From Physcia stellaris (lineage: Eukaryota > Ascomycota > Lecanoromycetes > Caliciales > Physciaceae): 64,000 nt of DNA. Shown piece after piece: positions 1-64,000 of this stretch (its first letter is position 1; each line of letters begins with the position of its first letter). Where the stretch lies: positions 358,509 through 422,508 of the forward strand of contig JABSSW010000032.1 of the NCBI GenBank assembly GCA_018902385.1, written 5' to 3'. A program made the translations under genes and the position numbers. Below the pieces are notes generated by a model, which was not told the DNA's origin, did no database searches, and saw only the letters and a list, made by a program, of their open reading frames with translations.

Positions 1-677
1 AAACATCATGACAAAACAATGAAAATTTTGTTTCGTTACATTCGATCGATCATCGATTTAAATTTTATATACGATTTGAAATTGAACAACAATGAAAATT
101 TCAAAATCAAAATTTATTCGAATTTTGATTACGCAATCGATAAATTGAACAAAAAATCGATTTTCGAATACGTTTACATGTTCGCTGAAAATCAATATCA
201 TGAATGAATCGTAAACAAAAATCGATCGCTATTTCAATCATTGAAATCAAATATATGATTTTATCGACATGCGTTTAAAAAAAATTATAAATAACACAAT
301 TTTTTCGAAATTTGAATTTCATCAAATATTTCGAAATCGAATTGAATCAAATAACAATCATTCAAAACGATAAACATAAAATTTGTTTATCAATGCAATT
401 TTTGAAAAATAATCAAATCGTTAATTTGTTGATCAAAAACGCAAATATTCACGAACGATCAAAACACATTGATGTGATTTATCATAACATCAAAAATTTG
501 CATCAAAAAAATTTGATTCAATTGAATTACGTTTCAAATGCAAACATGATAATCAATGATTTGATTAAATCATTGTCAAAAAATAAATTCAAGAAATTCG
601 TGAAACAATTGAAATTGAAAAAATCGAAAATCAATTAAATTTTTTTCAATAATCAGAATTGTTTTTTTTATGTTAAA

Positions 678-1056
678 ATGTTGATGATTCAATCGTACAC
701 ATTTGACGAATCATAATCGAAAACAAAAATTCGTTGATCGTGTTCAAATTTGAATTGCATAATGATTCAAAATGATTTTTTTTGAAATCGTTCGAATTTA
801 GTTTTTTGATCAAAAAAAATCAATGTTTTTTTCGTCAATAGTCAAAAAAGTTCGAACTTGATTGAAATCACGTCATTTTTTTCATTCTAAAGCGATGATG
901 ATTCGATTGTACGAATTTAACAAATTATAATTGCAAACAAAAATTCGTTAATCGTGTTCAAATTCGAATTGCATGATGATTCAAAATGATTTTTTTCGAA
1001 ATCGTTCGAATTCGATTTTCTGATCAGAAAAATTCAATGTTTTTTTCATCAATGAA
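678..1056. repeat. Tandem duplication, two ~165-bp diverged copies
   Basis: Copies at about 678-840 and 893-1056 share long stretches such as the segment around TTCGTT(G/A)ATCGTGTTCAAATT and the following AATGATTCAAAATGATTTTTTT. The unit period is about 215 bp. Differences are mostly transitions, as expected for two copies mutated independently. No coding content recognised. Confidence 0.75.
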
Positions 1057-1816
1057 CGTAAAAATTGAAATTCAGTAAAAATTACGTCGTTGCACGAATT
1101 AGCATTCAATGAAAATCACAATCAATGCAAAAATTGAAACTCAATGAAAATCGCATTCAGAAATGCAATGAACATGATTGTCATCGAATAAAAATGTTGA
1201 AAAATACGATAACAAAAAATTGAAATATGAGCACGAATAAAATCAAAATTTCTGATTGATCGATTAAACGAAACGTGTCAAAATCGATCATTATTAAAAA
1301 CATCTGTGCAATCAAATTGTATTTATTTCTGTACGTAATTTCGATAATATTGCATGCAATGCAATGACAATCATTCACATTCGTTCAAGAAAGACGACGA
1401 AAATGACTTTTGCAAACGATACGATCTTGAAAATTTATTTTTGAATCGTAACGAAAAAATTATTAAAATATAAAATGTGCAGAAATATCGCGTCATTTCG
1501 TATAATGAAAAAACGTTTTTTTCGACAAATTCTTGATCATGCATGCGAAATTCATTAATAGTTAATACAAATACACGAAAAAACACGAAAAAACGTTTTC
1601 GAATTTTTGTTCGAAATTTGATTGCGAAACACGAATCATGATACTTGCGAATAAATGATATGATAAATTATTTGAAAATATTTGAAAATCGAAAATCTTG
1701 AAACAGATTGATCGAAATGAAAAAATTGTTCAACGTTTTGAATTTTTGATCAAAATAACGATTCGTTTTTACGAAATTTTCGATGTGAATAAAAATATTT
1801 GTGTTTTGATGACGAA

Positions 1817-2016
1817 TGTATTGAAAAAATCATGAATAATTATCATTTTATTGTTTTGAATTTCGTTATTCTGATAAATTACATGCAAATAAAAACACAA
1901 AAAGTGTGCGAATGTTAAAATATTAATTTCAACAAAAACGCATTAATTTTGTTTTCGTCAAATTATATCAATTGAATTTTGATTGCAACACATTTGCGAA
2001 AATTGTATTTTCAACA
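1817..2016 (-). repeat. Outer element, left direct repeat (probable LTR)
   Basis: Aligns with 12260-12456 over ~197 bp, including a long identical core through ACGCATTAATTTTGTTTTCG. On the minus strand it begins TGTTGAAAATAC and ends CAATACA, the TG...CA pattern of an LTR, and an A-rich tract precedes it as a polypurine tract would. Confidence 0.65.
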
Positions 2017-2715
2017 TTTTTTCACAACAATCGTTTGTGTTATCTGTTTTGTATTTTAACGAATTCAATTTGAAATTTTCGTGCAAATTTTTTCAACGAT
2101 GAATTTTGAAACTTTTTCAAAACGAATTTTTTCAACGATATGATTTTTCAACGATGCGATTTTTTCAACGATACGTTGTTTGAAATTTTCGAACAAACTT
2201 TTTCAACGTGATATGACGTAAATTTTGTAAAATTAAATCATACATCGATACGAAAATTGCAAAAACGAACGAATCGAAATTTTGTTAATTTCAATATGAC
2301 GTAAAATCGAATTGTAAAACGTGCGATCGAGCGACTGAAAACGTTTTGATTTCTTCATGAAATAAAACATCGATATGAGATTCGATATTTAAAATTGAAT
2401 GAAAAATACATTATGAAACAAATATCAATTGTTTGAATTTTGCGATGATGAACGAAAATGCGAATCACATCATGTAACATCATTGTGTTTCAAAATTTTC
2501 AAATATTGTTTGCGATATCAACGATTCGATATCTAGTGATTTAATTGTAAAAATTTCGATAAATATGTCAACGATATGAAAAATGATCAAGAAATCGATG
2601 AAAAAAATAATGCATCGAATGCGAACAAACTTTTGAGAACATACATCGATGCAAAAAATGCAAATTCAAACTTTTTTGACGTGATTAAAATCTGTCAGAA
2701 AATCAAATCGATTAA

Positions 2716-3890
2716 TATGCGAAAAAATCAAATATTTTCAACATTATTTGTTTTTCTTGATCGAGTTTTTATTTGCATTCTGATCGAGTTTCTGATTTGC
2801 AAAATCGAAATGTAATGATTGCATAATACGTTTTTTCGAAACGATATTTCGTGACTTTTAGTCGAATTTGTATAATACGCTTTTTCGAAACGATATTATC
2901 TGAACGTGAACATTTTGATCAATACATTTTTTCGAAATTGTATTGTCTAATAAATTGTTTTTTTTTTAACAATTGTACGTACAATACGTTCTTTTGAACT
3001 GTATTGTCATTTTTTTTTCGTATTTATCGAGCGATTGAAATTTCAAAAAATAATAAAAAATAAAGACGTTGATCAGTCGTGTTAAATCAAAACGAAATCA
3101 CAACAAAAATAAATCTTTATCATATTCGTTAAACGATAAAATAAAACATACAACAATTTTTAAAATTCTTTCAGATCACAAAACGAAAAAAACGAAACAT
3201 CGAATTCATTAAAACAACAACAATTTTTATTTTCTCAAATCGATCAACGATTAATAAAAAGAAAAAAAAATTAACGAATAAAAACAACAAACAAACATAT
3301 GCGAAAAAATCAAATATTTTCAACGTTATTTGTTTTTCTTGATCGAATTTTTGTTCTTGATCGAGTTTCTGCTTTGCAAAATCGAAATGTAATGATTGCA
3401 TAATACGTTTTTTCGAAACGATATTATTTGACATCAAAATCTTGTATCAATAGTTTTTTCGAAGCGATATTGATTTGATTTCTAAACGTATTCGTGATTG
3501 CATAATATATTTTTTCGAAACGATATTATTTGATTTCAACTCGTATCAATTGTACAATACGTTTTCTCGAAATCGTATTATTTGAAATCAAATCATTGTA
3601 ACAAATTCACTAAAAATACGTCATTGAAACAAATTCACTGTTGTAATTGTACAATACGTTTTTTCGAAACAATATTGTCACGTTCGTTTTTTTTCGTTTT
3701 GATTGCGTTTGATTTTTTTTCGTTTTTTTTTTTCGTATTTATCGTTCGATAACGAAATCGCAAAATTGTAAAAAATAAATGAATTATCGTGTTAAATCAA
3801 GACAAACAATCACAAAAAAAAACAATTATGTTTTTACAAATCAATAAAACAACAACAAACAACATGTTGATTTTCTCAAAATAATGACTT
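2716..3890. repeat. Large tandem duplication, ~580-720 bp period
   Basis: The segment at 2716-2844 recurs at about 3299-3427, sharing ATGCGAAAAAATCAAATATT and the run through AAATCGAAATGTAATGATTG. The segment at 3020-3110 recurs at 3733-3830, sharing CGTATTTATCG and ATCGTGTTAAATCAA. This is a decayed duplication inside the outer element. Confidence 0.7.
2826..3680. repeat. Dispersed hairpin minisatellite, about nine copies
   Basis: An imperfect palindrome of the form AATACG-TTTTTTCGA-AACGATATT recurs near 2826, 2876, 2922, 2984, 3403, 3450, 3500, 3558 and 3655, usually followed by TTGA or TGTC. The arms AATACGTTT and AAACGATATT pair around a T-rich loop. Variants such as AAATTGTATT and AAATCGTATT often keep pairing. 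Function unknown. Confidence 0.6.
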
Positions 3891-4008
3891 TTTCGAAAAG
3901 AAATCAGTATTTTTTCAAAGCAAAATGAAAAAAAACGAAACGTCAATAGCGTTATTTCATGAATATTTCATTGTTTTCAATTTTTGAAACATTTCGCATA
4001 ATTCAATC

Positions 4009-4232
4009 TATCATGAATCGTGTTTGAATAAACGTAATATTGATTAATTAAACGAAAACAATAAATTTGCAGAAACAAATAAATACAAAATGTTAAAATT
4101 GCAAACAATGTGCGACGTCAAATTTCAAATCACGTTAATTTCAACGTAAAATTAAAACATAATTCGCTGTTCGATTACATATCATATCAATTATTTATTT
4201 GTCAAATTTATTTGTCAAACATGTTCGTAACA
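4009..4232 (-). repeat. Gypsy 3' LTR
   Basis: Differs from the 10522-10745 copy at ten positions by my hand alignment, all transitions, about half in CpT/ApG and half in CpA/TpG context. Equal length in both copies (224 bp) with no indels. Confidence 0.92.
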
Positions 4233-4246
4233 TTATTTTTTTTTTT
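4233..4246 (-). other. Polypurine tract of the Gypsy element
   Basis: Immediately upstream of the 3' LTR on the minus strand lies an all-purine-or-T run (eleven A then TAA), where the plus-strand primer for retrotransposition would sit. Originally G-containing tracts would have become A runs under this mutation pattern. Confidence 0.65.
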
Positions 4247-4705
4247 CGCGAGCGTCGTCTCGACGATTCGTTGTTATTTCGAAATTAAAAAATCTTGTTG
4301 AAAATTTTGTTGATTGATTTGAATGTTTGCAAAATTCAAAAATCACGATTATTATTTTTCATTTTCAGATGTTTCGTTATTGTTTCAAAGTTCGATAAAA
4401 TTTGACAACAATTTCTGAAAATGTTTTTGACACGATTCAACTTTTCATGCGACGTAAATTCTGACTGTAAATAATATCGAGACGATAACGAAAACTAAAA
4501 ATTGCGAAAACGTTGCGAGAATGAAATCGAAATGAATGTATTAAATTCGAAATTTTCAAATTTTAATCGAATGTAATTTCGATTAATGTCAACATGACAA
4601 TTTTTTTTCGAAAACGACGACGATTCGTTGAAAAATCGAATTCGTTGACGACGTTTTGAAATATTGAAATTAACGTTTTGAACGATTTTGAATTTGCAAT
4701 CGTGA

Positions 4706-5249
4706 AATGAATGCGATAAAAATCGTTCATTACGTCGCGAACATTATCAAATTTTTCGTTGTCGACATAATATCATGTTCGATTATGCGATCAATTCGAT
4801 CAATTGATTCGATATTGAAAACGATTGTAATAATATCGAAATTTCAAAATATCGTTCATTTTTCATTCGGAATTTTCGTTGATTATGACAAAATCAAAAA
4901 ATTCATTGATTTGATTTTCGAATGAATTACGAAAATTTTTGTACAAAAATCAACAATGAAACACATCGTAAATATGCATAATTTCAAACAATTCGAATCG
5001 ATATGAATTGTTTATACGTTGTAATATTTTGTAAAAATTTAATTTTTTGTCATCGAATTTGTCAGACGATTTGATTGTTTTGATGTTTCGTCGATCGAAA
5101 AAAACGAAATTTTTCTCGACGTATTTTACGATTTTTCGATGTTTATTGATTTGAATTGTTATACGTTTTTGAATCATTTTTGCATGATTTCGTACGTAAT
5201 TGAAAATATTTTGCATTGTGTCGATAATATTTTTTGTTTTGACGATCAA
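4706..5249 (-). pseudogene. Gypsy integrase C-terminus and chromodomain (relic)
   Basis: The open part (5249-4950) matches the C-terminal integrase segment of fungal Gypsy elements: NKHRK...VFFDRRNIKT, then INNSYRFEL and YDVFH. Past a TGA the same frame continues into a chromodomain-like stretch with a KFRYYYNRFQYRIN core and YYVDNEKFDN. Five in-frame TGA codons interrupt this stretch, each where chromodomain relatives commonly carry Trp (for example before YYVD). Chromodomains direct integration toward methylated-histone chromatin. No Gly or Trp remains except one Gly codon arising on the other strand from the single GG at 4869. Confidence 0.8.
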
Positions 5250-5380
5250 AAATCGTTTTCTCGTTGTAACATACGAGATAAAATTTGATGAAAAATTTAT
5301 ACGAAAATGAAAATCTTTATTGATAAAAAATGAAAATAATTTTGTTGTTACAAATATTGCGTTGTTGTTTGCAAATTAGA

Positions 5381-5765
5381 TCATGAACAATCAAACGTTT
5401 CAATCGTTTTGTATGTAATTGCAATATTGTCGCAATTATTTTTCGATATTTTGATTGATTTTTTCGATTTCTTCATCGATTTTTGAATGAAAAACGATGA
5501 AAAATTTACATTTGATGTCGAAAATTCGACAAAATGTTTGTCAAACGAACGATATGAATTGAAAATTTCGATCAAACGTTATCGAAAAAAATAATTCATG
5601 TGTACGAAATACGTAATTGATGAGTATTTTGATCGTGATTTCAATATTGATATTTTCGTCGTCGACGATACAAAGCACGTAATGACGTTTTTTGTTAAAT
5701 TTGTCAATTATCGTGCATATAACATTATGATCGTGAACGTCGAACAATTCGATGATGAAATTCAT
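5381..5765 (-). pseudogene. Gypsy integrase core (relic)
   Basis: Recognisable integrase catalytic-core pieces: MNFIIELFDVHDHNVICTII, then a segment ending TFDRNFQFIS (family: SDRGxQF), then FHSKIDEEIEKINQNIE, which corresponds to the family signature FHPxTDGQTERxNQ with Pro and Gly lost. Three TGA stops fall at expected Trp positions; one TAA also occurs. Non-functional. Confidence 0.85.
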
Positions 5766-6199
5766 TGATATGTCGATTCAACGTTGCAAAAATATAATAA
5801 AAAAAATAAATAAATCGTTTTTGCGATTTTTGAAAATTTTCGTGCGTTGACATTCATAACAATTACGTACGTATCGACGAATCGTTTTGCGCATGTTGAA
5901 TCAATAATAATCGCGACGTAATAAATTTTTCATGCGATTAAAATTTGAATGTTTCGAAACAGAAAATTCATGAATTTTTCTGAAAAAATCAACGAGTAAA
6001 AAGACATCGACGAACATTCAAAATCGATTTTTTCGATACAAAACGTCGTTTTTTTCAATGCAATTTCGTAAATCAATTTCATTCATTGAAATGAAATTTT
6101 GTTCGATGATTTTACGATAAATCGTGCAATCATCGTTAGTTTTGTTGACAACAAAAATTCGTTTTTAAATAAATTCGTCAGTTTTCATCGCGTGAATCT

Positions 6200-6692
6200 C
6201 GAATCGTTTCGAAATAAACAATATTTGTTTTCGATATTGATGTCGTTCGTCAATATCGTTTTTTGATCGTAAATCAAACATACGAATCAAAACATTTGTT
6301 TTAACGTTTTGAATTTCGAATTGAAATTGAATGACAATATTGAATTTCGAAAAAATTTCTGTTCAACGAATTTGACGAGAAATTAATTTTTTTGACGTTA
6401 TGAAAATTTTCAAACTTTTGTAATCGATGAAAATTTTGATCGATTTTTCAATGTTTTCAAATTCAAAACGTCAATATTTTAAACAACGAATAATGATCAA
6501 CAATTTTTTGTTATAAATTTCGTAATTGCATTCGATTGAAATCATGTTACGATTATAAAAAACAACGAAATGCAAAATTTTTTCGTCGTCGTATTGAAAT
6601 AATATTTTCGCATTGACGTAATCAAAAAAATCAATTTTCAAAATGATTTGTTTGATTCGATCGTAATGTCGTAATATGAAAATTTCGATCAT
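6200..6692 (-). pseudogene. Gypsy RNase H and linker (relic)
   Basis: Begins IEIFILRHYDRIKQIILK..DYVNAKILFQYDDE and contains FYNRNMISIECNYEIYNKKL, matching the RNase H domain of Gypsy polyproteins (family: FxSxKLxPAExNYEIYDKELLA). After a TGA at the expected Trp it continues IEKSIKIFIDYKSLKIF and KKLISRQIR, then another TGA at an expected Trp. The domain identity is clear; catalytic function is lost. Confidence 0.85.
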
Positions 6693-7132
6693 CGTTTTTT
6701 TGAAAAAATTGAAAATTTTTTCGATTTCAGCAATTCATTCGAAATTCACGAATTTTTTGATCATTCGAGTGAAAATTCGAATTTTTTTCGAAAAATCACG
6801 AATGAATCGTCTGTAAAAATTGACGAAATTCACGAAAATTTGCATTTTTTTCAAATTTGTAAAACGTTTTCAATTGACAATGATTTTTATTTTTTTCGAA
6901 TTTATGCGAAAATCATTTATCGATAATATGACGTTCAAAAATGTCATTTTTTTTTGAAAAATTCGCATTTTTCAATATTCATTTGTAATTTGATTTTTTT
7001 GAATTTTTTCAGCATTTTACGAACGTGAACGATGTGTTTTTTTTTGAATTTGTTGTAAATGAAAATATCATTTAAATAAATTTGACAGAAATCGTTCAAA
7101 AAATTGAACAACAAATCGTTCATGTAATGTTG

Positions 7133-7886
7133 TCAATTCGCGAATTCGTTGATCAATTCGAAAAATAATATTCGATATTTGTACGATTTCATGAAAATAA
7201 CGAACGTAATGAATTTTTCATTTTTTTTACTCATTCGAAACTTGTTGAAAGTCGAAATGATATTTAGCTTGATCAAATATTTGCATTTTTGCACTTTAAT
7301 TAAAATTTCTTCGATCAAGAAAATGAAATATCGATTGCATTTCGTGATGTGATTAAATCGTCGATAATTCACACACAAACATAATTGATCATTTGATTTG
7401 ATTGCGAAATAAAACGAACGAAACGTATATTGTTTGATTGAATACGATAAAATTTTTTTGAAAATTATTTTTCAAATATTTTTTGAGTTTTTGAAATTTG
7501 AATTCGAACAAAAAATATATTCGATTTCGAAACAATGTATTGTTATTGTTTAAAAATTCGATTTTGTAATCGTAAATTCGATACGACGACAATTCAATTG
7601 TTTTTTGAAAATCGAATGATTTTGACAAATGTTTGAAATATTTCGATATTTTTTTCATTATACGTTCAAAAATCGATTTGATTTGTTCGTGTTTTAAAAT
7701 TTTTTTGATTATGACGACAATTTTCAACGATTCAAAATTTGTTCGCAATGTTTTGAATGCGAAATCGATTTGATTGATCGTAATGAAAAAACATTGCATT
7801 TTTTGTTTTCGATTTTTGAAATCGACGAATAAACAAAAAAAAATCGCATCAATTATCGCGATATTTATCGAATCGTTTGAATTCAA
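7133..7886 (-). pseudogene. Gypsy reverse transcriptase (relic)
   Basis: 7886-7389 encodes the N-terminal part, with YDYKIEFLNNN..LFRNRIY and EFKFQKLKKYLKNNF (family: DHxIxLxxGxxP...SExELxxLKEYL). 7378-7133 continues with MCVNYRRFNHITKCNRYFIF (family: CVDYRxLNxxTxKNRYPLP), then LNIISTFNKFRM and ELINEFAN (family: FGLxNAP). Substitutions are those expected from loss of Pro, Gly and Trp codons. The two frames are separated by a stop. Confidence 0.88.
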
Positions 7887-8493
7887 TTTCGAAAATGAAA
7901 AAATTTCGAATTGTTATTTTTTGATTTTTCAACGTTTGTTGCGTTGCTTTTTCAAGTTTTTTTTTGACGAATGTTGTTTTCGTAATCGTTGCGATATCAA
8001 TTTTTGAATAATTTGATTCAACGACGAACAATTCGTCATTTTGATCGATTTTCGAATAAATAAAACAATCGAAACATTTTGAATCGAATACGTTTGATTC
8101 GTTTTGTACATAAAACGTTGAAAAACTAAATTGCGAACGAAATAAAATTGTATATCGAAATTTTATTGCAACAATATGTTTCGTGTTATTTGTTTTCGAT
8201 AAAAAAACATCGCGACGTCAATTAAATACGTTTTATCGACGATTTGAATCAGAAATTTTCAAACGTCGAATTTGCATTGTTTTAATGAATATATTGTCAT
8301 GATGATTACATTTGAACGATTTGAAAATCAATTTATCGTAAATCATATTCAAAATAATTTCATGTTTGTTCATTCACGATTTTTTTAAAATTATCGAATG
8401 ATTGTTCAAATCGATGATGAATATAAAAATTGTTAATTCGAAATGCAAATCAATTGTCAATTTGAAATAAATGACATGAATTATTGAAAAAAT

Positions 8494-8706
8494 TTAACGA
8501 TCGTCGAATTCGATAATGAATTTCGATTTTAATAAAAATACGAAATTCATGTTCAACATATTGCATACAAATTGCGCAATTTTTTTATCAATAAAAACAT
8601 AATCAATTGCATCAATGTTTATTAAAATTTTTAATTTATGTTTATTATCGTTGAATGACAACGTACAATTGATAATTAAAAATCGTTTAACAAAAAAATC
8701 AAACAA
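8494..8706 (-). pseudogene. Gypsy aspartic protease (relic)
   Basis: A retropepsin-like fragment: LKILINIDAIDYVFIDKKIA corresponds to the family pattern ALIDSGATxxFID, with the catalytic D-S/T-G altered to N-I-D by loss of the Gly codon. It continues AQFVCNMLNMNFVFLL. It lies between the gag zinc knuckle and reverse transcriptase, as expected. Confidence 0.75.
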
Positions 8707-8876
8707 TTCGTCATGATAAATAAAAAAAAATTTTAAACATTCATCAATCGCGTTTTTGATGTGAATTATTAAATTTTCGAATCAAATTCGTTCGATTCGT
8801 TGATTATATTCATGTAAAACATTTGCATTTTGTGTCAATGACGTTTTTGATATTTGTGAACGTTCGAACATTTTTT

Positions 8877-9944
8877 TTATACGTGATCGATTTCATCGCA
8901 TATAAAACATTTGTTCGTAACGATCAATTTGTTTGTCATCGAATCACGAATTTTGATTTCAGCGTTAAAATAAAAATGAACGACAAATTTCACGAAAAAA
9001 ATCGAAATAACAAATTTCGTAAAAAATATCGAAATCGAAACGACAAAAATTGATTTGAATTGAAACAATTCAAAACGTTGTTAACGTGTCGCGATTTTTT
9101 TTTTTCGAAAATTCGATTGTCGATTGTATATTTGTTGCAAAATGATTCGAATTTTATCGAACGTGATGAATTCACGTGAATATATATTCATCGAATTCAC
9201 GTGAATATATATTCATCGTTTTTTTCAAATTTCAGAAAATTTTGTTTATTAATTTTTCGATTTTGATGATTTCGTTTATAATCAATTGAATTGCTAAAAC
9301 GAAAAAAAATTGAAATAAAAAAACTGAAAATTTTGAATATTCATGATCAATGTTCGAAATTGATTACGCATATTGCGTTTAAAATCAAAATTTTCGTAAA
9401 TAATGTTCAAAAATTTCAACATCATATGTCAAATTTTGAAATAATTCATATTAATATCACGAATCGATTGTATGTAATTATCGACATTATTTTCAATTTA
9501 GTCAATCACAATAATGATTGCGATCATGTTCGTGTCGTAATGATCAACGTTGATCGTCATTTTATCGTGTATTTTTGTTTTTCAAACACGTCAAATAAAT
9601 TTTATTTCATCGATGAATTTAAAAAAATTTGAATGTATTTTGAAACGTCGTTTGTTTTTTTGAAAAAAATTAATTACGTTGATTTTATCGTCGTTTTTTT
9701 TATCGTCGACGTCAGAATTTCGTACACGATTGCGAATTTTGATCAACAAAACGTCGTGATTTTTTTTCAAAAAAATGTAATTTTTTTGTTTGATCAAAAG
9801 TAAATCACGTTGTTTTTCGTATTCGTTTTTCAAAATATTCAATTTTCGACGAATTTCATTTAATTCGACATTCGTATTGATCAATTCGTCACGATCGACG
9901 TTGACAATATTGTACAAATTCTGATATTGAATCAAAACGTTCAA
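8877..9944 (-). pseudogene. Gypsy gag (relic)
   Basis: 9944-9591 encodes a charged coiled-coil-like stretch (NVELNEIRRKLNILKNEYEK) followed by KRRFKIHSNFFKFIDEIKF, resembling the start of fungal Gypsy gag capsid regions. The frame continues past two TGA codons spaced like the W-x-x-W of gag capsids. At 9068-8877 the frame ends with CFICDEIDHV, the CCHC zinc knuckle of nucleocapsid. The frame is broken in several places. Confidence 0.75.
9168..9217. repeat. Perfect 25-bp tandem duplication
   Basis: Two exact head-to-tail copies (9168-9192, 9193-9217) of a unit containing TTCACGTGAA and TGAATATATATTCA, both themselves palindromic. The copies are identical in a region otherwise heavily mutated, so the duplication may be younger than most of the mutation. 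Confidence 0.9.
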
Positions 9945-10013
9945 ATAATTATCACGATCGATGCGTAATCGATCAAATTTCTTTAAAAAATCGACGATTT
10001 TATGATTGATTCA

Positions 10014-10301
10014 TCATTTCAACTGATCGATGATAACGATATTCAAAAAATGAATAATTTTTTTATTTTTCATTTTTATGAATTCGATCGATGATACAAA
10101 TCGACGACGTTTGAATTGATTAACGAAATTTTCGTTAAAAAAATTGTCGTTAATTTTATGCAACATGCGATTCACGTTGACGCGTAACGTTTTGAAACGT
10201 TGTTTCATCGAAATAAGAAATTCGAAAAAAGTTGTTTCGTGATGATTTCGAATTATAATTGAAAATGAAAAATTGAAAATGATAAAAAGAAAAAAAATCA
10301 A
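10014..10301 (-). pseudogene. Region upstream of gag in the Gypsy element
   Basis: An open frame of 95 codons between the 5' LTR and the coiled-coil gag segment. It contains FLISMKQRFKTLRVNVNRML and no Gly, Pro or Trp. It may be the degraded N-terminus of gag; no family motif is recognisable. Confidence 0.35.
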
Positions 10302-10521
10302 TCGAATTAGTTTTCGTTTTTTATCGTCGATTGCGTAAAAAATCGATTTGTTATTTTACGATTTTCATTAAATGTTTCGTCAAAAAAACTTTTTGATCGT
10401 TTGTTTGATCAACAGAATTTTTTCGTCGTTTGTCTCGTCAGAAAAATTTAATCGATTTGAAATTTTATTTTTGAACGTTCGCGTATCACGACGAACGATA
10501 AAAATTGAAAACTTATTGTAA

Positions 10522-10745
10522 TATCATGAATCGTGCTTGAATAAACGTAATATTGATTAATTAAACGAAAACAATAAATCTGCAAAAACAAATAGATACA
10601 AAATGTTAAAATTGCAAACAATGTGCGACGTTAAATTTCAAATCACGTTAATTTCAACGTAAAATTAAAACATAATTCGCTATTCGATCACATGTTATAT
10701 CAATTATTTATTTGTCAAATTTATCTGTCAAACATGTTCGTAACA
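10522..10745 (-). repeat. Gypsy 5' LTR
   Basis: Partner of 4009-4232. Followed on the plus strand by CAATC (10746-10750), the second copy of the target-site duplication. No convincing tRNA primer-binding site is readable next to it, probably erased by mutation. Confidence 0.92.
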
Positions 10746-10756
10746 CAATCAATAAA

Positions 10757-11023
10757 TCAATAAATGACGAAACGTTTTTGACAATGTTTGCAAACAAAAA
10801 ACGAACAAAAAATCATAAAAAATCGAAAAATAAAACGAAACAAGAAAAATGACGTGCGAATCGACTGTTTGATCGAATCATGCATTGTTGAAAATGTTTC
10901 GAATTTGATCGATTTGAAAACAAATAAAATCATCGCATTAAAATATGACGTAATGCGCGTTTGTATGAAATCAAATTTGCAATTGTTTTTGAAATTGCAT
11001 TTGTCAAAATTGCGCGAAAACAA
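10757..11023 (-). pseudogene. Zinc-finger-like relic in the outer element
   Basis: An 88-codon frame containing RITSYFNAMI and, at the end, VCKHCQKRF, a CxxC half of a C2H2-type finger. The RI-x-x-YF motif recurs at 13.2-13.9 kb, so this fragment is related to the zinc-finger family there. It abuts the target-site duplication of the nested Gypsy, which probably split it. Confidence 0.45.
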
Positions 11024-11272
11024 CGATTTGTTTTGACTTGATTACAAATCAAATGAATTCGACTTTTCAACGAACATATGAAACAAATCGTTCATGATGA
11101 GATAAAATTTCTGAATGTTTTGATGTTTCGAAATCGAAATTCGAAACGAAATAAACGAAAAAAACGAACAACAAATTGCGAATTTTTTCAAGATTTTGTT
11201 TATCGATTTGAATATCGCAATCGAAAAACGAAAAAATTTCGACGCAACGATTGATCGTGAAACGATTTCTGC

Positions 11273-11650
11273 TCAAAATATCGATTTTTTTGATGTTGCA
11301 ATCGACGAAATAAATAATATGTTTTTTGAACGTTCGCGTACAATTTCTGATGCGAACATCGAAAAAGATAAAAATTTCGATGACGTTGAAAATGAAAAAA
11401 TTATCGATCGAAATGACGAAAAAAATGACGAAACAAAAAAAATAAATGATTTCGATTCGAAAACAAATGAAACAACGAATTCAACAAATTGTTGAACAAA
11501 CGTCGATTTCGATTTCTTTGCATGACGAATACGAATATATTCATGCAATTTGATGTTGTTATCGAATTTGATCGAATGTTTGCAACGTTTGCACGTAAAT
11601 TTTTCTGTTCGTTTTTTGATTAAACGAATTTTTTTCTTTTGTTTTGTCAA
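11273..11650 (-). pseudogene. C2H2 zinc-finger protein relic of the outer element
   Basis: The 125-codon frame contains FTCKRCKHSIKFDNNIKLHEYIRIRHAKK split as CKRC...H...H, a good C2H2 finger (C-x2-C, about 12 residues, H-x5-H). It is followed by a serine- and phenylalanine-rich tail where Pro has been lost. Similar finger proteins occur inside fungal retroelements, to my knowledge without assigned function. It lies about 600 bp inside the minus-strand 5' repeat of the outer element, the position of a first reading frame. Confidence 0.55.
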
Positions 11651-12259
11651 TTGTTTTATTTTTTTTTGAATTTGTTTTTGATTTTCAATTCATGTTTTCG
11701 TAAAAGATAACTTTTTTGTGTTTTTTTCGCTTGAATGAATCAATTGCATCGCAAAATTTTAATATTTTCAATCAAATGCATGTTATACAACGTTTTCAAA
11801 TTTTGCGTCATTGAATGATCATCAAATACGTGATCGCAAAAAACAAACGAAAAAGATAAAAAATCAAATGCGAAAATGATCGCAAAAATCGTCATTTTGA
11901 TTAAACGATAAATAAATTTCGCGTAGAAATTCGAGTAAATATACGCGAATTCGTAAAATAAAATCGATAAATAGACAAATTCGCGAAGAATTCGTGAAAA
12001 ATTCGCGAAAATAAATGTTATTGCTGATGTAATTGAGAAAATATTGAATAATACTGATCGTGTGTATCAAAATATTGAATGTTGTTTGCAACTAAATCGA
12101 TTTCTGATTTGACAAGATTGAATATTTCATTGAAATTGATTATTGTTGAAATATTGCAAATCGATTGCTGTATTGTTCGACGACTAAATATTACGTATTC
12201 ATGACGTGCTGTAATTGATATTAAATGTAACGAAAATTGTTAATTCGATTTTCATAATC

Positions 12260-12456
12260 TATTGAAAAAATCATGAATGATTATCATTTTATTGTTTTGA
12301 ATTTCGTTTATTTTGATAAATTACATGCAAATGAAAACACAAAAAATGTGCGAATATCAAGACATTAATTTCAACAAAAACGCATTAATTTTGTTTTCGT
12401 CAAATTATATCAATTGAATTTTGATTTTAACACATTTGCGAAAATTGTATTTTCAA
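12260..12456 (-). repeat. Outer element, right direct repeat (probable LTR)
   Basis: Partner of 1817-2016. It ends in a run of about fifteen A on the plus strand where the left copy has CAACA, so the terminal TG is not preserved here. Substitutions relative to the left copy are largely transitions. Confidence 0.6.
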
Positions 12457-12717
12457 AAAAAAAAAAAAATTTTATGCGAAATATTTGAAATCGAAATTAT
12501 TGCAATTGATAAAAAAATTGATTCGCAATCAACTCGCGAAAAATGCAAACGATAACGTAAATGATAAAAAAAAAATTTGTTTTTTCAAAATTTAATACGT
12601 AATTTAAAATGTAAAAAATCGAAAATTCGAATTTTTGAATGTAATGAAAACATTAATGTAAACGTTTCGCATTAATGTAAACGTTTTGTATTAATATAAA
12701 TTTTGAATTTTTGCAAC

Positions 12718-13066
12718 ATCAAATCGATCATACGATAAAACGAACAATTTGATTATGTTAATAAAATCATCGCAATAACGATTAACGCATTGATATTTTT
12801 GCATATGCGAAAATTGATATGTACATTGCATTTAACAAAACATTAACGTAATGAATTTTCTGAAAAATGATCAATTCATACAATTTTTCGCGAATAGTTT
12901 CGACGACAGTTAATAAACAAACAATTAAAAATTTTCGAAAATTTCAAATCGATTATACGATGAAATAAACAATTTCATTACATTAATAAAATCAACGTAA
13001 CAACGATTAACGCATCGATATTTGAACGCATGCAATAATCGATGTATACATTGCATTCAACAAAAC
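12718..13066. repeat. Tandem duplication, two ~125-bp diverged copies
   Basis: Copies at about 12718-12842 and 12943-13066 share AAATCGAT(C/T)ATACGAT, TTAATAAAATCA, CAACGATTAACGCAT-type stretches and the terminal ACATTGCAT(T)..AACAAAAC. No coding content. Just upstream (12650-12700) is a short repeat of ATTAATGTAAACGTTT. Confidence 0.7.
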
Positions 13067-13172
13067 GTGTAAACAATAAATTTTTTATAAAAATGTTTCG
13101 TGACTGAATATTCGAACAATTTATTTTTCGTTTTTTTTTCAATTTCGTTTCGAAACGACAAATTTATTATTT

Positions 13173-13953
13173 TTATTGAATGACACGATCAATGATCGAA
13201 ATGATTTGTTTATAAACGTTAACACAATTCATTTTTGCAATTGAAATGATCGAAACGAATGCGAAAACAAAAAGAAAAATCGAAAAAAAAACGAAAAAAT
13301 ATGAAAATGAAAAAAGAAATTTCGACAGAAAATTTCGAATCGAAATCGAAAACATTGAACATTTTGTATAATAAATCGAACGATTTTTCAAACAAATCAA
13401 TGTCGAAAACAATACGAATTGATTTCGCAAACATGTGTTGATTCAAACTTTTCGATTTTGAATTTTTTGAATTTTGATTAATCGACGACTTTTTATTGAT
13501 TGCAAATTTGAAATAAACGATAATTCGCGATTGTTTTGAAAAGAATTTTCGAAAAATAACGTTCATTTGATTCTGAAACAAATTTTTTTTTCTAAATTTC
13601 TCATCGAATATGCGATTCAGATTATTCATAATGAAATAAAATTTCTTCGAAATTGAAAAACACGATTGCGAAAATTGACGAAAATCGAAATTTTGCGAAA
13701 AAAAACGTCGATTATGATGCTGTCGCAAATCAAATGATTTAAACTTTTCATGAAACATGCGATTTAAATTATTCATCGTGAAATACGATTCATTGTGAAA
13801 TTTCTGATGTTTTCTAATCGAAATCTGAAAAGATGAAATTGAAAAAATAAATGAACAATTGACGATTGCGTTTTTCAACGACTTTGAATTAATTTTATAT
13901 GTCGCAATCGAAAAATTCGAACGCGTTGATTCGATAATCGATTCGAAAATCAT
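13173..13953 (-). pseudogene. Relic with MNNLNRMF repeats, RIxxYFK motif and hydrophobic tail
   Basis: The 244-codon frame (13953-13219) has two internal repeats, YFTMNNLNRMFHEKF and FYFIMNNLNRIFDEKF, then SRIIVYFKFAINKKSS, then SLNQHMFAKSIR. A partly overlapping frame (13430-13173) adds a hydrophobic segment, FLFVFAFVSIISIAKMNCVN, that could be a membrane helix. The order (repeats, RIxxYFK, hydrophobic tail) suggests the C-terminal half of the zinc-finger retroelement family lying just upstream on this strand. Function unknown. No Gly, Pro or Trp remains. Confidence 0.5.
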
Positions 13954-13959
13954 TGAAAA

Positions 13960-14466
13960 TCAAAATTTTTGATTTTTTGATGTTGCAAAAAAAATAAATG
14001 ATTTATACGAAACAAACGAAACAAACGAACAAATGTTTGTTGATTTTTCAATAATTTTGTATGTAAATTCTGATGAGAAAATTCGAAAATTCAAACTTTT
14101 AACAAATTTTCGAACATGATTTTCGCGAATATGTTCATGAAATTTGTTGTTAAAATTGAAATTTTGTTTGCAACGTTTGCAAATTCGAACGCAAACGATT
14201 TGATAAATCGAAAATCTTTTTATCGATTTTGATGCAAATTCGAATGTTAATATTTGAAAAATCGTTGTTTCGCATGTTGATTTGACGCGTTTCAATGTTT
14301 CATGTTCGCGAATGTGTTCGAAAAAATTTTTATTGAAATTGAAATTTTGTTCGCAAAATTTGCACATTGTTCGAACACATATAATTTTTGAAATCGATAT
14401 GTTTTTCATTTTTTCTGATATAATTACGAACGTATTTAACGAAAAATTCAAACGTGATGTTATCAA
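13960..14466 (-). pseudogene. Two C2H2-like zinc-finger modules (relic)
   Basis: Contains VRTMCKFCEQNFNFNKNFF..HIREH and VRICKRCKQNFNFNNKFHEH..ENH, each with the C-x2-C ... H-x3-4-H spacing of C2H2 fingers and the shared FNFNN core. Linkers are Ser/Lys-rich. The modules are paralogous to those at 14497-15924, so the family grew by internal duplication. Confidence 0.6.
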
Positions 14467-14496
14467 TTTCGTAAATAAATAAACAATGCGTGATCG

Positions 14497-14799
14497 TCAT
14501 TCGATTCTCGTTTCTGAAATAATTTTTGAAACATTTTCAATTGAAATGATTGTTAATTTTTTTTTTGCTTTGCATATTGATTTGAACGTATAAAATCGAA
14601 AAAACGAATTGATAACAGACTTTTTTACATGTTGTTCGAATTTGTGTTTGCGAAAATTTTTTTTGATTTTGAACGTCTGTTTGCAATGTCGACACGTTGT
14701 TGATTTTTTCGCTGATTCTGATTCAATTTTCAATGTAAAAAGTGAAAAATTCGAACGTTCAAAAAACGTTTTCGTTAAAATTATATCGAAATCGTGCAA
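14497..14799 (-). pseudogene. C2H2-like zinc-finger module (relic)
   Basis: Starts with an ILTKTFF-type segment that also begins the modules at 15924 and 16275. It contains TTCRHCKQTFKIKKNFRKH..QH, a C-x2-C ... H-x4-H finger, and ends in a Ser/Lys-rich linker. Confidence 0.6.
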
Positions 14800-15090
14800 G
14801 AAAACGAAATTCGATTGATTTTCGAATCAAATGTCGACAAAATCACAAAAAATTACTTTCATTCATTCGAGCAATTTTGATTCATCATACAGATGTTGAC
14901 ATTGCTGAAAATTTTAAATGAAAATAACGATTTGATTGAATCGTTTCTTTTTTAAATTTTGATAAAATCGAATTGAATTAAAAATATCAAAAAACGCGAA
15001 TAAAAATAATTCGATAATTAATTTTTTCATCGTTTCGTATATTAGATTGACTGTATCGATTGAGAAAAATGCGTTGATGATTGAAAATTT

Positions 15091-15924
15091 CTAAATCGAA
15101 ATTTCTTGATATCTTGATTCGAACGTTTGAGAAAATGATAATTTCAACGAAATAACAAAACATTGAATTGATTTGTTCTTTTTCGACTTTGATACATTTT
15201 TTGATATATGAATTGAAAAATGCGTATTTTCTTGTAAAATGATTGTTTTGAAAATAAATGTTGATTCAAATATCTGTTTTGATGTTGTAATAAAAATTTG
15301 TAATTCAGACGAATCGAACGTTTTCATAACAATTGATTTTTTTTTCGTCGCGTATAATAATTCGATTGCGTTGATTTCGAGACGAAAATTCTTGACATGC
15401 ATTTTCGAATGTTGTTCGCTTTTATGTTCGCGTAACGATTTTTTGAAATTAAAAATCTCGTCGCAATGTCGACACGTTGTTGATTTTTCTGTTGATTTTG
15501 ATTTAATTTCGAATGTAAAAAGCGAAAAAGACGAACGTTTCAATAAAATGACTGTTTTGAATGTTGATGCAAATTCGTTTATCGATTTTTGAATTGCAAA
15601 TGAAACAAATGATTTATGCAAAACGAATAACGTTTTTTTGATTTCGCATATTAAATTGATTGCATTGATCGAAAAATAAAAATTTTTGACGAATTTCGAA
15701 ATTTCATGATTGCGAATATGCTCGTATAATTCGTTGTTGAAATTGAAATTCTGTTTGCAAAATTTGCAAATTATTCGAACGTTTGTAATTTTAAAATTTG
15801 ATAAAATCTCGATCGATTCTGATATAACATCGAATGTATTTAAATGAAAATTCGAACTTTTTGAAACACGTCGTATAAACGTTTCTGAAAACGCTTTCGT
15901 TAAAATTCTATCGAAACGTTTCAA
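15091..15924 (-). pseudogene. Longest zinc-finger relic, two finger modules
   Basis: A 277-codon frame starting RFDRILTKAFSETFIRR. Finger 1 is VRIICKFCKQNFNFNNELYEH..NH; finger 2 is TTCRHCDEIFNFKKSLREH..QH. Linkers such as INAINLICEIKKT and INAIELLYATKKK are repeated between modules. It survives as a long frame because this mutation pattern rarely creates TAA or TAG stops. It is probably DNA- or RNA-binding in its original form; role in the element unknown. Confidence 0.6.
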
Positions 15925-15951
15925 CGAAATAAATTCAAATTGAGTTTTGAA

Positions 15952-16275
15952 TTATTCAAACGCGAAATCACACAGACATTTCGACAATAAATTCAACAGA
16001 TTCGATTTGCGATATAGATGTTGACATTGCTTAAAATGTTGCAAAAAGTTCGCGATTTCGTTATATTGTTCGAAATCTGATTCATTACAAATTGATGAAT
16101 CAAACGTATCAATATCGTGAAATTTTGATGTTGACTTTACAATAATCGTGTTTAATTCAATTCGTTTTGCGATTTTTCGAATTTTACGTTTTGTTCGTTT
16201 TTGAGTTATTGCTTTCAATTCTCGTTGTTTTTGCGAAAAAAATGCTTTCGTTAAAATCATTTCAAAACGAGACAA
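15952..16275 (-). pseudogene. Gag-like module with a CQHLYRKS motif (relic)
   Basis: Contains SDFEQYNEIANFLQHFKQCQ followed by HLYRKSNLLNLLSKCL. The pattern resembles a retroelement gag capsid segment (F-x2-L-x2-C-x3-Y...LP-x-CL). It directly precedes the zinc-finger frame on this strand. A related copy is at 16330-16614. Confidence 0.45.
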
Positions 16276-16329
16276 AAAGTTGAAATGCGATCGTTTCTTG
16301 TATCATTCTCAAACGAAATCATTGAGAAT

Positions 16330-16614
16330 TCAAAACATGTATTTCAGCAATTTTGTTTGTCGATATCGATACAACGTTTGACAATGTTCAAGATTTCGTA
16401 AAAAATTCGTGACATCATTGAATTGTCTGATTTTCGAATCAGAACATGACAGATTCGAATTGAAAAAATCGATATTTCGAAAAAAATCGAAAAAATCGAA
16501 ATTCGAAAACAGCGAAAATATCGAGAACATCGCAAAGATTTGAAAAAAACGTTGATTGATTAAATAAATGAATATGATTTCGCAATAATTTCGAAAAAAA
16601 ACAAATAATTTCAA
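16330..16614 (-). pseudogene. Second gag-like module (relic)
   Basis: Ends with SDSKIRQFNDVTNFLRNLEH and CQTLYRYRQTKLLKYMF, paralogous to the CQHLYRKS module at 15952-16275. The upstream part is Phe-rich and degraded. Supports serial duplication of the same gag-plus-finger gene. Confidence 0.4.
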
Positions 16615-16891
16615 TATTGATTTTTTATCGAATTAATAAACGACGATATGAGAAATTTGAAAAACTGATTTGAAATTTGAATTTCGAATGTTATCGACTT
16701 CATCACAAATGACGAAAATTCAAATCGATTTGATGATCAAACAGATGCAATTTTTGAAATTTTTCAAAAATCAAAAATGATTCATGTATCGATATGAGAT
16801 TGTCAATATTGAAAATTCTGTCGAAAAATTGATTGATTTTCTGATTCGAATATTGATATTATCATCGAAATTCGAAAAAATGATCGATTCG

Positions 16892-17419
16892 CTAGAAATT
16901 TTGATGAAAATTCTGAAAGTTTTTCGAAACAAATAAATGATTCGAATTCGATCGAGAAAATGAAAAATTCGTTCGAAAATATTTGATGTAATAATTTTCG
17001 ATATGAAATTTCGAAGAATTGATATTGAATTTATCGCAAAAGTCGAAAAGAAAAATGATTTTACTAAAATCAACAAAAACGTTTTCGAATTGCTTTTCGA
17101 ATAAAAAAATGATTGCAATATCAAATACTGATTGAAAATTGAATGATTTTTTAACGAAATATTGAATCGTTTTCTGATTCGATATTGAAACTATCGAGTT
17201 GATGTGAAAAAACAATCGATTTTCTAAGAAAATTGATAAAATTTCGAAAAATTCTCGAATGAGAAAAATGTTTCGAATATTCACGATCAAAAATCTGATT
17301 TTTGATTTCACGACGAAATTATTGATTCGATCATTGTTCAAATATTTGATATGATGTTTTCTTGATAATTTAAATCTGATTGATAACTTATTCGAATCAT
17401 CGTAAAAACATTTTGTCAA
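16892..17419 (-). pseudogene. Unassigned relic frame
   Basis: A 175-codon frame with no Gly, Pro or Trp and no recognisable motif (segments such as FSFSRSNSNHLFVSK). It lies upstream of, and in the same direction as, the zinc-finger relics, so it could be the start of that element. It could also be a chance frame kept open by the stop-poor mutation pattern. Confidence 0.25.
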
Positions 17420-18480
17420 ACGAAAAAAACGAATTTGAATTAACGTTCGAAAAAAAAATTTATTTGTGAATCAAAATTAACGCGTAAATTCGTCTGTTTT
17501 GAAGTCAAACGACGCAAACGAACGAGTTTATGATGTTTCGTTTTTGTTTACATTTACAACGAATTCATTGTTGTTATTGTTTCGATGTTTTTCTTGAATG
17601 ATCGAATGATACGAATTTATTATGTTTCATTATCATTGAACTTTATTGAAAACAGAATGTTTTGTTTATTTGATGTTCGCGTATTTTAAACGAACATGAC
17701 GTGAATGATTTCGATATAATGTGAAATGTCATGCATTGATATAATATTAATACATAATTACACAAAAATATCGAAATGAAAAGCAAATACATGAAAATTT
17801 GACAAAACATATGTAAAAAATTTGATCATGAACGAGTTTCGATTTTGTCATTCGATATAATAAAATTAAAATGATAATTTTAATGATTGATCAAATATTG
17901 ATTTCAAATGTTGAAATCGATACACGTTCGTCACATATCATACAATTTATTATACAAAATAAACAGTCGAATCAAAAATATTCATTGACAATTACAATTA
18001 TTTCATGTTTTGACATGAATTCATGTCAAAACATGAAATTATTGCAAACACATTATTCATTTTTACTGTTAATGTCGTTGTTGAACAATGATGAAAATAT
18101 TTTGCAATACAAATTAATATGAAAAATGACATGAAAATTTGTTAAAAACGAATACAACGATTCGAAATCATGAAATTTTTGACGTATTGATGTATTAACG
18201 ATATGCGATAATCGTGTTCAACAACGTTAACGTGCTCAACAACGTTAATGTAAAATGCACGCTAAAAAAATTCTTGTATATATACTTTATTACAATATTG
18301 TAACAATGTAACAATGTTACAATGCATTGTTGCAATTGCAATTGCAATAGAAAAATTCAATCAAAAATCAATTGTCAACTGCTTGAATAAACGTTCGATT
18401 TTTGCGATTTGAACGTAAACATATATATATATTCGAACGCAAAATCATCAACGTCTCAACGTATAATCGTGAATTGTCAA
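17420..18480. other. AT-rich stretch with no recognisable gene
   Basis: Same dinucleotide pattern as the rest of the block. Contains a perfect 40-bp palindrome (18000-18039) and short repeats of TGTAACAATG and TTGCAATTGCAA (18293-18350). No coding motif seen. Confidence 0.6.
18000..18039. repeat. Perfect 40-bp palindrome
   Basis: Centred on GAATTC. Each 20-base arm reads ATTTCATGTTTTGACATGAA and the second arm is its exact reverse complement, with no loop. Such a perfect inverted repeat could extrude a cruciform. Confidence 0.95.
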
Positions 18481-18882
18481 TAATATGGTGTTTCGTACAA
18501 CAGAGCGGTGATGATGATGACAGGGCGATAATAATGCTAGATGGCGAAAGCCACGATATTTGATAACCCCAACCCTAAAATAAAGCGCTGTTGCAATTTG
18601 CAGGCGTTTGCCTTGTTTTCATCCACCTTATGATGCACAAGCTTAGCTATTCTTCTCTCGTTTCCCTCCAGTAGATTGGTCGCTATCCTTCACCTTTCCT
18701 AATATGTTCCCAGGTTCAAGAGACATTTGGAGCTGACCCACCAAGGATCTAGAGTAACCTCTACAGTCACATAGTATCTCTACCCTTCACTGCAGCGCAT
18801 CACGATCGATGTGAGTTCTTTGTCTGATATTGCTACATCAAAGCGTCGAGCTTCCTAGTCTCTTCCACCAACCACAAGCTAC
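18481..18882. other. Isochore boundary and gene-free edge
   Basis: From about 18485 GG, CC, AG and CT words return within a few tens of bases (for example CAGAGCGGTG at 18501). No gene recognised here; it is the downstream flank of the minus-strand ATP-grasp gene. Confidence 0.7.
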
Positions 18883-19860
18883 TTACAAAGAAAGCATCGC
18901 CCCACAAAGTCTCTCAAGCCCCGCCTCCCCAGCACCACTCCCAAGCCACAACTCAGGCTCAATAAGCTCAACCTCCATAACCACAAACCTCCCCTCCTGC
19001 ACAACCCCATCAACCCTCACATACACCACTCCTGCATCCCCCTCTACAGCAAAAAACCTCTCCCCCAAAAACCGCACCACCCCCACCGCAGTCTCCATCG
19101 CAACCTCCGGCACATCCTCCCTCGGCACCTCAACCCTAGACCCCCCAAATTTGCCCTGACATCTGAAATCGCCTGCCCGCGGCTTCTTCAGTACCGTGTG
19201 GCTATACGCCCCGCCAACGAACACGAGGGAGTGCTCCCCGTCCACAATACCCTCTTGATACGCCTGCAGCATCAAGTCGCCATGGACCCCCTTCTGCAGC
19301 GCCTGCAGCAGGAACTCGATATCCGGTTCCGACGGCGCGGTCGCGTCGCGCAGCAAGTGGGTCATTTTGCCGGAGGCGGAGATGGAGGGTTTGAGCACCT
19401 GCAGCCCTTCGCTGCCGCTGGCTGCGAGGGTGCTGAGCAGGGAGGAGAGGTCGTGTTGGCGTAGGTCGAGGAATTTCGTTGTGGGGATGGGGAAGCCTGC
19501 GCTGGAGAGGGAGAGGAGGTAGTGCTTGTCTGTGTTCCAGAGGGTGGCTTCTGCGGAGTTGAGGATGCGGAGAGAGGGGTTGAGGTGTGTTGCCGGGATA
19601 AGGGTGCTGCGGAGGAAGGTGGGGAAGGTGAGCGAGTGCTGGTCGTAGTTGGCGCAGCAGAGGAAAGTGATTGTGTCGTAGGAGGCGAGGGTGCGAGTGG
19701 TGGTGGTGGGAGCGAGCCAGGAACGGATGTCGACTTGTGCGCCGCGCTTGCGGAGGGTTTCGGGCAGCTTCCAGTTTTGTTGCGCGGTCCATGTCGCTTC
19801 GAGCTCTGTGGGGTTCTGGGTTGTTAGGAAGAGGATCTTGGGGGGTGGTGTTGCTGCCAT
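18883..19860 (-). CDS. ATP-grasp ligase-like protein (DcsG/RimK-type)
   Basis: A single uninterrupted exon of 325 residues starting MAATPPPKILFLTTQNP. It has the ATP-grasp layout: a pre-grasp N-terminal region, VLKPSISASGKMTH (Lys-containing nucleotide-binding strand), GAYSHTVLKKPRAGDFRCQG followed by a glycine-rich turn, and near the end VMEVELIEPELWL, whose acidic residues would bind Mg-ATP. The MELELIEP ending resembles bacterial DcsG-type (D-cycloserine) ligases and glutathione-synthetase-like proteins, so it probably joins a carboxylate to an amine using ATP; the substrate is unknown. It is the first gene after the AT-rich block and is GC-rich, unlike its neighbour block. A bacterial origin is possible but not shown. 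Confidence 0.85.
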   Translation of the reverse strand: MAATPPPKILFLTTQNPTELEATWTAQQNWKLPETLRKRGAQVDIRSWLAPTTTTRTLASYDTITFLCCANYDQHSLTFPTFLRSTLIPATHLNPSLRILNSAEATLWNTDKHYLLSLSSAGFPIPTTKFLDLRQHDLSSLLSTLAASGSEGLQVLKPSISASGKMTHLLRDATAPSEPDIEFLLQALQKGVHGDLMLQAYQEGIVDGEHSLVFVGGAYSHTVLKKPRAGDFRCQGKFGGSRVEVPREDVPEVAMETAVGVVRFLGERFFAVEGDAGVVYVRVDGVVQEGRFVVMEVELIEPELWLGSGAGEAGLERLCGAMLSL

Positions 19861-20996
19861 GGTTCTGCTGGTCGACGAGCTCGGCGAGGTGATGTTACTG
19901 GTTGAAAGAGCGCTTGTGTGTCAAGTCAGGGATGAATGGGGAGGGTGACACAGAAAATTAATAGTCTGGAACCCGTGAAGGACGCCTAGACAATTCACTG
20001 TTGTTGCGTATGCTGACGTGCGCCGCGGTAGCAACTCGTCGATGGGAACTAGCAATCGCAATATCACAAGAGAATATACGGGAAAATGCGAAAAGCTTGC
20101 TGTTCGACAATCGATGTGTTGTCCTCTAATCCACTTTCAACAAGCTTGTTTGTCAAACATCAGTTACCACCTTTCTCGTGATTGATAATACAGTTGAATT
20201 ATAACGACCAAGTAATTTGATCCTGCGTTCTCCCTTCATATTTGTATGTTGAGATTTTAATGTTTTGGTTCCGATAGGTCAATGTATACTCTACTGGGCC
20301 GTATATGGTTCAGCAGAGCTCTGAAGTCAGTGAATTTCCCTATCTACGCAGCTAGGTAAGAGAGCGAAGGACTCTTCAGCAAGAAAAAATAGACGAAATG
20401 AGGGTTCTTCCACTGATGCAGCTGCGCTCGTTTCGTCATCTCTGCATTATCATCCATGTCTTGCACGGACGTATCTGGCATTCTTTCACGGACGCATCTT
20501 TTGGGCTCAGGACACCGTGTTTGCGGGTTGCCCCTTGCTTACCACAAGTTTGCTCGCCATAAAGCAGTATCTCATCATGTTGTAAGCCGCTCTTAATCTT
20601 TGGGAAGATAGGCAGATGAATTTTCGTATAAGAGAGCTTCTATTTACTGATCAACCTCATGATGAACAGCATCTGCGAGGAAAGGCTACTATTCTCTGCC
20701 TGACACTTCCGGTATATTAAGACACGCACAAAGCATGGTCAACATGGGATCTAAGGCGGCCGTCCACCCTTTAGCCCTAGACTCCAACGGAGCGGCCGAG
20801 CTACATCCCTTGGTAAAGTTGCAAACCAATAGCCGGGGTTACTGTAGATGTTAGGAAGAGAACAATATAGAAAGTTTGAGCGTTTTGGGTCAGGTCAATC
20901 TGCAATTGTCTCATGGTTTTCGACTTGACCCTGCAGATGGACCGGTCTCCCATATTGTTCTGGCATCGGCACGCCAACGACGGCAAAAATCGTCTC
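19861..20996. other. Intergenic, no gene recognised
   Basis: Upstream of the ATP-grasp gene and downstream of the next minus-strand gene. Only short frames without family motifs. Likely promoter and terminator sequence. Confidence 0.5.
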
Positions 20997-21994
20997 TCAT
21001 TCTTCCGGCGATGCCCTTCTGACGCATCGCAAGCCTGGGTCTGGTTTCTGTGACCATGGGGTCAAATCATAGGGATTTTTGTAGATATGAAGCTCATGCA
21101 TCTGCCATGGCTCGATGATTCGAGCATCGTGACGTGGGAAGGATTGGAAAGGTGGATCAGAGTCGAGGACATCTGCAACATTGGACTCAACCCTACACAT
21201 GGAAGAAAATCGGAAGAGCTGCTCCGTGGAGACCTCAAATGCATTGTGTGACTGTCTTGGCTGTACGAATGCATTCAGATTCTACACACAATTAATTTAC
21301 TGTTGAAATGTCGAGTACGACTGTCATCAATACAACGACCTACCTCACGGCCCGAAACTCCACGTTCAAAAAGCAAAACGCCACCTAGAATCTGAGCCTC
21401 AGCCCAATAGCCGACAACATCGAGAAGACCAAACGGATATTTTTGATATGATTTGAAGTCTGGATGGTAAAAATCGACCCAAAAATGGGAGGTGAGGTGA
21501 AACCGATGATCGTTGGGGTTGGATGGAGGTCTAAAATCCGTGTCTGGATGGAAGCTGGCGTAGATTGCACCTGCAAGGAAGTGTAAAGCTGCAGCGACCG
21601 TCTCTAGCAAACGAAGATCTTCAAGGCGTGAGTGCTCTTGAGCACTTTGAAATGATTGGACTAGTTGTGCATCGAGCCTCAAGGTTTGTGGGACAACAGC
21701 TTCTCTGATCTCTATCCATTCTCGGATGGAGGAGTCTGTGGGGTACATGCGCTCACTCACGTCGGGATCCCAGACCGTTCGATAGTTTTTCTCATACGAT
21801 AAGCGTGTCGGCTGTCCGTCGATGATCTGTGCGAAGGTATCTTGAGCAGCCGGTGACAGCAAAATGAACTTCAGTGACCTGTCGAGAAGTTCAAGCTTCC
21901 TCGGAATTAGGTCAGATAGGTTAGCGAGACTGGAATTCATAGCGACGACTTCACGCTCCTGCCTTATTGTCAACTCTTGTCTATGGATTCTCAT
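20997..21994 (-). CDS. Conserved hypothetical protein, two exons
   Basis: Exon 1 21994-21344, intron 21282-21343 (62 bp, GTAGGT...TAG), exon 2 21281-20997; about 311 residues. The join is in phase 0 and reads ...FERGVSGRE then NLNAFVQPRQSHNAFEVSTE. The protein has an N-terminal Leu-rich helical part (LIPRKLELLDRSLKF), an aromatic centre (HFWVDFYHPDFKSYQKYPFG) and a short C-terminus with EPWQMHELHIYKNPYD. I do not recognise the family. The start at MRIHRQ is the first Met of the frame. It lies 330 bp downstream of the polymerase/helicase gene, same strand. Confidence 0.7.
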
Positions 21995-22324
21995 GGAGTA
22001 TGGTAAAGTAGTTGAGCTTTAGGATATGTCACAGATGTACTAGGCGCCGCGATGACGGGAACGCTAACAACGGCAAGAAAGGCTTAGTAATCACAGCGCA
22101 TTTCACAGGTTCGAGTGCTTATTAAGTGGATGATAATATGTAAAGGCCTACGGTTATAGCAAAGGATAGCATTCTTATATCTGGACAACAGAAGCTGTTT
22201 CCCCCAAAATCCGGAATTATCCCAAAGACAACCTGTAATTCCATCAAGATCTTCAGCATAGCCACACACGCTCTGCATCGAGCACGCAAGTAGCGAAATC
22301 CGTACCAGAGACTCGCGAGAGACC
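21995..22324. other. Short intergenic gap
   Basis: 330 bp between two minus-strand genes. Small overlapping frames with no motif; probably the 3' end of the helicase transcript and the promoter of the next gene. Confidence 0.5.
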
Positions 22325-25300
22325 TCAGGCCCATGGCAGCGTGGTCATCTGTCCCAAAAGGCGTTTCCAGACCCTAGTTGCTTCATCATCAGAATCCCCA
22401 CCAGTCAGAGTAGCTCTGTCCCCAATAAGGATAAAAGCAGACTTGGCTCGCGTCAGCACCACGTTCAGGCGGCGCATGTCCTTCAAAAAGCCAATCTCAG
22501 CATGAACATTACATCTCGTAGAAGTATACACTACTACATCGGCTTCTCGTCCCTGGAAGCCATCGATGCTATTCACTGCCACGCTGGTAGACTGCAAATC
22601 CTTCAGGATGGCGACTTGGCGCGAGTAAGGGGCTAAGACCGCCACCGAGGGCGGATCTGTCGGCGCTGAGTCATCGGTTTTGAGCAGTGCTTTGCAGATG
22701 TCGCGGCAGAGGTTCGCTTGGCCTTGATTGCTCTTCGATTTCTGGCCTAGGTCTTCGACGGTGGAGCACTGTACGAAGAACATCCGGGACAGCTTTCCAG
22801 GCTCAGGGGCTGGCCACGGGAAGGTGGGTGGATGAAGCGGGCGAGCACTGTCTAACACTGCTGTCCGGAGTCTTCCTTGATAGAACTCCGTGGAGCTGAA
22901 ATGGCAAATGGACGCTTGCATTCGATACTGCGTGTCGAGCATCACTTTTGCGACTCGATTGTTGTTGCTTGGGGAAGTATACAGACGCTCGAAGAGTGAT
23001 ACGTCGAAGTCAAGAAGTTGTGCATGTTGCTGTACCGTTGCGCGTAGCTGAACCTGGTCACCAACTAATATGGCTTTTGAGCATCCCTTGGCGAGTGGGA
23101 CCAGTGATTGCGGCTCGGTCTGCTGGGAGGCTTCGTCGATGATGACTGTGTTGAAGTATTCGGTTCGGAGCAGGCCAAGGGCGGCGCCGATGCAGGTTGT
23201 GAATATGAGTCGGCACTCTTTGATTCGCTTTTGGGCCTTTTTACGACCCCGTGGGTCCTCGTTGAGATCCTTTCCCATCATCGCATCGCAGGTGTGCTTC
23301 TGGAGATCGGGTGCGACTTTTCGAATCTAGTGTTCTATCAATATAAAAGACTTTTTGGACGAAAGTTGACAAGGCATAGTCCGGCCAAGGCTAGGCCGGG
23401 CAGTTGGAAAAAGCTCGTAATGTGCGATTTAGGCCCATGTAGGTACGGTGACTGTGACAAATCGAAAGAGTACTTACGTCTGTAGATACCCGAAGAGCGA
23501 TCTCTCGACGCTCGCTACTGTTCGCCGTCTGTTCCAGAAATTTGCGCATGACATTGTCTACAGCATTATGAGTCGGTGCCGTCACGAGTATCCGCGCTTC
23601 TTCGTCTTTCAGGAGCTCTACTAAGATCACAGCCACCGTGTGAGTCTTACCGGTGCCAGGTGGACCCCAAATGCATGTCAAGGGTCTCGTCAAGGCTGCT
23701 TGGAGTGCCTGATTTTGACTGTCATTGAGTTCTTCAGCTGCATGAGCAGACAGTGTGGGTGTGCTGTCTTCGCTAAGGTCGTCCGTGGCCAGCCCTAGGA
23801 TTTCAGCCGAGATAGGAGAAGCCTCCTCGGAAACAGTTGCAAAGTAAGTAACAGCGTCAAGCATTGCTCTGCACGTTACGAAAGAGCCGCAATGCTTTGC
23901 GGTCCATGAGCAGTCCTCAAGAAATGGCGGAATAGGATGTAGACAACGAAACATCACGCTTCCAGCTTCCGCTTTCTCGACCATAGCGTCCAACGAGTAG
24001 AGTTTACCGTCAAGCGAGTTAGATGGTGCCGACGCTGCTGTTAACCGGACGTGGTCGTTGGCAGCAAATCGTACTTGTGTGTGAGAATCAATTCTCAAGC
24101 GACTTTTCACAAGTCCTGAACCAGCATCGTACTTTAATTCTAAATAGTCGTTTCTTATAAGCCGGGACTCGTTAGCTTCATCGAGATGCTCCATTGCAAT
24201 TCCAAAATAATTCTTGACCAAATAATCTACTGTGAACAATCTTCCCCCAAGAAGACGAGCACTCTCGGGCTGGAGACATCCCATTAATAGGTCCAAAGCG
24301 GTTTCGGGATTCCTGACAGCAAGGGCGATGGTTTCTATGAGTGACGCAAAATCATCCATTGAAAAGTGGTCAACTTGGGCGAGCAACTTACGAAAAGGCG
24401 CCAGGAGTAAAATCTGCATCTCGTTTGCAGCCAAACATAATGCTTGGAGGAGCTCAGGCGATTTCGAGCTCAAGACCGTCTGCAACTCTGTCGGTAGTGT
24501 GTGCCACGATTCCATCTCGGAGAATGCAATGACTTGCGACGGGGCTAGCTCAAGACTGTCTATCATCGTACCAAGGACCACGGAAGCCTGAGCCCTGCTA
24601 CTCCTTGCTGGGAGTGTCCGAAGCAACTGAACATATACCTCATGGAGTTTTGCGGTCTGTTGATACTTTGCCAGCCACGCTAAAGGCTTGCGACATCTTT
24701 GGGACTCATGGTATCCAGTAGTGCTAACTCTCCAGAAACAACGACACGTTTAATATGGTCAGGTTCGCAGGCCCAGTCAACATTCTTCAACATTGGTATT
24801 GTATACTCACGATCGGGCCTCTCAAAAAGTGGCATGACTTCTCTAGTATCAACGAACTCAAGCCACTTGTCAAGCACTTGTAGAGATCGGACATCGCGGT
24901 TGCTGATTACGTATACTTCTGCGCCAATGATAGATGTCCGATTGACTCTGCCCATGTGCTTAGCGAGATTTCCACTAAACTTGTTGAGAGCGATGCTGAT
25001 AATAAGGTCATGATTGGTCCCTGATTCAAGGGTGGTTTGTCTTGCCCTCCTTCGATCTCCTCGATCCTCAATAGCTTTGTAAGACTTGTCATCTTGTCCA
25101 GGACGAGTCATGAAGACCCAGGTATTCCCACGTTTCTTCTCGTAGAGTTGAAGGCCGGTATCATCGTAGTACAAACGATAGTCTACCTTTGTTGGCAAGG
25201 ACCTGCGATACGTGACTGTGTCTTCCTGGGAATGTGGAAAAGAAAACAATCGCACGGTATCGCCGACCAAGCACTCCTCTTGCTTGGAGACCGACTTAGG

Positions 25301-27609
25301 GAAGTAGATCGCAATAGTCAGTCTGGTGGTAACCTTGACCACAATAAGTTTCTTCTCGAATAGCTCAAATGCTCTACCAATAACCTCCATTAATCTTCCG
25401 AGACGCTCGTGACTCGAATCGAACAACGGCTTCCATCGTAAACCGGCGTGATTTAATTTGAAATAATCCAGCTCTACCTCCGACAGTATGGAAGACCGCA
25501 TGAGCGCATTCGAGATCAAACTTGGAATGCGCTTTTCAATTGGAGACTGTGCGATGATCCAGCGCTGTTGCTCGGTACTCATCTGACTAAAGTCAAAGAA
25601 GCCGAAGAAATCCATCAGTGGGCAGTTGTTCATCGAACACCAGCGTGCAGTCATCTGCAGTAACTCAAATTCGGAAAAAGCAACATTCTCTCTGCTAAGG
25701 AGGAGCTCTACTGCATCGTAAACGTATCCGGTGAGGTCACTTGGCATCGCAGATCTTCGATCATACTGTCTGGCGGCCTCATGCAAAACGTCGAGGACGA
25801 AAGGAGGGGAGCCAGCTTCTGGTTTGGGTGGGTCCTCCAGATGTGGAGGAATTTTAATCCTGTGTCCATCAACACAGTGAGAGAATAGATGATTCAATTC
25901 CTGTGACTCTGGGCTCATCGGACCTTTTAATCTTGCCCAATTTAGATATAGTTTTTTGACTCGACCTAGAGATGCGTTCGTATATCTGGCGAAATAGACC
26001 AATCGATCGTCGTGGGTTACAGGAGCGAAGCTGATTGGCTCTTTAGCACCTTGATAGTTCGCAGCTTGTGCGACTTTTGAAGGTATCAAATCCCGATCCC
26101 AGGTCACAAAAACTGTGTATGTCAGCACAGCCATTCATCATCGAGATACGCTAAGCGGTACATACACTTGTCACCATCAAGGTCGCCCCCAGACATGAGA
26201 TCTGCGCTAGGTCTCCGCCCTTTGGTAGGAAATATAATGCAGTCGACCAGATGAGACAGGCGAGGGTGCTGAACAGCCCGGAATTTCTGCAGATCTCCAG
26301 GATGCAAACAAGGATTCCTTGTCACAAGGACTTCAGTGTTTATTATCGTTTCTTGACTACCATTTCCGTCCCTCGTCACACTCACAGCACACTCCCCGTC
26401 TCTCAAAACGCCAATTGGATCGCAGATTCCAAAGAGTAGGCGCGACTGCGGGATCAGGATGCGAGATTTTCGTTCCTCATCCCTTTTCAAGAGCTTGGTA
26501 AACTCACTGTTAACAAGCTTCTTCACTGTGCTCTGAACGTGATCCAAACCATGTACGAGAACCTTCTCTGCCAGCTGTGGTTCGTTCAGATATGACAAGA
26601 AGCGAAAAGCATTTCTGGCATCGTAGGGCGATGAGGCGATGAAGTCCAAATGTTCTTGTTGCTTTTTCAAAAGAACGTCGGGAGAGATACCAAGAGCGTG
26701 TAATAGTAAGATTGACTCATCGTTCAGGAAGCCGAAACTGTATGGTTTGGAGTAGTCCACAACTGAGAAAGAGAGATCTTCGCAGTCCGCGAATTTGTTC
26801 ATGGACTCTCTGAATTGGACGACTTTCTCACCCCGAAGTTCGGGATGAAGAGTCAAAACTCCCTTGTAGCCCCTATATCGTATCTGAAAGACCGAAGGTG
26901 TGTACCGTAAGTTGCGAAAGCAGATATTAGCCCTCTGAACCAAGGTCTTGGCGAAGTGTACTGAGACCAGGCCACAACCATCTGTGAACTTATAGTCATC
27001 TTTGCCTATGTCTGCAATATCCTGACAACGATCCGGCTGAAGTGTCGTGGCCATTTTGGCTGCAGAAAAGAGAAGGCCAATTCGCTTGGCGTTCTTGGCC
27101 ACAGATTTTGTTGGGAATTTCCCAAGAGACTCGATCTTTCTCGCAGCTTCTTCCTTAGAGTCCGCATATAGATAGCATGTCTTGGATTTCAATTGGCTGT
27201 TGCTGTGACCGAACCAATTGTAATGAACCCCATTGATGTGAACTCCAGATCTCAAGAGATTGACAATGTACTCAGCGGACTCTTTGGCTGACGCTGGTCG
27301 AAGCTCCTCGGAGGTGCTTCCGTACAACTCTGTCTGACTGACGCACTGTAGACGAAACCTTTCGAAAGAAACCGCAAGGTATCGATCAAGGTGTTGACTG
27401 TCAACTGCTCGATTTGAAGAGTGCTGTACTAGACGTAAGATCATCCGCTGCTCTTTGCTGTCCGAGACAAGTGATATCGACTTGATGCGTTGTTGCTCGT
27501 CCTTGACCGGTGATGACGGAAAATGAGGGATGTCATAGGACCACAAGTGATCGTCCAGCCTGAACCCGTTTTGCAAGGTGAACTCGTTCTGTATGCCTTT
27601 GGGCGCCAT
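22325..27609 (-). CDS. RNA-dependent RNA polymerase contiguous with SF1 (Hrr1/ZNFX1-like) helicase
   Basis: Exon 1 27609-26166 and exon 2 from 26112 (intron 26113-26165, GTATGT...CAG) encode an RNAi-type RdRP. It has YRGYKGVLTLHP, PTKGRRPSADLMSGGDLDGD with the catalytic DLDGD exactly before the intron, then FFVTWDRDLIP. That frame stops at 24680. The next frame begins within tens of bases and encodes an SF1 helicase: GPPGTGKTHTV (Walker A), TAPTHNAVDNV, intron 23327-23477 (GTAAGT...TAG), VIIDEASQQTEP (Walker B), GDQVQLRATV, DTQYRM, SIDGFQGREADVVVYTSTR and LNVVLTRAK. The two frames join either by an 83-bp intron (GTGAGT...GAG, 24729-24811) or by one missing base near 24688; either gives one protein of about 1670-1690 residues. 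The RdRP lacks a long N-terminal extension. Likely role: double-stranded RNA synthesis in RNA silencing. RdRP and helicase calls are firm; the fusion is inferred. Confidence 0.85.
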
Positions 27610-27884
27610 AGCTTGTGATGCTATAATGCCACGCCCTTTACGAGAATACTCGAGGAGCAAGAATGCTTGACTCAGATTGTGCCTTCAGAATCACCACTGA
27701 AAGCGTACCGTAGAAGCTAGTCCTCTTGCTCGTCCCTTCACTGTCTGTGAATCACCTCAGCTCATTGGCTCTGTCAACCCTAAGCTCAGGTTACACAACG
27801 GTGGGGTCGTCTGTCAGATGAATCTGCATGAGCTGGCGGGTGTGTTGTTCAACACCTCACCTTAGTACAAGAAAAGGCGCGAAA
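27610..27884. promoter_or_regulatory. Divergent promoter region, RdRP and NadR-type gene
   Basis: About 275 bp separate the two divergent ATG codons (27609 minus, 27885 plus). No specific box can be defended. A second in-frame plus-strand ATG lies at 27828. Confidence 0.45.
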
Positions 27885-28544
27885 ATGGCTAGTTGCGACA
27901 ATGAAGAGAAGAATGGACCACCCCTCACCAAGAACATCTACATCATAGGTGCCCAAAGCACAGGGAAGACCACGCTCGTCTCCGCACTCGCCATCCACTT
28001 CGCAAACACCAAGCACGACTCTCCAGATGCTTTTATTCAACCTTTCCAACTCAAGGAGGTAGCGAGAAACGTCTTGAAGAAGCATGGCTTCACGGCGCAC
28101 GACATCACTAGCTCCAAGGCCAGAGCGCTAGAACTACAACGATTGATCATCGAGGCTCAAGCCAAGGCGGAAGTGGACCTTGGTCAGACATGGTACATCT
28201 CAGACCGTTCGGCATTAGACGCCGTGGCCTATGCTCGACAGTATGTTGGTGTTGCCGAAGCAGATAAATTGATGCACGGAGAACCCTGGCGAGTCCTTGA
28301 GGATAGGATGAGGTCTGCCTTGGTGGTTCTTTGCGAGCCTGGGGGAGAATGGCTGATTGATGATGGGATCCGACTAATGCCCCAAGATCGTGAGGAGTGG
28401 TTTCAACTCCACACGCGCTTCCTGGAGTTGCTCGATGGACTCAGATTAGCGTATATTGTACTGCCATCTCGTATTGCAAAGCTGGAGGACAGAGTCAAGC
28501 TCATTCTTGATGAGTGGGCTAATAGACTCCGCCGTGCTGAATAA
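27885..28544 (+). CDS. NadR/Ttd14-type P-loop ATPase
   Basis: A single exon of 219 residues. NIYIIGAQSTGKTTLVSALA gives the Walker A motif GAQSTGKTT at about residue 21, typical of the AAA_28 (NadR/Ttd14) domain. WYISDRSALDAVAYARQYVG matches the kinase-like D-R-x2-LD segment of NadR nicotinamide-riboside-kinase domains, and the C-terminus ends in a helix, DRVKLILDEWANRL. The likely activity is nucleoside or small-molecule phosphorylation, or GTP binding as in Ttd14; the substrate cannot be told from sequence. I chose the ATG at 27885 because it sits 15 residues before the conserved strand; an upstream in-frame ATG at 27828 would add 19 residues. No introns. Confidence 0.8.
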   Translation: MASCDNEEKNGPPLTKNIYIIGAQSTGKTTLVSALAIHFANTKHDSPDAFIQPFQLKEVARNVLKKHGFTAHDITSSKARALELQRLIIEAQAKAEVDLGQTWYISDRSALDAVAYARQYVGVAEADKLMHGEPWRVLEDRMRSALVVLCEPGGEWLIDDGIRLMPQDREEWFQLHTRFLELLDGLRLAYIVLPSRIAKLEDRVKLILDEWANRLRRAE

Positions 28545-28988
28545 TCACCCGGTTGATGTCAACAGTGGATTGCGTAGGCATCACAGGTTTCAAGGACGCA
28601 GATCAAACATATCTCCTGGTGAGATAATAGCCAAAAATGTACTGAGCAGAGATTAGAAAGGTACATCCTAAGTCTTTAAGAAGAGCATCCTCCAAACGGA
28701 CCGAGCTTATGCCGTTTAGCCTTCCTAGGGATACTTGCTCGCTTCTTCTTGAGGAATGACAGATGGCATTGAGCGTCCCACAGGATACGAGATCATCTCA
28801 TCCGAGTGTTGGGAATGATACGTCGAGGTCTTCCAGATCTAGATTAATTGTGTAGCTATCTCGGCGAAGGAGGTGCAACCAGGAACAATCTGGGAGCATT
28901 GTAAGGGAACTTGTGATATTCATGATCGGTGAGATGTCGAGTATTACTGAGTCAATCGAAAAGTCCCAAGGTGGTAACTTACCAACGA
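28545..28988. other. Convergent intergenic region
   Basis: Between a plus-strand and a minus-strand gene. No frame with family motifs; probably two 3' UTRs. Confidence 0.45.
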
Positions 28989-29886
28989 TCATCCAACTTC
29001 GTAACTGTTCACCGAACACATCCACTGCTCATGTGCGCCATCCTCCGCAGTCAAAGTGATAGCACCTTCGCTGTCGAAGCTTTCCTCCGGAGCTTCGACT
29101 TCGATTCCCCCTTCGCTACCCTCATCTTCACTTCCTCCCATATTGTCCTGCATCCTTGCTCTTGCAGCCATATTGGCCTTTGCAACCGACCCGTACACTC
29201 CAATGATTTCTTCATGACCCCAATCTCTTATCGAGCGATCGTAGTCTTCATGCGTGACGATATACACACACCGGTCTTTCTTGCGTCTCTCTACATCAGA
29301 TAACCCTTTATGCTGTCGTTCTGTTGTTTGGCTCTCCTCCGTGGCTGGAACTTCGAGCGTCCTAGCCTCAACAAGAACGTCAAAGGTGTGATCCTCCGGA
29401 CCTTCCATATGGATAAAAATTCTTCCATCGCTTGTCAGCTGCTCTTGATATTGGTCGTTCTCGTTTGGGTCGGCGTAGAACCCGTAATCGTCGCCGAAGT
29501 GCTTTGCGGCTTCGTTTGCGGCTTCCAAAGTCGAGAAGACGTCACTGACGTCATGCGTATCGGGCGAGTAGGGATTACTCATTGTTGATGTCACAATGTA
29601 CACCTTCTAGATCGATTTTTCGTCAGCACAGTTCCCTTTGAACGCGTCGAATGTAGCAGTAGATCGAGAAATCCCTGGCTTTTTGGCGTTTTGAGGTGCT
29701 GATGCCAGATTGGTGCTTATCCTATGGTGGTATGCTTACCTTTTGAACGGAGATGGCACTGCCCGTACATTCAGTAGTGGAAGTCGAAGTTGAGGTAGCC
29801 TTCGGTTTGTTGATGGATCCATTGATCACCTTTGTCAAAGGGTCGCGGTCTTTAGTTGATGCTGATACTGGCTTGGTCTTGGCCAT
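28989..29886 (-). CDS. Hypothetical protein with two YIVT-type repeats
   Basis: Exon 1 29886-29740, intron 29604-29739 (136 bp, GTAAGC...AAG), exon 2 29603-28989; about 253 residues. The N-terminus (MAKTKPVSASTKDRDPLTK) is Ser/Thr/Lys-rich and probably disordered. Two related modules follow: VYIVTSTMSNPYS...DVFSTLEAANEAAKHF and VYIVTHEDYDRSIRDWGHEE followed by GVYGSVAKANMAAR. Each is a beta strand plus a helix carrying ANxAA. Similar repeats occur in uncharacterised fungal proteins; no function is known to me. An acidic Glu-rich stretch lies near the C-terminus. The 3' splice site could be three bases upstream, adding one Lys. Confidence 0.65.
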
Positions 29887-30738
29887 TCTAGGCGCACCTG
29901 GTATGGCTGATGATACGGGCGAGATGGTAGTCAATGGTCACTCGGCCCGAAAGAAAGCAGACGAGATGTCTAGGTAGCAGAGGGCACCCGCGACATACGC
30001 GTTTCGCGACTGTTTACTACAGTACCTAACGTCATCGTGCAGCAAACTCGCTTAGGCTTTTTGGGGGCCGTTGCGGGGACACGGCCCGCTTAGGGACCCT
30101 ACAGATATTGTAGCTAGATGTAAGCTTGCTCAGGGAGGGTGGCACCTTGAATCCCAATCCATAAAGTCAGTCCAGGCAGAGACAGGCTCTCAAATGACAA
30201 GATCATCCAAACAACAATGGAACTTGAACAATCGAGACCGATACAGCAAACCTTCTTGGCACAAGAAAATGAAATTAGCATCCGACTGGTGCCCTGTCGT
30301 CGGATAAGCCAAGAAGGGAATGGGCTATTACCACGTTTGTCACGATCGAATACCTTGCATACTAGCGCCAGATCAACTTCAGCCAGCCACCGCGAGATCA
30401 TCAAGCCTTTCTATCTCTCCTCACCGTGTGAGAAGAGTTTGCTCGGGTCTTGTCCAATGATGTACACTTTCGGAAGCAAGCCACTCTCGTTATCTCACCT
30501 GAACGCCGATGTTCGGGGCTAGAAGAATCCTTGATTCGATCAAGATTCATTTCGAGGCATGATGGTCGCTAAGCTGCCCCGTCAAGGGGTTGTCGATCCT
30601 CGTGTGATTCAAAAGGCTTGGGGCATCGCTCGACCTCGAAGCAATTCCTCTCTGGAAGGAAAACGCAAAAGCTCATTGCTATACATCTTCTTTCTAACAT
30701 TTTAGCATCTCCGTCGCTACAGGTGATAAGAATTAGTC
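29887..30738. other. Intergenic, promoter region of the dioxygenase gene
   Basis: Upstream of two divergent genes. Several short frames in both directions with no motif or codon bias. Nothing else recognised. Confidence 0.45.
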
Positions 30739-33700
30739 ATGGCATCATTCATGGGAAAGGAAGAGCACCTTGTGTACCATGGAGACTCCTCTCTTCACGA
30801 TCGGACCGACATCTACACCACCTGGTGGGGGTCACTCCCATCCAGCATTCTCCCGTTCCTGAACGTTGCAGTCAAAAAGTTCTCTGTACAGTCTTGACTT
30901 CGAAGCAATAGTCAACACGATAAACCTAACTAATCTAATATAGGCGGAAGAGGTGAAAATTCAATGCTCCAAGCTGGATGTAAATCACCCATTGAGCAAA
31001 TTTTTCACCCGTATGATTATCAGCTCTCTCTATGGATCGCTGCTCCATCCTCCAGTATCTTACCTCGGACAATTCAAGCGTGAGGAGACTGCCGAGCCCA
31101 CAGACAATATCAGACTCTTCCAATACAGAAACGCCGATGGATCTGACAATGTAAAGCCCTTCCGTAATTTTGATACCTCCAAGACCGACACTCACATCTC
31201 CATGACATAGAACATACTCTTTCCCGACCTTGGAAAAGCCGGCTTCCCTTATGCCAAGTCAGTCCCATCTCAAAGAGCTGTCCATGGGTCTCGCCCTGCG
31301 CCTGAAGACTTATTCGACCGTAGGATCACACTTGTCAAGTAATCATTGAAATTCAGTCACTAATCTCTTCAGTTCTCATGGCTGCCGAGAGTCCCGAAAA
31401 GCGAACAGAAAGCAAATCTGGAATCTCGAGTCTGCTGCTCTATCATGCCACCTTAATAATTCATGGTGAGTTATAATTGCCGTTTATCTCCCCGTTAGAG
31501 GCTAATTCCTGGACTTTCCTATCCAAGATATCTTTCGCTCCAACAAGGATGACCGAAATATCTCCGATACATCCTCGTACCTGGACTTGACACCGTTATA
31601 TGGACGTAGGCGGTCCCATCAGGAAGCTGTTCGTCTTATGCAAAGAGGTCTATTGAAGCCTGACAGCTTTGCCGAGGAACGTCTTTTGATGCAGCCTCCT
31701 GGAGTGTGTGCCTATCTGATCATGTACAACAGATTCCACAACTATGTTGCTGAACAGCTACTGTTGATAAACGAGAACAACAGATTTAAAGCAAGGGACT
31801 ACGATACCTTCGATAAGGAAAGACAGGAAGCCCATGACAAAAAGCAAGATGAGGATCTATTCCAAACCGCGAGGCTGTATGTCCAAATAGAATCAAAATT
31901 CCTCGTTGTTTAGCTGATGATATATTCCAGGATTACTACTGGTCTCTACATCAACATTTCCATCCATGACTACCTCAGAGTGCTGATGGGTGTTCATACA
32001 AAAAACACTGCATGGACCCTGGATCCGCGCATCGAGATCCCAGCACATGCAAACAAAGCTGGAGTTCAGCGTGGCATTGGTAATCAAGTATCTGCCGAGT
32101 TCAATGTGTTATATCGCTTCCACAGTCCAATTTCCCAAAGAGATGCCGACTGGACTGTTGAGTTCCTAAAAGATAGCTTTGCCGAGTATATTGAGAAGGG
32201 CGAAATCCAGTTGCAGCAGCTGGAAAATGGCAACATACCGATGGAACCTATGAGACGTTTGCTCCAAGCCGGCTACAATGAGGCCGAGAGCTCGCTAAAA
32301 GACGGTTCCAAGCCCGGTTCCAAGCCTTGGATACCAGAAGGCATTGGAGGTAGAGTCCTGAGCTCAGAGGGTGACATACCACAGTTTCGGCAACCAGTGG
32401 ACTACAAGATGAAGAGAAAACCAGATGGAAAATTTGATGATGGTGAATTAGTTCAGTGCATGATCTCCGCCATGGAAGACCCCATCTGCCAATTTGGCGC
32501 TATGAACCAGCCAAAAGCTTTCAGGACGATCGAGATCCTTGGCATTATGCAGGCCCGCAAGTGGGAATTGGCTACTTTGAACGAGTTCCGCGAATTCTTC
32601 GGACTCTCCCGCCACAAAACTTTCCAAGACATCAACGGCAACCCAAAGGTCCAGCAACGACTTCGAAACCTGTACGAAGACCCTGATATGGTAGAACTCT
32701 ACCCCGGTTTGTTCTGTGAAGGCAATGGGACATGGGTTCCGGAAGATCAAATGACGAAAGACCAGAAAGATCCCAAATCATCGGAATACTACCAATGTAA
32801 CAACGGCCTCGACCCAGGAAACAGCTGCCCCAACAGCGAAGGAACTGCTTTGTGGAGAGGCGTTTTCTCGGATGCTGTAACACTTGTGCGGTCTGATCGG
32901 TTCTACACTGTGGTAAGTGAGATGAAGCATGCTTGGTTGGTGTGCCTCAGCAATGAGGTTTACTTACCGCTGCGAGGCCTGGTTGCTGACCCTTGATACC
33001 TCATGGCAGGATTGGAATGTCGGGAGTCTCACCGCATGGGGCATGAACGAAGTTTCCTCCGATCCGAAGATACTAAAAGGTGGTGTCTTTCACCGACTAT
33101 TCCAGAGAGCTTTTCCTGGCTATTTCAATTTTGACTCGCTCTACCTATGGGAACCGTTCTACACTCTCAAGAGAAACGCAAAGCTGGCGGACGAGCAGGG
33201 GCTTGCATTTGATCTGGACATAATTCCGAAGGAGGACATGCCTATTCCTAGGGAAAGAGACGAGAGGTACACAGAGATTCGTTACCGGAAATTTATCGAC
33301 TACGCTCCAGATCGTGACATGACGGTCTACGTGCCCAGGGTCGCTACCAAGCGCACTCCAATGATTGAAGTGGATGACTACGCTACGATCAAGGACGTAA
33401 TACTAGGAAACAAGAAGGCCCATTATCCCTTTCCTGGCATCGGAAAATCGCTTCCCAAAAGCATACTTCGAGACATTCTTACTAATCAGGATCTCCATGA
33501 TGAAGCTACCGCGCTTTGGGGGAAGTTGGATTGTGGTATGGACAATGAGAAGTTGATCTTAGAATATTTTTTCGCCATGTCAAAGAAGGTATTGGACGAG
33601 AGAAAACGCTTCTTCCAGGGAAGGGTTCGACAAATTGACATTATAAGAGAGTGAGTAACAATTACCGTCCTTTTCGAGCCAGCACGACTGCCTCATGGGC

Positions 33701-35015
33701 AGGGCAAGCCCCAAATATGCAAGCTAACTTAACCCCTTAGCTTCGTTATTCCGATCGTAGCGAGGTTCGTCTGTGACATTCTCGGATGCGAAGACCACCC
33801 CAAAACCAAAGACGAGGATGGCCGATTCAGCGAGAATTTGGTTTACGGCTACATTTCTGACGTTCAGGAATTCCTCTCGATAAACGTGGACGAAGCCACG
33901 AGATGGAAACGTCGCATCGCGTTCCGGGAATCACTGGCGATTCTGAAGGAGTTGTCTGAACATGGTATCCGGAAAGCTCAGGGTGGATTCTTGGGCTTTC
34001 TGACCACTGCTGTTGCCAAGATCTCCGAGGAACCGCTACCGAAACTGAAAGCTTGTGGAATCCGTGCTGCTAGGGTACTGCTCAAAATGAAGCCTGACCC
34101 AGAAACGGCAGCTGCTTTCATGTTGGTCTCTGTTCTGGATGCAGCTCACAAAAGCGTCCTTATGGTCTGTCGATGACCCTCTAGTTCTACATAGAAGCAA
34201 ATGCTGACGAGACCAGTTCTCCAACATTCTAGATCATTTGCTCATGCCGAACAACAAGGACGATTGGAATTATGTGAAGACGATCGCCGCAAGCGGCGCA
34301 GACAAAAGCTTAGAGCACTACGTTCTCGAGATCCAAAGACTGGCCGTCGACCTGCCTTTGATCCGAAAGTTCGAGCCAAAAGATTCCAAAGGTCTCCCAT
34401 CTCATCAAATTGGAGTTAAAGGTGCAAAGCCTGGCGATATCTTGGTCCTTCGTGTGGTAAGGCTCATTCCAACCGTTCAAGCTGCTCTCTCAACCCAACC
34501 AGACTGACTAATATTTCTGCGTGTAGAAACAAGCCTCGCAAGGCCGTCCCTTTGCTGCTTCTCCTTCTTCAAGAGCGGACAAGGTGAACCTTAACACCAA
34601 CCCCCAGGATTACATCATCTACGGCCAGACGCCCGGAGACACATTCAATTCCAAACGCCTCACCATCCTGGCGCTGACGGGTATGCTGAAATTCGTCGCC
34701 GGTACGGGTCTCAAGAATCTCCGCCACGCGAAGGATGAGGCTGGGCATTTGAAGCGGGTTAGGACGCCGCGGGGAGGAGCGGAGAGCTATATGACCGTGA
34801 AGTGGGACCAGCTTGTGCCGTTTCCGAGCAGTATGTTCAACCTTCTTCTCTTCTCTTCTCTCCTCCTCTCCCTTTCCATTCCTTTTGGTTTCCTGGATGT
34901 ACATGTCCCTGAGCTGACAGATCTTCGAATTCAAGCATGGAATCTCAGGTTCGATGAGAATGAGAATGATGAGGAAAAGGAAAACGGGGCGGTTGCGAAC
35001 GGCCATGTTCATTGA
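30739..35015 (+). CDS. Psi-producing oxygenase-like fatty-acid dioxygenase/P450 fusion (Ppo/linoleate diol synthase family)
   Basis: Eleven exons: 30739-30885, 30944-31150, 31211-31319, 31373-31465, 31528-31876, 31931-32912, 33010-33650, 33741-34164, 34217-34456, 34527-34830, 34921-35015. They sum to exactly 1197 codons (1196 residues). The N-terminal haem peroxidase/dioxygenase domain shows NADGSDNNILFPDLGKAG, IIHDIFRS, SSYLDLTPLYGRRRSHQEAV and FNVLYRFHS (catalytic Tyr and proximal His near residue 363). The C-terminal half is P450-like. Its haem-binding loop reads IIYGQTPGDTFNSKRL near residue 1095-1110, with no Cys where the thiolate ligand should be. The isomerase half is therefore probably inactive, leaving a dioxygenase, as known for PpoC-type enzymes. 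Products would be hydroperoxy fatty acids (oxylipins) acting in development. The region before the dioxygenase domain is shorter than usual; exon 1 is the least certain. Confidence 0.88.
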
Positions 35016-37245
35016 AAGAGTATATGAGGGGTATTCAGACCACCTTTTCTGATGGCCCGTTTGGGACGTTACCCATTCGTGCTTCCTGTGGAAATCCCGT
35101 CTTAGCGACCCAAATGGGCCTCCAAAATTGTGGTGTGAAGATTTTCTGATATCTATCCGGGAACAACTGAATCCAGACGTTAATTGAATAATGATTCTGC
35201 TTCAGGGTACGAAAATATTAAACTAATACGTAATGTTCCCTTCCCCTCTCTTTATCCTTCACCCCACAATATGTCCTTGTCCTTCCCCTCCCCATCAACC
35301 TAAAACCTCGTGTGTCGATCTACCTAACCTCAACCTCCTGAACATGCATATCATCCATCATCTTACATCTCCCCCTCCACCCATCGTATCCAAAGCTCCA
35401 GAAAAACCTCGAAGTTGCAAATGTCCAAAGTCCATTTCTCAGTCTTGATCTTAGGAATTGCGAGTTGTTTTTTAATTGTACGGTATCCGCGCGGAGGTGA
35501 CTTGGGTAGGGATGTCGAAGCTGCCATTTCGAGTGCTCTCGCGAAGCGCAGAGACACCCATAGATCGTACGATACTGTTCAAATCCTTTGATCACTTGTT
35601 CGTTCATGGTGACATTTAGTATCCCAGCATCCGTCTCGTTAAAAGACAGCGTTGCTGTGGTAGGTGGCCCTGGGGTTCGACCTGGGATGGCTGATAGACC
35701 TACCGTGATCTTAGTTCTCTGAGTGATTGCAGATTAAGTGAGGGCTCTCCGGGACTGGTACCTGGGATCACTCCTCGGATTTTCCATCTTGGGCGAGGGG
35801 TTTGCAGCCGAGGGATCGGAGTGGCTTGCTTCGTATACTCATCTGAAGGAAGAGCGTATCCCACCCTCACGCTGTTGGTTGGCATTTCGGTCCATCGTAG
35901 AAAATCAGCCCAGGAACGGACATCGAGGATGAAGGAGTCCAGATGGGATTACGGCGAGAGGTGATGGTTCTCAGCGTTGTGTCAACCTAGCGTTGGAATT
36001 CACGATTTTTTTGTTCATTTTTGCGACCCCGGATCTAAAGCCCATGATCCATCCAGCATCCCACTCATCTGCTTTTCAATCCGTCGTCTCCGTCCGAATC
36101 TACCCGCGGGATCCATCCCCCCGGCACCGATCCCAATACCCAAAAGCCCAAAATATCTAGCGCGCATAAAACTGCGTTCCCAGCTTGCTCAAAGTACATC
36201 CATCCCGCCAGCAATCAGCGAAAGATGTCCTGGTGCGTTCATCAAGACCCCCAAGCCGCTTTGGAGAATCGGAGGAGTAGAGAGTTGATTTGAGGATTAG
36301 ACCATGGGTTTTATGCGCTGGAGGGGGAGGGGGAGGCTGTGGAAGCGCTTGATGGGTTTGAATGGATAAGGGAGGGTGGAGATGATGTGAAAATAAGAGA
36401 AGAGAAGAGAAAGTGGAAGGAAGAAATGGTGGGGTCTGGTCTTAAAGATGGAGAATAAGGCGCGATGATGGATTATATGCATGTTGTGGCTTCTGCGACC
36501 TGGATAGGAAATGGATATGAAGAATAAGTATATATCGTGACAAGGCATGATAGTTTGAGTTTGTTTCGAGTTCGAGTAAGCGCAAATCCGTCAGGGATAG
36601 AATGTTGAAAGTAGCATCACTACGTATCAAATCATGAGATATCAACGAATTCGAATACGTTCAGATGTCCTCGAATATCTCTAAACTCTGGAACCTCCAC
36701 AGGATGATCGCTTCTGAGTTGTAGAACGCTATATGTTTAACCTTCAAGTCCACTCTTGACATAAATGCGCGAAGAGGCTAATATCTCTTGCATTTAAATG
36801 ATGACTTTTTGAAGCTACATGTTAGTCATTGCGGCGAAGTGTATGTAAGGAGGAAATAACAGTATTGACCTGTCGAATCAATCTCCTCGGTTCGGGATAA
36901 GTACTCTCAGACAGAAACTTTACGACTTGAAAAGACAGATATCAATATTTCGATCATTTATTGCCGTCCTAGGAACAATGCGTGATTATCTGTTCCTAGA
37001 GATATACCCATAATCGATGATCAATAGTCCGTCTTGATATCCCACCTGGAAGTAGATGTGTCTTTTCAATAGAGATTGCTGCTGTTGATGATGATAAGGT
37101 AACAGAAGATGACAAACGCTTACATGAGCATCTGCTTCCCAAGCTAGTCACTCGACAAGCATACCACACCTACCTCACCCCACTCACTGAATGCACTTCG
37201 TGTTGGTATAGTATTTGATCGATAACCGCACCGAATCAATGCGAA
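35016..37245. other. 2.2-kb intergenic region, no gene recognised
   Basis: Lies between the 3' ends of a plus-strand and a minus-strand gene. Pyrimidine-rich stretches (35240-35400) and GAGA/GGAG-rich stretches (36300-36440) give spurious frames. No conserved motif, tRNA or rRNA seen. Confidence 0.5.
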
Positions 37246-40200
37246 TCACAATCCCAATTGCGCATCCGAAACAAAATGCGACCCACCAGCGCAACGATAT
37301 CCCCCAGCCTGCTTGATCCATCGAAACCCAGCAACACAAACCCCCATCTGCCTCAATTTCTGCTGCGCTTCACGCTCCTTCTTTCGGCGCTCCGCCTCCG
37401 CTGCTTTGATTTTCCGAAGCCGTGCAAGCTCTTCTTCGTAAGCTCGACGTTCCTCCTCGCGTCGGAGACGCTCTTCTTCGTGACGGCGTTTGGCCTCTAG
37501 GTTCTCCAAGCGCGCTTGTTCGTGCTCACGCTGTGCTTCCGGGTCGGTTGGTGGCTGGCTTGACGCCAAACTGTTCTGGTCCAGAGCGGTGGCGGTAGCT
37601 TCGACGTCGGCAGCAGCTTTAGCAAGTTTTGCTTCGAGTGCAGCTTCTTGTTGGATCAGACGATTGTAGTCCTTCTCTTTGGCTTCCGCAACGCGCTTGT
37701 CTTGTGCAAGACGGTCCCAGACCTCTTGGGTCACTCCTGCATCGCGGAATACATCGTCAGTAGGAGGTACTGTTGCAGAAACTTCCTCTTGAGGTTGCGG
37801 GGCTTCAGCACGTTCCATGCAAGCAGCTGTTGCTTTTGCAAGTGTCATACTGGGTTCTGGTGGTCGAGCGAATTGAGGCGCCATTGGCGCATAACCTGGC
37901 ACATCTGACAGATTGAGCTTTGAAGGGACATGACTACCTCGGTGTTTTCGCTCGGTGATCATGGAGTCAACTCCGGCCAAAATTGTAGGTTCATCTACGA
38001 TTATGCCCTTCGGGGATCCATCGAAGGACTTGATGAGCTTGTTGAAGATGCTCTTGGCGATCGTCTGAACATCTCGAGCATTTGCCCAACTCGGCAAACT
38101 CGAAAGCGTGTCGAAGCGGTTGAGTAAACGTTGGAGAAATGCCAAGTCTGGGGACTCGAGCACCGAGATGTCCATGTTGCGCTTTTTGGTAGCAAGCTTT
38201 TGCTTTGACCCCTCAAGCTGCTTAGTGAGTAGATTCTTGCATTCTTCGGGACTGAGGCTTCGAAAGGTTAGAGTCTCTGGGAATCGGCTTGTGAGTCCAG
38301 GGTTCATTGACATCAAGCGGTTGATGTCCGCATCGTAGCCCGCGAGGATTATTATGAGCTTTTGGGCGAACTTTGGCTTTGTAATGCAATCGACTATCTC
38401 GTCCATGGCTTCCTTGGCAAATTGGCCCTCAGCTAGTCGATAGGCTTCATCGATGAAGAGAATCTTGCCCAAAGCACGCTCTAGGAGTTTGTGGGCCTTG
38501 GGACCTGTTTGACCAACATACTGGCCTACGAGCTCTGTTGCAGAGGCTTCGATCACTTCCGCGGTTGCAAGAAACCCCATGTCATAGTAGACTTTTCCCA
38601 TCTTTCTCGCTGTCGTCGTTTTTCCGGTGCCTGGAGATTGTTAATACCTTTACCCGAAGGTAGAGCGTAGGGTTCACCTACCTGGAGGCCCTCTGAAAAG
38701 AAAGTTGAAAGGCAGCTGCTCGCGAGGGTCCATGTCCACGCTTTTCATGTTCTTCGTTGTTTGCTGATAACCTTCAAGTTGAGAGACAATTTCCTCGAAT
38801 CCAACAGTGTCTCTAAATAATGCTTTTACATTCGTTTCTGCGCGCTCTCCTCGGTCGAAGTCTTCGTCAAAATGCCGAGCCTCGAGGGTAGCCGCGTTTT
38901 TGGCTTTACCGCCTTTTCCTCTGTCCTTTTGGTGGCGAGTCTTGGCCGAGTTCAATAAAATGTCAATCTCGCCTGCGTTGCCAAAGTGTGGGCGATTGCG
39001 AGCCCGTCGTAATACATCGATGGCAACTTTTCTGCCTTGGTCTGTTGCAGCAAAACCCTGCTGTTTCAATTTCATATCCAAAATTGTGCCAAGCTCCTCA
39101 TCTGTGAAGTCCTCGAATAGGAAAGCAGAGTCAAGCGGAAACCTACGAGCAAGTCCGGGATTTGCTTTTTGAAGCATCTCTTCCATCTGCTCCTTGTACC
39201 CCAGTAGGAGAACGCAGCGATCTTCTCCAGGTGTACTCTGCACCTCGGCAACTAAAAGCGCCATACTATCAGTATCTCTATGCAGCACGGAAAGGTAGTT
39301 TCGTGGAAAAGTGTGGGTCGAAGAATAACGTACACAGTTCATGAGACCTGTGTAGAATGCTAGAAGTAGGGAATGCAATATTGACTGACCAATGGTGTCG
39401 ATGACAGCCTGCTTGTACGGATCCGACTGGGGGCCTCCTCCTTCTGTTGACCCACCAAGCAGACCATACGCTTCATCTATTACAAGGACTTTACCGGCAG
39501 TGGATGCTAAAATCCCCTTCGTGTTCTGTTCCGAGCCTCCCAAGACACTCCCAATAAAATCAGCAGGGTTTTTGACGACCACTGCCAAGACTAGTCAACA
39601 ACGTAGTATACAGCTTGCATGTTATGGGTACAAACCTTCGCCATTGCTAATTAGACCAATATGCGCGAGAATCCTTCCGTAAATCTTAGCTACCGAAGTC
39701 TTACCCGTACCTGGAGAGCCCAGGAAAACCTTGTTGAGCGAATATTCAACAAGAGGCTTTTCTTCCAGCTCCCTCGTATAATTATACTCGATACTCGCCA
39801 CGAGCGCTTGCACAGACTCTTTGACGGCTTTGAGACCAGTGAGGTTTTCCAAGTCAGCCCAGGCTCTGCAGCTCTTAAGTGCTTCTGATGGCTCAGGGCC
39901 GATTAGATCCTCCTTAGTCAGAAGCATATCATTCGTAATGGTCTTAGCTCTCCTCTCCCTTCTAAGTCTATTCGCCTGCCTCGCGCTTATCTGTTGGCAA
40001 ACGTTTTCAACCGCTCGGGCGTTGCCAAAGCCTTCTCGACCACGTCCCCGGCCGATCCGGCGAGCCACGATGCGCGTATAGAGTCCCCGGGTCCCGCCCT
40101 CGACTTCCATTCTCCCACCATATTTTTTATCAAGCTTAGTCACCAGTATGTCAAGCAATTCTTTATCTTCGTAATCTTTAAACTGAAGCTCATTGGGAAA

Positions 40201-43200
40201 TCGACTTGGTAGGCCAGGATTATGCGCGAAAAAGGACTCCATCTGCTTATTGTAGCCGGCGAGCACAAATACAACCTTTCCGGTCAGATTTTCAACCTCG
40301 GCGAGGAGGAAGTCAAGGACCTGGGCGCCTCCATAATTCTGGCCGGAGGTAAGTTGGTAGGCTTCGTCAATGAAAAGCACACCTCCGCCATTGTTTTGGA
40401 TATCTTCGAGATGCTTCTTGCAGCCTGAGACGCCATCGTTTGTAAGTCTTGATCCGGTCGATTCGACAAAAAATGAGCCAGGCAAAGCGCCGACCGATGT
40501 AAGGAATTTGGCGTAAAGACGGGCAACAGTGGTCTTCCCTGCGACAAGTAAGACTAGTACTGTGACACGGAAAAGAGACGGTCAAACCTGTGCCCGGATT
40601 GCCAAGTAGCGTCGCGCCGAATCTATCAGTCTTCAAGCCAATACCCTGACGGACAGCTGTATCGACTCTGGACTTGATCGAGAGAAAAGCTGACTTTACA
40701 TCCTCCAGGCCTATCATCTCCATGAGGGAATCTAATGCCTCATTGCGTGCATCCTCGTACTTCTTTTGGTTACTCCATTCTTCACCAGGACTTAGTTCCC
40801 CACCATTTGATCCGTTGGGTTCCTCGCTGGGACTTCCCTCAGACCACCCTTGGCAAACACTATCGTGATCGCCCTCTGTAGTGGACGGGGAGTCTCTAGT
40901 CGTTGAAGGTGGTCTCCGAGTCGCTTGTACCCTCTGCGACCGTCCTAGCGGGCGCCTGGGGTTCTCAAGATCCTGTCGGTGTTGTTTTAGTGAGCTCTCC
41001 TGATCACTTTGCTCTGCTCGATCCCTTAACATCCGCCTTTCGAGTGCAATCTCATCCTGGACTTCTTGCAGCTGCTGCATGTAAAGTTTCTGTTTCGCTT
41101 CTCGCTGCATGTCAAGTTCATGATCTCTTTGCTTTATGCGTTCCTTTTCATCATCCTCGGCTTCGCACTTACGGCAGGTGGATTTCGCTTTAAAACACCG
41201 TCGAGTCACACGGTGTGAGCGAGGGCACACAGATTCAACAATTGTCCGACAGTCCATTTTGGAATGGTCATAGAGCTGGTGGCATTTTTGTGGGCAATCA
41301 TGGATGCCACAATTCAGGCGGGCTCCGCTTTTACCACTCATCAGAACTGGGTACCTCAAGTCAGGAGATCGACTTACCATGGTTGTGCGCATCCACCGTC
41401 TGGGCATTCTATATCGAAGTCCTCCTTTGAACGTAATAGCGCTAGCTTTTGCGGATGCTGTTCACATTTCACGGGTAGTCCGTCATGGAGCTGAGATTCT
41501 TTCCTGAGCTTGTCGAATAAAGGGATCCATGTCTCTTTACCCTTGCGGCTCTTGATGAAAGTCTCAGCATTCCCAATCATGATAAGCACTTCGCGTGCTC
41601 TGGATAACAGCACGTTGAGTCGCTCGGGCGCAAACATAAACCCAATCTCTCCAAGGTCATTGCTGCGTGTCAGCGAAGCCACTACGATGTCACTTTCTTC
41701 GCCCTGATAATTGTCTGATTTGGATCAGCATAACCCTCTCGAGAAGTGGCTTTATCATCATGCATGGTGGAGCGAAGCTACTGGAGGCAGAAGCTAAGAT
41801 GATACGATGTATAGCTAAATTGACCCCTAGGAGTGAATACAGGGGTGGTGGGCAAACCACCCGAGGTTTTTGTCCAAATAGTCGTAGTATACAATCTTAG
41901 AGTTGGCTCAGACTAGAAACAATTCGAAATAAAATTCACAAGCAGCTTCTGAATGAAAAGTACAGCTTTTAGGTGTTCAGGAAGATAAGAGATCAATTTT
42001 CTACGCACCTATTGTAGATATTCGTATGGGACGCTTCGAGAGCTGTGCGCTAGCCTGTGAAATCAAGCCAGCCCTTAGAAGATCATGGGAATCGAGGTCA
42101 TTCAAGACTGGGTCGTTGTCCTTGCTCAATTGATCCCGTAGCAGATGTAGCTGGCCAAGGTAAGGGGTGAGTATGACGATATGGTCTGTTCCATAACCTT
42201 GTTGCGCTAGGTATCGCACTACCTTTAGCACAATGTCCGCCTCGAACAGGTTGCGCTTGCTAGCTTTGGCGCCTTCATCAAGCCGGTCTGCAATTTGACT
42301 GAACTGGACCTCCGGCTGGTTATGATTGAAAAACGTGACACGACTTTGCAAGCCCCGAGGTGGTGGCCGATTTAACGTCTTTTCCGCGTCGAGAAGATCC
42401 GGGTATGTGAGATGCCTGACCAGAGACGATATCTCAGGGCACATGCGGTGCTGATTGTTGAGCGTTGTATGGGGGTAACCTCCTAGAACCAGTCTCTCGA
42501 ATAGAGATCTGTTCAGATCGTATCCGTCACCTCGCTCAACAGTCAGGGCGTAGTTCTTGACTTTCGGACGCAATTGCTTGTGATCGCCAATGAGAGCTAA
42601 TCTCTTCGAATTTGGTGATAAAGCTGTAATAATGTGGCTCTCCAGGATCTCGCCTGCCTCTTCTACCAACACTATGCCGGCAGAGGCACTCCGGAGGTCT
42701 CTCACATACTTGGCTGCGGCTGTCGTTGTGCAGCCGATGACTCTTTTCTGCTTGAGAATCGCCCTTGTTTTCTCATTCCAGGCCTCGTCAAGCTGTCCCT
42801 GCAGGCTGTTGAAGCGCTGTAGCGAACCACTGATGTTATTGACTCGCTCTTGCAACAAGTCATTCGTCCATCTATCAATGTAAGTCTGGCGCTGTGCTTT
42901 ATTCAGCTTCCAGCATTCTTGGTGCTCAGGAGCAATATCATCTGCAAATACTCCAGCGCTGAGGCCTCCACACCATCGACCGTATAGATACCCTGGACCT
43001 ACGCTTTTGCCTTGGCTGTTTACCTTGATCATTCCATCTTCCTTATCGGGGGTTTGGAGCGCCTCAAAGAAAGAGCCATACTCCTCAGAGAACTCTAGAT
43101 ATTCCATAACGTCTTTCCAGCGTGCAGAGAAAGTGGCATAGGTCTTGAACTCTTCCTTCATGCTCTGATGAAGCTCATCAGCCTCCGTATTGAGTTCATT

Positions 43201-44963
43201 GATTATACTCCAGACGGCTCGAGAGTTTTTATGAGAGGACTTCTGCTCGGAAAGATTGAGACTAGCTGTCCGAGGAGTTGATTTAGCGCCAAGTCGTACG
43301 ATATGGTCGTTCGGGATCCCAATATCGAGTAGCTCTTCGAGAAACTGATCCAGTGCGTGATTGGTGTAGCATATAACCAAAATTGTCTCCGTGGTGTATT
43401 CATGGAATGCTTTTGCTAGTAACGCGCCAATGAAAGATTTGCCAGTACCTAGATGGTCAGCGTCGGTATGACAAGCTTGAGTTAAATCTGCTCACCGGGA
43501 GGACCTTGGATAAGACTAAGTGGGTGGGCAAGGCCTTGGAGTAGGGATGCCAATTGCGACGGGTCAAGTCTGATGTCATTCTTTGTACCTAGAATATCCT
43601 TGATGTTATTGTCCTTATGGTTGCTCATTGCAGTAATTACAGATTCGGGTACCAGAGTTTGCGGTCTTATCGGATGTTCTGCTACAGAGTGTAGCATTTC
43701 CTGGGCAAGTGGTAGGTCCACCCGCTCTTGCAAGCATTTCAAGACGGGCTCGTAGGCAAAAATGGGGGTATCGACAAGAATAAAGCGGAGATCACTTCTC
43801 AGTTTCAATGCAAGAAGTGCTTTTTTCGACGCTTCATCACCAAGGATTTGAAGCACTACAACTGGAGGATCATCAAGTAAGGCATCTTCGTTTCTATCCA
43901 GAGTCGCAAAAGCCACAATATTGTCTTCTTGAATGATGCATCCAAAGGACTGATGCTTCAGGAAGTTCCGATTGTCACTGAGAAACTTTTTTCGTTCGTT
44001 TGGAGGCCGATGGAGGAGTGGCTCTAGCCCGTGCTCGCATCGTACCGCCAGTGCTGCAGGCCGACGTTTCTTCTCATCGCCGCAGGATAGGCCTACCACG
44101 GACAATCGGGTCAATACAGACGCCGGCCTTCTACTCTTCTTCTTCCCTGTAGCTGCCTGGAGGTCTTCCCGTAACTCGGCCAACATGTCCTCGCGTAAGA
44201 GCCGGAACTGGTTGTCCAGATGCATCGCGACGCGGTGGTCCGGTTTCGCCTCCACAATAGCCTCAGCCGGTCGATAAAATGGCTTTTCGGTCGATAGGAA
44301 CTCGTCTGCGGTTGGAAAAATTGCCACTTGGCGAAAGTCCTCAAAGTCATTGTCATGACGACCACCTGCCGTAGTGCCTTGGTCGAATGTTACGGAAACG
44401 CATCTAGTATTTAGGACGTGCTTGATTTTGTGTCCGTAAGTACGAATCTCATGGGAAGCCGACTCTAGGAGGAGTCCGCTCGTAGTCACGTATTCCGCAT
44501 CCGCCAGAACCCCGGACCCGTGAAGACCGGGTAGCAAAACAAGCTCGGACAATAACCATGCAAATGCTAGCAACGCATCTCCCTCGAGGCCCCGACCTTT
44601 TGCGGCTCCCATCATGGCTACCCAGAGAGTTGGTGGATCAACGATAATCATCAGAAGCTTCTTCAGAACCTGGCCATTGCACAACTCTTTGACAGCAGAA
44701 ATAGATACATAGAGAAGAAAAGCTGGGAGCTTTTGATTCAGAAAGCCGTTCGAAACGTCGAATCTGAGTCCTGACTGAAGTGCGTTCAATGCGGGCGAAC
44801 TACCAAGCAACTTTTCGATGCAGCGTTGGTGATCCTGCTCGTTACAAATAGCCTCAAGGAGCAGGTTCGTGTCTGCAGCATTCTTGATGCCCCTTTTGCC
44901 GCCCAAGACTTGCCCAAAAAAGGTACTCAGTCTGGTCAGGCGGGCTGCGTCGCTAGAGGCCAT
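37246..44963 (-). CDS. NFX1-type zinc-finger SF1 helicase fused to three CbbX-like AAA ATPase domains
   Basis: Eight exons: 44963-43496, 43448-42009, 41714-41378, 41327-40588, 40538-39636, 39581-39390, 39251-38682, 38630-37246. They sum to 2345 codons (2344 residues) with every junction in frame. Residues ~1-485 are a helical N-terminal region. The SF1 helicase follows: GPPGTGKSFIGALLA, YTNHALDQFLEELL, IVLVEEAGEILESH, GDHKQLRPKV, NNQHRMCPE, STIDNYQGEESDIVVASL. NFX1-type Cys/His-rich fingers at ~1070-1140 (LNCGIHDCPQKCHQLYDHS) and a charged coiled coil come next. Three AAA modules follow: GNPGTGKTT/VLFIDEAYQL, GSPGTGKTS/VLVIDEAYGL and GPPGTGKTT/ILFIDEAYRL. Each has the LAGY or LLGY and NPGL..RFP motifs of CbbX/SpoVK ATPases. 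The C-terminus is a Glu/Arg coiled coil ending with GYRCAGGSHFV. NFX1-type helicases are linked to RNA quality control and silencing; the AAA part suggests a remodelling ring. Exact role unknown. Confidence 0.88.
41715..42008 (-). other. Unusually long intron (294 bp) in the helicase/AAA gene
   Basis: Starts GTGCGT and ends CAG, joining STI-D and NYQGEESD across helicase motif V. All other introns of this gene are 47-137 bp. A frame on the opposite strand carries no motif. It may contain an insertion or a regulatory cassette. Confidence 0.7.
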
Positions 44964-45594
44964 CTTCAAGCGATCCAGGTCTTAACGCCTTCCAATACAA
45001 TAATTGAGCATTAGCTAGGATGACGTTAGTAGGTTATGTGAGGTAGCTTATTATCTCTTCTAGGAAGAGTGAGATGCGATGGCAGGCTTTCTGGCAAATT
45101 CATCGGTGTGAAAGGGTGCAGGGAGCAGTGTTAGTAGCCCACAGTAAGTTTTCTCGGATCTCGGATAGAGGTAATGGCTTGAGAGAAGTCTGAAAGACCC
45201 GGCTAGCCACTGCGTATCAAGTGGCCCACCAAGTTGTTGATGTGCAAGGATCTTGTGGAAACAAAGCACAGGACACTGGTACAAAGCACAGGATACTAGT
45301 TGAGCGGTTTCGCATACTCGGTTTCTGATCACTTGACACTTTGGCGCTGTGTTGCATCCATTTCGCTATTCGGCACCGAGGTCGTGCAAATGGGTTTCGA
45401 AGAGGTGCTATCGTGAGGAGAAACCGATGTCTCAGGTATCCGTTTGTGACGTGGCGGCAGGCTGGTTGCACAACAGCATATGCCGCACGCAACCGAAGCA
45501 CACGTCGCACGCTCAACCACTCCAGTACATATCAGCCAGATATTAGAGATACCAAGTAATCTCCTTACTGCCGCCACAGCATTGAACCGTTAAA
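44964..45594. promoter_or_regulatory. Divergent promoter region
   Basis: About 630 bp between the helicase/AAA gene (minus) and the GC-AG-intron gene (plus). Includes a 17-base direct repeat of the type AAAGCACAGGA(C/T)ACT near 45260-45300. No specific box defended. Confidence 0.4.
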
Positions 45595-47100
45595 ATGTAC
45601 CGTACTCGAGGAAACGCAGGGCTTCGGAGACAAGGCCGGAGAGGCGAGTCTTCCGGTTCCTGGCGAGGCGGTCTCAGGCCTTCTGCAGTGGTTGGGGATG
45701 TCGGACGATCTCCATCGCCGCCTTCCGGCAAGATCGTCAAAACTATCAGGGTCGAAGACCTCCACGACCGTACGGAGGAACGTGACAGAAATTTTGGGAT
45801 TACGGGTTGCGAAGCCGTAACATCGTACAGTTGGCTAGATGAAAATAAGTTTACCATATTAGTTCCAGGCAAGCCTCTTTTCTCGGCCCAGGGCCATGGA
45901 AATATGGTGCAATTCCTGAGCAATCACTGATTGCTTGAAGGACTACCACCAGCCTGGACACCTCCTGCTGAAGTCCGAAGGCTCAAAGAAGACGATGGGA
46001 CCTACTTTCGAGATCCCAATGCCGCACGATACCCTTCGCATCCGATGGAACCCGCTGTGAGAGCAATTTTCGAAGCATGTCCTGATTTTTCCCGCCGCTC
46101 AGTCGACATTGTCGCATGCAGCAGTACCCTGGGCAATCTTTTACGGTGTGTGCGCGGGGATGACAAGCCTTTCAGATTCTTCATCGAAGCCATCGGCAGC
46201 AACGTTTTTCTAGAGCGTAGAGAGCGTTCAGCGACAGAAGTCATTCCTGATGTTAGAGGGTTCGGTCACACCTTTCCGGAGGCATACACCAGCTGGGACC
46301 AAGATGTCAAAGGGTCAATCTTCCATCAACGCATTATCACGTACGCTTTCAGCGGCTTGAAGTGCGTGGTAAGATTTGGGGTCGATGGCTACATGAGAGG
46401 CGACCATGCGGTATCGCCTGAGAAGGCAACTCCAGCAGCGGCTCGATGTTTGAATCCAGACTCTGAAGATCTTTCAGCCATCTTAAAGCAGAGCAGGTTA
46501 ACTGCATCACCTCTTGATGCCAATGGCTCATTACACGTTATCGCTGGTGGCTCCATGCCCCCGCAGACATCCATTTTGGAACTCAAGACTCGCTCTTTTC
46601 GCAAGAAGGATCAAGACATAGTCGCGGAGGAATTGCCGCGTCTCTGGCTAACACAGATTGGAACCTTTGTCCTCGCGTACCACGAGTCAGGTCTCTTCAA
46701 TGACGTTCGACAGATCGATGTCAACGATAGAGTCAAGCAATGGGAAAGTGACAGTCAAGACACACTCCGCAAGTTTTCGATACTCCTACACGAGATTGTG
46801 GCCTTAGCCAGAAGTACCGACGCTAAGAGGTTGGAACTTCGGTGGAGGGGGCACGGCATTCTAGAGGTGAGTGAAGCGTCGCTGGAGGTTGGCCAAACGC
46901 TTTCTGTCGCCACGGAGGCACGATGGAGAGCACAACCCGAAGACGCTTCGTCTGAAGACGCTTCGTCGGAGGAGGACCAATCGCCGGACGTAATGTATGG
47001 GGAGCATCACATATCGTACTCCGAGGACGAGGAGTCTGAGAAGGATTTTACAGCGTGTTCAGCGGAGGATTGCGGGTATTGCGGTCATTGTTCCTATTGA
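45595..47100 (+). CDS. Conserved fungal protein with a possible PD-(D/E)XK/Rai1-like core; GC-AG intron
   Basis: Exon 1 45595-45868, intron 45869-45940 (72 bp, GCAAGC...AAG), exon 2 45941-47100; 477 residues. An apparent in-frame TGA at 45928 lies inside this intron; splicing gives FTILVPG joined to LPPAWTPP. Conserved stretches are YFRDPNAARYPSHPMEPAVRA, VDIVACSSTLGNLLRCVRG, IPDVRGFGHTFPEAYTSWD, VVRFGVDGYM and TSILELKTRS. The D...E-x-K arrangement (GVDGY, ELK) recalls the PD-(D/E)XK nuclease core and the ELK motif of Rai1/DXO decapping enzymes. That is inference only; relatives are often labelled geranylgeranyl pyrophosphate synthetase, which the sequence does not support. The N-terminus is Arg/Gly-rich and the C-terminus is acidic, ending CGYCGHCSY. 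Confidence 0.75.
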
Positions 47101-47549
47101 GTCCTTATCTGGCATGCGTCTAAAAAACTTCGATAGAACCTTCTTAAGTGAGGTTGTCTGCGAGATTCTAGCTGCGCAGAGTATTGCAACGAGAACTGGC
47201 TCAAATAGGTGAGATCTGGCTGGGAGGCGAAGAAAATTTCGCACGTGATGACGCGTTGTTGCAGCTTTTAATATTATTTCGAGGCTGGTTTATAGAGACT
47301 GGAAACCCTCAGCAAAGTTGACAAGATGCTGGCTTTAGGAAATGCTTGGGACGCGCTGAGAACAAGAGAAATTAAATGTTAGGAGATACTTGATCCTCAA
47401 ATAATGACGACGATGTTTGAGCATGGAAGTAGAATCCTCAACTCTTAAATTGGTGTGAACCCTAGGAGATTGACATTATATTTGAATTTGATGTCCGGAT
47501 TTTGAGAGTAATATATTGAAAAATAAGGAGACTGAAATTAATTAAAGTC
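47101..47549. other. Intergenic, upstream of the tRNA gene
   Basis: No reading frame of note. AT-rich just before the tRNA (47460-47549), as is common for pol III genes. Confidence 0.5.
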
Positions 47550-47621
47550 AGCATCATGGCGCAGCGGAAGCGCGCCGGGCTCATAACCCGGAGGACTCAA
47601 GATCGAAACTTGATGATGCTA
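47550..47621 (+). tRNA. Initiator tRNA-Met (anticodon CAT)
   Basis: A 72-nt cloverleaf. The acceptor AGCATCA pairs with TGATGCT and is followed by discriminator A. The anticodon stem CCGGG/CCCGG encloses CTCATAA (anticodon CAT). The T arm TCAAG/CTTGA encloses the loop ATCGAAA, lacking the usual TTC, which is the eukaryotic initiator hallmark together with the A1:U72 pair. No intron. A pyrimidine/T-rich stretch follows (47627-47640). Confidence 0.95.
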
Positions 47622-47802
47622 AAATTTCTCTCTCTTTTCCACTTTTTGTATAATTTTGGATGATTTTTGATCTCTTGTTGATGAGATGATGCAGCGTTCC
47701 GAATCAAATCAGACATTGTTACGTTGAGTTAGTGAAAGCCGTTGCCTGAGGCAGCAATGGCACCCTTAGTCGCCACAAAATGGATAGTAATCATACATCG
47801 TC

Positions 47803-49001
47803 TCACATAAACACAACCCCCTCATGGCGAACTGCAAACCTCATCCCCTTCCACCTCCTCACCCTCTCTCTCTCCTGCTCACTCCACCCCTCCGCGCCCC
47901 ACCAATCAACCCACCCTCTAAACCCAGCCTTCTCCACAGCCGCCCACCTCATACCCCTCTCGCCTTCGGCCTCCTCAACACTAATCTCCGGCCCAAATCT
48001 CGGTACCTGATCCCTCTGCAGCACCACCTTCACAGTGACAAAGTTATTCCACACAGCCGGCAAATGCGGTCGCACCTTCGCGCCCTCGGGGCTATAGATC
48101 GGCGCCGAAAGCGTCATGTTAGTCGCAACAACGGGGCAATCGAAGGTGCGCTGCAGGTCGCGGAGAGAGGCGACGAGCGCACGGTGCTGGTCGAGAAATT
48201 GATGTAAGGGCTGGGGATTTGTGGCGCTTGTGTCTGTGTTCAGGGCTGCTTCTTCTGCTTCAAGACGTGCGGGCCAGTAGAAGGCGCTGAGGTTTGAGAG
48301 CGCGATAAGGCCGAGAGGACGAGGCGCGGAGAGATGCGCGGGCGGGGTGGAGAGTAGGTAAGACTCTAATGCGTCGAGAGCGGAAAGGAGGGAGGAGAGT
48401 GACTGTGGACGGTAGATGTGGAGGTGTTGAAGGGAGGATTGGATCAGGGCGAGAGCATCGTCAACGGAGGTGTTTGCTGAGAGGTAGGCTGCACTGATTC
48501 GTTCGAGCATTATGTCATGAAGACGGAGGATTGAGAAGGTGTTTGAGAGGTCGAAGAGGACTACGGCTGCTTCTTTGCCTTTAAGGGGGACATTGTCGTG
48601 GTGCTGGGGTAGCAGCATGAGGGCTGTAAGATGGTAGAGGACCTGAGTCTTGCCGGAGCAGGCTGTTGCGCCCGCGAGCTCAAGGACCGGTGGTCTGGTC
48701 TCCAGTAATGGCCTAGGTTGGCCTGGAGCATGGGATGATTTGGAGGCCGAGGTATGGGACTGCTGAGCGAAAGGGGGACCTGATCCGGAGGTATGAAATA
48801 TTGCAATTAGGCTGTCCAAAGCTGGAATCCCATAGACGTGATCTTGTAGCGGAGCTACGGCTCGGAGAGAATGGAGGAACTGCAAAGGTCAGCATTCCAA
48901 TGCAGAATCAGTGATGGCCATGGCACGATTCTACAGACCTCGTCGAATCTTTCCGCCTTCACCTCCGACAATAAATCTTTCCCCAACGCATCTGCGCTCA
49001 T
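47803..49001 (-). CDS. RecA/Rad51-paralogue-like protein (XRCC2-type)
   Basis: Exon 1 49001-48939 (MSADALGKDLLSEVKAERFDE), intron 48880-48938 (59 bp, GTCTGT...TTTGCAG), exon 2 48879-47803; 379 residues. VYGIPALDSLIAIFH and ATACSGKTQVLYHLTALMLL give a Rad51-paralogue Walker A with the first Gly replaced by Ala. VVLFDLSNTFSILRL follows, and PVVATNMTLSAPIY resembles the region after Walker B in XRCC2 homologues. Likely role: homologous-recombination repair with other Rad51 paralogues in the nucleus. Divergent from SOM1, 93 bp between start codons. Confidence 0.75.
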
Positions 49002-49094
49002 CCTTGACGTCTGCACATGGAGATAGCCTTGAACCCTCCTAGCTACTCGTCTTAGGCCCCTCCATATCACAGCGCGTCTCCTCCGTAACCCAAT
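49002..49094. promoter_or_regulatory. 93-bp bidirectional promoter
   Basis: Only 93 bp separate the start codons of the XRCC2-like gene (minus) and SOM1 (plus), so their core promoters must overlap. Confidence 0.6.
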
Positions 49095-49427
49095 ATGGCC
49101 CCTCCCACTGAAGCCTTCCCAGCGTCAGAGCTGCCTTATCGAGTCCAGACCACGGCCCAAGGAAAGAGGAGGAAAGGTGGAGACATTGATCTTCGAAAAT
49201 GTGAGCTGCTGGAGATGGTACAATACGATTGCAGAGTGGACCAACGGCAGGCAAAAGCGCCAGTGAAGTGTTATCCAATCGTACGGCTTTTTAGAAGGTA
49301 GGAAACGGCCTCACGCTTCGCTTCATATTACATCGTGACTTCAAGCAGGCCTGGAAGCTGATGGACTGGCAGATGTAAGGATGGTGTTCTCGTTGAGACC
49401 ACTTCGTGGGAAGGAGAGAAAGATTGA
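49095..49427 (+). CDS. Som1-like subunit of the mitochondrial inner-membrane peptidase complex
   Basis: Exon 1 49095-49297, intron 49298-49372 (75 bp, GTAGG...GGCAG), exon 2 49373-49427; 85 residues. Exon 1 encodes MAPPTEAFPASELPYRVQ, DLRKCELLEMVQYDC and CYPIVRLFRR; exon 2 completes it with CKDGVLVETTSWEGEKD. These match fungal Som1 proteins, which assist Imp1 in processing precursors in the intermembrane space. The conserved Cys residues fit a small Cys-rich intermembrane-space protein. The gene is too short and too split to appear as one open frame. Confidence 0.88.
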
Positions 49428-49690
49428 GAGCTATGCGGAGGGAATTGGTACTCCATTGGTCGATTTCTACTGCTTTGCGGTGTCGAAGATCGAGCACATC
49501 ACCAGGAGAAATCTTCCCATTCGCAACGATAAATCAGCTTTGCAGCTTGACGGTTAAATACTGTAAAATCCAAAATCCGAACATTCGCCTGGGGTATCTT
49601 TGCCGCCACTCTGAACTCCTCGCAATGCCTATCAAATCCACTAAAATTCCCGCAGAGCTCTACTACTTGCCCAAGTGATGGCAATACTCC

Positions 49691-50741
49691 TCATGGTGTA
49701 TTACCACTGGTAGGATGTTTGAGCAATCGTCGTGTGGTCGGTCTCCTCCAATATTGCTTCCCAGCGTTCACAGAAGTGCTAAGGTATCCACTTACGCCCG
49801 CTGCAGGTCCTGCTGAAGTTGATCCCTCTCTTTGACCTTCGAAACCGGCGAACATTCCGCTGACTTTTGACCAATCGTCCGTGCCAGGAGTCACAGCCAG
49901 CATTGCCTCTTTCCAAGCATCATCACGCTTAGCGCGCATGCTTTTGATGCCCTTTCCAGGCTGGGTAGCATCTGAAGTCCGTAAGTCGGAACTTGCGCCT
50001 ACCAATCTTCTCAGTGCTGCTTCTCCCAGCCGTGCTTCCTCAGCCACCAGCTCGCGCACTTTTCTGGGGTCTCTTTCTGCGGATGGTAATTCTGATGTAG
50101 CCTTGTACGTGTGCTCACTTGGAAATACGGGGAAATGACTGGGTATATAGGATCTCGTTTGTTCGTTTGGAGCGCCGCTCAGAAACAGATTCGAGGAGAT
50201 TTGATGTTCTATTGGTGAAGTAGTATCAGGCGATAGTTGGATGTGAGCCCTTTCCGGCGGTACAGGAGGATTGAGGTGAGGAAGCAAAGATCTCAGAAGA
50301 AGCTGATGTGTATGTAAAGATTGCAGAAAATCACCCGGTGTAGGTTGGGTACGTTTAGAGATCAGCATGGACTGTCGAACGTCGCCTAGTAAGTGAAGCA
50401 TATCTGCGAGCGTCAGTGCCATCTCAGCGGCGATGGATTGACAAGCGCCTACACTCCTCAACTTCCAGACGGAAGGCCTGAATGGCGCGAGGATCGGCTC
50501 CAGCGAAGCCGACAGCTTCTAGAGCTAGAATGATGGCTCGCTCAAGCAGGGTGTCCATCGACTCCCCATCTTGAGGCGCGCTCTGGTGTCTTTCGGCTTC
50601 TGTGGGAAGCCAGTTGAGTTTGTGATGTATCAGAGGGCCTCGGTTTTGTTTCTTTGCTGCCGGCGCATCGAAGTTGGCTGTCGTGGAATTGCGCTTCAAA
50701 GATGTTACGTCGTTGAAAGACATGGGCGCCATGGAGGGCAT
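49691..50741 (-). CDS. TFIID subunit 8 (TAF8)
   Basis: Exon 1 50741-50453, intron 50404-50452 (49 bp, GTAGGC...CGCAG), exon 2 50403-49691; about 333 residues. The histone fold spans the join: LLERAIILALEAVGFAGADP, then FRLEVEEYMLHLLGDVRQSM and RTQPTPGDFLQSL. The C-terminal TAF8 domain has HFPVFPSEHTYKATSELP and ERDPRKVRELVAEEARLGEA. TAF8 pairs with TAF10 in the TFIID core for pol II initiation. I start at MPSMAPMSF because the frame upstream opens only with non-ATG codons. A GTAAGT near 49797 could mark a last intron, changing the final ~30 residues. Confidence 0.85.
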
Positions 50742-51115
50742 GCTGGCAGTCAGTGAAAGTCGAGCCACTCAGGTACCTGCCCCATCTCTCGACCCGACCA
50801 CAGACTTGTACTCAGGTGTGGGTAGTGTGTTGTTGAGCTTGAAGTGCTCGAATGATCGCGAACCCTTCCAGGTCGACAAAGCTTTCGGCTACAGCGGCCC
50901 GAAGCTGGTTGGTTCAGAGGATGACTCAGCCACAAAACATGTCACTTCCTTTGCCTGTGACTCTTGGACCACCTTTTTCAAATATCCGGCTCTTCCAACG
51001 GGACGCGGCGAAATCAAGTCTTGCATCCTAGGATATTACCTGGGGTACCGATCAAGTTTGTTGAGCTGCTCCATCACCGCTCGCAATCCGCTCATTTGAA
51101 CACAAGATCTCAATC
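50742..51115. promoter_or_regulatory. Divergent promoter region, TAF8 and eIF2-beta
   Basis: About 375 bp between divergent start codons. A plus-strand frame here (50674-51099) has no family motif. No specific element defended. Confidence 0.5.
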
Positions 51116-52290
51116 ATGGCCGAAACAGTGAGTGTTCTTTGCCCATTGGAGTTGCCATGATATCCTTCAGTGGCCAATCAAGCCTTCTGCACCCTACAGT
51201 TCGCAATATTTGCTGATCGTTCACGCCTTGAATTAGGACTCAGCCTCCTCACGGCAACAGCGCAAGTCAGTTGCCTTCAGTGAGGGCACGACTGTGGTAG
51301 ATGGCAACGGCAACGTGACTGAAATGAACGGCACTTCTAGAAAACAATCCGCAGAAAGCCATACAGCATGTCAGTGCTTCGAAGTGTGTCCGCCTTACAG
51401 CTGCTAACCGGTGTAGCCCCCAATGAAGCAGCGGCTACGGAGGACAAAGCGGTTGATGAGGTTACGGATATGTTCAAAGGCCTAGCCAAGAAGAAAAAGA
51501 CCAAGAAACCGAAGGATGGAGAGGCGAAAGAAACAACCGAGGAGGGAACTCCAGCCGCAGATGCTGAATTTGATGCTACTACACTAAAGAAGAAAAAGAA
51601 GAAGAAGGTCGCCAAAGCTGCGGACACCGATGACTTTGACGCAAAGCTCGCGGAGGCAGGCGTCAACGAAAACGAGGAAGCCGAAGATACTCCAGAGCAA
51701 CCCACCGAGGAAGGCGACCTTGAGCTGGGCACTGGCATATGGCAGCACAGCGCTACGCAGCCCATTAGCTACAATATGCTGTTGACAAGATTTTTCACCC
51801 TCCTCCACAACCACCACCCGGATCTTATGTCAAGCGGCTCACGAAGCTACAAAATCCCTCCGCCCCAATGTCTCCGAGAAGGCAATAAGAAAACAATATT
51901 CGCCAACATTGCAGACATCTGCAAGCGAATGAAGCGGACAGACGAGCACGTTACTCAATTTTTATTCGCCGAATTAGGCACAAGTGGAAGCGTTGATGGT
52001 TCAAGGCGCCTAGTTATTAAGGGTCGGTTCCAGCAGAAGCAAATAGAGAATGTCCTTCGGAGATATATCGGTAAGTCAAGACTCGAACCTCTGCGGTCGC
52101 CATGACTAAATATGCAATTAGTTGAGTACGTCGCTTGCAAGACATGCCGCTCGCACGATACCGAGCTGAACAAGGGGAGAATCGTCTTTACTTCGTGACA
52201 TGCAATTCATGCGGCTCACGACGAAGCGTCACCGCTATCAAGACAGGGTTCTCGGCTCAAGTTGGCAAGCGTAAGAGGATGCAGGCTTAG
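51116..52290 (+). CDS. Translation initiation factor eIF2 subunit beta, with a one-base frameshift
   Basis: Exons 51116-51127, 51237-51369, 51417-52070, 52122-52290. The N-terminus carries Lys blocks (KKKKTKKPK and [10 protein letters not shown]), the known eIF5/eIF2B-epsilon contact sites. Then comes the core domain ([36 protein letters not shown]) and the start of the zinc ribbon ([18 protein letters not shown]). In exon 4 the frame breaks at a run of four G near 52173-52176. Read as is, it stops after nine more codons; one base over, it encodes the expected second half of the ribbon ([11 protein letters not shown]) and a normal Lys/Arg-rich end at TAG 52288. The exon is exactly one base short of keeping phase. 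eIF2-beta is essential for initiator tRNA delivery, so I suspect a sequencing error. Confidence 0.9.
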
Positions 52291-52942
52291 GCGCATGTGG
52301 TACTTGGCCGGGTGTCTGAACGAAGAATGTACTCCTCGAGTCCTGTCTCTTACAGCGTTCGTCCAGATTACACCTTGCTGAGTGGCATAAGGTGGGCACA
52401 TTCGAGGCGTTTGGGGGCAGCTGCATGCACGGTGTGGTTTAGACACTGTATACTTGCTCGCAGCAAAACTTTTGTACTACATAGCCGTGCCCTCAGTCAA
52501 TAGAAAAGCATCGTCTGCCCTGTTAAGATTTCTGTAAGTATTTTGACTTCGTGAGCTCATCGTGTAGCTTAGTTTTGGGTCCAACAAGCCGGCTCAAGCC
52601 CTACCTAACCGCCCAGCTCAACTCCGACCAGTCACCATCTTCGGTTGTGGGAGCCTCAGCTTGGCTTCGCGCTTGCAGCTTGAAAATAGAAATGCCTGCA
52701 GGCAGATTAGGGCACTAATTAGCTGACAAGTCGTCTCACTGTTTGCAGGTACAAGATGTGAGCTATATGAGAGCTGGGCAGGCCCCTCAAGTAGGATCTC
52801 CTCCCCAGCAGAGAACATCTACTGGTCGAGCACACTGAAGGAGATACGCTGAAGCTGTGGACAAACAAAGCAATCCTCAACCAAGTATACGATCGAAGGG
52901 GGCTTTGTCATAGAAGAAGAAGAGGGTCTACTCCTACCGACC
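52291..52942. other. Intergenic between two plus-strand genes
   Basis: 650 bp with no recognisable gene; 3' UTR of eIF2-beta and promoter of AIM24. Confidence 0.5.
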
Positions 52943-54316
52943 ATGTCCGCCCCTCCACCAAGCTATGGGCAAGGCAATGCCCCAGTGGCTGGAGGCTATT
53001 ATCCGCGTATGTAACCCACGAGGCTGTTGGTAGCTCCGATGCTAACATGGAGAAAAGCCCCCCCAAGCAATGGCCAACACCAGAATTATCAGCAGCCTAG
53101 TATGACATCTCCGCTCGCTGGCTGTCTGGCGCTAAACTTTACCAGTATCACAAGGGCAATCGTATCCTCTCCCGCCGAGCTCGCCTGGCTTTCCTCCTCA
53201 GCAATCATATCCACCACCGCCTAGCCAGGGCTCTCCACCTAGTCATAGCGGCTACCCTCCTCCACCACCACCCCAACAACAATATGCAGAAACCGCCCAC
53301 AGACCATCCTATCAGCCAGGCTTGCAGTCTCCCCCTATACAGTCCCAACCAAGTTACCTCTCTGAGGCGGGCTCGAACGCCTACACGGAGCCACCTCCGA
53401 CGGGGGGATATGTCGGACATTCACAATCCTCGATGGATCAGGAAAAGCCCTTGAATAGCGACCAGCCGTCACAAATGTCCGAGGGTGCTCCGACGGCCGC
53501 TCACTTCACTGGTGTGTCGGCAACACAGGACGACATCGGAACATTCAATGGTGGTAGCTACAGAATTAGCCATAGGGACAGCAATACAATTTTAACTCTC
53601 CAGTTGGCAAAACTAGCTCCATTGAACGCAAAGCCAGGTATGCACAATGCTAATTGAGTGGGCGATTAGACGAATAATTAACGCTTACAAACAGGCGTGA
53701 TGATATCCATGTCCCCTTCAATCACCCTTAAAGGCGCTATGAAGTTCAGCATCAAAAAAATTATCGCTGGGAGCGTGACGATCTCGGAATACAAGGGCCC
53801 TGGGGAGATTCTGATGGCACCCCCTTTCCTCGGCGATATCACCACCCTTCGGATAGAAGAGGGGAAAGAGTGGAACGTGGGGAAAGATGCATTCCTCGCA
53901 GCCACAGTTGGAGTGCAGAAGGAAGTAAAGGGCCAAGGCAGCATCGCTAACGCGATGTTATCGGGGGAAGGTTATTTTGTCTACAGGGTTGCTGGAACGG
54001 GCATCATGTGGATATCGAGCTTTGGTGCTATCGTCAGAAAAGATGTAAGTCAAGCTCTCCATCGTAGTAGCGCTTCACATCCTCATAGATCCTCCAGCTA
54101 CAACCCCAGGAGAAGTATATTGTCGACAACGGCCACTTGGTGGCATGGAACTGCGCGTACGTAATGGAGCGAGCAGCCAGCGGAGGCCTGATCAACAGCC
54201 GGACTTCGGGTGAAGGGTTAATCTGCAAGTTCACGGGCCCGGGAGCCGTGTTCATTCAGACCCGTAATCCAAGGGAGTTTGCTAAGTGGATGGGAGCCAA
54301 TGCTGCGCAAGCATAG
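52943..54316 (+). CDS. AIM24-family protein
   Basis: Exons 52943-53006, 53058-53099, 53146-53637, 53695-54044, 54098-54316; 388 residues with all junctions in phase. The N-terminal ~130 residues are Pro/Gln/Tyr-rich and low complexity ([21 protein letters not shown]). The AIM24 domain follows: [89 protein letters not shown]. In yeast Aim24 is a mitochondrial inner-membrane protein affecting cristae organisation. This protein lacks an obvious presequence and resembles the wider AIM24 (TRAP-like beta-barrel) family with a disordered head, so the location is uncertain. Confidence 0.85.
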
Positions 54317-55086
54317 ACCCATATGCTACGACTTGATTTATGCTATACAAAGCGTGCAGCGATACTCAGCGGTGGTTCGATCTTACTCCTGTGTCGGCCG
54401 ACAATCTATTGCGCCTTTTACGGTGTTTCGCCCATAACAGCTCAGCTCAGATTAAGCCCCTGGATGAGACGGTCTGTACCATATGAATGCGAAAGCTGAA
54501 ATAATCTCCGCGTTGGAGTTAAGGTCTAGTGTGAGTTTCCTTTCATTTATTCCAGCTGCCTAAATAAGGTGTGTAAATCCAGCACATACAATCAACGCAG
54601 TACGCCCTCTATTAGGCATGATGTAGCCTTAGTGCAGCCTCATCATGACTTGAGCAACTTCTTTTTGCCTGTACTATCTAGGTCATGATCTTCGTCTTCT
54701 TATTTTCTACTTCAATTTCATATCAACCTGGAATCTTCAACCTCAAACCCAGTCTATGAGGAAAAAGTACATGGATGGACTTTGTTCCATGGGATAGGTA
54801 CATACCAGGCCTACAAATTTTCTTCTCTCCACTCGCGAGATCATTAACCTCTGATTCTGCTAGAGATTGCACAGAGCAGGAAGGCTTTGGCGAGCTTGCT
54901 GAATGTCTTGGCATCATCTGACGTCATCCCTACGGTGTGCGTTGTTCTATGTTATCACATGCTTTTTCGCATTGAGGGTAGGTTCTTCTTGCTCAATCGA
55001 TGTAAAAGTATCTCGCCCGGATGTCCCTACTAGATTTCCCCAGATGAAGGGAATGGCAAGTAACGGTGCGGCTCTGAGTTCCCACC
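54317..55086. other. Intergenic, no gene recognised
   Basis: Only short frames. Precedes the exchanger relic; a fragment of its degraded first exon could be hidden here but is not readable. Confidence 0.45.
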
Positions 55087-55925
55087 ATGAAGTCGAATGT
55101 TCTTTCAATCATTGTTCGATCCTCGTTCCTGTTAGTCCTTAACATCGACGACAATGTTCTTGACAGAGTTGCATACTGTGGATTGATCGGTCAGATTCTG
55201 GTCAGCGTTGCGTGGGGCGCTCCCGGGATTAAGTTACTGCCCAACTCTGTTGAAGAAACAGTCGTCCAATTGGGCTACTTAGGCCTTCTCTTGATAGTCC
55301 ATGAAGGTCATTAGCTAAGTGCTGATTCCAAAAGATCGATTTATCTAATATGGAGCAGGAGGGTTATCGACTTCATTCGCGTCGCCCAAAGCAAAATTCA
55401 TGCCTTTCACAATCGTAGCAATCATCGATATTTGTGCTCCAATGGCTCTAGCCCTCCTCCTCCAATACTTTGCTTACGCATCCCTACTCCAGTGCTACGC
55501 CGCCGGCGCTGCATCATGCTCCACTAGCTTGGGAATGACGTTCACGTTACTACGAACTAGTGGACTACCACAATCCACTTGGCTGTAACGCAGCTATGAT
55601 GGATGGTTTGGTAGGTCTAGTGAAGACACAAGTTATCCAGTCTTGGAGGCTGTGGGTAGATTCGACTTTGCTACTGTCATTCGACCAGTCTTTGTTGCCG
55701 TTGCATTTGCCGTCGTCCTTTTAATTCTATGTCGCTATCTCGTGGGACCTTGATTTGTGAACTCGAGGTGGAAAAGCAATCCAACGGGCATAGAAAGAGC
55801 TATCACGGCAGCCATCAACAGCGCTGCTCATCCATACCGCCACTCTACTGGGCCTTATCATCGGAGCAGACCATGCTGGGACTTCCACCCTCTTTGCTGC
55901 CTACCTTGAGGGAGCCGTGATCAGC
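55087..55925 (+). pseudogene. Na+/H+ exchanger relic (CPA family)
   Basis: Fragments in shifting frames match a fungal Na+/H+ antiporter in the right order: VLDRVAYCGLIGQILVSVAW, VQLGYLGLLLIVHEG, a possibly still usable intron (G|GTCATT...CAG|GAGGG, about 55307-55355), GLSTSFASPKAKF, ICAPMALALLLQYFAYASLL, AAGAASCSTSLGMTFTLL, AAMMDGLVGLV, then TVIRPVFVAVAFAVVLLILC and GTSTLFAAYLEGAVIS. Frame changes occur after SGL, after QVIQSW and again near 55850, with a small deletion before AAMMD and an in-frame TGA after VGP. This is decay by indels, not by the C-to-T process of the AT block. The intact protein would be a plasma-membrane or organellar cation/proton exchanger. Confidence 0.78.
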
Positions 55926-56030
55926 TAGCGATATTGATTTCTCAACCAGCCCGAAGAAGTGCAGAATAATCAGAATAGATGGCCAAACCATGTCAATTGT
56001 TTGGATTAAACACCTTTGCAAGATACCACT

Positions 56031-56926
56031 AATGCAGAAACACTATACAACCCGTTCTAGACTTTTTTCTCACCAAGGGGCTCGGATGCTACCGTTCTAC
56101 TCCACAGCTAGTTGACAAATACAATAAGACCTACCTCCTGGTTCCAATTGGCCCAGAATATTTCATAAGTGCAATCAGCAGACTTGGACCAAACAAAGCT
56201 CTGTTGTCCTGTGTGGATGAAAATACTCTGCGTGGGTCGGCTTTGGGGAAATTTATGGTTAGCTGGATGGGTCCGTGAGTCGAGTCGTGCTTTCGTTGCA
56301 CTTGGAAGATTAGTATTCATACTCGACCAAAATTCTATGAAGATCTCGAACACAATTTACTCCCTTCAGATGCCCGATCAATGGACAAATTTCTCGCTGG
56401 GTATCACTCTTTCAGCTTCAATTATCAACAAGCTTATGTAATAAGCTATGTCCAATCCTATCTGACTCTATGAGTCTTGTCAAGATGACTATTGTTGACT
56501 ACGAGTAATCTGTGCTAATTGAATATTTAGGATGCATGGAGGTATCTGCAAACTAAAGGAAATTGGCAAGAGCATCGCGAGCGAGGATCTAAAGTATTAC
56601 TCGTATGGAAGACTCAAGCACGCTTGCATCATCATGCTGCACAAAGTTTTGCTCAGGCAGTCGAACTACTTGCAAGCGAGCTTCGCGAGCAAGGAAGACG
56701 ATTCATACGTAACGGTAACCGGACGATTGACACATGCTCTGACCAAAAGACAAGATTCGGCCGAATCAATCAAACCCGGTTGACGCGAGATCGTAAGCTT
56801 TGTTGGACTGCTGCGTCTCTATCGTTTCAACTATTATTACCATTTGGTGCCATGAGATGCGAGCGCAGAGCGCAAATCATGGTGATTGGAAGTAGCTGTT
56901 CCCATCTGCCATCAGAGATGCGATAA
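56031..56926 (+). pseudogene. Unassigned coding-like segments (degraded or small unknown gene)
   Basis: Three plus-strand stretches look like coding sequence. They are VLDFFLTKGLGCYRSTPQLV..KTYLLVPIGPEYFISAI (about 56037-56276), FYEDLEHNLLPSDARSMDKF..GYHSFSFNYQQAY (56325-56440), and DAWRYLQTKGNWQEHRERGS..AAQSFAQAVELLASELREQG (from about 56531). Plausible introns join them (GTGAGT at 56275; GTAATA...TTTAG about 56441-56530). No ATG start is evident and I do not recognise the family. It may be a relic, like the exchanger just upstream. Confidence 0.35.
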
Positions 56927-57653
56927 TGCACCAGGCGCATCCAGCGCTTCATCGGCTACGAAGCGCAACTGGGCAGCTTCTCCAATCAATCGGATGTCCA
57001 TAGGTCAAGCGTTTTAACGCCGTGGAAAGATCGCGAGTGTCCCGCATATAATTTTGCGATGCAAGGTCACACAGACTGCAGAGCGGCTGGCAACTTGCAG
57101 AATCAGCCACAATAGAGGTAGACAGACAGATCTCCGGATATCGGCTTGTTGACAGTGTTGCTCAATGCTCAACAAATAGCTTCGCTTACTGCTTCCGTTA
57201 ATGAATCTAGGGTCGCCGTTACTGTGGTTCATTCAAATTTTCCCGCCTGCGGAACCCCAGCTCCAATCCTTCACGCCCCGCTCCAACGCACGCCAGATCC
57301 ACGCCGTTCCCGCGCTACAGGGGGTCTTGCAATCTTAATGACGGCATAAGTCGAAATGCATGGAACGGAAAATTGTCCATTGGCCAATGCCAACCTAAGC
57401 TTCGCAACTAAAATGGTACCATCCGGCCTCGAAGCTGCAGCCGGTATCCAAAGGATGGAGGCAAGAAATACGACTAGAGCAAAGCCTACTGTAATATGCC
57501 TTAGCTACGGCCTTTAGGGATATTACTCGCGGCTTGCGATAACCGTCTGAACTACTCTGGAAAGACTTGCGAGTCGCCATTGAGTTGCCTGGGTTTCGGT
57601 ATATATAGGCAAGCTTTGCCTCCATTTCGTGTCCTGTGTAAGTAATTCTAATC
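56927..57653. other. Intergenic, promoter region of the oxidase gene
   Basis: No gene recognised. The last ~60 bp before the ATG contain TATATATAGG (57600-57609), a candidate TATA box about 45-55 bp upstream of the start codon. Confidence 0.45.
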
Positions 57654-59456
57654 ATGAAGTCCCCAGTATATCTCGCGGCCGCGGCAGTATTCGTTTCATC
57701 TGGCGTGCAGCTAGCTAGTGCAGCAGCTGTTGTCGACACTGCAGCCTCGAACGCGGCAAAATGTGTAGGGCTCACCTTCTCCGGCGCACTGTGATTCTAC
57801 TTTGTTGAATGTAGCTGACATCATGCCAGTGTGGCATAATTGAGACGGCATTCCCTAAAAAGACCTATTCGCCAAACAATCAGGCGAACCTCTACCAACA
57901 ATTCGTCAACTCCTACTTCTCCGTCAACGACCGCCTGACACCCAGCTGTGCTGTCTCACCTGCAAACACAGAAGATGTCGCAGCAATAGTCGCTCTGCTC
58001 GCAAAAGCATCGTGTCAGTTCGCTGTTAAGAGTGGCGGACATGGCATTCTCACCGGGTCGTCCAACATCGCTAAGGGTGTAACGATCGACTTGCGGGGCA
58101 TGAGGACTGTCACCTTGGACAAGGAGAAGAAGACTGCGACTGTCCAGACTGGAGCTAAGTGGATCGACGTCTATAAATACTTAGATCCACTGGGATATGC
58201 CATCCCTGGTGGACGAGCCGGCGACGTCGGTGTCGGAGGGTTGACAACTGGTGGTATGTTGAATCGGGGAACAGTTGCCAGGCTATCGATGACGTTGCTG
58301 ACCATCTACTAGGAGGGAACTCATTCTTTGCAGCTCGCTATGGCTTTGCCTGCGACAACGTGAAGAACTTCGAGGTCAGTTTAGCCACAAAAGATGTTAG
58401 GGCCAGTAGCGACTAACAGCAAACAGGTCGTTCTAGGAAGTGGCAAGATCGTCCAAGCCAACAACGCGACGAACCCAGACCTCTTCACAGCGCTGAAAGG
58501 AGGTTCGAACAATCTCGGGATAGTGACCCGATTCGACTTTGTCGCCTTCGAGCAAAGCGACCTCTGGGGCGGAGTCGCCATGTACGACGTAAAGACGGTC
58601 CCAGCACAGATCGAAGCCTTCTACAAATTCACCGAGAACCTCGTCAACGATCCCTTCGGCTCGCTCATCTTCGTGTGGAATTACTTCCCAGCAACAAAGT
58701 CCATAACGATCATGAACCTGTACGAATACACCAAGAACCTCACCGGCCCCGTAACGACCTACCCACCCCCCTTCAAAGGCTTCGCGCCCGACTCCCCCGT
58801 CGGCCCTCCCATCTCCAACACCCTAAGAGTAACCAACCTCTCCTCCCTCACCGGCGAGCTCAACTCCCCCGCAAACCTCAGGTACCCCTTCCCACCCCAA
58901 ATCCCCCCAACGCACCCATCTCCAAAGTACTAACACTCATCAGCAACCTATACGCCACCCTAACCTTCACCAACACCCTCCCCGTCCTGCAAGAAGTCGT
59001 CCGGATCCTGAACCGCGAGCTGGAAATCTACAAGAAAACGCCCTTCTACGAATACGCCTCCATCGAATTCCAGCCCCTCCCGCGCCTGTTCACGAACCAC
59101 AGCCTCGAGCGCGGCGGCAACGTCCTGGGCCTGGACCGCTACACCGACAACAACGTCCTCTTCCTGCTCGACATGGCCTGGAACGGCACGCAGCATGACG
59201 CCGAAATCCGCAGCTTGGCGGACAACGTTATGGGGAATTTGACGAGCTATTTGAAGGGTGCTGGGGCGTTGAAGGAGTTCCAGTATTTGAATTATGCGTT
59301 TCAGGACCAGGATCCGTTGGGGGTTATGGGCCGGTGGCGTTGGGGAAGATTAGGGCTGCGGCGGGGAAGTATGATCCTGGGCTGGTGTTTCAGAGACTGG
59401 TGCCTGGGGGTTGGAAGCTGGCGGGGGCGGGGAGGGGGAATAGGTATACTCATTGA
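57654..59456 (+). CDS. Secreted FAD-binding oxidase (berberine-bridge-enzyme type), with a one-base frameshift
   Basis: Exons 57654-57764, 57830-58253, 58313-58374, 58427-58881, 58944-59456; all introns are 52-65 bp and GT-AG. The N-terminus is a signal peptide (VYLAAAAVFVSSGVQLASA). The FAD domain has FAVKSGGHGILTGSSN, whose His is the usual covalent FAD attachment site, then GGRAGDVGVGG and YGFACDNV. The second segment YLNYAFQDQDPLG belongs to the BBE domain with its Tyr-x-Asn-Tyr motif. After DPLG (about 59320-59326, a run of five G) the frame slips. One base over, it gives the expected end (GLVFQRLVPGGWKL) and stops at TGA 59454. Likely oxidises a sugar or secondary metabolite outside the cell; substrate unknown. 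Confidence 0.87.
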
Positions 59457-60420
59457 GGCGATGGAGAGTCTTGCTTTCTAGATGAGTTGATAAATGACAA
59501 AAACGCGAAAGCGGGGGGTTTTCGGGGATATTAGCATTTGAGACGGAATGGAAATGATTGCATAGAGCTAACATAGCGAGCTGACCTGAGTATATATCGT
59601 CCTTGATCTTTTCATCTTTCCATCCACATATCCTGTGAAAGATCATACCCGCGGTGAGACCAAGAGGTAAGAGATTCGGCTTGATTCTGCAACACCTCAC
59701 AGTCACTACTGCATCGAAATTCCGACGAGCTGTGGGTTTTCTGCTGTTGTGATCGACATCGTATCTATGATAGCGAATGGATCGTGCATCTTGAGGACAA
59801 ACTTTTCGAGTGTAGCCATCGCGGTTAGTGGTTGAGAAGCTGTGTGATCGAGAGATGCGGATTATCCATCAAAGTAAAGCGTCGATTGGGGTCAACTCTT
59901 CACCGCTGTGGGGCCAGTCTTGGGTGCTGGTCGATACAGACCAGTCTTCCCCTGAAGTCTCTGGGTCAGCTCGATTGAAGAACCATGTCGCAGCGTTGAA
60001 TCACAGTATTGTGGACTATTTGTAGACTTAAGCAGAAAAGACAGAGTAGCGTGATGCATGGTTTGATACAGCGAGGTTAGTAAAGCTAATGAGGATAATG
60101 ATTCTTTGATCTAGATGGGGTCCAATGGGAAAGCACACAGGGATTTAGGTTGGGGTTGATGGATTTGGTTGTTGATACCATGATTCATGCTGCTAAAGTA
60201 CAATGAAGATATTGGTATGAAGTGATTCCCTCAGCCATTGCGCCATGCTTCACTCGCTAAATTCATTATTCCCTCGCTAAAGCCATGAATGTCATATCTT
60301 GCCTGCTGCCCACATGCTGTTCCGTAACAAATGCTAATCCCATAGTGTTCCGAAGGTTCAAGCCACCACTTCCATCTGCTGCAAGCCGCAAGTCGGAAAT
60401 ACCTAGTAAAGAATCGGATT
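59457..60420. other. Convergent intergenic region
   Basis: No gene recognised; 3' flanks of the oxidase and heat-shock genes. Confidence 0.5.
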
Positions 60421-61029
60421 CTAGTCGACGTTGATGCGCTTCGCCTGGTAAGATGGCGCCTTGGGGATAACCACACTGAGGATCCCATTCTTCAGACTAG
60501 CCTTGACCTCATCCTGATCCACACGCGAAGGGAAGCTGAACGCGCGATGGAACTCGCCGACCGAGCGCTCCGAGACCCAGTACTTGGGGCGCTGCCCACC
60601 CTTCTCCACCCCATCCTTCTTGCTGGGTACAGTAACCTGGCCATTCTCCTTCGCCTGCGCATCGTTCTCGTCCTCCACAGTAGCTTTGTACCCATGCCCC
60701 TTGCCGTTGCTCCCAGCATCAGTTACATCGCCCGTGATCCGCCCGCGCGCCTGATCCGCCCCGTCGGACGCATATTCGCGCTCGGTGCGCCCTTTGATGA
60801 CGAGAGTGTGCGGGTCGGAGAATTCGATGTGTACGTCCTTTTGCTCGATGCCGGGGAGCTCGCCTTGGAGCTCGTAGGTGTGGGCGTGCTCACGGACGTC
60901 GAATTTGGGTTGGAAGGCGCGCACGGCGGAGTTGGTGGTGAAGCTGCTGGATGAGTGGGTGTTGTAGTCGTCGAGGAGGCGGAAGAGGGGGTGCGCTTCG
61001 GCGGTGGGGTAGCGGGAGAAGAGAGACAT
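60421..61029 (-). CDS. Small heat-shock protein (Hsp20/alpha-crystallin, Hsp30-like)
   Basis: A single exon of 202 residues starting MSLFSRYPTAEAHPLF. The alpha-crystallin domain starts at FQPKFDVREHAHTYELQGEL with PGIEQKDVHIEFSDPHTLVI. It is interrupted by a ~65-residue Gly/Lys/Glu-rich insert, as is common in fungal Hsp30. It resumes at FHRAFSFPSRVDQDEVKASL and GILSVVIPKA, and ends with a short tail (YQAKRINVD). It is an ATP-independent chaperone that holds unfolding proteins during heat stress. Heat-shock elements lie 190-390 bp upstream. Confidence 0.93.
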   Translation of the reverse strand: MSLFSRYPTAEAHPLFRLLDDYNTHSSSSFTTNSAVRAFQPKFDVREHAHTYELQGELPGIEQKDVHIEFSDPHTLVIKGRTEREYASDGADQARGRITGDVTDAGSNGKGHGYKATVEDENDAQAKENGQVTVPSKKDGVEKGGQRPKYWVSERSVGEFHRAFSFPSRVDQDEVKASLKNGILSVVIPKAPSYQAKRINVD

Positions 61030-62363
61030 TTTTGTGGTAGTGGGTTGGTGAGTGGTGGGTTTGAATAAGTGGTGGATGCTTTGTGTGGGGGTTGGGATGG
61101 GATGCGGTAGGTTGCAGTAGTTGCAGGTTTGTATGGTGCTGTTATTGTTTGATTGATGGGGAACGGATTATCGAGTGAACGAGAAGTAATTTATATTTCG
61201 AGTACCAGAATGCTCGAAGATTCGAGAGTGGGGGAGGTCATGGGAAGGAGATTCTGGTGGATTCTTCCGGTGAGGTTGCGAAGCTTCGAGAATGATGAGG
61301 AAGTCGCCGTGGGGTTCTGCGAAGGTCGGTGAAGTCATCGTGAGATCACAATGGCTGAAGCTGATTTTTTTGTCGTTGGCAGCGGATGCGTTTCCGAGTG
61401 ATGCGAATCTTCGAGATGTTTCGATGTTCTTGAGATGCTCCAAGGAAAGATTCCGATCCCAATCCGCCAAGGTTCGGTGAAAAGACGGTCCGGGATCGAA
61501 CTAACACGCCTCGGTACCCCAATGCAATACTGGCAGTCCATCAAGTCTACTATTTACCCTTCGATTATCCAGCAAATACATCACATTACGATGAAATGCT
61601 ACTATTCAAAAAGTGGGTAAGCACTAGCATAGCACTTGTACGTAGGAGAGGCGTAGTCAAATTGATACGCTCGAATCTCTCTGACGTCTCTTCCGTCTTC
61701 TGGGATCTTCAGGTATTGTGACACTCTGTGCATCATCCATTTCTATTCTTACAGATGCTTCACATTTTTTGTGCGATCGTAGGTGTGAGAATTGTTGGTT
61801 CAACGAGGGTAGCATCTTCTGAGTGTGATGATGAAGATCTTCGTCGAGGCGCAGCCGTGGTATCCCGTCTGTGGGACAACCGAACTCCTTGGCCATCCGG
61901 GCCACTTGAGCCTCAGTTTCGGGTTCAGCAGGGCTGAGTCCAGGATTGACGACGAGTACCACAGTGTGATTTATCTCTTACAGTCCCGTTATCTGTTCTT
62001 CAGCTCGGCACTTGGGAGGCAAGACAGAAACCTGATTGGCTGTCCTGCTTCGCCCACTGGCCTCTACCCTCCTCTGCAAACCGAGCAGGATCCGGATATC
62101 AGTCCCAAGGGTTCTGTTGCCTCATATATGTTTCATTGTCGATCGGCTGCGTTTGATTTCTAATACTAGTAGTCAAACCCTTAAAGCCCCGACTGCACTA
62201 AGGAAGATGTTCTATCAATAGGGTGCGACCTGTAGCGATATCACTAGGCATCTTCAATTCTCAATATATCCGCCGTCGAAAGTCCTGGCACCTGCTGTCT
62301 TGTCTTCCGCTGCTCAAGCTTGACGTCAGCGACACGTAGTCCCACAAACAAGAAGTATGACAA
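61030..62363. other. Intergenic region between divergent genes
   Basis: Contains the heat-shock element cluster (61216-61417). The rest holds only short frames without motifs. Confidence 0.5.
61216..61417. promoter_or_regulatory. Heat-shock element cluster
   Basis: Three inverted nGAAn arrays: GAAGATTCGAGA (61216-61227), GAAGCTTCGAGAA (61280-61292, a perfect three-unit GAAnnTTCnnGAA) and GAATCTTCGAGA (61405-61416). Spacing fits Hsf1 trimer binding. They lie upstream of the small heat-shock gene (ATG at 61029) and would drive its heat induction. Confidence 0.75.
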
Positions 62364-64000
62364 ATGGACCCTTTGTCAATTACCGCCAGCGTCATTGCTT
62401 GCGGAGGCGCTGTAAAAGGCGCAATCAACGGCCTGAAAAAGATCAAACGATACACGAACGCGAGCCAAGAGATCGATACTTTGATCGATGATCTCGCAGA
62501 TGTCCAAGCTTTTCTTCAAGAGAATTCTCAGCTGATCGCGAATGGCGACTTCAATCATTCCACAGAACGATACCTCAATCAACAAGTTCTAAGGCTAGGG
62601 AGCAAGATTGAAGAGCTCAGCCGTCTTTTGAATCCTGCGCGGCATCAGATCGCTGGCATAAGTGAAGAGAAACAATCACATTTGTCATGGGTGAAACACG
62701 AAAGGAAGATCAAGTCTCTTCGAAGGGACCTGATCGATGCGAAGAACAATGTCACAAATGCTCTGGCTGTAGTCATAACGTGAGTATTCGTCCCTCCAGC
62801 GAACATTCCGCTGCCATGAAAGCTGACATTATTCCAGGGCGTCGACTTCTAATATCAGCAGATCACTCACCAACTCAATTGATCTGCAGAACCAGTACCT
62901 TTCTCATGTTCCTGGGCTGGTGGATAAAGTCAATCTTACTCAAAAGGCCGTTCAAGGTTTCCTAAGATCCAAAAACCCCCAGCTCGGAGACGAAGAAGAC
63001 CACCGCTCCAGTAACCAACCGTCGCAGACCATCACATATACCGATCAAGATGAAGGCTCGAACGTGCCATACGCTTCAGAAGGTATGGAGGTCGTCTCAA
63101 GATCGAGTGTCATGCTCACTGCCGTGGGAGCAAATTCTCCTTGGCGCCTCCAAGGTTTGAAGGAATGTGATAGCTGGTGCAGCTGTCGCTGCCATGCGAA
63201 GACTACCATTGTTGTTCCACGTTTCCTAAGATCTGTGATTGGCAAGACAGTGGTCGAGTATGCTGGCAACCAACAGAAATGTAATGAACATAGCTGTCGA
63301 GGACCAAATAAAGCTGGTCTTGAGCTGTCATACTGTATACCGAAATATCTATCACGCCAGTACATTTTCGTAAGGATGTCCCGCGCTCCTATGGGACATC
63401 CCACCGTCACCATACGTATGCCCAGAACCATGGATTGGACACACATCCTATGGAAATATGCTCCAAAAGGAGACGTTAAGGCAATCCAGACTTTGTTTGC
63501 GACGATGAAAGCAGCTCCAGACGATACGAACTTCCAAGGCGGTACAGCACTCCTTCTTGCTTCAGGTCACCCCAAACTATACCACTTCTTGATCCAGGCT
63601 GGTGCAGACATGAACGTAGCAGATATGCACGGCAGAAAGCCTGTGAACTTGATTGGGGAGCGTTTTCTTTCAGGGCGAGTGCCTAAAGAAGATTCAAAGT
63701 CGACGGAAGAATTACTTGGTGAAACCGACTTTATGGAGTCGCGGCAATTCTCCATGATACACAAGTCGGTGCTACGACTATCACAGAGGGTGCTAGCGGA
63801 TGAACTCGAAGAGTCAACCTTGAGCATCAATGCCGTTGATACCGAAGGACGAACACCACTAATCTGGGCGACGATGCGAAATGATATGACAACGATAAAA
63901 ACCTTGTTGGATTTTGGAGCCGACCCAACCATTCGTGATTATGCCGGCAACACTTGTTTACACTATGTCAGAGGTACTGAAGCCTGTCATGCTCTTATCA
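62364..64000 (+). CDS. Ankyrin-repeat protein with STAND-type N-terminal domain (partial, runs off the window)
   Basis: Exon 1 62364-62779, intron 62780-62837 (58 bp, GTGAGT...CCAG), exon 2 from 62838, open to the window end. The N-terminus MDPLSITASVIACGGAVKGA with long helices (EIDTLIDDLADVQAFLQEN) is the fungal N-terminal helical domain found on STAND/NLR-like and HeLo-like proteins. Next is a Cys-rich segment (CDSWCSCRCHAKT, later CNEHSCRG), seen in many uncharacterised fungal ankyrin proteins. Ankyrin-type repeats follow: GGTALLLASGHPKLYHFLIQ with GADMNVADMHG, and EGRTPLIWATMRNDMTTIKT with GADPTIRD. No NACHT ATPase is visible so far. It may be a non-self-recognition receptor or a related signalling protein; the 3' part is missing. 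Confidence 0.8.

Follow-up and report, generated by a model that had tools for sequence, protein, structure and literature searches.

Probable RIP-like mutation of transposon copies at CpC and CpT in the lichen fungus Physcia stellaris

The window analysed here is a 64,000-nucleotide stretch of the Physcia stellaris assembly GCA_018902385.1 (contig JABSSW010000032.1, forward-strand positions 358,509 to 422,508). At its left end lies a block (1..18486) of 26% GC in which C before C or T is nearly gone on both strands, while CpA and CpG are kept. Which process removes cytosine in so narrow a context, and does it act on repeats? The original prediction, made from the letters of the window, had proposed near-saturating C-to-T mutation before pyrimidines on both strands.

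We counted all dinucleotides in bases 1-18480 and compared them with 200 mononucleotide shuffles and with the gene-rich remainder of the window. As predicted, there is no CC and a single GG (4869..4870), which gives one CC+GG against 617 +/- 22 in the shuffles (minimum 551). After that GG the next CC or GG starts at 18487, placing the block edge at about 18486. CpT and ApG are rare as well, with 192 CT and 147 AG, or 339 together against 1773 +/- 36 shuffled (minimum 1661). CA (993), TG (1280) and CG (1083, observed/expected 3.5) are spared, as had also been proposed. The remainder (18481-64000) has 49.7% GC against 25.9% for bases 1-18480, with 2649 CC, 2648 GG, and CT and AG respectively 1.09 and 1.08 times as frequent as expected, so that the depletion of CpC and CpT is confirmed on both comparisons. 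The claim that TpA is not elevated needs one qualification. Against base composition TpA is far under expectation (1056 counts, observed/expected 0.42), but as a plain frequency it shows a modest rise, from 4.2% of the flank to 5.7% of the block.

Next, we converted C to T where a pyrimidine followed, on both strands of the gene-rich half of the window, at near-saturating rates that were set by hand and not fitted. This single rule reproduced the dinucleotide profile of the block with r 0.992 and an RMSD of 0.007. Models targeting CpA, as in classical RIP (r 0.26), CpG (0.33), CpC only (0.65) or CpH (0.88) did so more poorly and were rejected, as was the unchanged flank. A GC content of 26% next to 50% might suggest nothing more than AT-biased drift, organelle DNA or sequence from a foreign contig. 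However, these would have to explain the absence of CC while CpG and CpA are kept, the fit of a one-rule model, the dependence on a following pyrimidine of the substitutions between copies given below, the presence of the block's repeats on many contigs of the assembly, and the joining of the block to gene-bearing DNA within one contig; we regard them as wholly improbable.

Two standard RIP indices do not detect this DNA. The block has a TpA/ApT of 0.42, a (CpA+TpG)/(ApC+GpT) of 1.44 and a composite of -1.03, and is scored as not RIPed, as had been foreseen. Furthermore, none of the 52 loci with GC below 33% reaches a TpA/ApT of 0.89 or drops to a (CpA+TpG)/(ApC+GpT) of 1.03, and so both indices miss all 52.

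Several features can be placed along the window. A minus-strand frame at 4950..5375 matches a Tf2-1-like SH3 domain (Pfam PF24626, E 1.8e-05, under the curated cut-off) and is taken as the downstream part of a Gypsy pol region. The Gypsy reverse-transcriptase region itself lies at 6424..7923, also on the minus strand, with 72.6% identity to an almost unmutated genomic copy (L055). Positions 7133-8217 match 40 scored genomic places, their own included, at 89-100% identity. A row of minus-strand, stop-to-stop frames at 13219..17470, with weak C2H2 zinc-finger matches under cut-offs in two of the four frames tested, may be a mutated repeat or a captured gene. The terminal part of a multicopy repeat follows at 17601..17936 (query positions 1 to about 336 are matched), and then a second many-copy repeat at 17936..18617 (query 336 to about 1017-1034), whose right end adjoins unique DNA. 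Next to the block, the nearest long open frame (18883..19860, minus strand) has ordinary composition and a weak ATP-grasp match (PF02955, under cut-off). The best named protein matches of an HSP20 are from Loekoesia (68%) and Wetmoreana (66%).

We then scored 11 mutated Gypsy copies against L055. Changed sites amount to 1729/1867 at CpC (92.6%), 1698/2317 at CpT (73.3%), 121/2109 at CpA (5.7%) and 46/1856 at CpG (2.5%), with rates in the proportion 104:53:2.4:1. C>T and G>A make up 3596 of the 3811 substitutions, and transversions number 73. In the reverse-transcriptase region of the window, CpC 169/173, CpT 200/213, CpA 20/192 and CpG 5/170 are changed relative to L055. A second RT-bearing family, with 19 copies scored against the least mutated one, gave CpC 402/412, CpT 1088/1515, CpA 114/2068 and CpG 37/2430. 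CpA is not immune, being changed above the CpG level and at 8-10% in some copies. Changes mainly at CpA would have contradicted the original prediction and were not seen. Both families, like the apparent single event described below, support the proposed mutation before pyrimidines and a target specificity other than that of classical CpA-directed RIP.

The 5' neighbour has little effect. In the Gypsy comparison the changed fraction varies between 0.91 and 0.95 at CpC and between 0.66 and 0.82 at CpT, and fractions in the second family are likewise nearly flat over the 5' base. AID/APOBEC enzymes select their target by the 5' neighbour. Editing of the repeats by such a single-strand cytidine deaminase, or by another deaminase, would also fit C-to-T changes and the one-strand patch described below, but the AID/APOBEC choice by the 5' base is not seen, and here the 3' neighbour decides. 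The APOBEC_N profile, which was the whole of our deaminase search, found no match in the genome, but its controls were silent too, so that this negative says little. We consider a deaminase of this kind very unlikely.

Some repeat copies are nearly untouched and others saturated, with every stage in between represented. Two Gypsy copies, L055 and its 96% identical counterpart L056, are both unmutated, and 10 of 150 scored places with RVT_1 matches are free of stops. We read these as recent insertions, and the process as one that misses some duplicates. Stops in the RVT_1 matches are 250 TGA, 33 TAA and 3 TAG, and those in 10 places with DDE_1 matches are 44 TGA and 3 TAA. Targeting before pyrimidines does not turn CAA, CAG or CGA into stops, and nonsense changes are therefore mostly TGG to TGA.

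Two sister copies, L057 and L058, are set apart by a 271-bp patch in which one strand is changed at CpC 11/12, CpT 17/27, CpA 1/11 and CpG 0/15. On that strand, 28 of 39 CpY sites are changed versus 1 of 26 CpR sites (Fisher p 2e-8), with 3/44 on the other strand. Within the patch L057 in turn carries 4/11 bottom-strand CpT changes absent from L058. Of the four copies given run tests (L057, L058, L063 and the window copy), L057 alone showed clustering; the strand evidence is this one patch. It resembles a single round of RIP and appears to be one event.

Mutation is confined to repeats and spares single-copy neighbours, as seen at the edges in the window and in locus L006 and in copies elsewhere. 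It stops sharply at unique DNA, the edge lying at 18486 in the window and around position 1000-1050 of L006. The last ~130 bp of the second repeat, beside unique DNA, are unmutated in four of six aligned copies, namely the window (18487..18617) and L070-L072. In L069 only about the last 60 bp are spared, and in L068 this end is mutated throughout, as is the flank.

A search for RID and DIM-2 homologues in the genome yielded two RID/Masc1-type genes (L013/L014 and L011), both with the catalytic PPC motif, and one DIM-2-like gene (L012). One enzyme of the RID/Masc1-type pair falls in the EQT group and the other in the EET, DmtA-like group. L012 has DNA_methylase and DUF7893 matches within a 1009-aa open stretch. 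The best named protein match of RID-B is from Heterodermia (72%).

In our judgment, at a probability of roughly three in four, the block consists of transposon copies mutated by a RIP-like, repeat-directed C-to-T process with an inverted specificity, CpC > CpT >> CpA > CpG. Features of RIP in the broad sense are found here, including C:G to T:A transitions, confinement to repeats, a one-strand patch and a RID/Masc1-type gene; those of the classical Neurospora type, with CpA preferred, TpA raised and the indices passed, are not. A cytosine is changed when its 3' neighbour is a pyrimidine, CpC at about twice the rate of CpT, and CpA and CpG are roughly 20 to 100 times slower targets. Homology between copies probably acts as the trigger, perhaps in the sexual phase as in Neurospora. 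Because specificity is set by the 3' base and two PPC-motif enzymes of the RID/Masc1 family are encoded, we infer that a member of this family, with its cytosine-5 methyltransferase fold, may be the mutator.

Alternatively, the mutations could stem from a DIM-2-type enzyme that methylates heterochromatin, with the resulting 5-methylcytosine then deaminated. The DIM-2-like gene is present, long and open; DIM-2 methylates all CpN with CpT preferred, according to a 2026 review (PMC13297926), and older Neurospora repeats are reported to undergo RID-independent RIP (PMC11969663). However, CpT would then be expected as the first target, and CpC is faster in both families and in the patch. The sharp edge and spared repeat end fit homology limits better than spreading heterochromatin, and the one-strand patch resembles a RIP round. 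These points are also compatible with DIM-2 acting inside homologous stretches. On balance, we find this route unlikely, and prefer a RID-type enzyme.

The process is like Neurospora RIP in its C-to-T changes on both strands, its restriction to repeats, its strand-clustered event and its RID and DIM-2 type genes. In N. crassa, 91.9% of RIP clusters are reported to be confined to one strand (PMC7296669). Unlike the process here, with its CpC > CpT >> CpA > CpG order and failing indices, N. crassa RIP is described as preferring CpA > CpT > CpG > CpC (PMC5496416), although RIPCAL found CpT changes more numerous than CpA in the Tad1 family (PMC2621366). CpT is a reported RIP target, leading in some families or species, in Botrytis, Sclerotinia, Magnaporthe, Anisogramma, Colletotrichum truncatum and the RIP-capable controls of an Ascomycota survey (PMC4352252, PMC10998396, PMC6180176, PMC7882544). 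The present process shares CpT as a target, but it puts CpC first and hardly touches CpA. The first three of these sources describe CpA as targeted within the same genome too and do not use the term "CpC" in the main text; the fourth, for its controls, names CpT and not CpC. Changes at CpC do occur in Rhizoctonia solani AG8, where CpC is the densest CpN class (PMC4014442), and in Monilinia as CpC to TpT double changes (PMC8959702). However, AG8 hypermutation is described as CpG-biased and hits genes as well as repeats, and Monilinia also shows the classical CpA to TpA change. Trichoderma reesei likewise has a preference altered relative to Neurospora, but CpA and CpG lead and CpC comes last (PMC5496416). 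RIP is also reported in the lichen fungus Cladonia rangiformis, where mutated transposons are likewise sharply set off from genes and RID and DIM-2 homologues are present (PMC12542154). Its mutated DNA has a GC peak near 16%, and the terms CpT and CpC are absent from the text of that report. Since the CpY-saturated block here stands at 26% and the lowest locus examined at 23.5%, the Cladonia context is therefore broader or different.

Across 1,239 fungal species, one survey concluded that a CpA preference is common to RIP-like defences (PMC12543289). This single genome runs cleanly counter to that conclusion, its order of targets being nearly the opposite. Two standard indices are blind to the signature, and therefore RIP may be under-counted. 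Specificity differs sharply among fungi with homologous enzymes, so comparing the RID-type pair with a CpA-type RID makes the target-setting protein testable. As stops are mostly TGA, gene finders may misread such DNA as using a code in which TGA is Trp. Detection of mutated copies by protein homology is also weakened; the 111-aa RT frame of the window matched no Pfam family.

More tentatively, and with somewhat less than even confidence, in a lineage of lichen fungi a re-specified RID/Masc1 paralogue may have redirected RIP away from CpA and towards CpC/CpT, with the signature present in further genomes and missed since surveys lean on CpA/TpA indices. A scan of viral_contigs with the mutated RT frame was uninformative, with 58 pattern matches and no relative. 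In a public protein set, Gly, Pro and Trp together make up less than 2% in 105 of 120 sequences among the RT-frame matches listed, although a query free of Gly and Pro, as used here, places similar matches first. These Gly- and Pro-poor frames suggest the same signature in further genomes.

The mutated-repeat block of the window is nearly devoid of CC and GG. A direct count of positions 1-18480 found 0 CC and 1 GG, whereas 200 shuffles of the block gave a CC+GG mean of 617 (sd 22, minimum 551). CT (192) and AG (147) are also rare, whereas CA (993), TG (1280), and CG (1083) are retained, as the original prediction had it. The lone GG lies at 4869 and the next CC or GG only at 18487, placing the right edge of the block at ~18486; the flank (18481-64000) has ordinary dinucleotide composition. 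The window lies within contig C32 of a 44 Mb, 147-contig assembly. The best named matches of its HSP20 protein are from the lichen-forming fungi Loekoesia (68%) and Wetmoreana (66%), with closer matches reaching 96%. The source is probably a lichen-forming Lecanoromycete, of either Caliciales or Teloschistales.

We then mutated C to T in silico across positions 18481-64000, applying alternative rules at hand-set per-round rates near saturation. Changing C before C or T (CpY) on both strands reproduced the block's 16 dinucleotide frequencies with r = 0.992 and an RMSD of 0.007, and also predicted the drop in GpC from 6.3% to 1.6%, giving 1.61% against an observed 1.62%. The CpA and CpG rules gave r = 0.26 and 0.33, respectively; the CpC-only rule, the CpH rule, and the unmodified flank gave r = 0.65, 0.88, and 0.22. 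The fit bears out the proposal of near-saturating change before a pyrimidine on both strands.

Next, we aligned genomic copies of the Gypsy element. The window's reverse transcriptase (RT) stretch at 7133-8217 matches at least 40 genomic places at 89-100% identity (40 scored of 280 candidates, window included). With the unmutated RT element L016 (at the site of L055) as query, 40 of 226 candidate places were scored; L055 and L056 are 96-100% identical to it and the other 38 are 72-82% identical. L055 (C5:1166021-1167520) and L056 (C12:59812-61311) form an almost unmutated pair, 96% alike, and are probably recent insertions that escaped mutation. Twelve places from this search were cut out as loci. 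With L055 as reference and L056 left out as unmutated, we scored 11 mutated copies, namely 10 loci and the window's own family member at 6424-7923. C was changed to T at 1729/1867 CpC (92.6%), 1698/2317 CpT (73.3%), 121/2109 CpA (5.7%), and 46/1856 CpG (2.5%) sites, part of these differences being L055's own, as it is a single reference copy. The corresponding rates stand at 104:53:2.4:1. The changes are therefore not mainly at CpA, and classical CpA RIP is rejected for the block. The 5' base has little effect (changed fraction 0.91-0.95 at CpC and 0.66-0.82 at CpT). Taken by itself, the window copy gave CpC 169/173, CpT 200/213, CpA 20/192, and CpG 5/170. A second repeat family (L020/L035; 50 matches listed, 40 scored of 178 candidates, 20 cut as loci) showed CpC 402/412, CpT 1088/1515, CpA 114/2068, and CpG 37/2430 in 19 copies compared with the least mutated locus.

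GC content is below 33% in 52 of the 72 loci examined, some of which overlap and which include the window's own. None of these 52 passes either classical RIP threshold (PMC2621366); the two standard indices are blind to the mutation here, as anticipated. Stops within RVT_1 places comprise 250 TGA, 33 TAA, and 3 TAG by hand tally (150 scored of 527 candidates), and 10 of the 150 are stop-free; 10 DDE_1 places hold 44 TGA and 3 TAA, with one stop-free. This TGA dominance is predicted by CpY mutation, which converts TGG to TGA and does not make stops of CAA, CAG, or CGA.

Many genomic copies exist of the block's right-hand repeat (17936 to ~18617; 40 scored of 386 candidates), and five of them (L068-L072) were aligned with the window. 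About 130 bp of the repeat end is spared in 4 of the 6 aligned copies (window, L070, L071, and L072), where it adjoins unlike flanking DNA. The spared end is only ~60 bp in L069; in L068 the flank and the whole repeat end are mutated. Window CCCCAACCCT corresponds to L068 TTTCAATTTT, each C before C or T having become T and C before A being retained. Such end-sparing fits homology recognition failing near repeat ends and would not be expected from a base-composition rule.

Forty sites across 1.5 kb distinguish sister copies L057 and L058, the majority lying within 271 bp (L055 coordinates 1031-1301). Here L058 carries dense additional changes on one strand (CpC 11/12, CpT 17/27, CpA 1/11, CpG 0/15; CpY versus CpR, Fisher p = 2e-8), with 3/44 changed on the opposite strand. 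At 4 of 11 bottom-strand CpT sites in the patch, L057 is changed where L058 is not. The patch may record one mutation round; the spectrum of a single round could be read from additional pairs of this kind. Run tests on four copies found clustering in L057 only, and none in L058, L063, or the window copy. Neurospora RIP is described as acting on one strand at a time, with 91.9% of clusters all C-to-T or all G-to-A (PMC7296669).

A 1,239-species survey draws the conclusion that a preference for CpA is common to RIP-like defences (PMC12543289). The Neurospora target order is CpA > CpT > CpG > CpC, and CpC is also last in T. reesei (PMC5496416). Reports closer to the block involve CpT or CpC. CpT is mutated as well as CpA in Botrytis, Sclerotinia, Magnaporthe, Anisogramma, and Colletotrichum (PMC4352252, PMC10998396, PMC6180176). 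In the Tad1 element of Neurospora, CpT changes exceed those at CpA, and S. nodorum is depleted in CpC, with CpA changes predominating (PMC2621366). Neurospora rRNA pseudogenes show a comparatively high rate at CpT (PMC5555474), and CpT to TpT dominates alignments from RIP-capable control species (PMC7882544). CpC forms the densest class of changes in the hypermutation of Rhizoctonia AG8 (PMC4014442), and Monilinia shows CpC double changes (PMC8959702). CpC-led, CpA-sparing RIP was not found in the open-access literature searched, and subscription papers may report it. Observation and interpretation in the original prediction both stand: the process works like RIP, with inverted specificity targeting CpC and CpT, unlike classical CpA RIP.

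RID/Masc1-type and DIM-2-like genes, as called for in the original prediction, are present. PF00145 matches four places in the genome (by six-frame search, in which diverged relatives could be missed), which we read as three genes. Two are of the RID/Masc1 kind with intact SPPCQ: RID-A (L013/L014), with motif VI EQTSGL, and RID-B (L011), with EETFGL; we take EQT to mark RID and EET to mark DmtA. Two TGA stops reported for L011 are intronic in a hand-made gene model. In a tree of 43 sequences (both proteins and 41 of 120 listed matches; several deep forks weak), RID-A groups with Alectoria and Usnea proteins and RID-B with Heterodermia, to whose protein it is 72% identical, Aspergillus and Histoplasma DmtA proteins being more distant. 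A RID/Masc1-type enzyme most likely runs the CpY mutation. The main rival agent is DIM-2, represented by the DIM-2-like L012, a 1009 aa open frame within its locus with DUF7893.

A mutated frame of L059 used as query returned 215 protein matches. Gly+Pro+Trp is below 2% in 105 of the 120 listed, from several sources and at identity down to ~40%, although the query itself selects for such matches; this suggests that the CpY signature is present in other genomes. RT proteins such as P0254, P0258, and P0273, among others, lack Gly and Pro yet contain several Trp, possibly representing public gene predictions in which TGA of mutated fungal DNA was read as Trp.

Frames at 13219-17470 (-) within the block belong to a repeat or captured gene, and two of them have weak C2H2 zinc-finger matches (13960-14496 and 15091-15951, both (-)). 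The gene-rich half contains an RNA-dependent RNA polymerase frame (PF05183; 26122-27660 (-)) and an AAA_11/AAA_12 helicase-type frame (42001-43380 (-)). Frames at 22325-24626 appear helicase-like by eye only. A row of frames at 37246-41407 (-) looks AAA ATPase-like by eye, and one scanned frame of it (37246-38601 (-)) matches PF00004.
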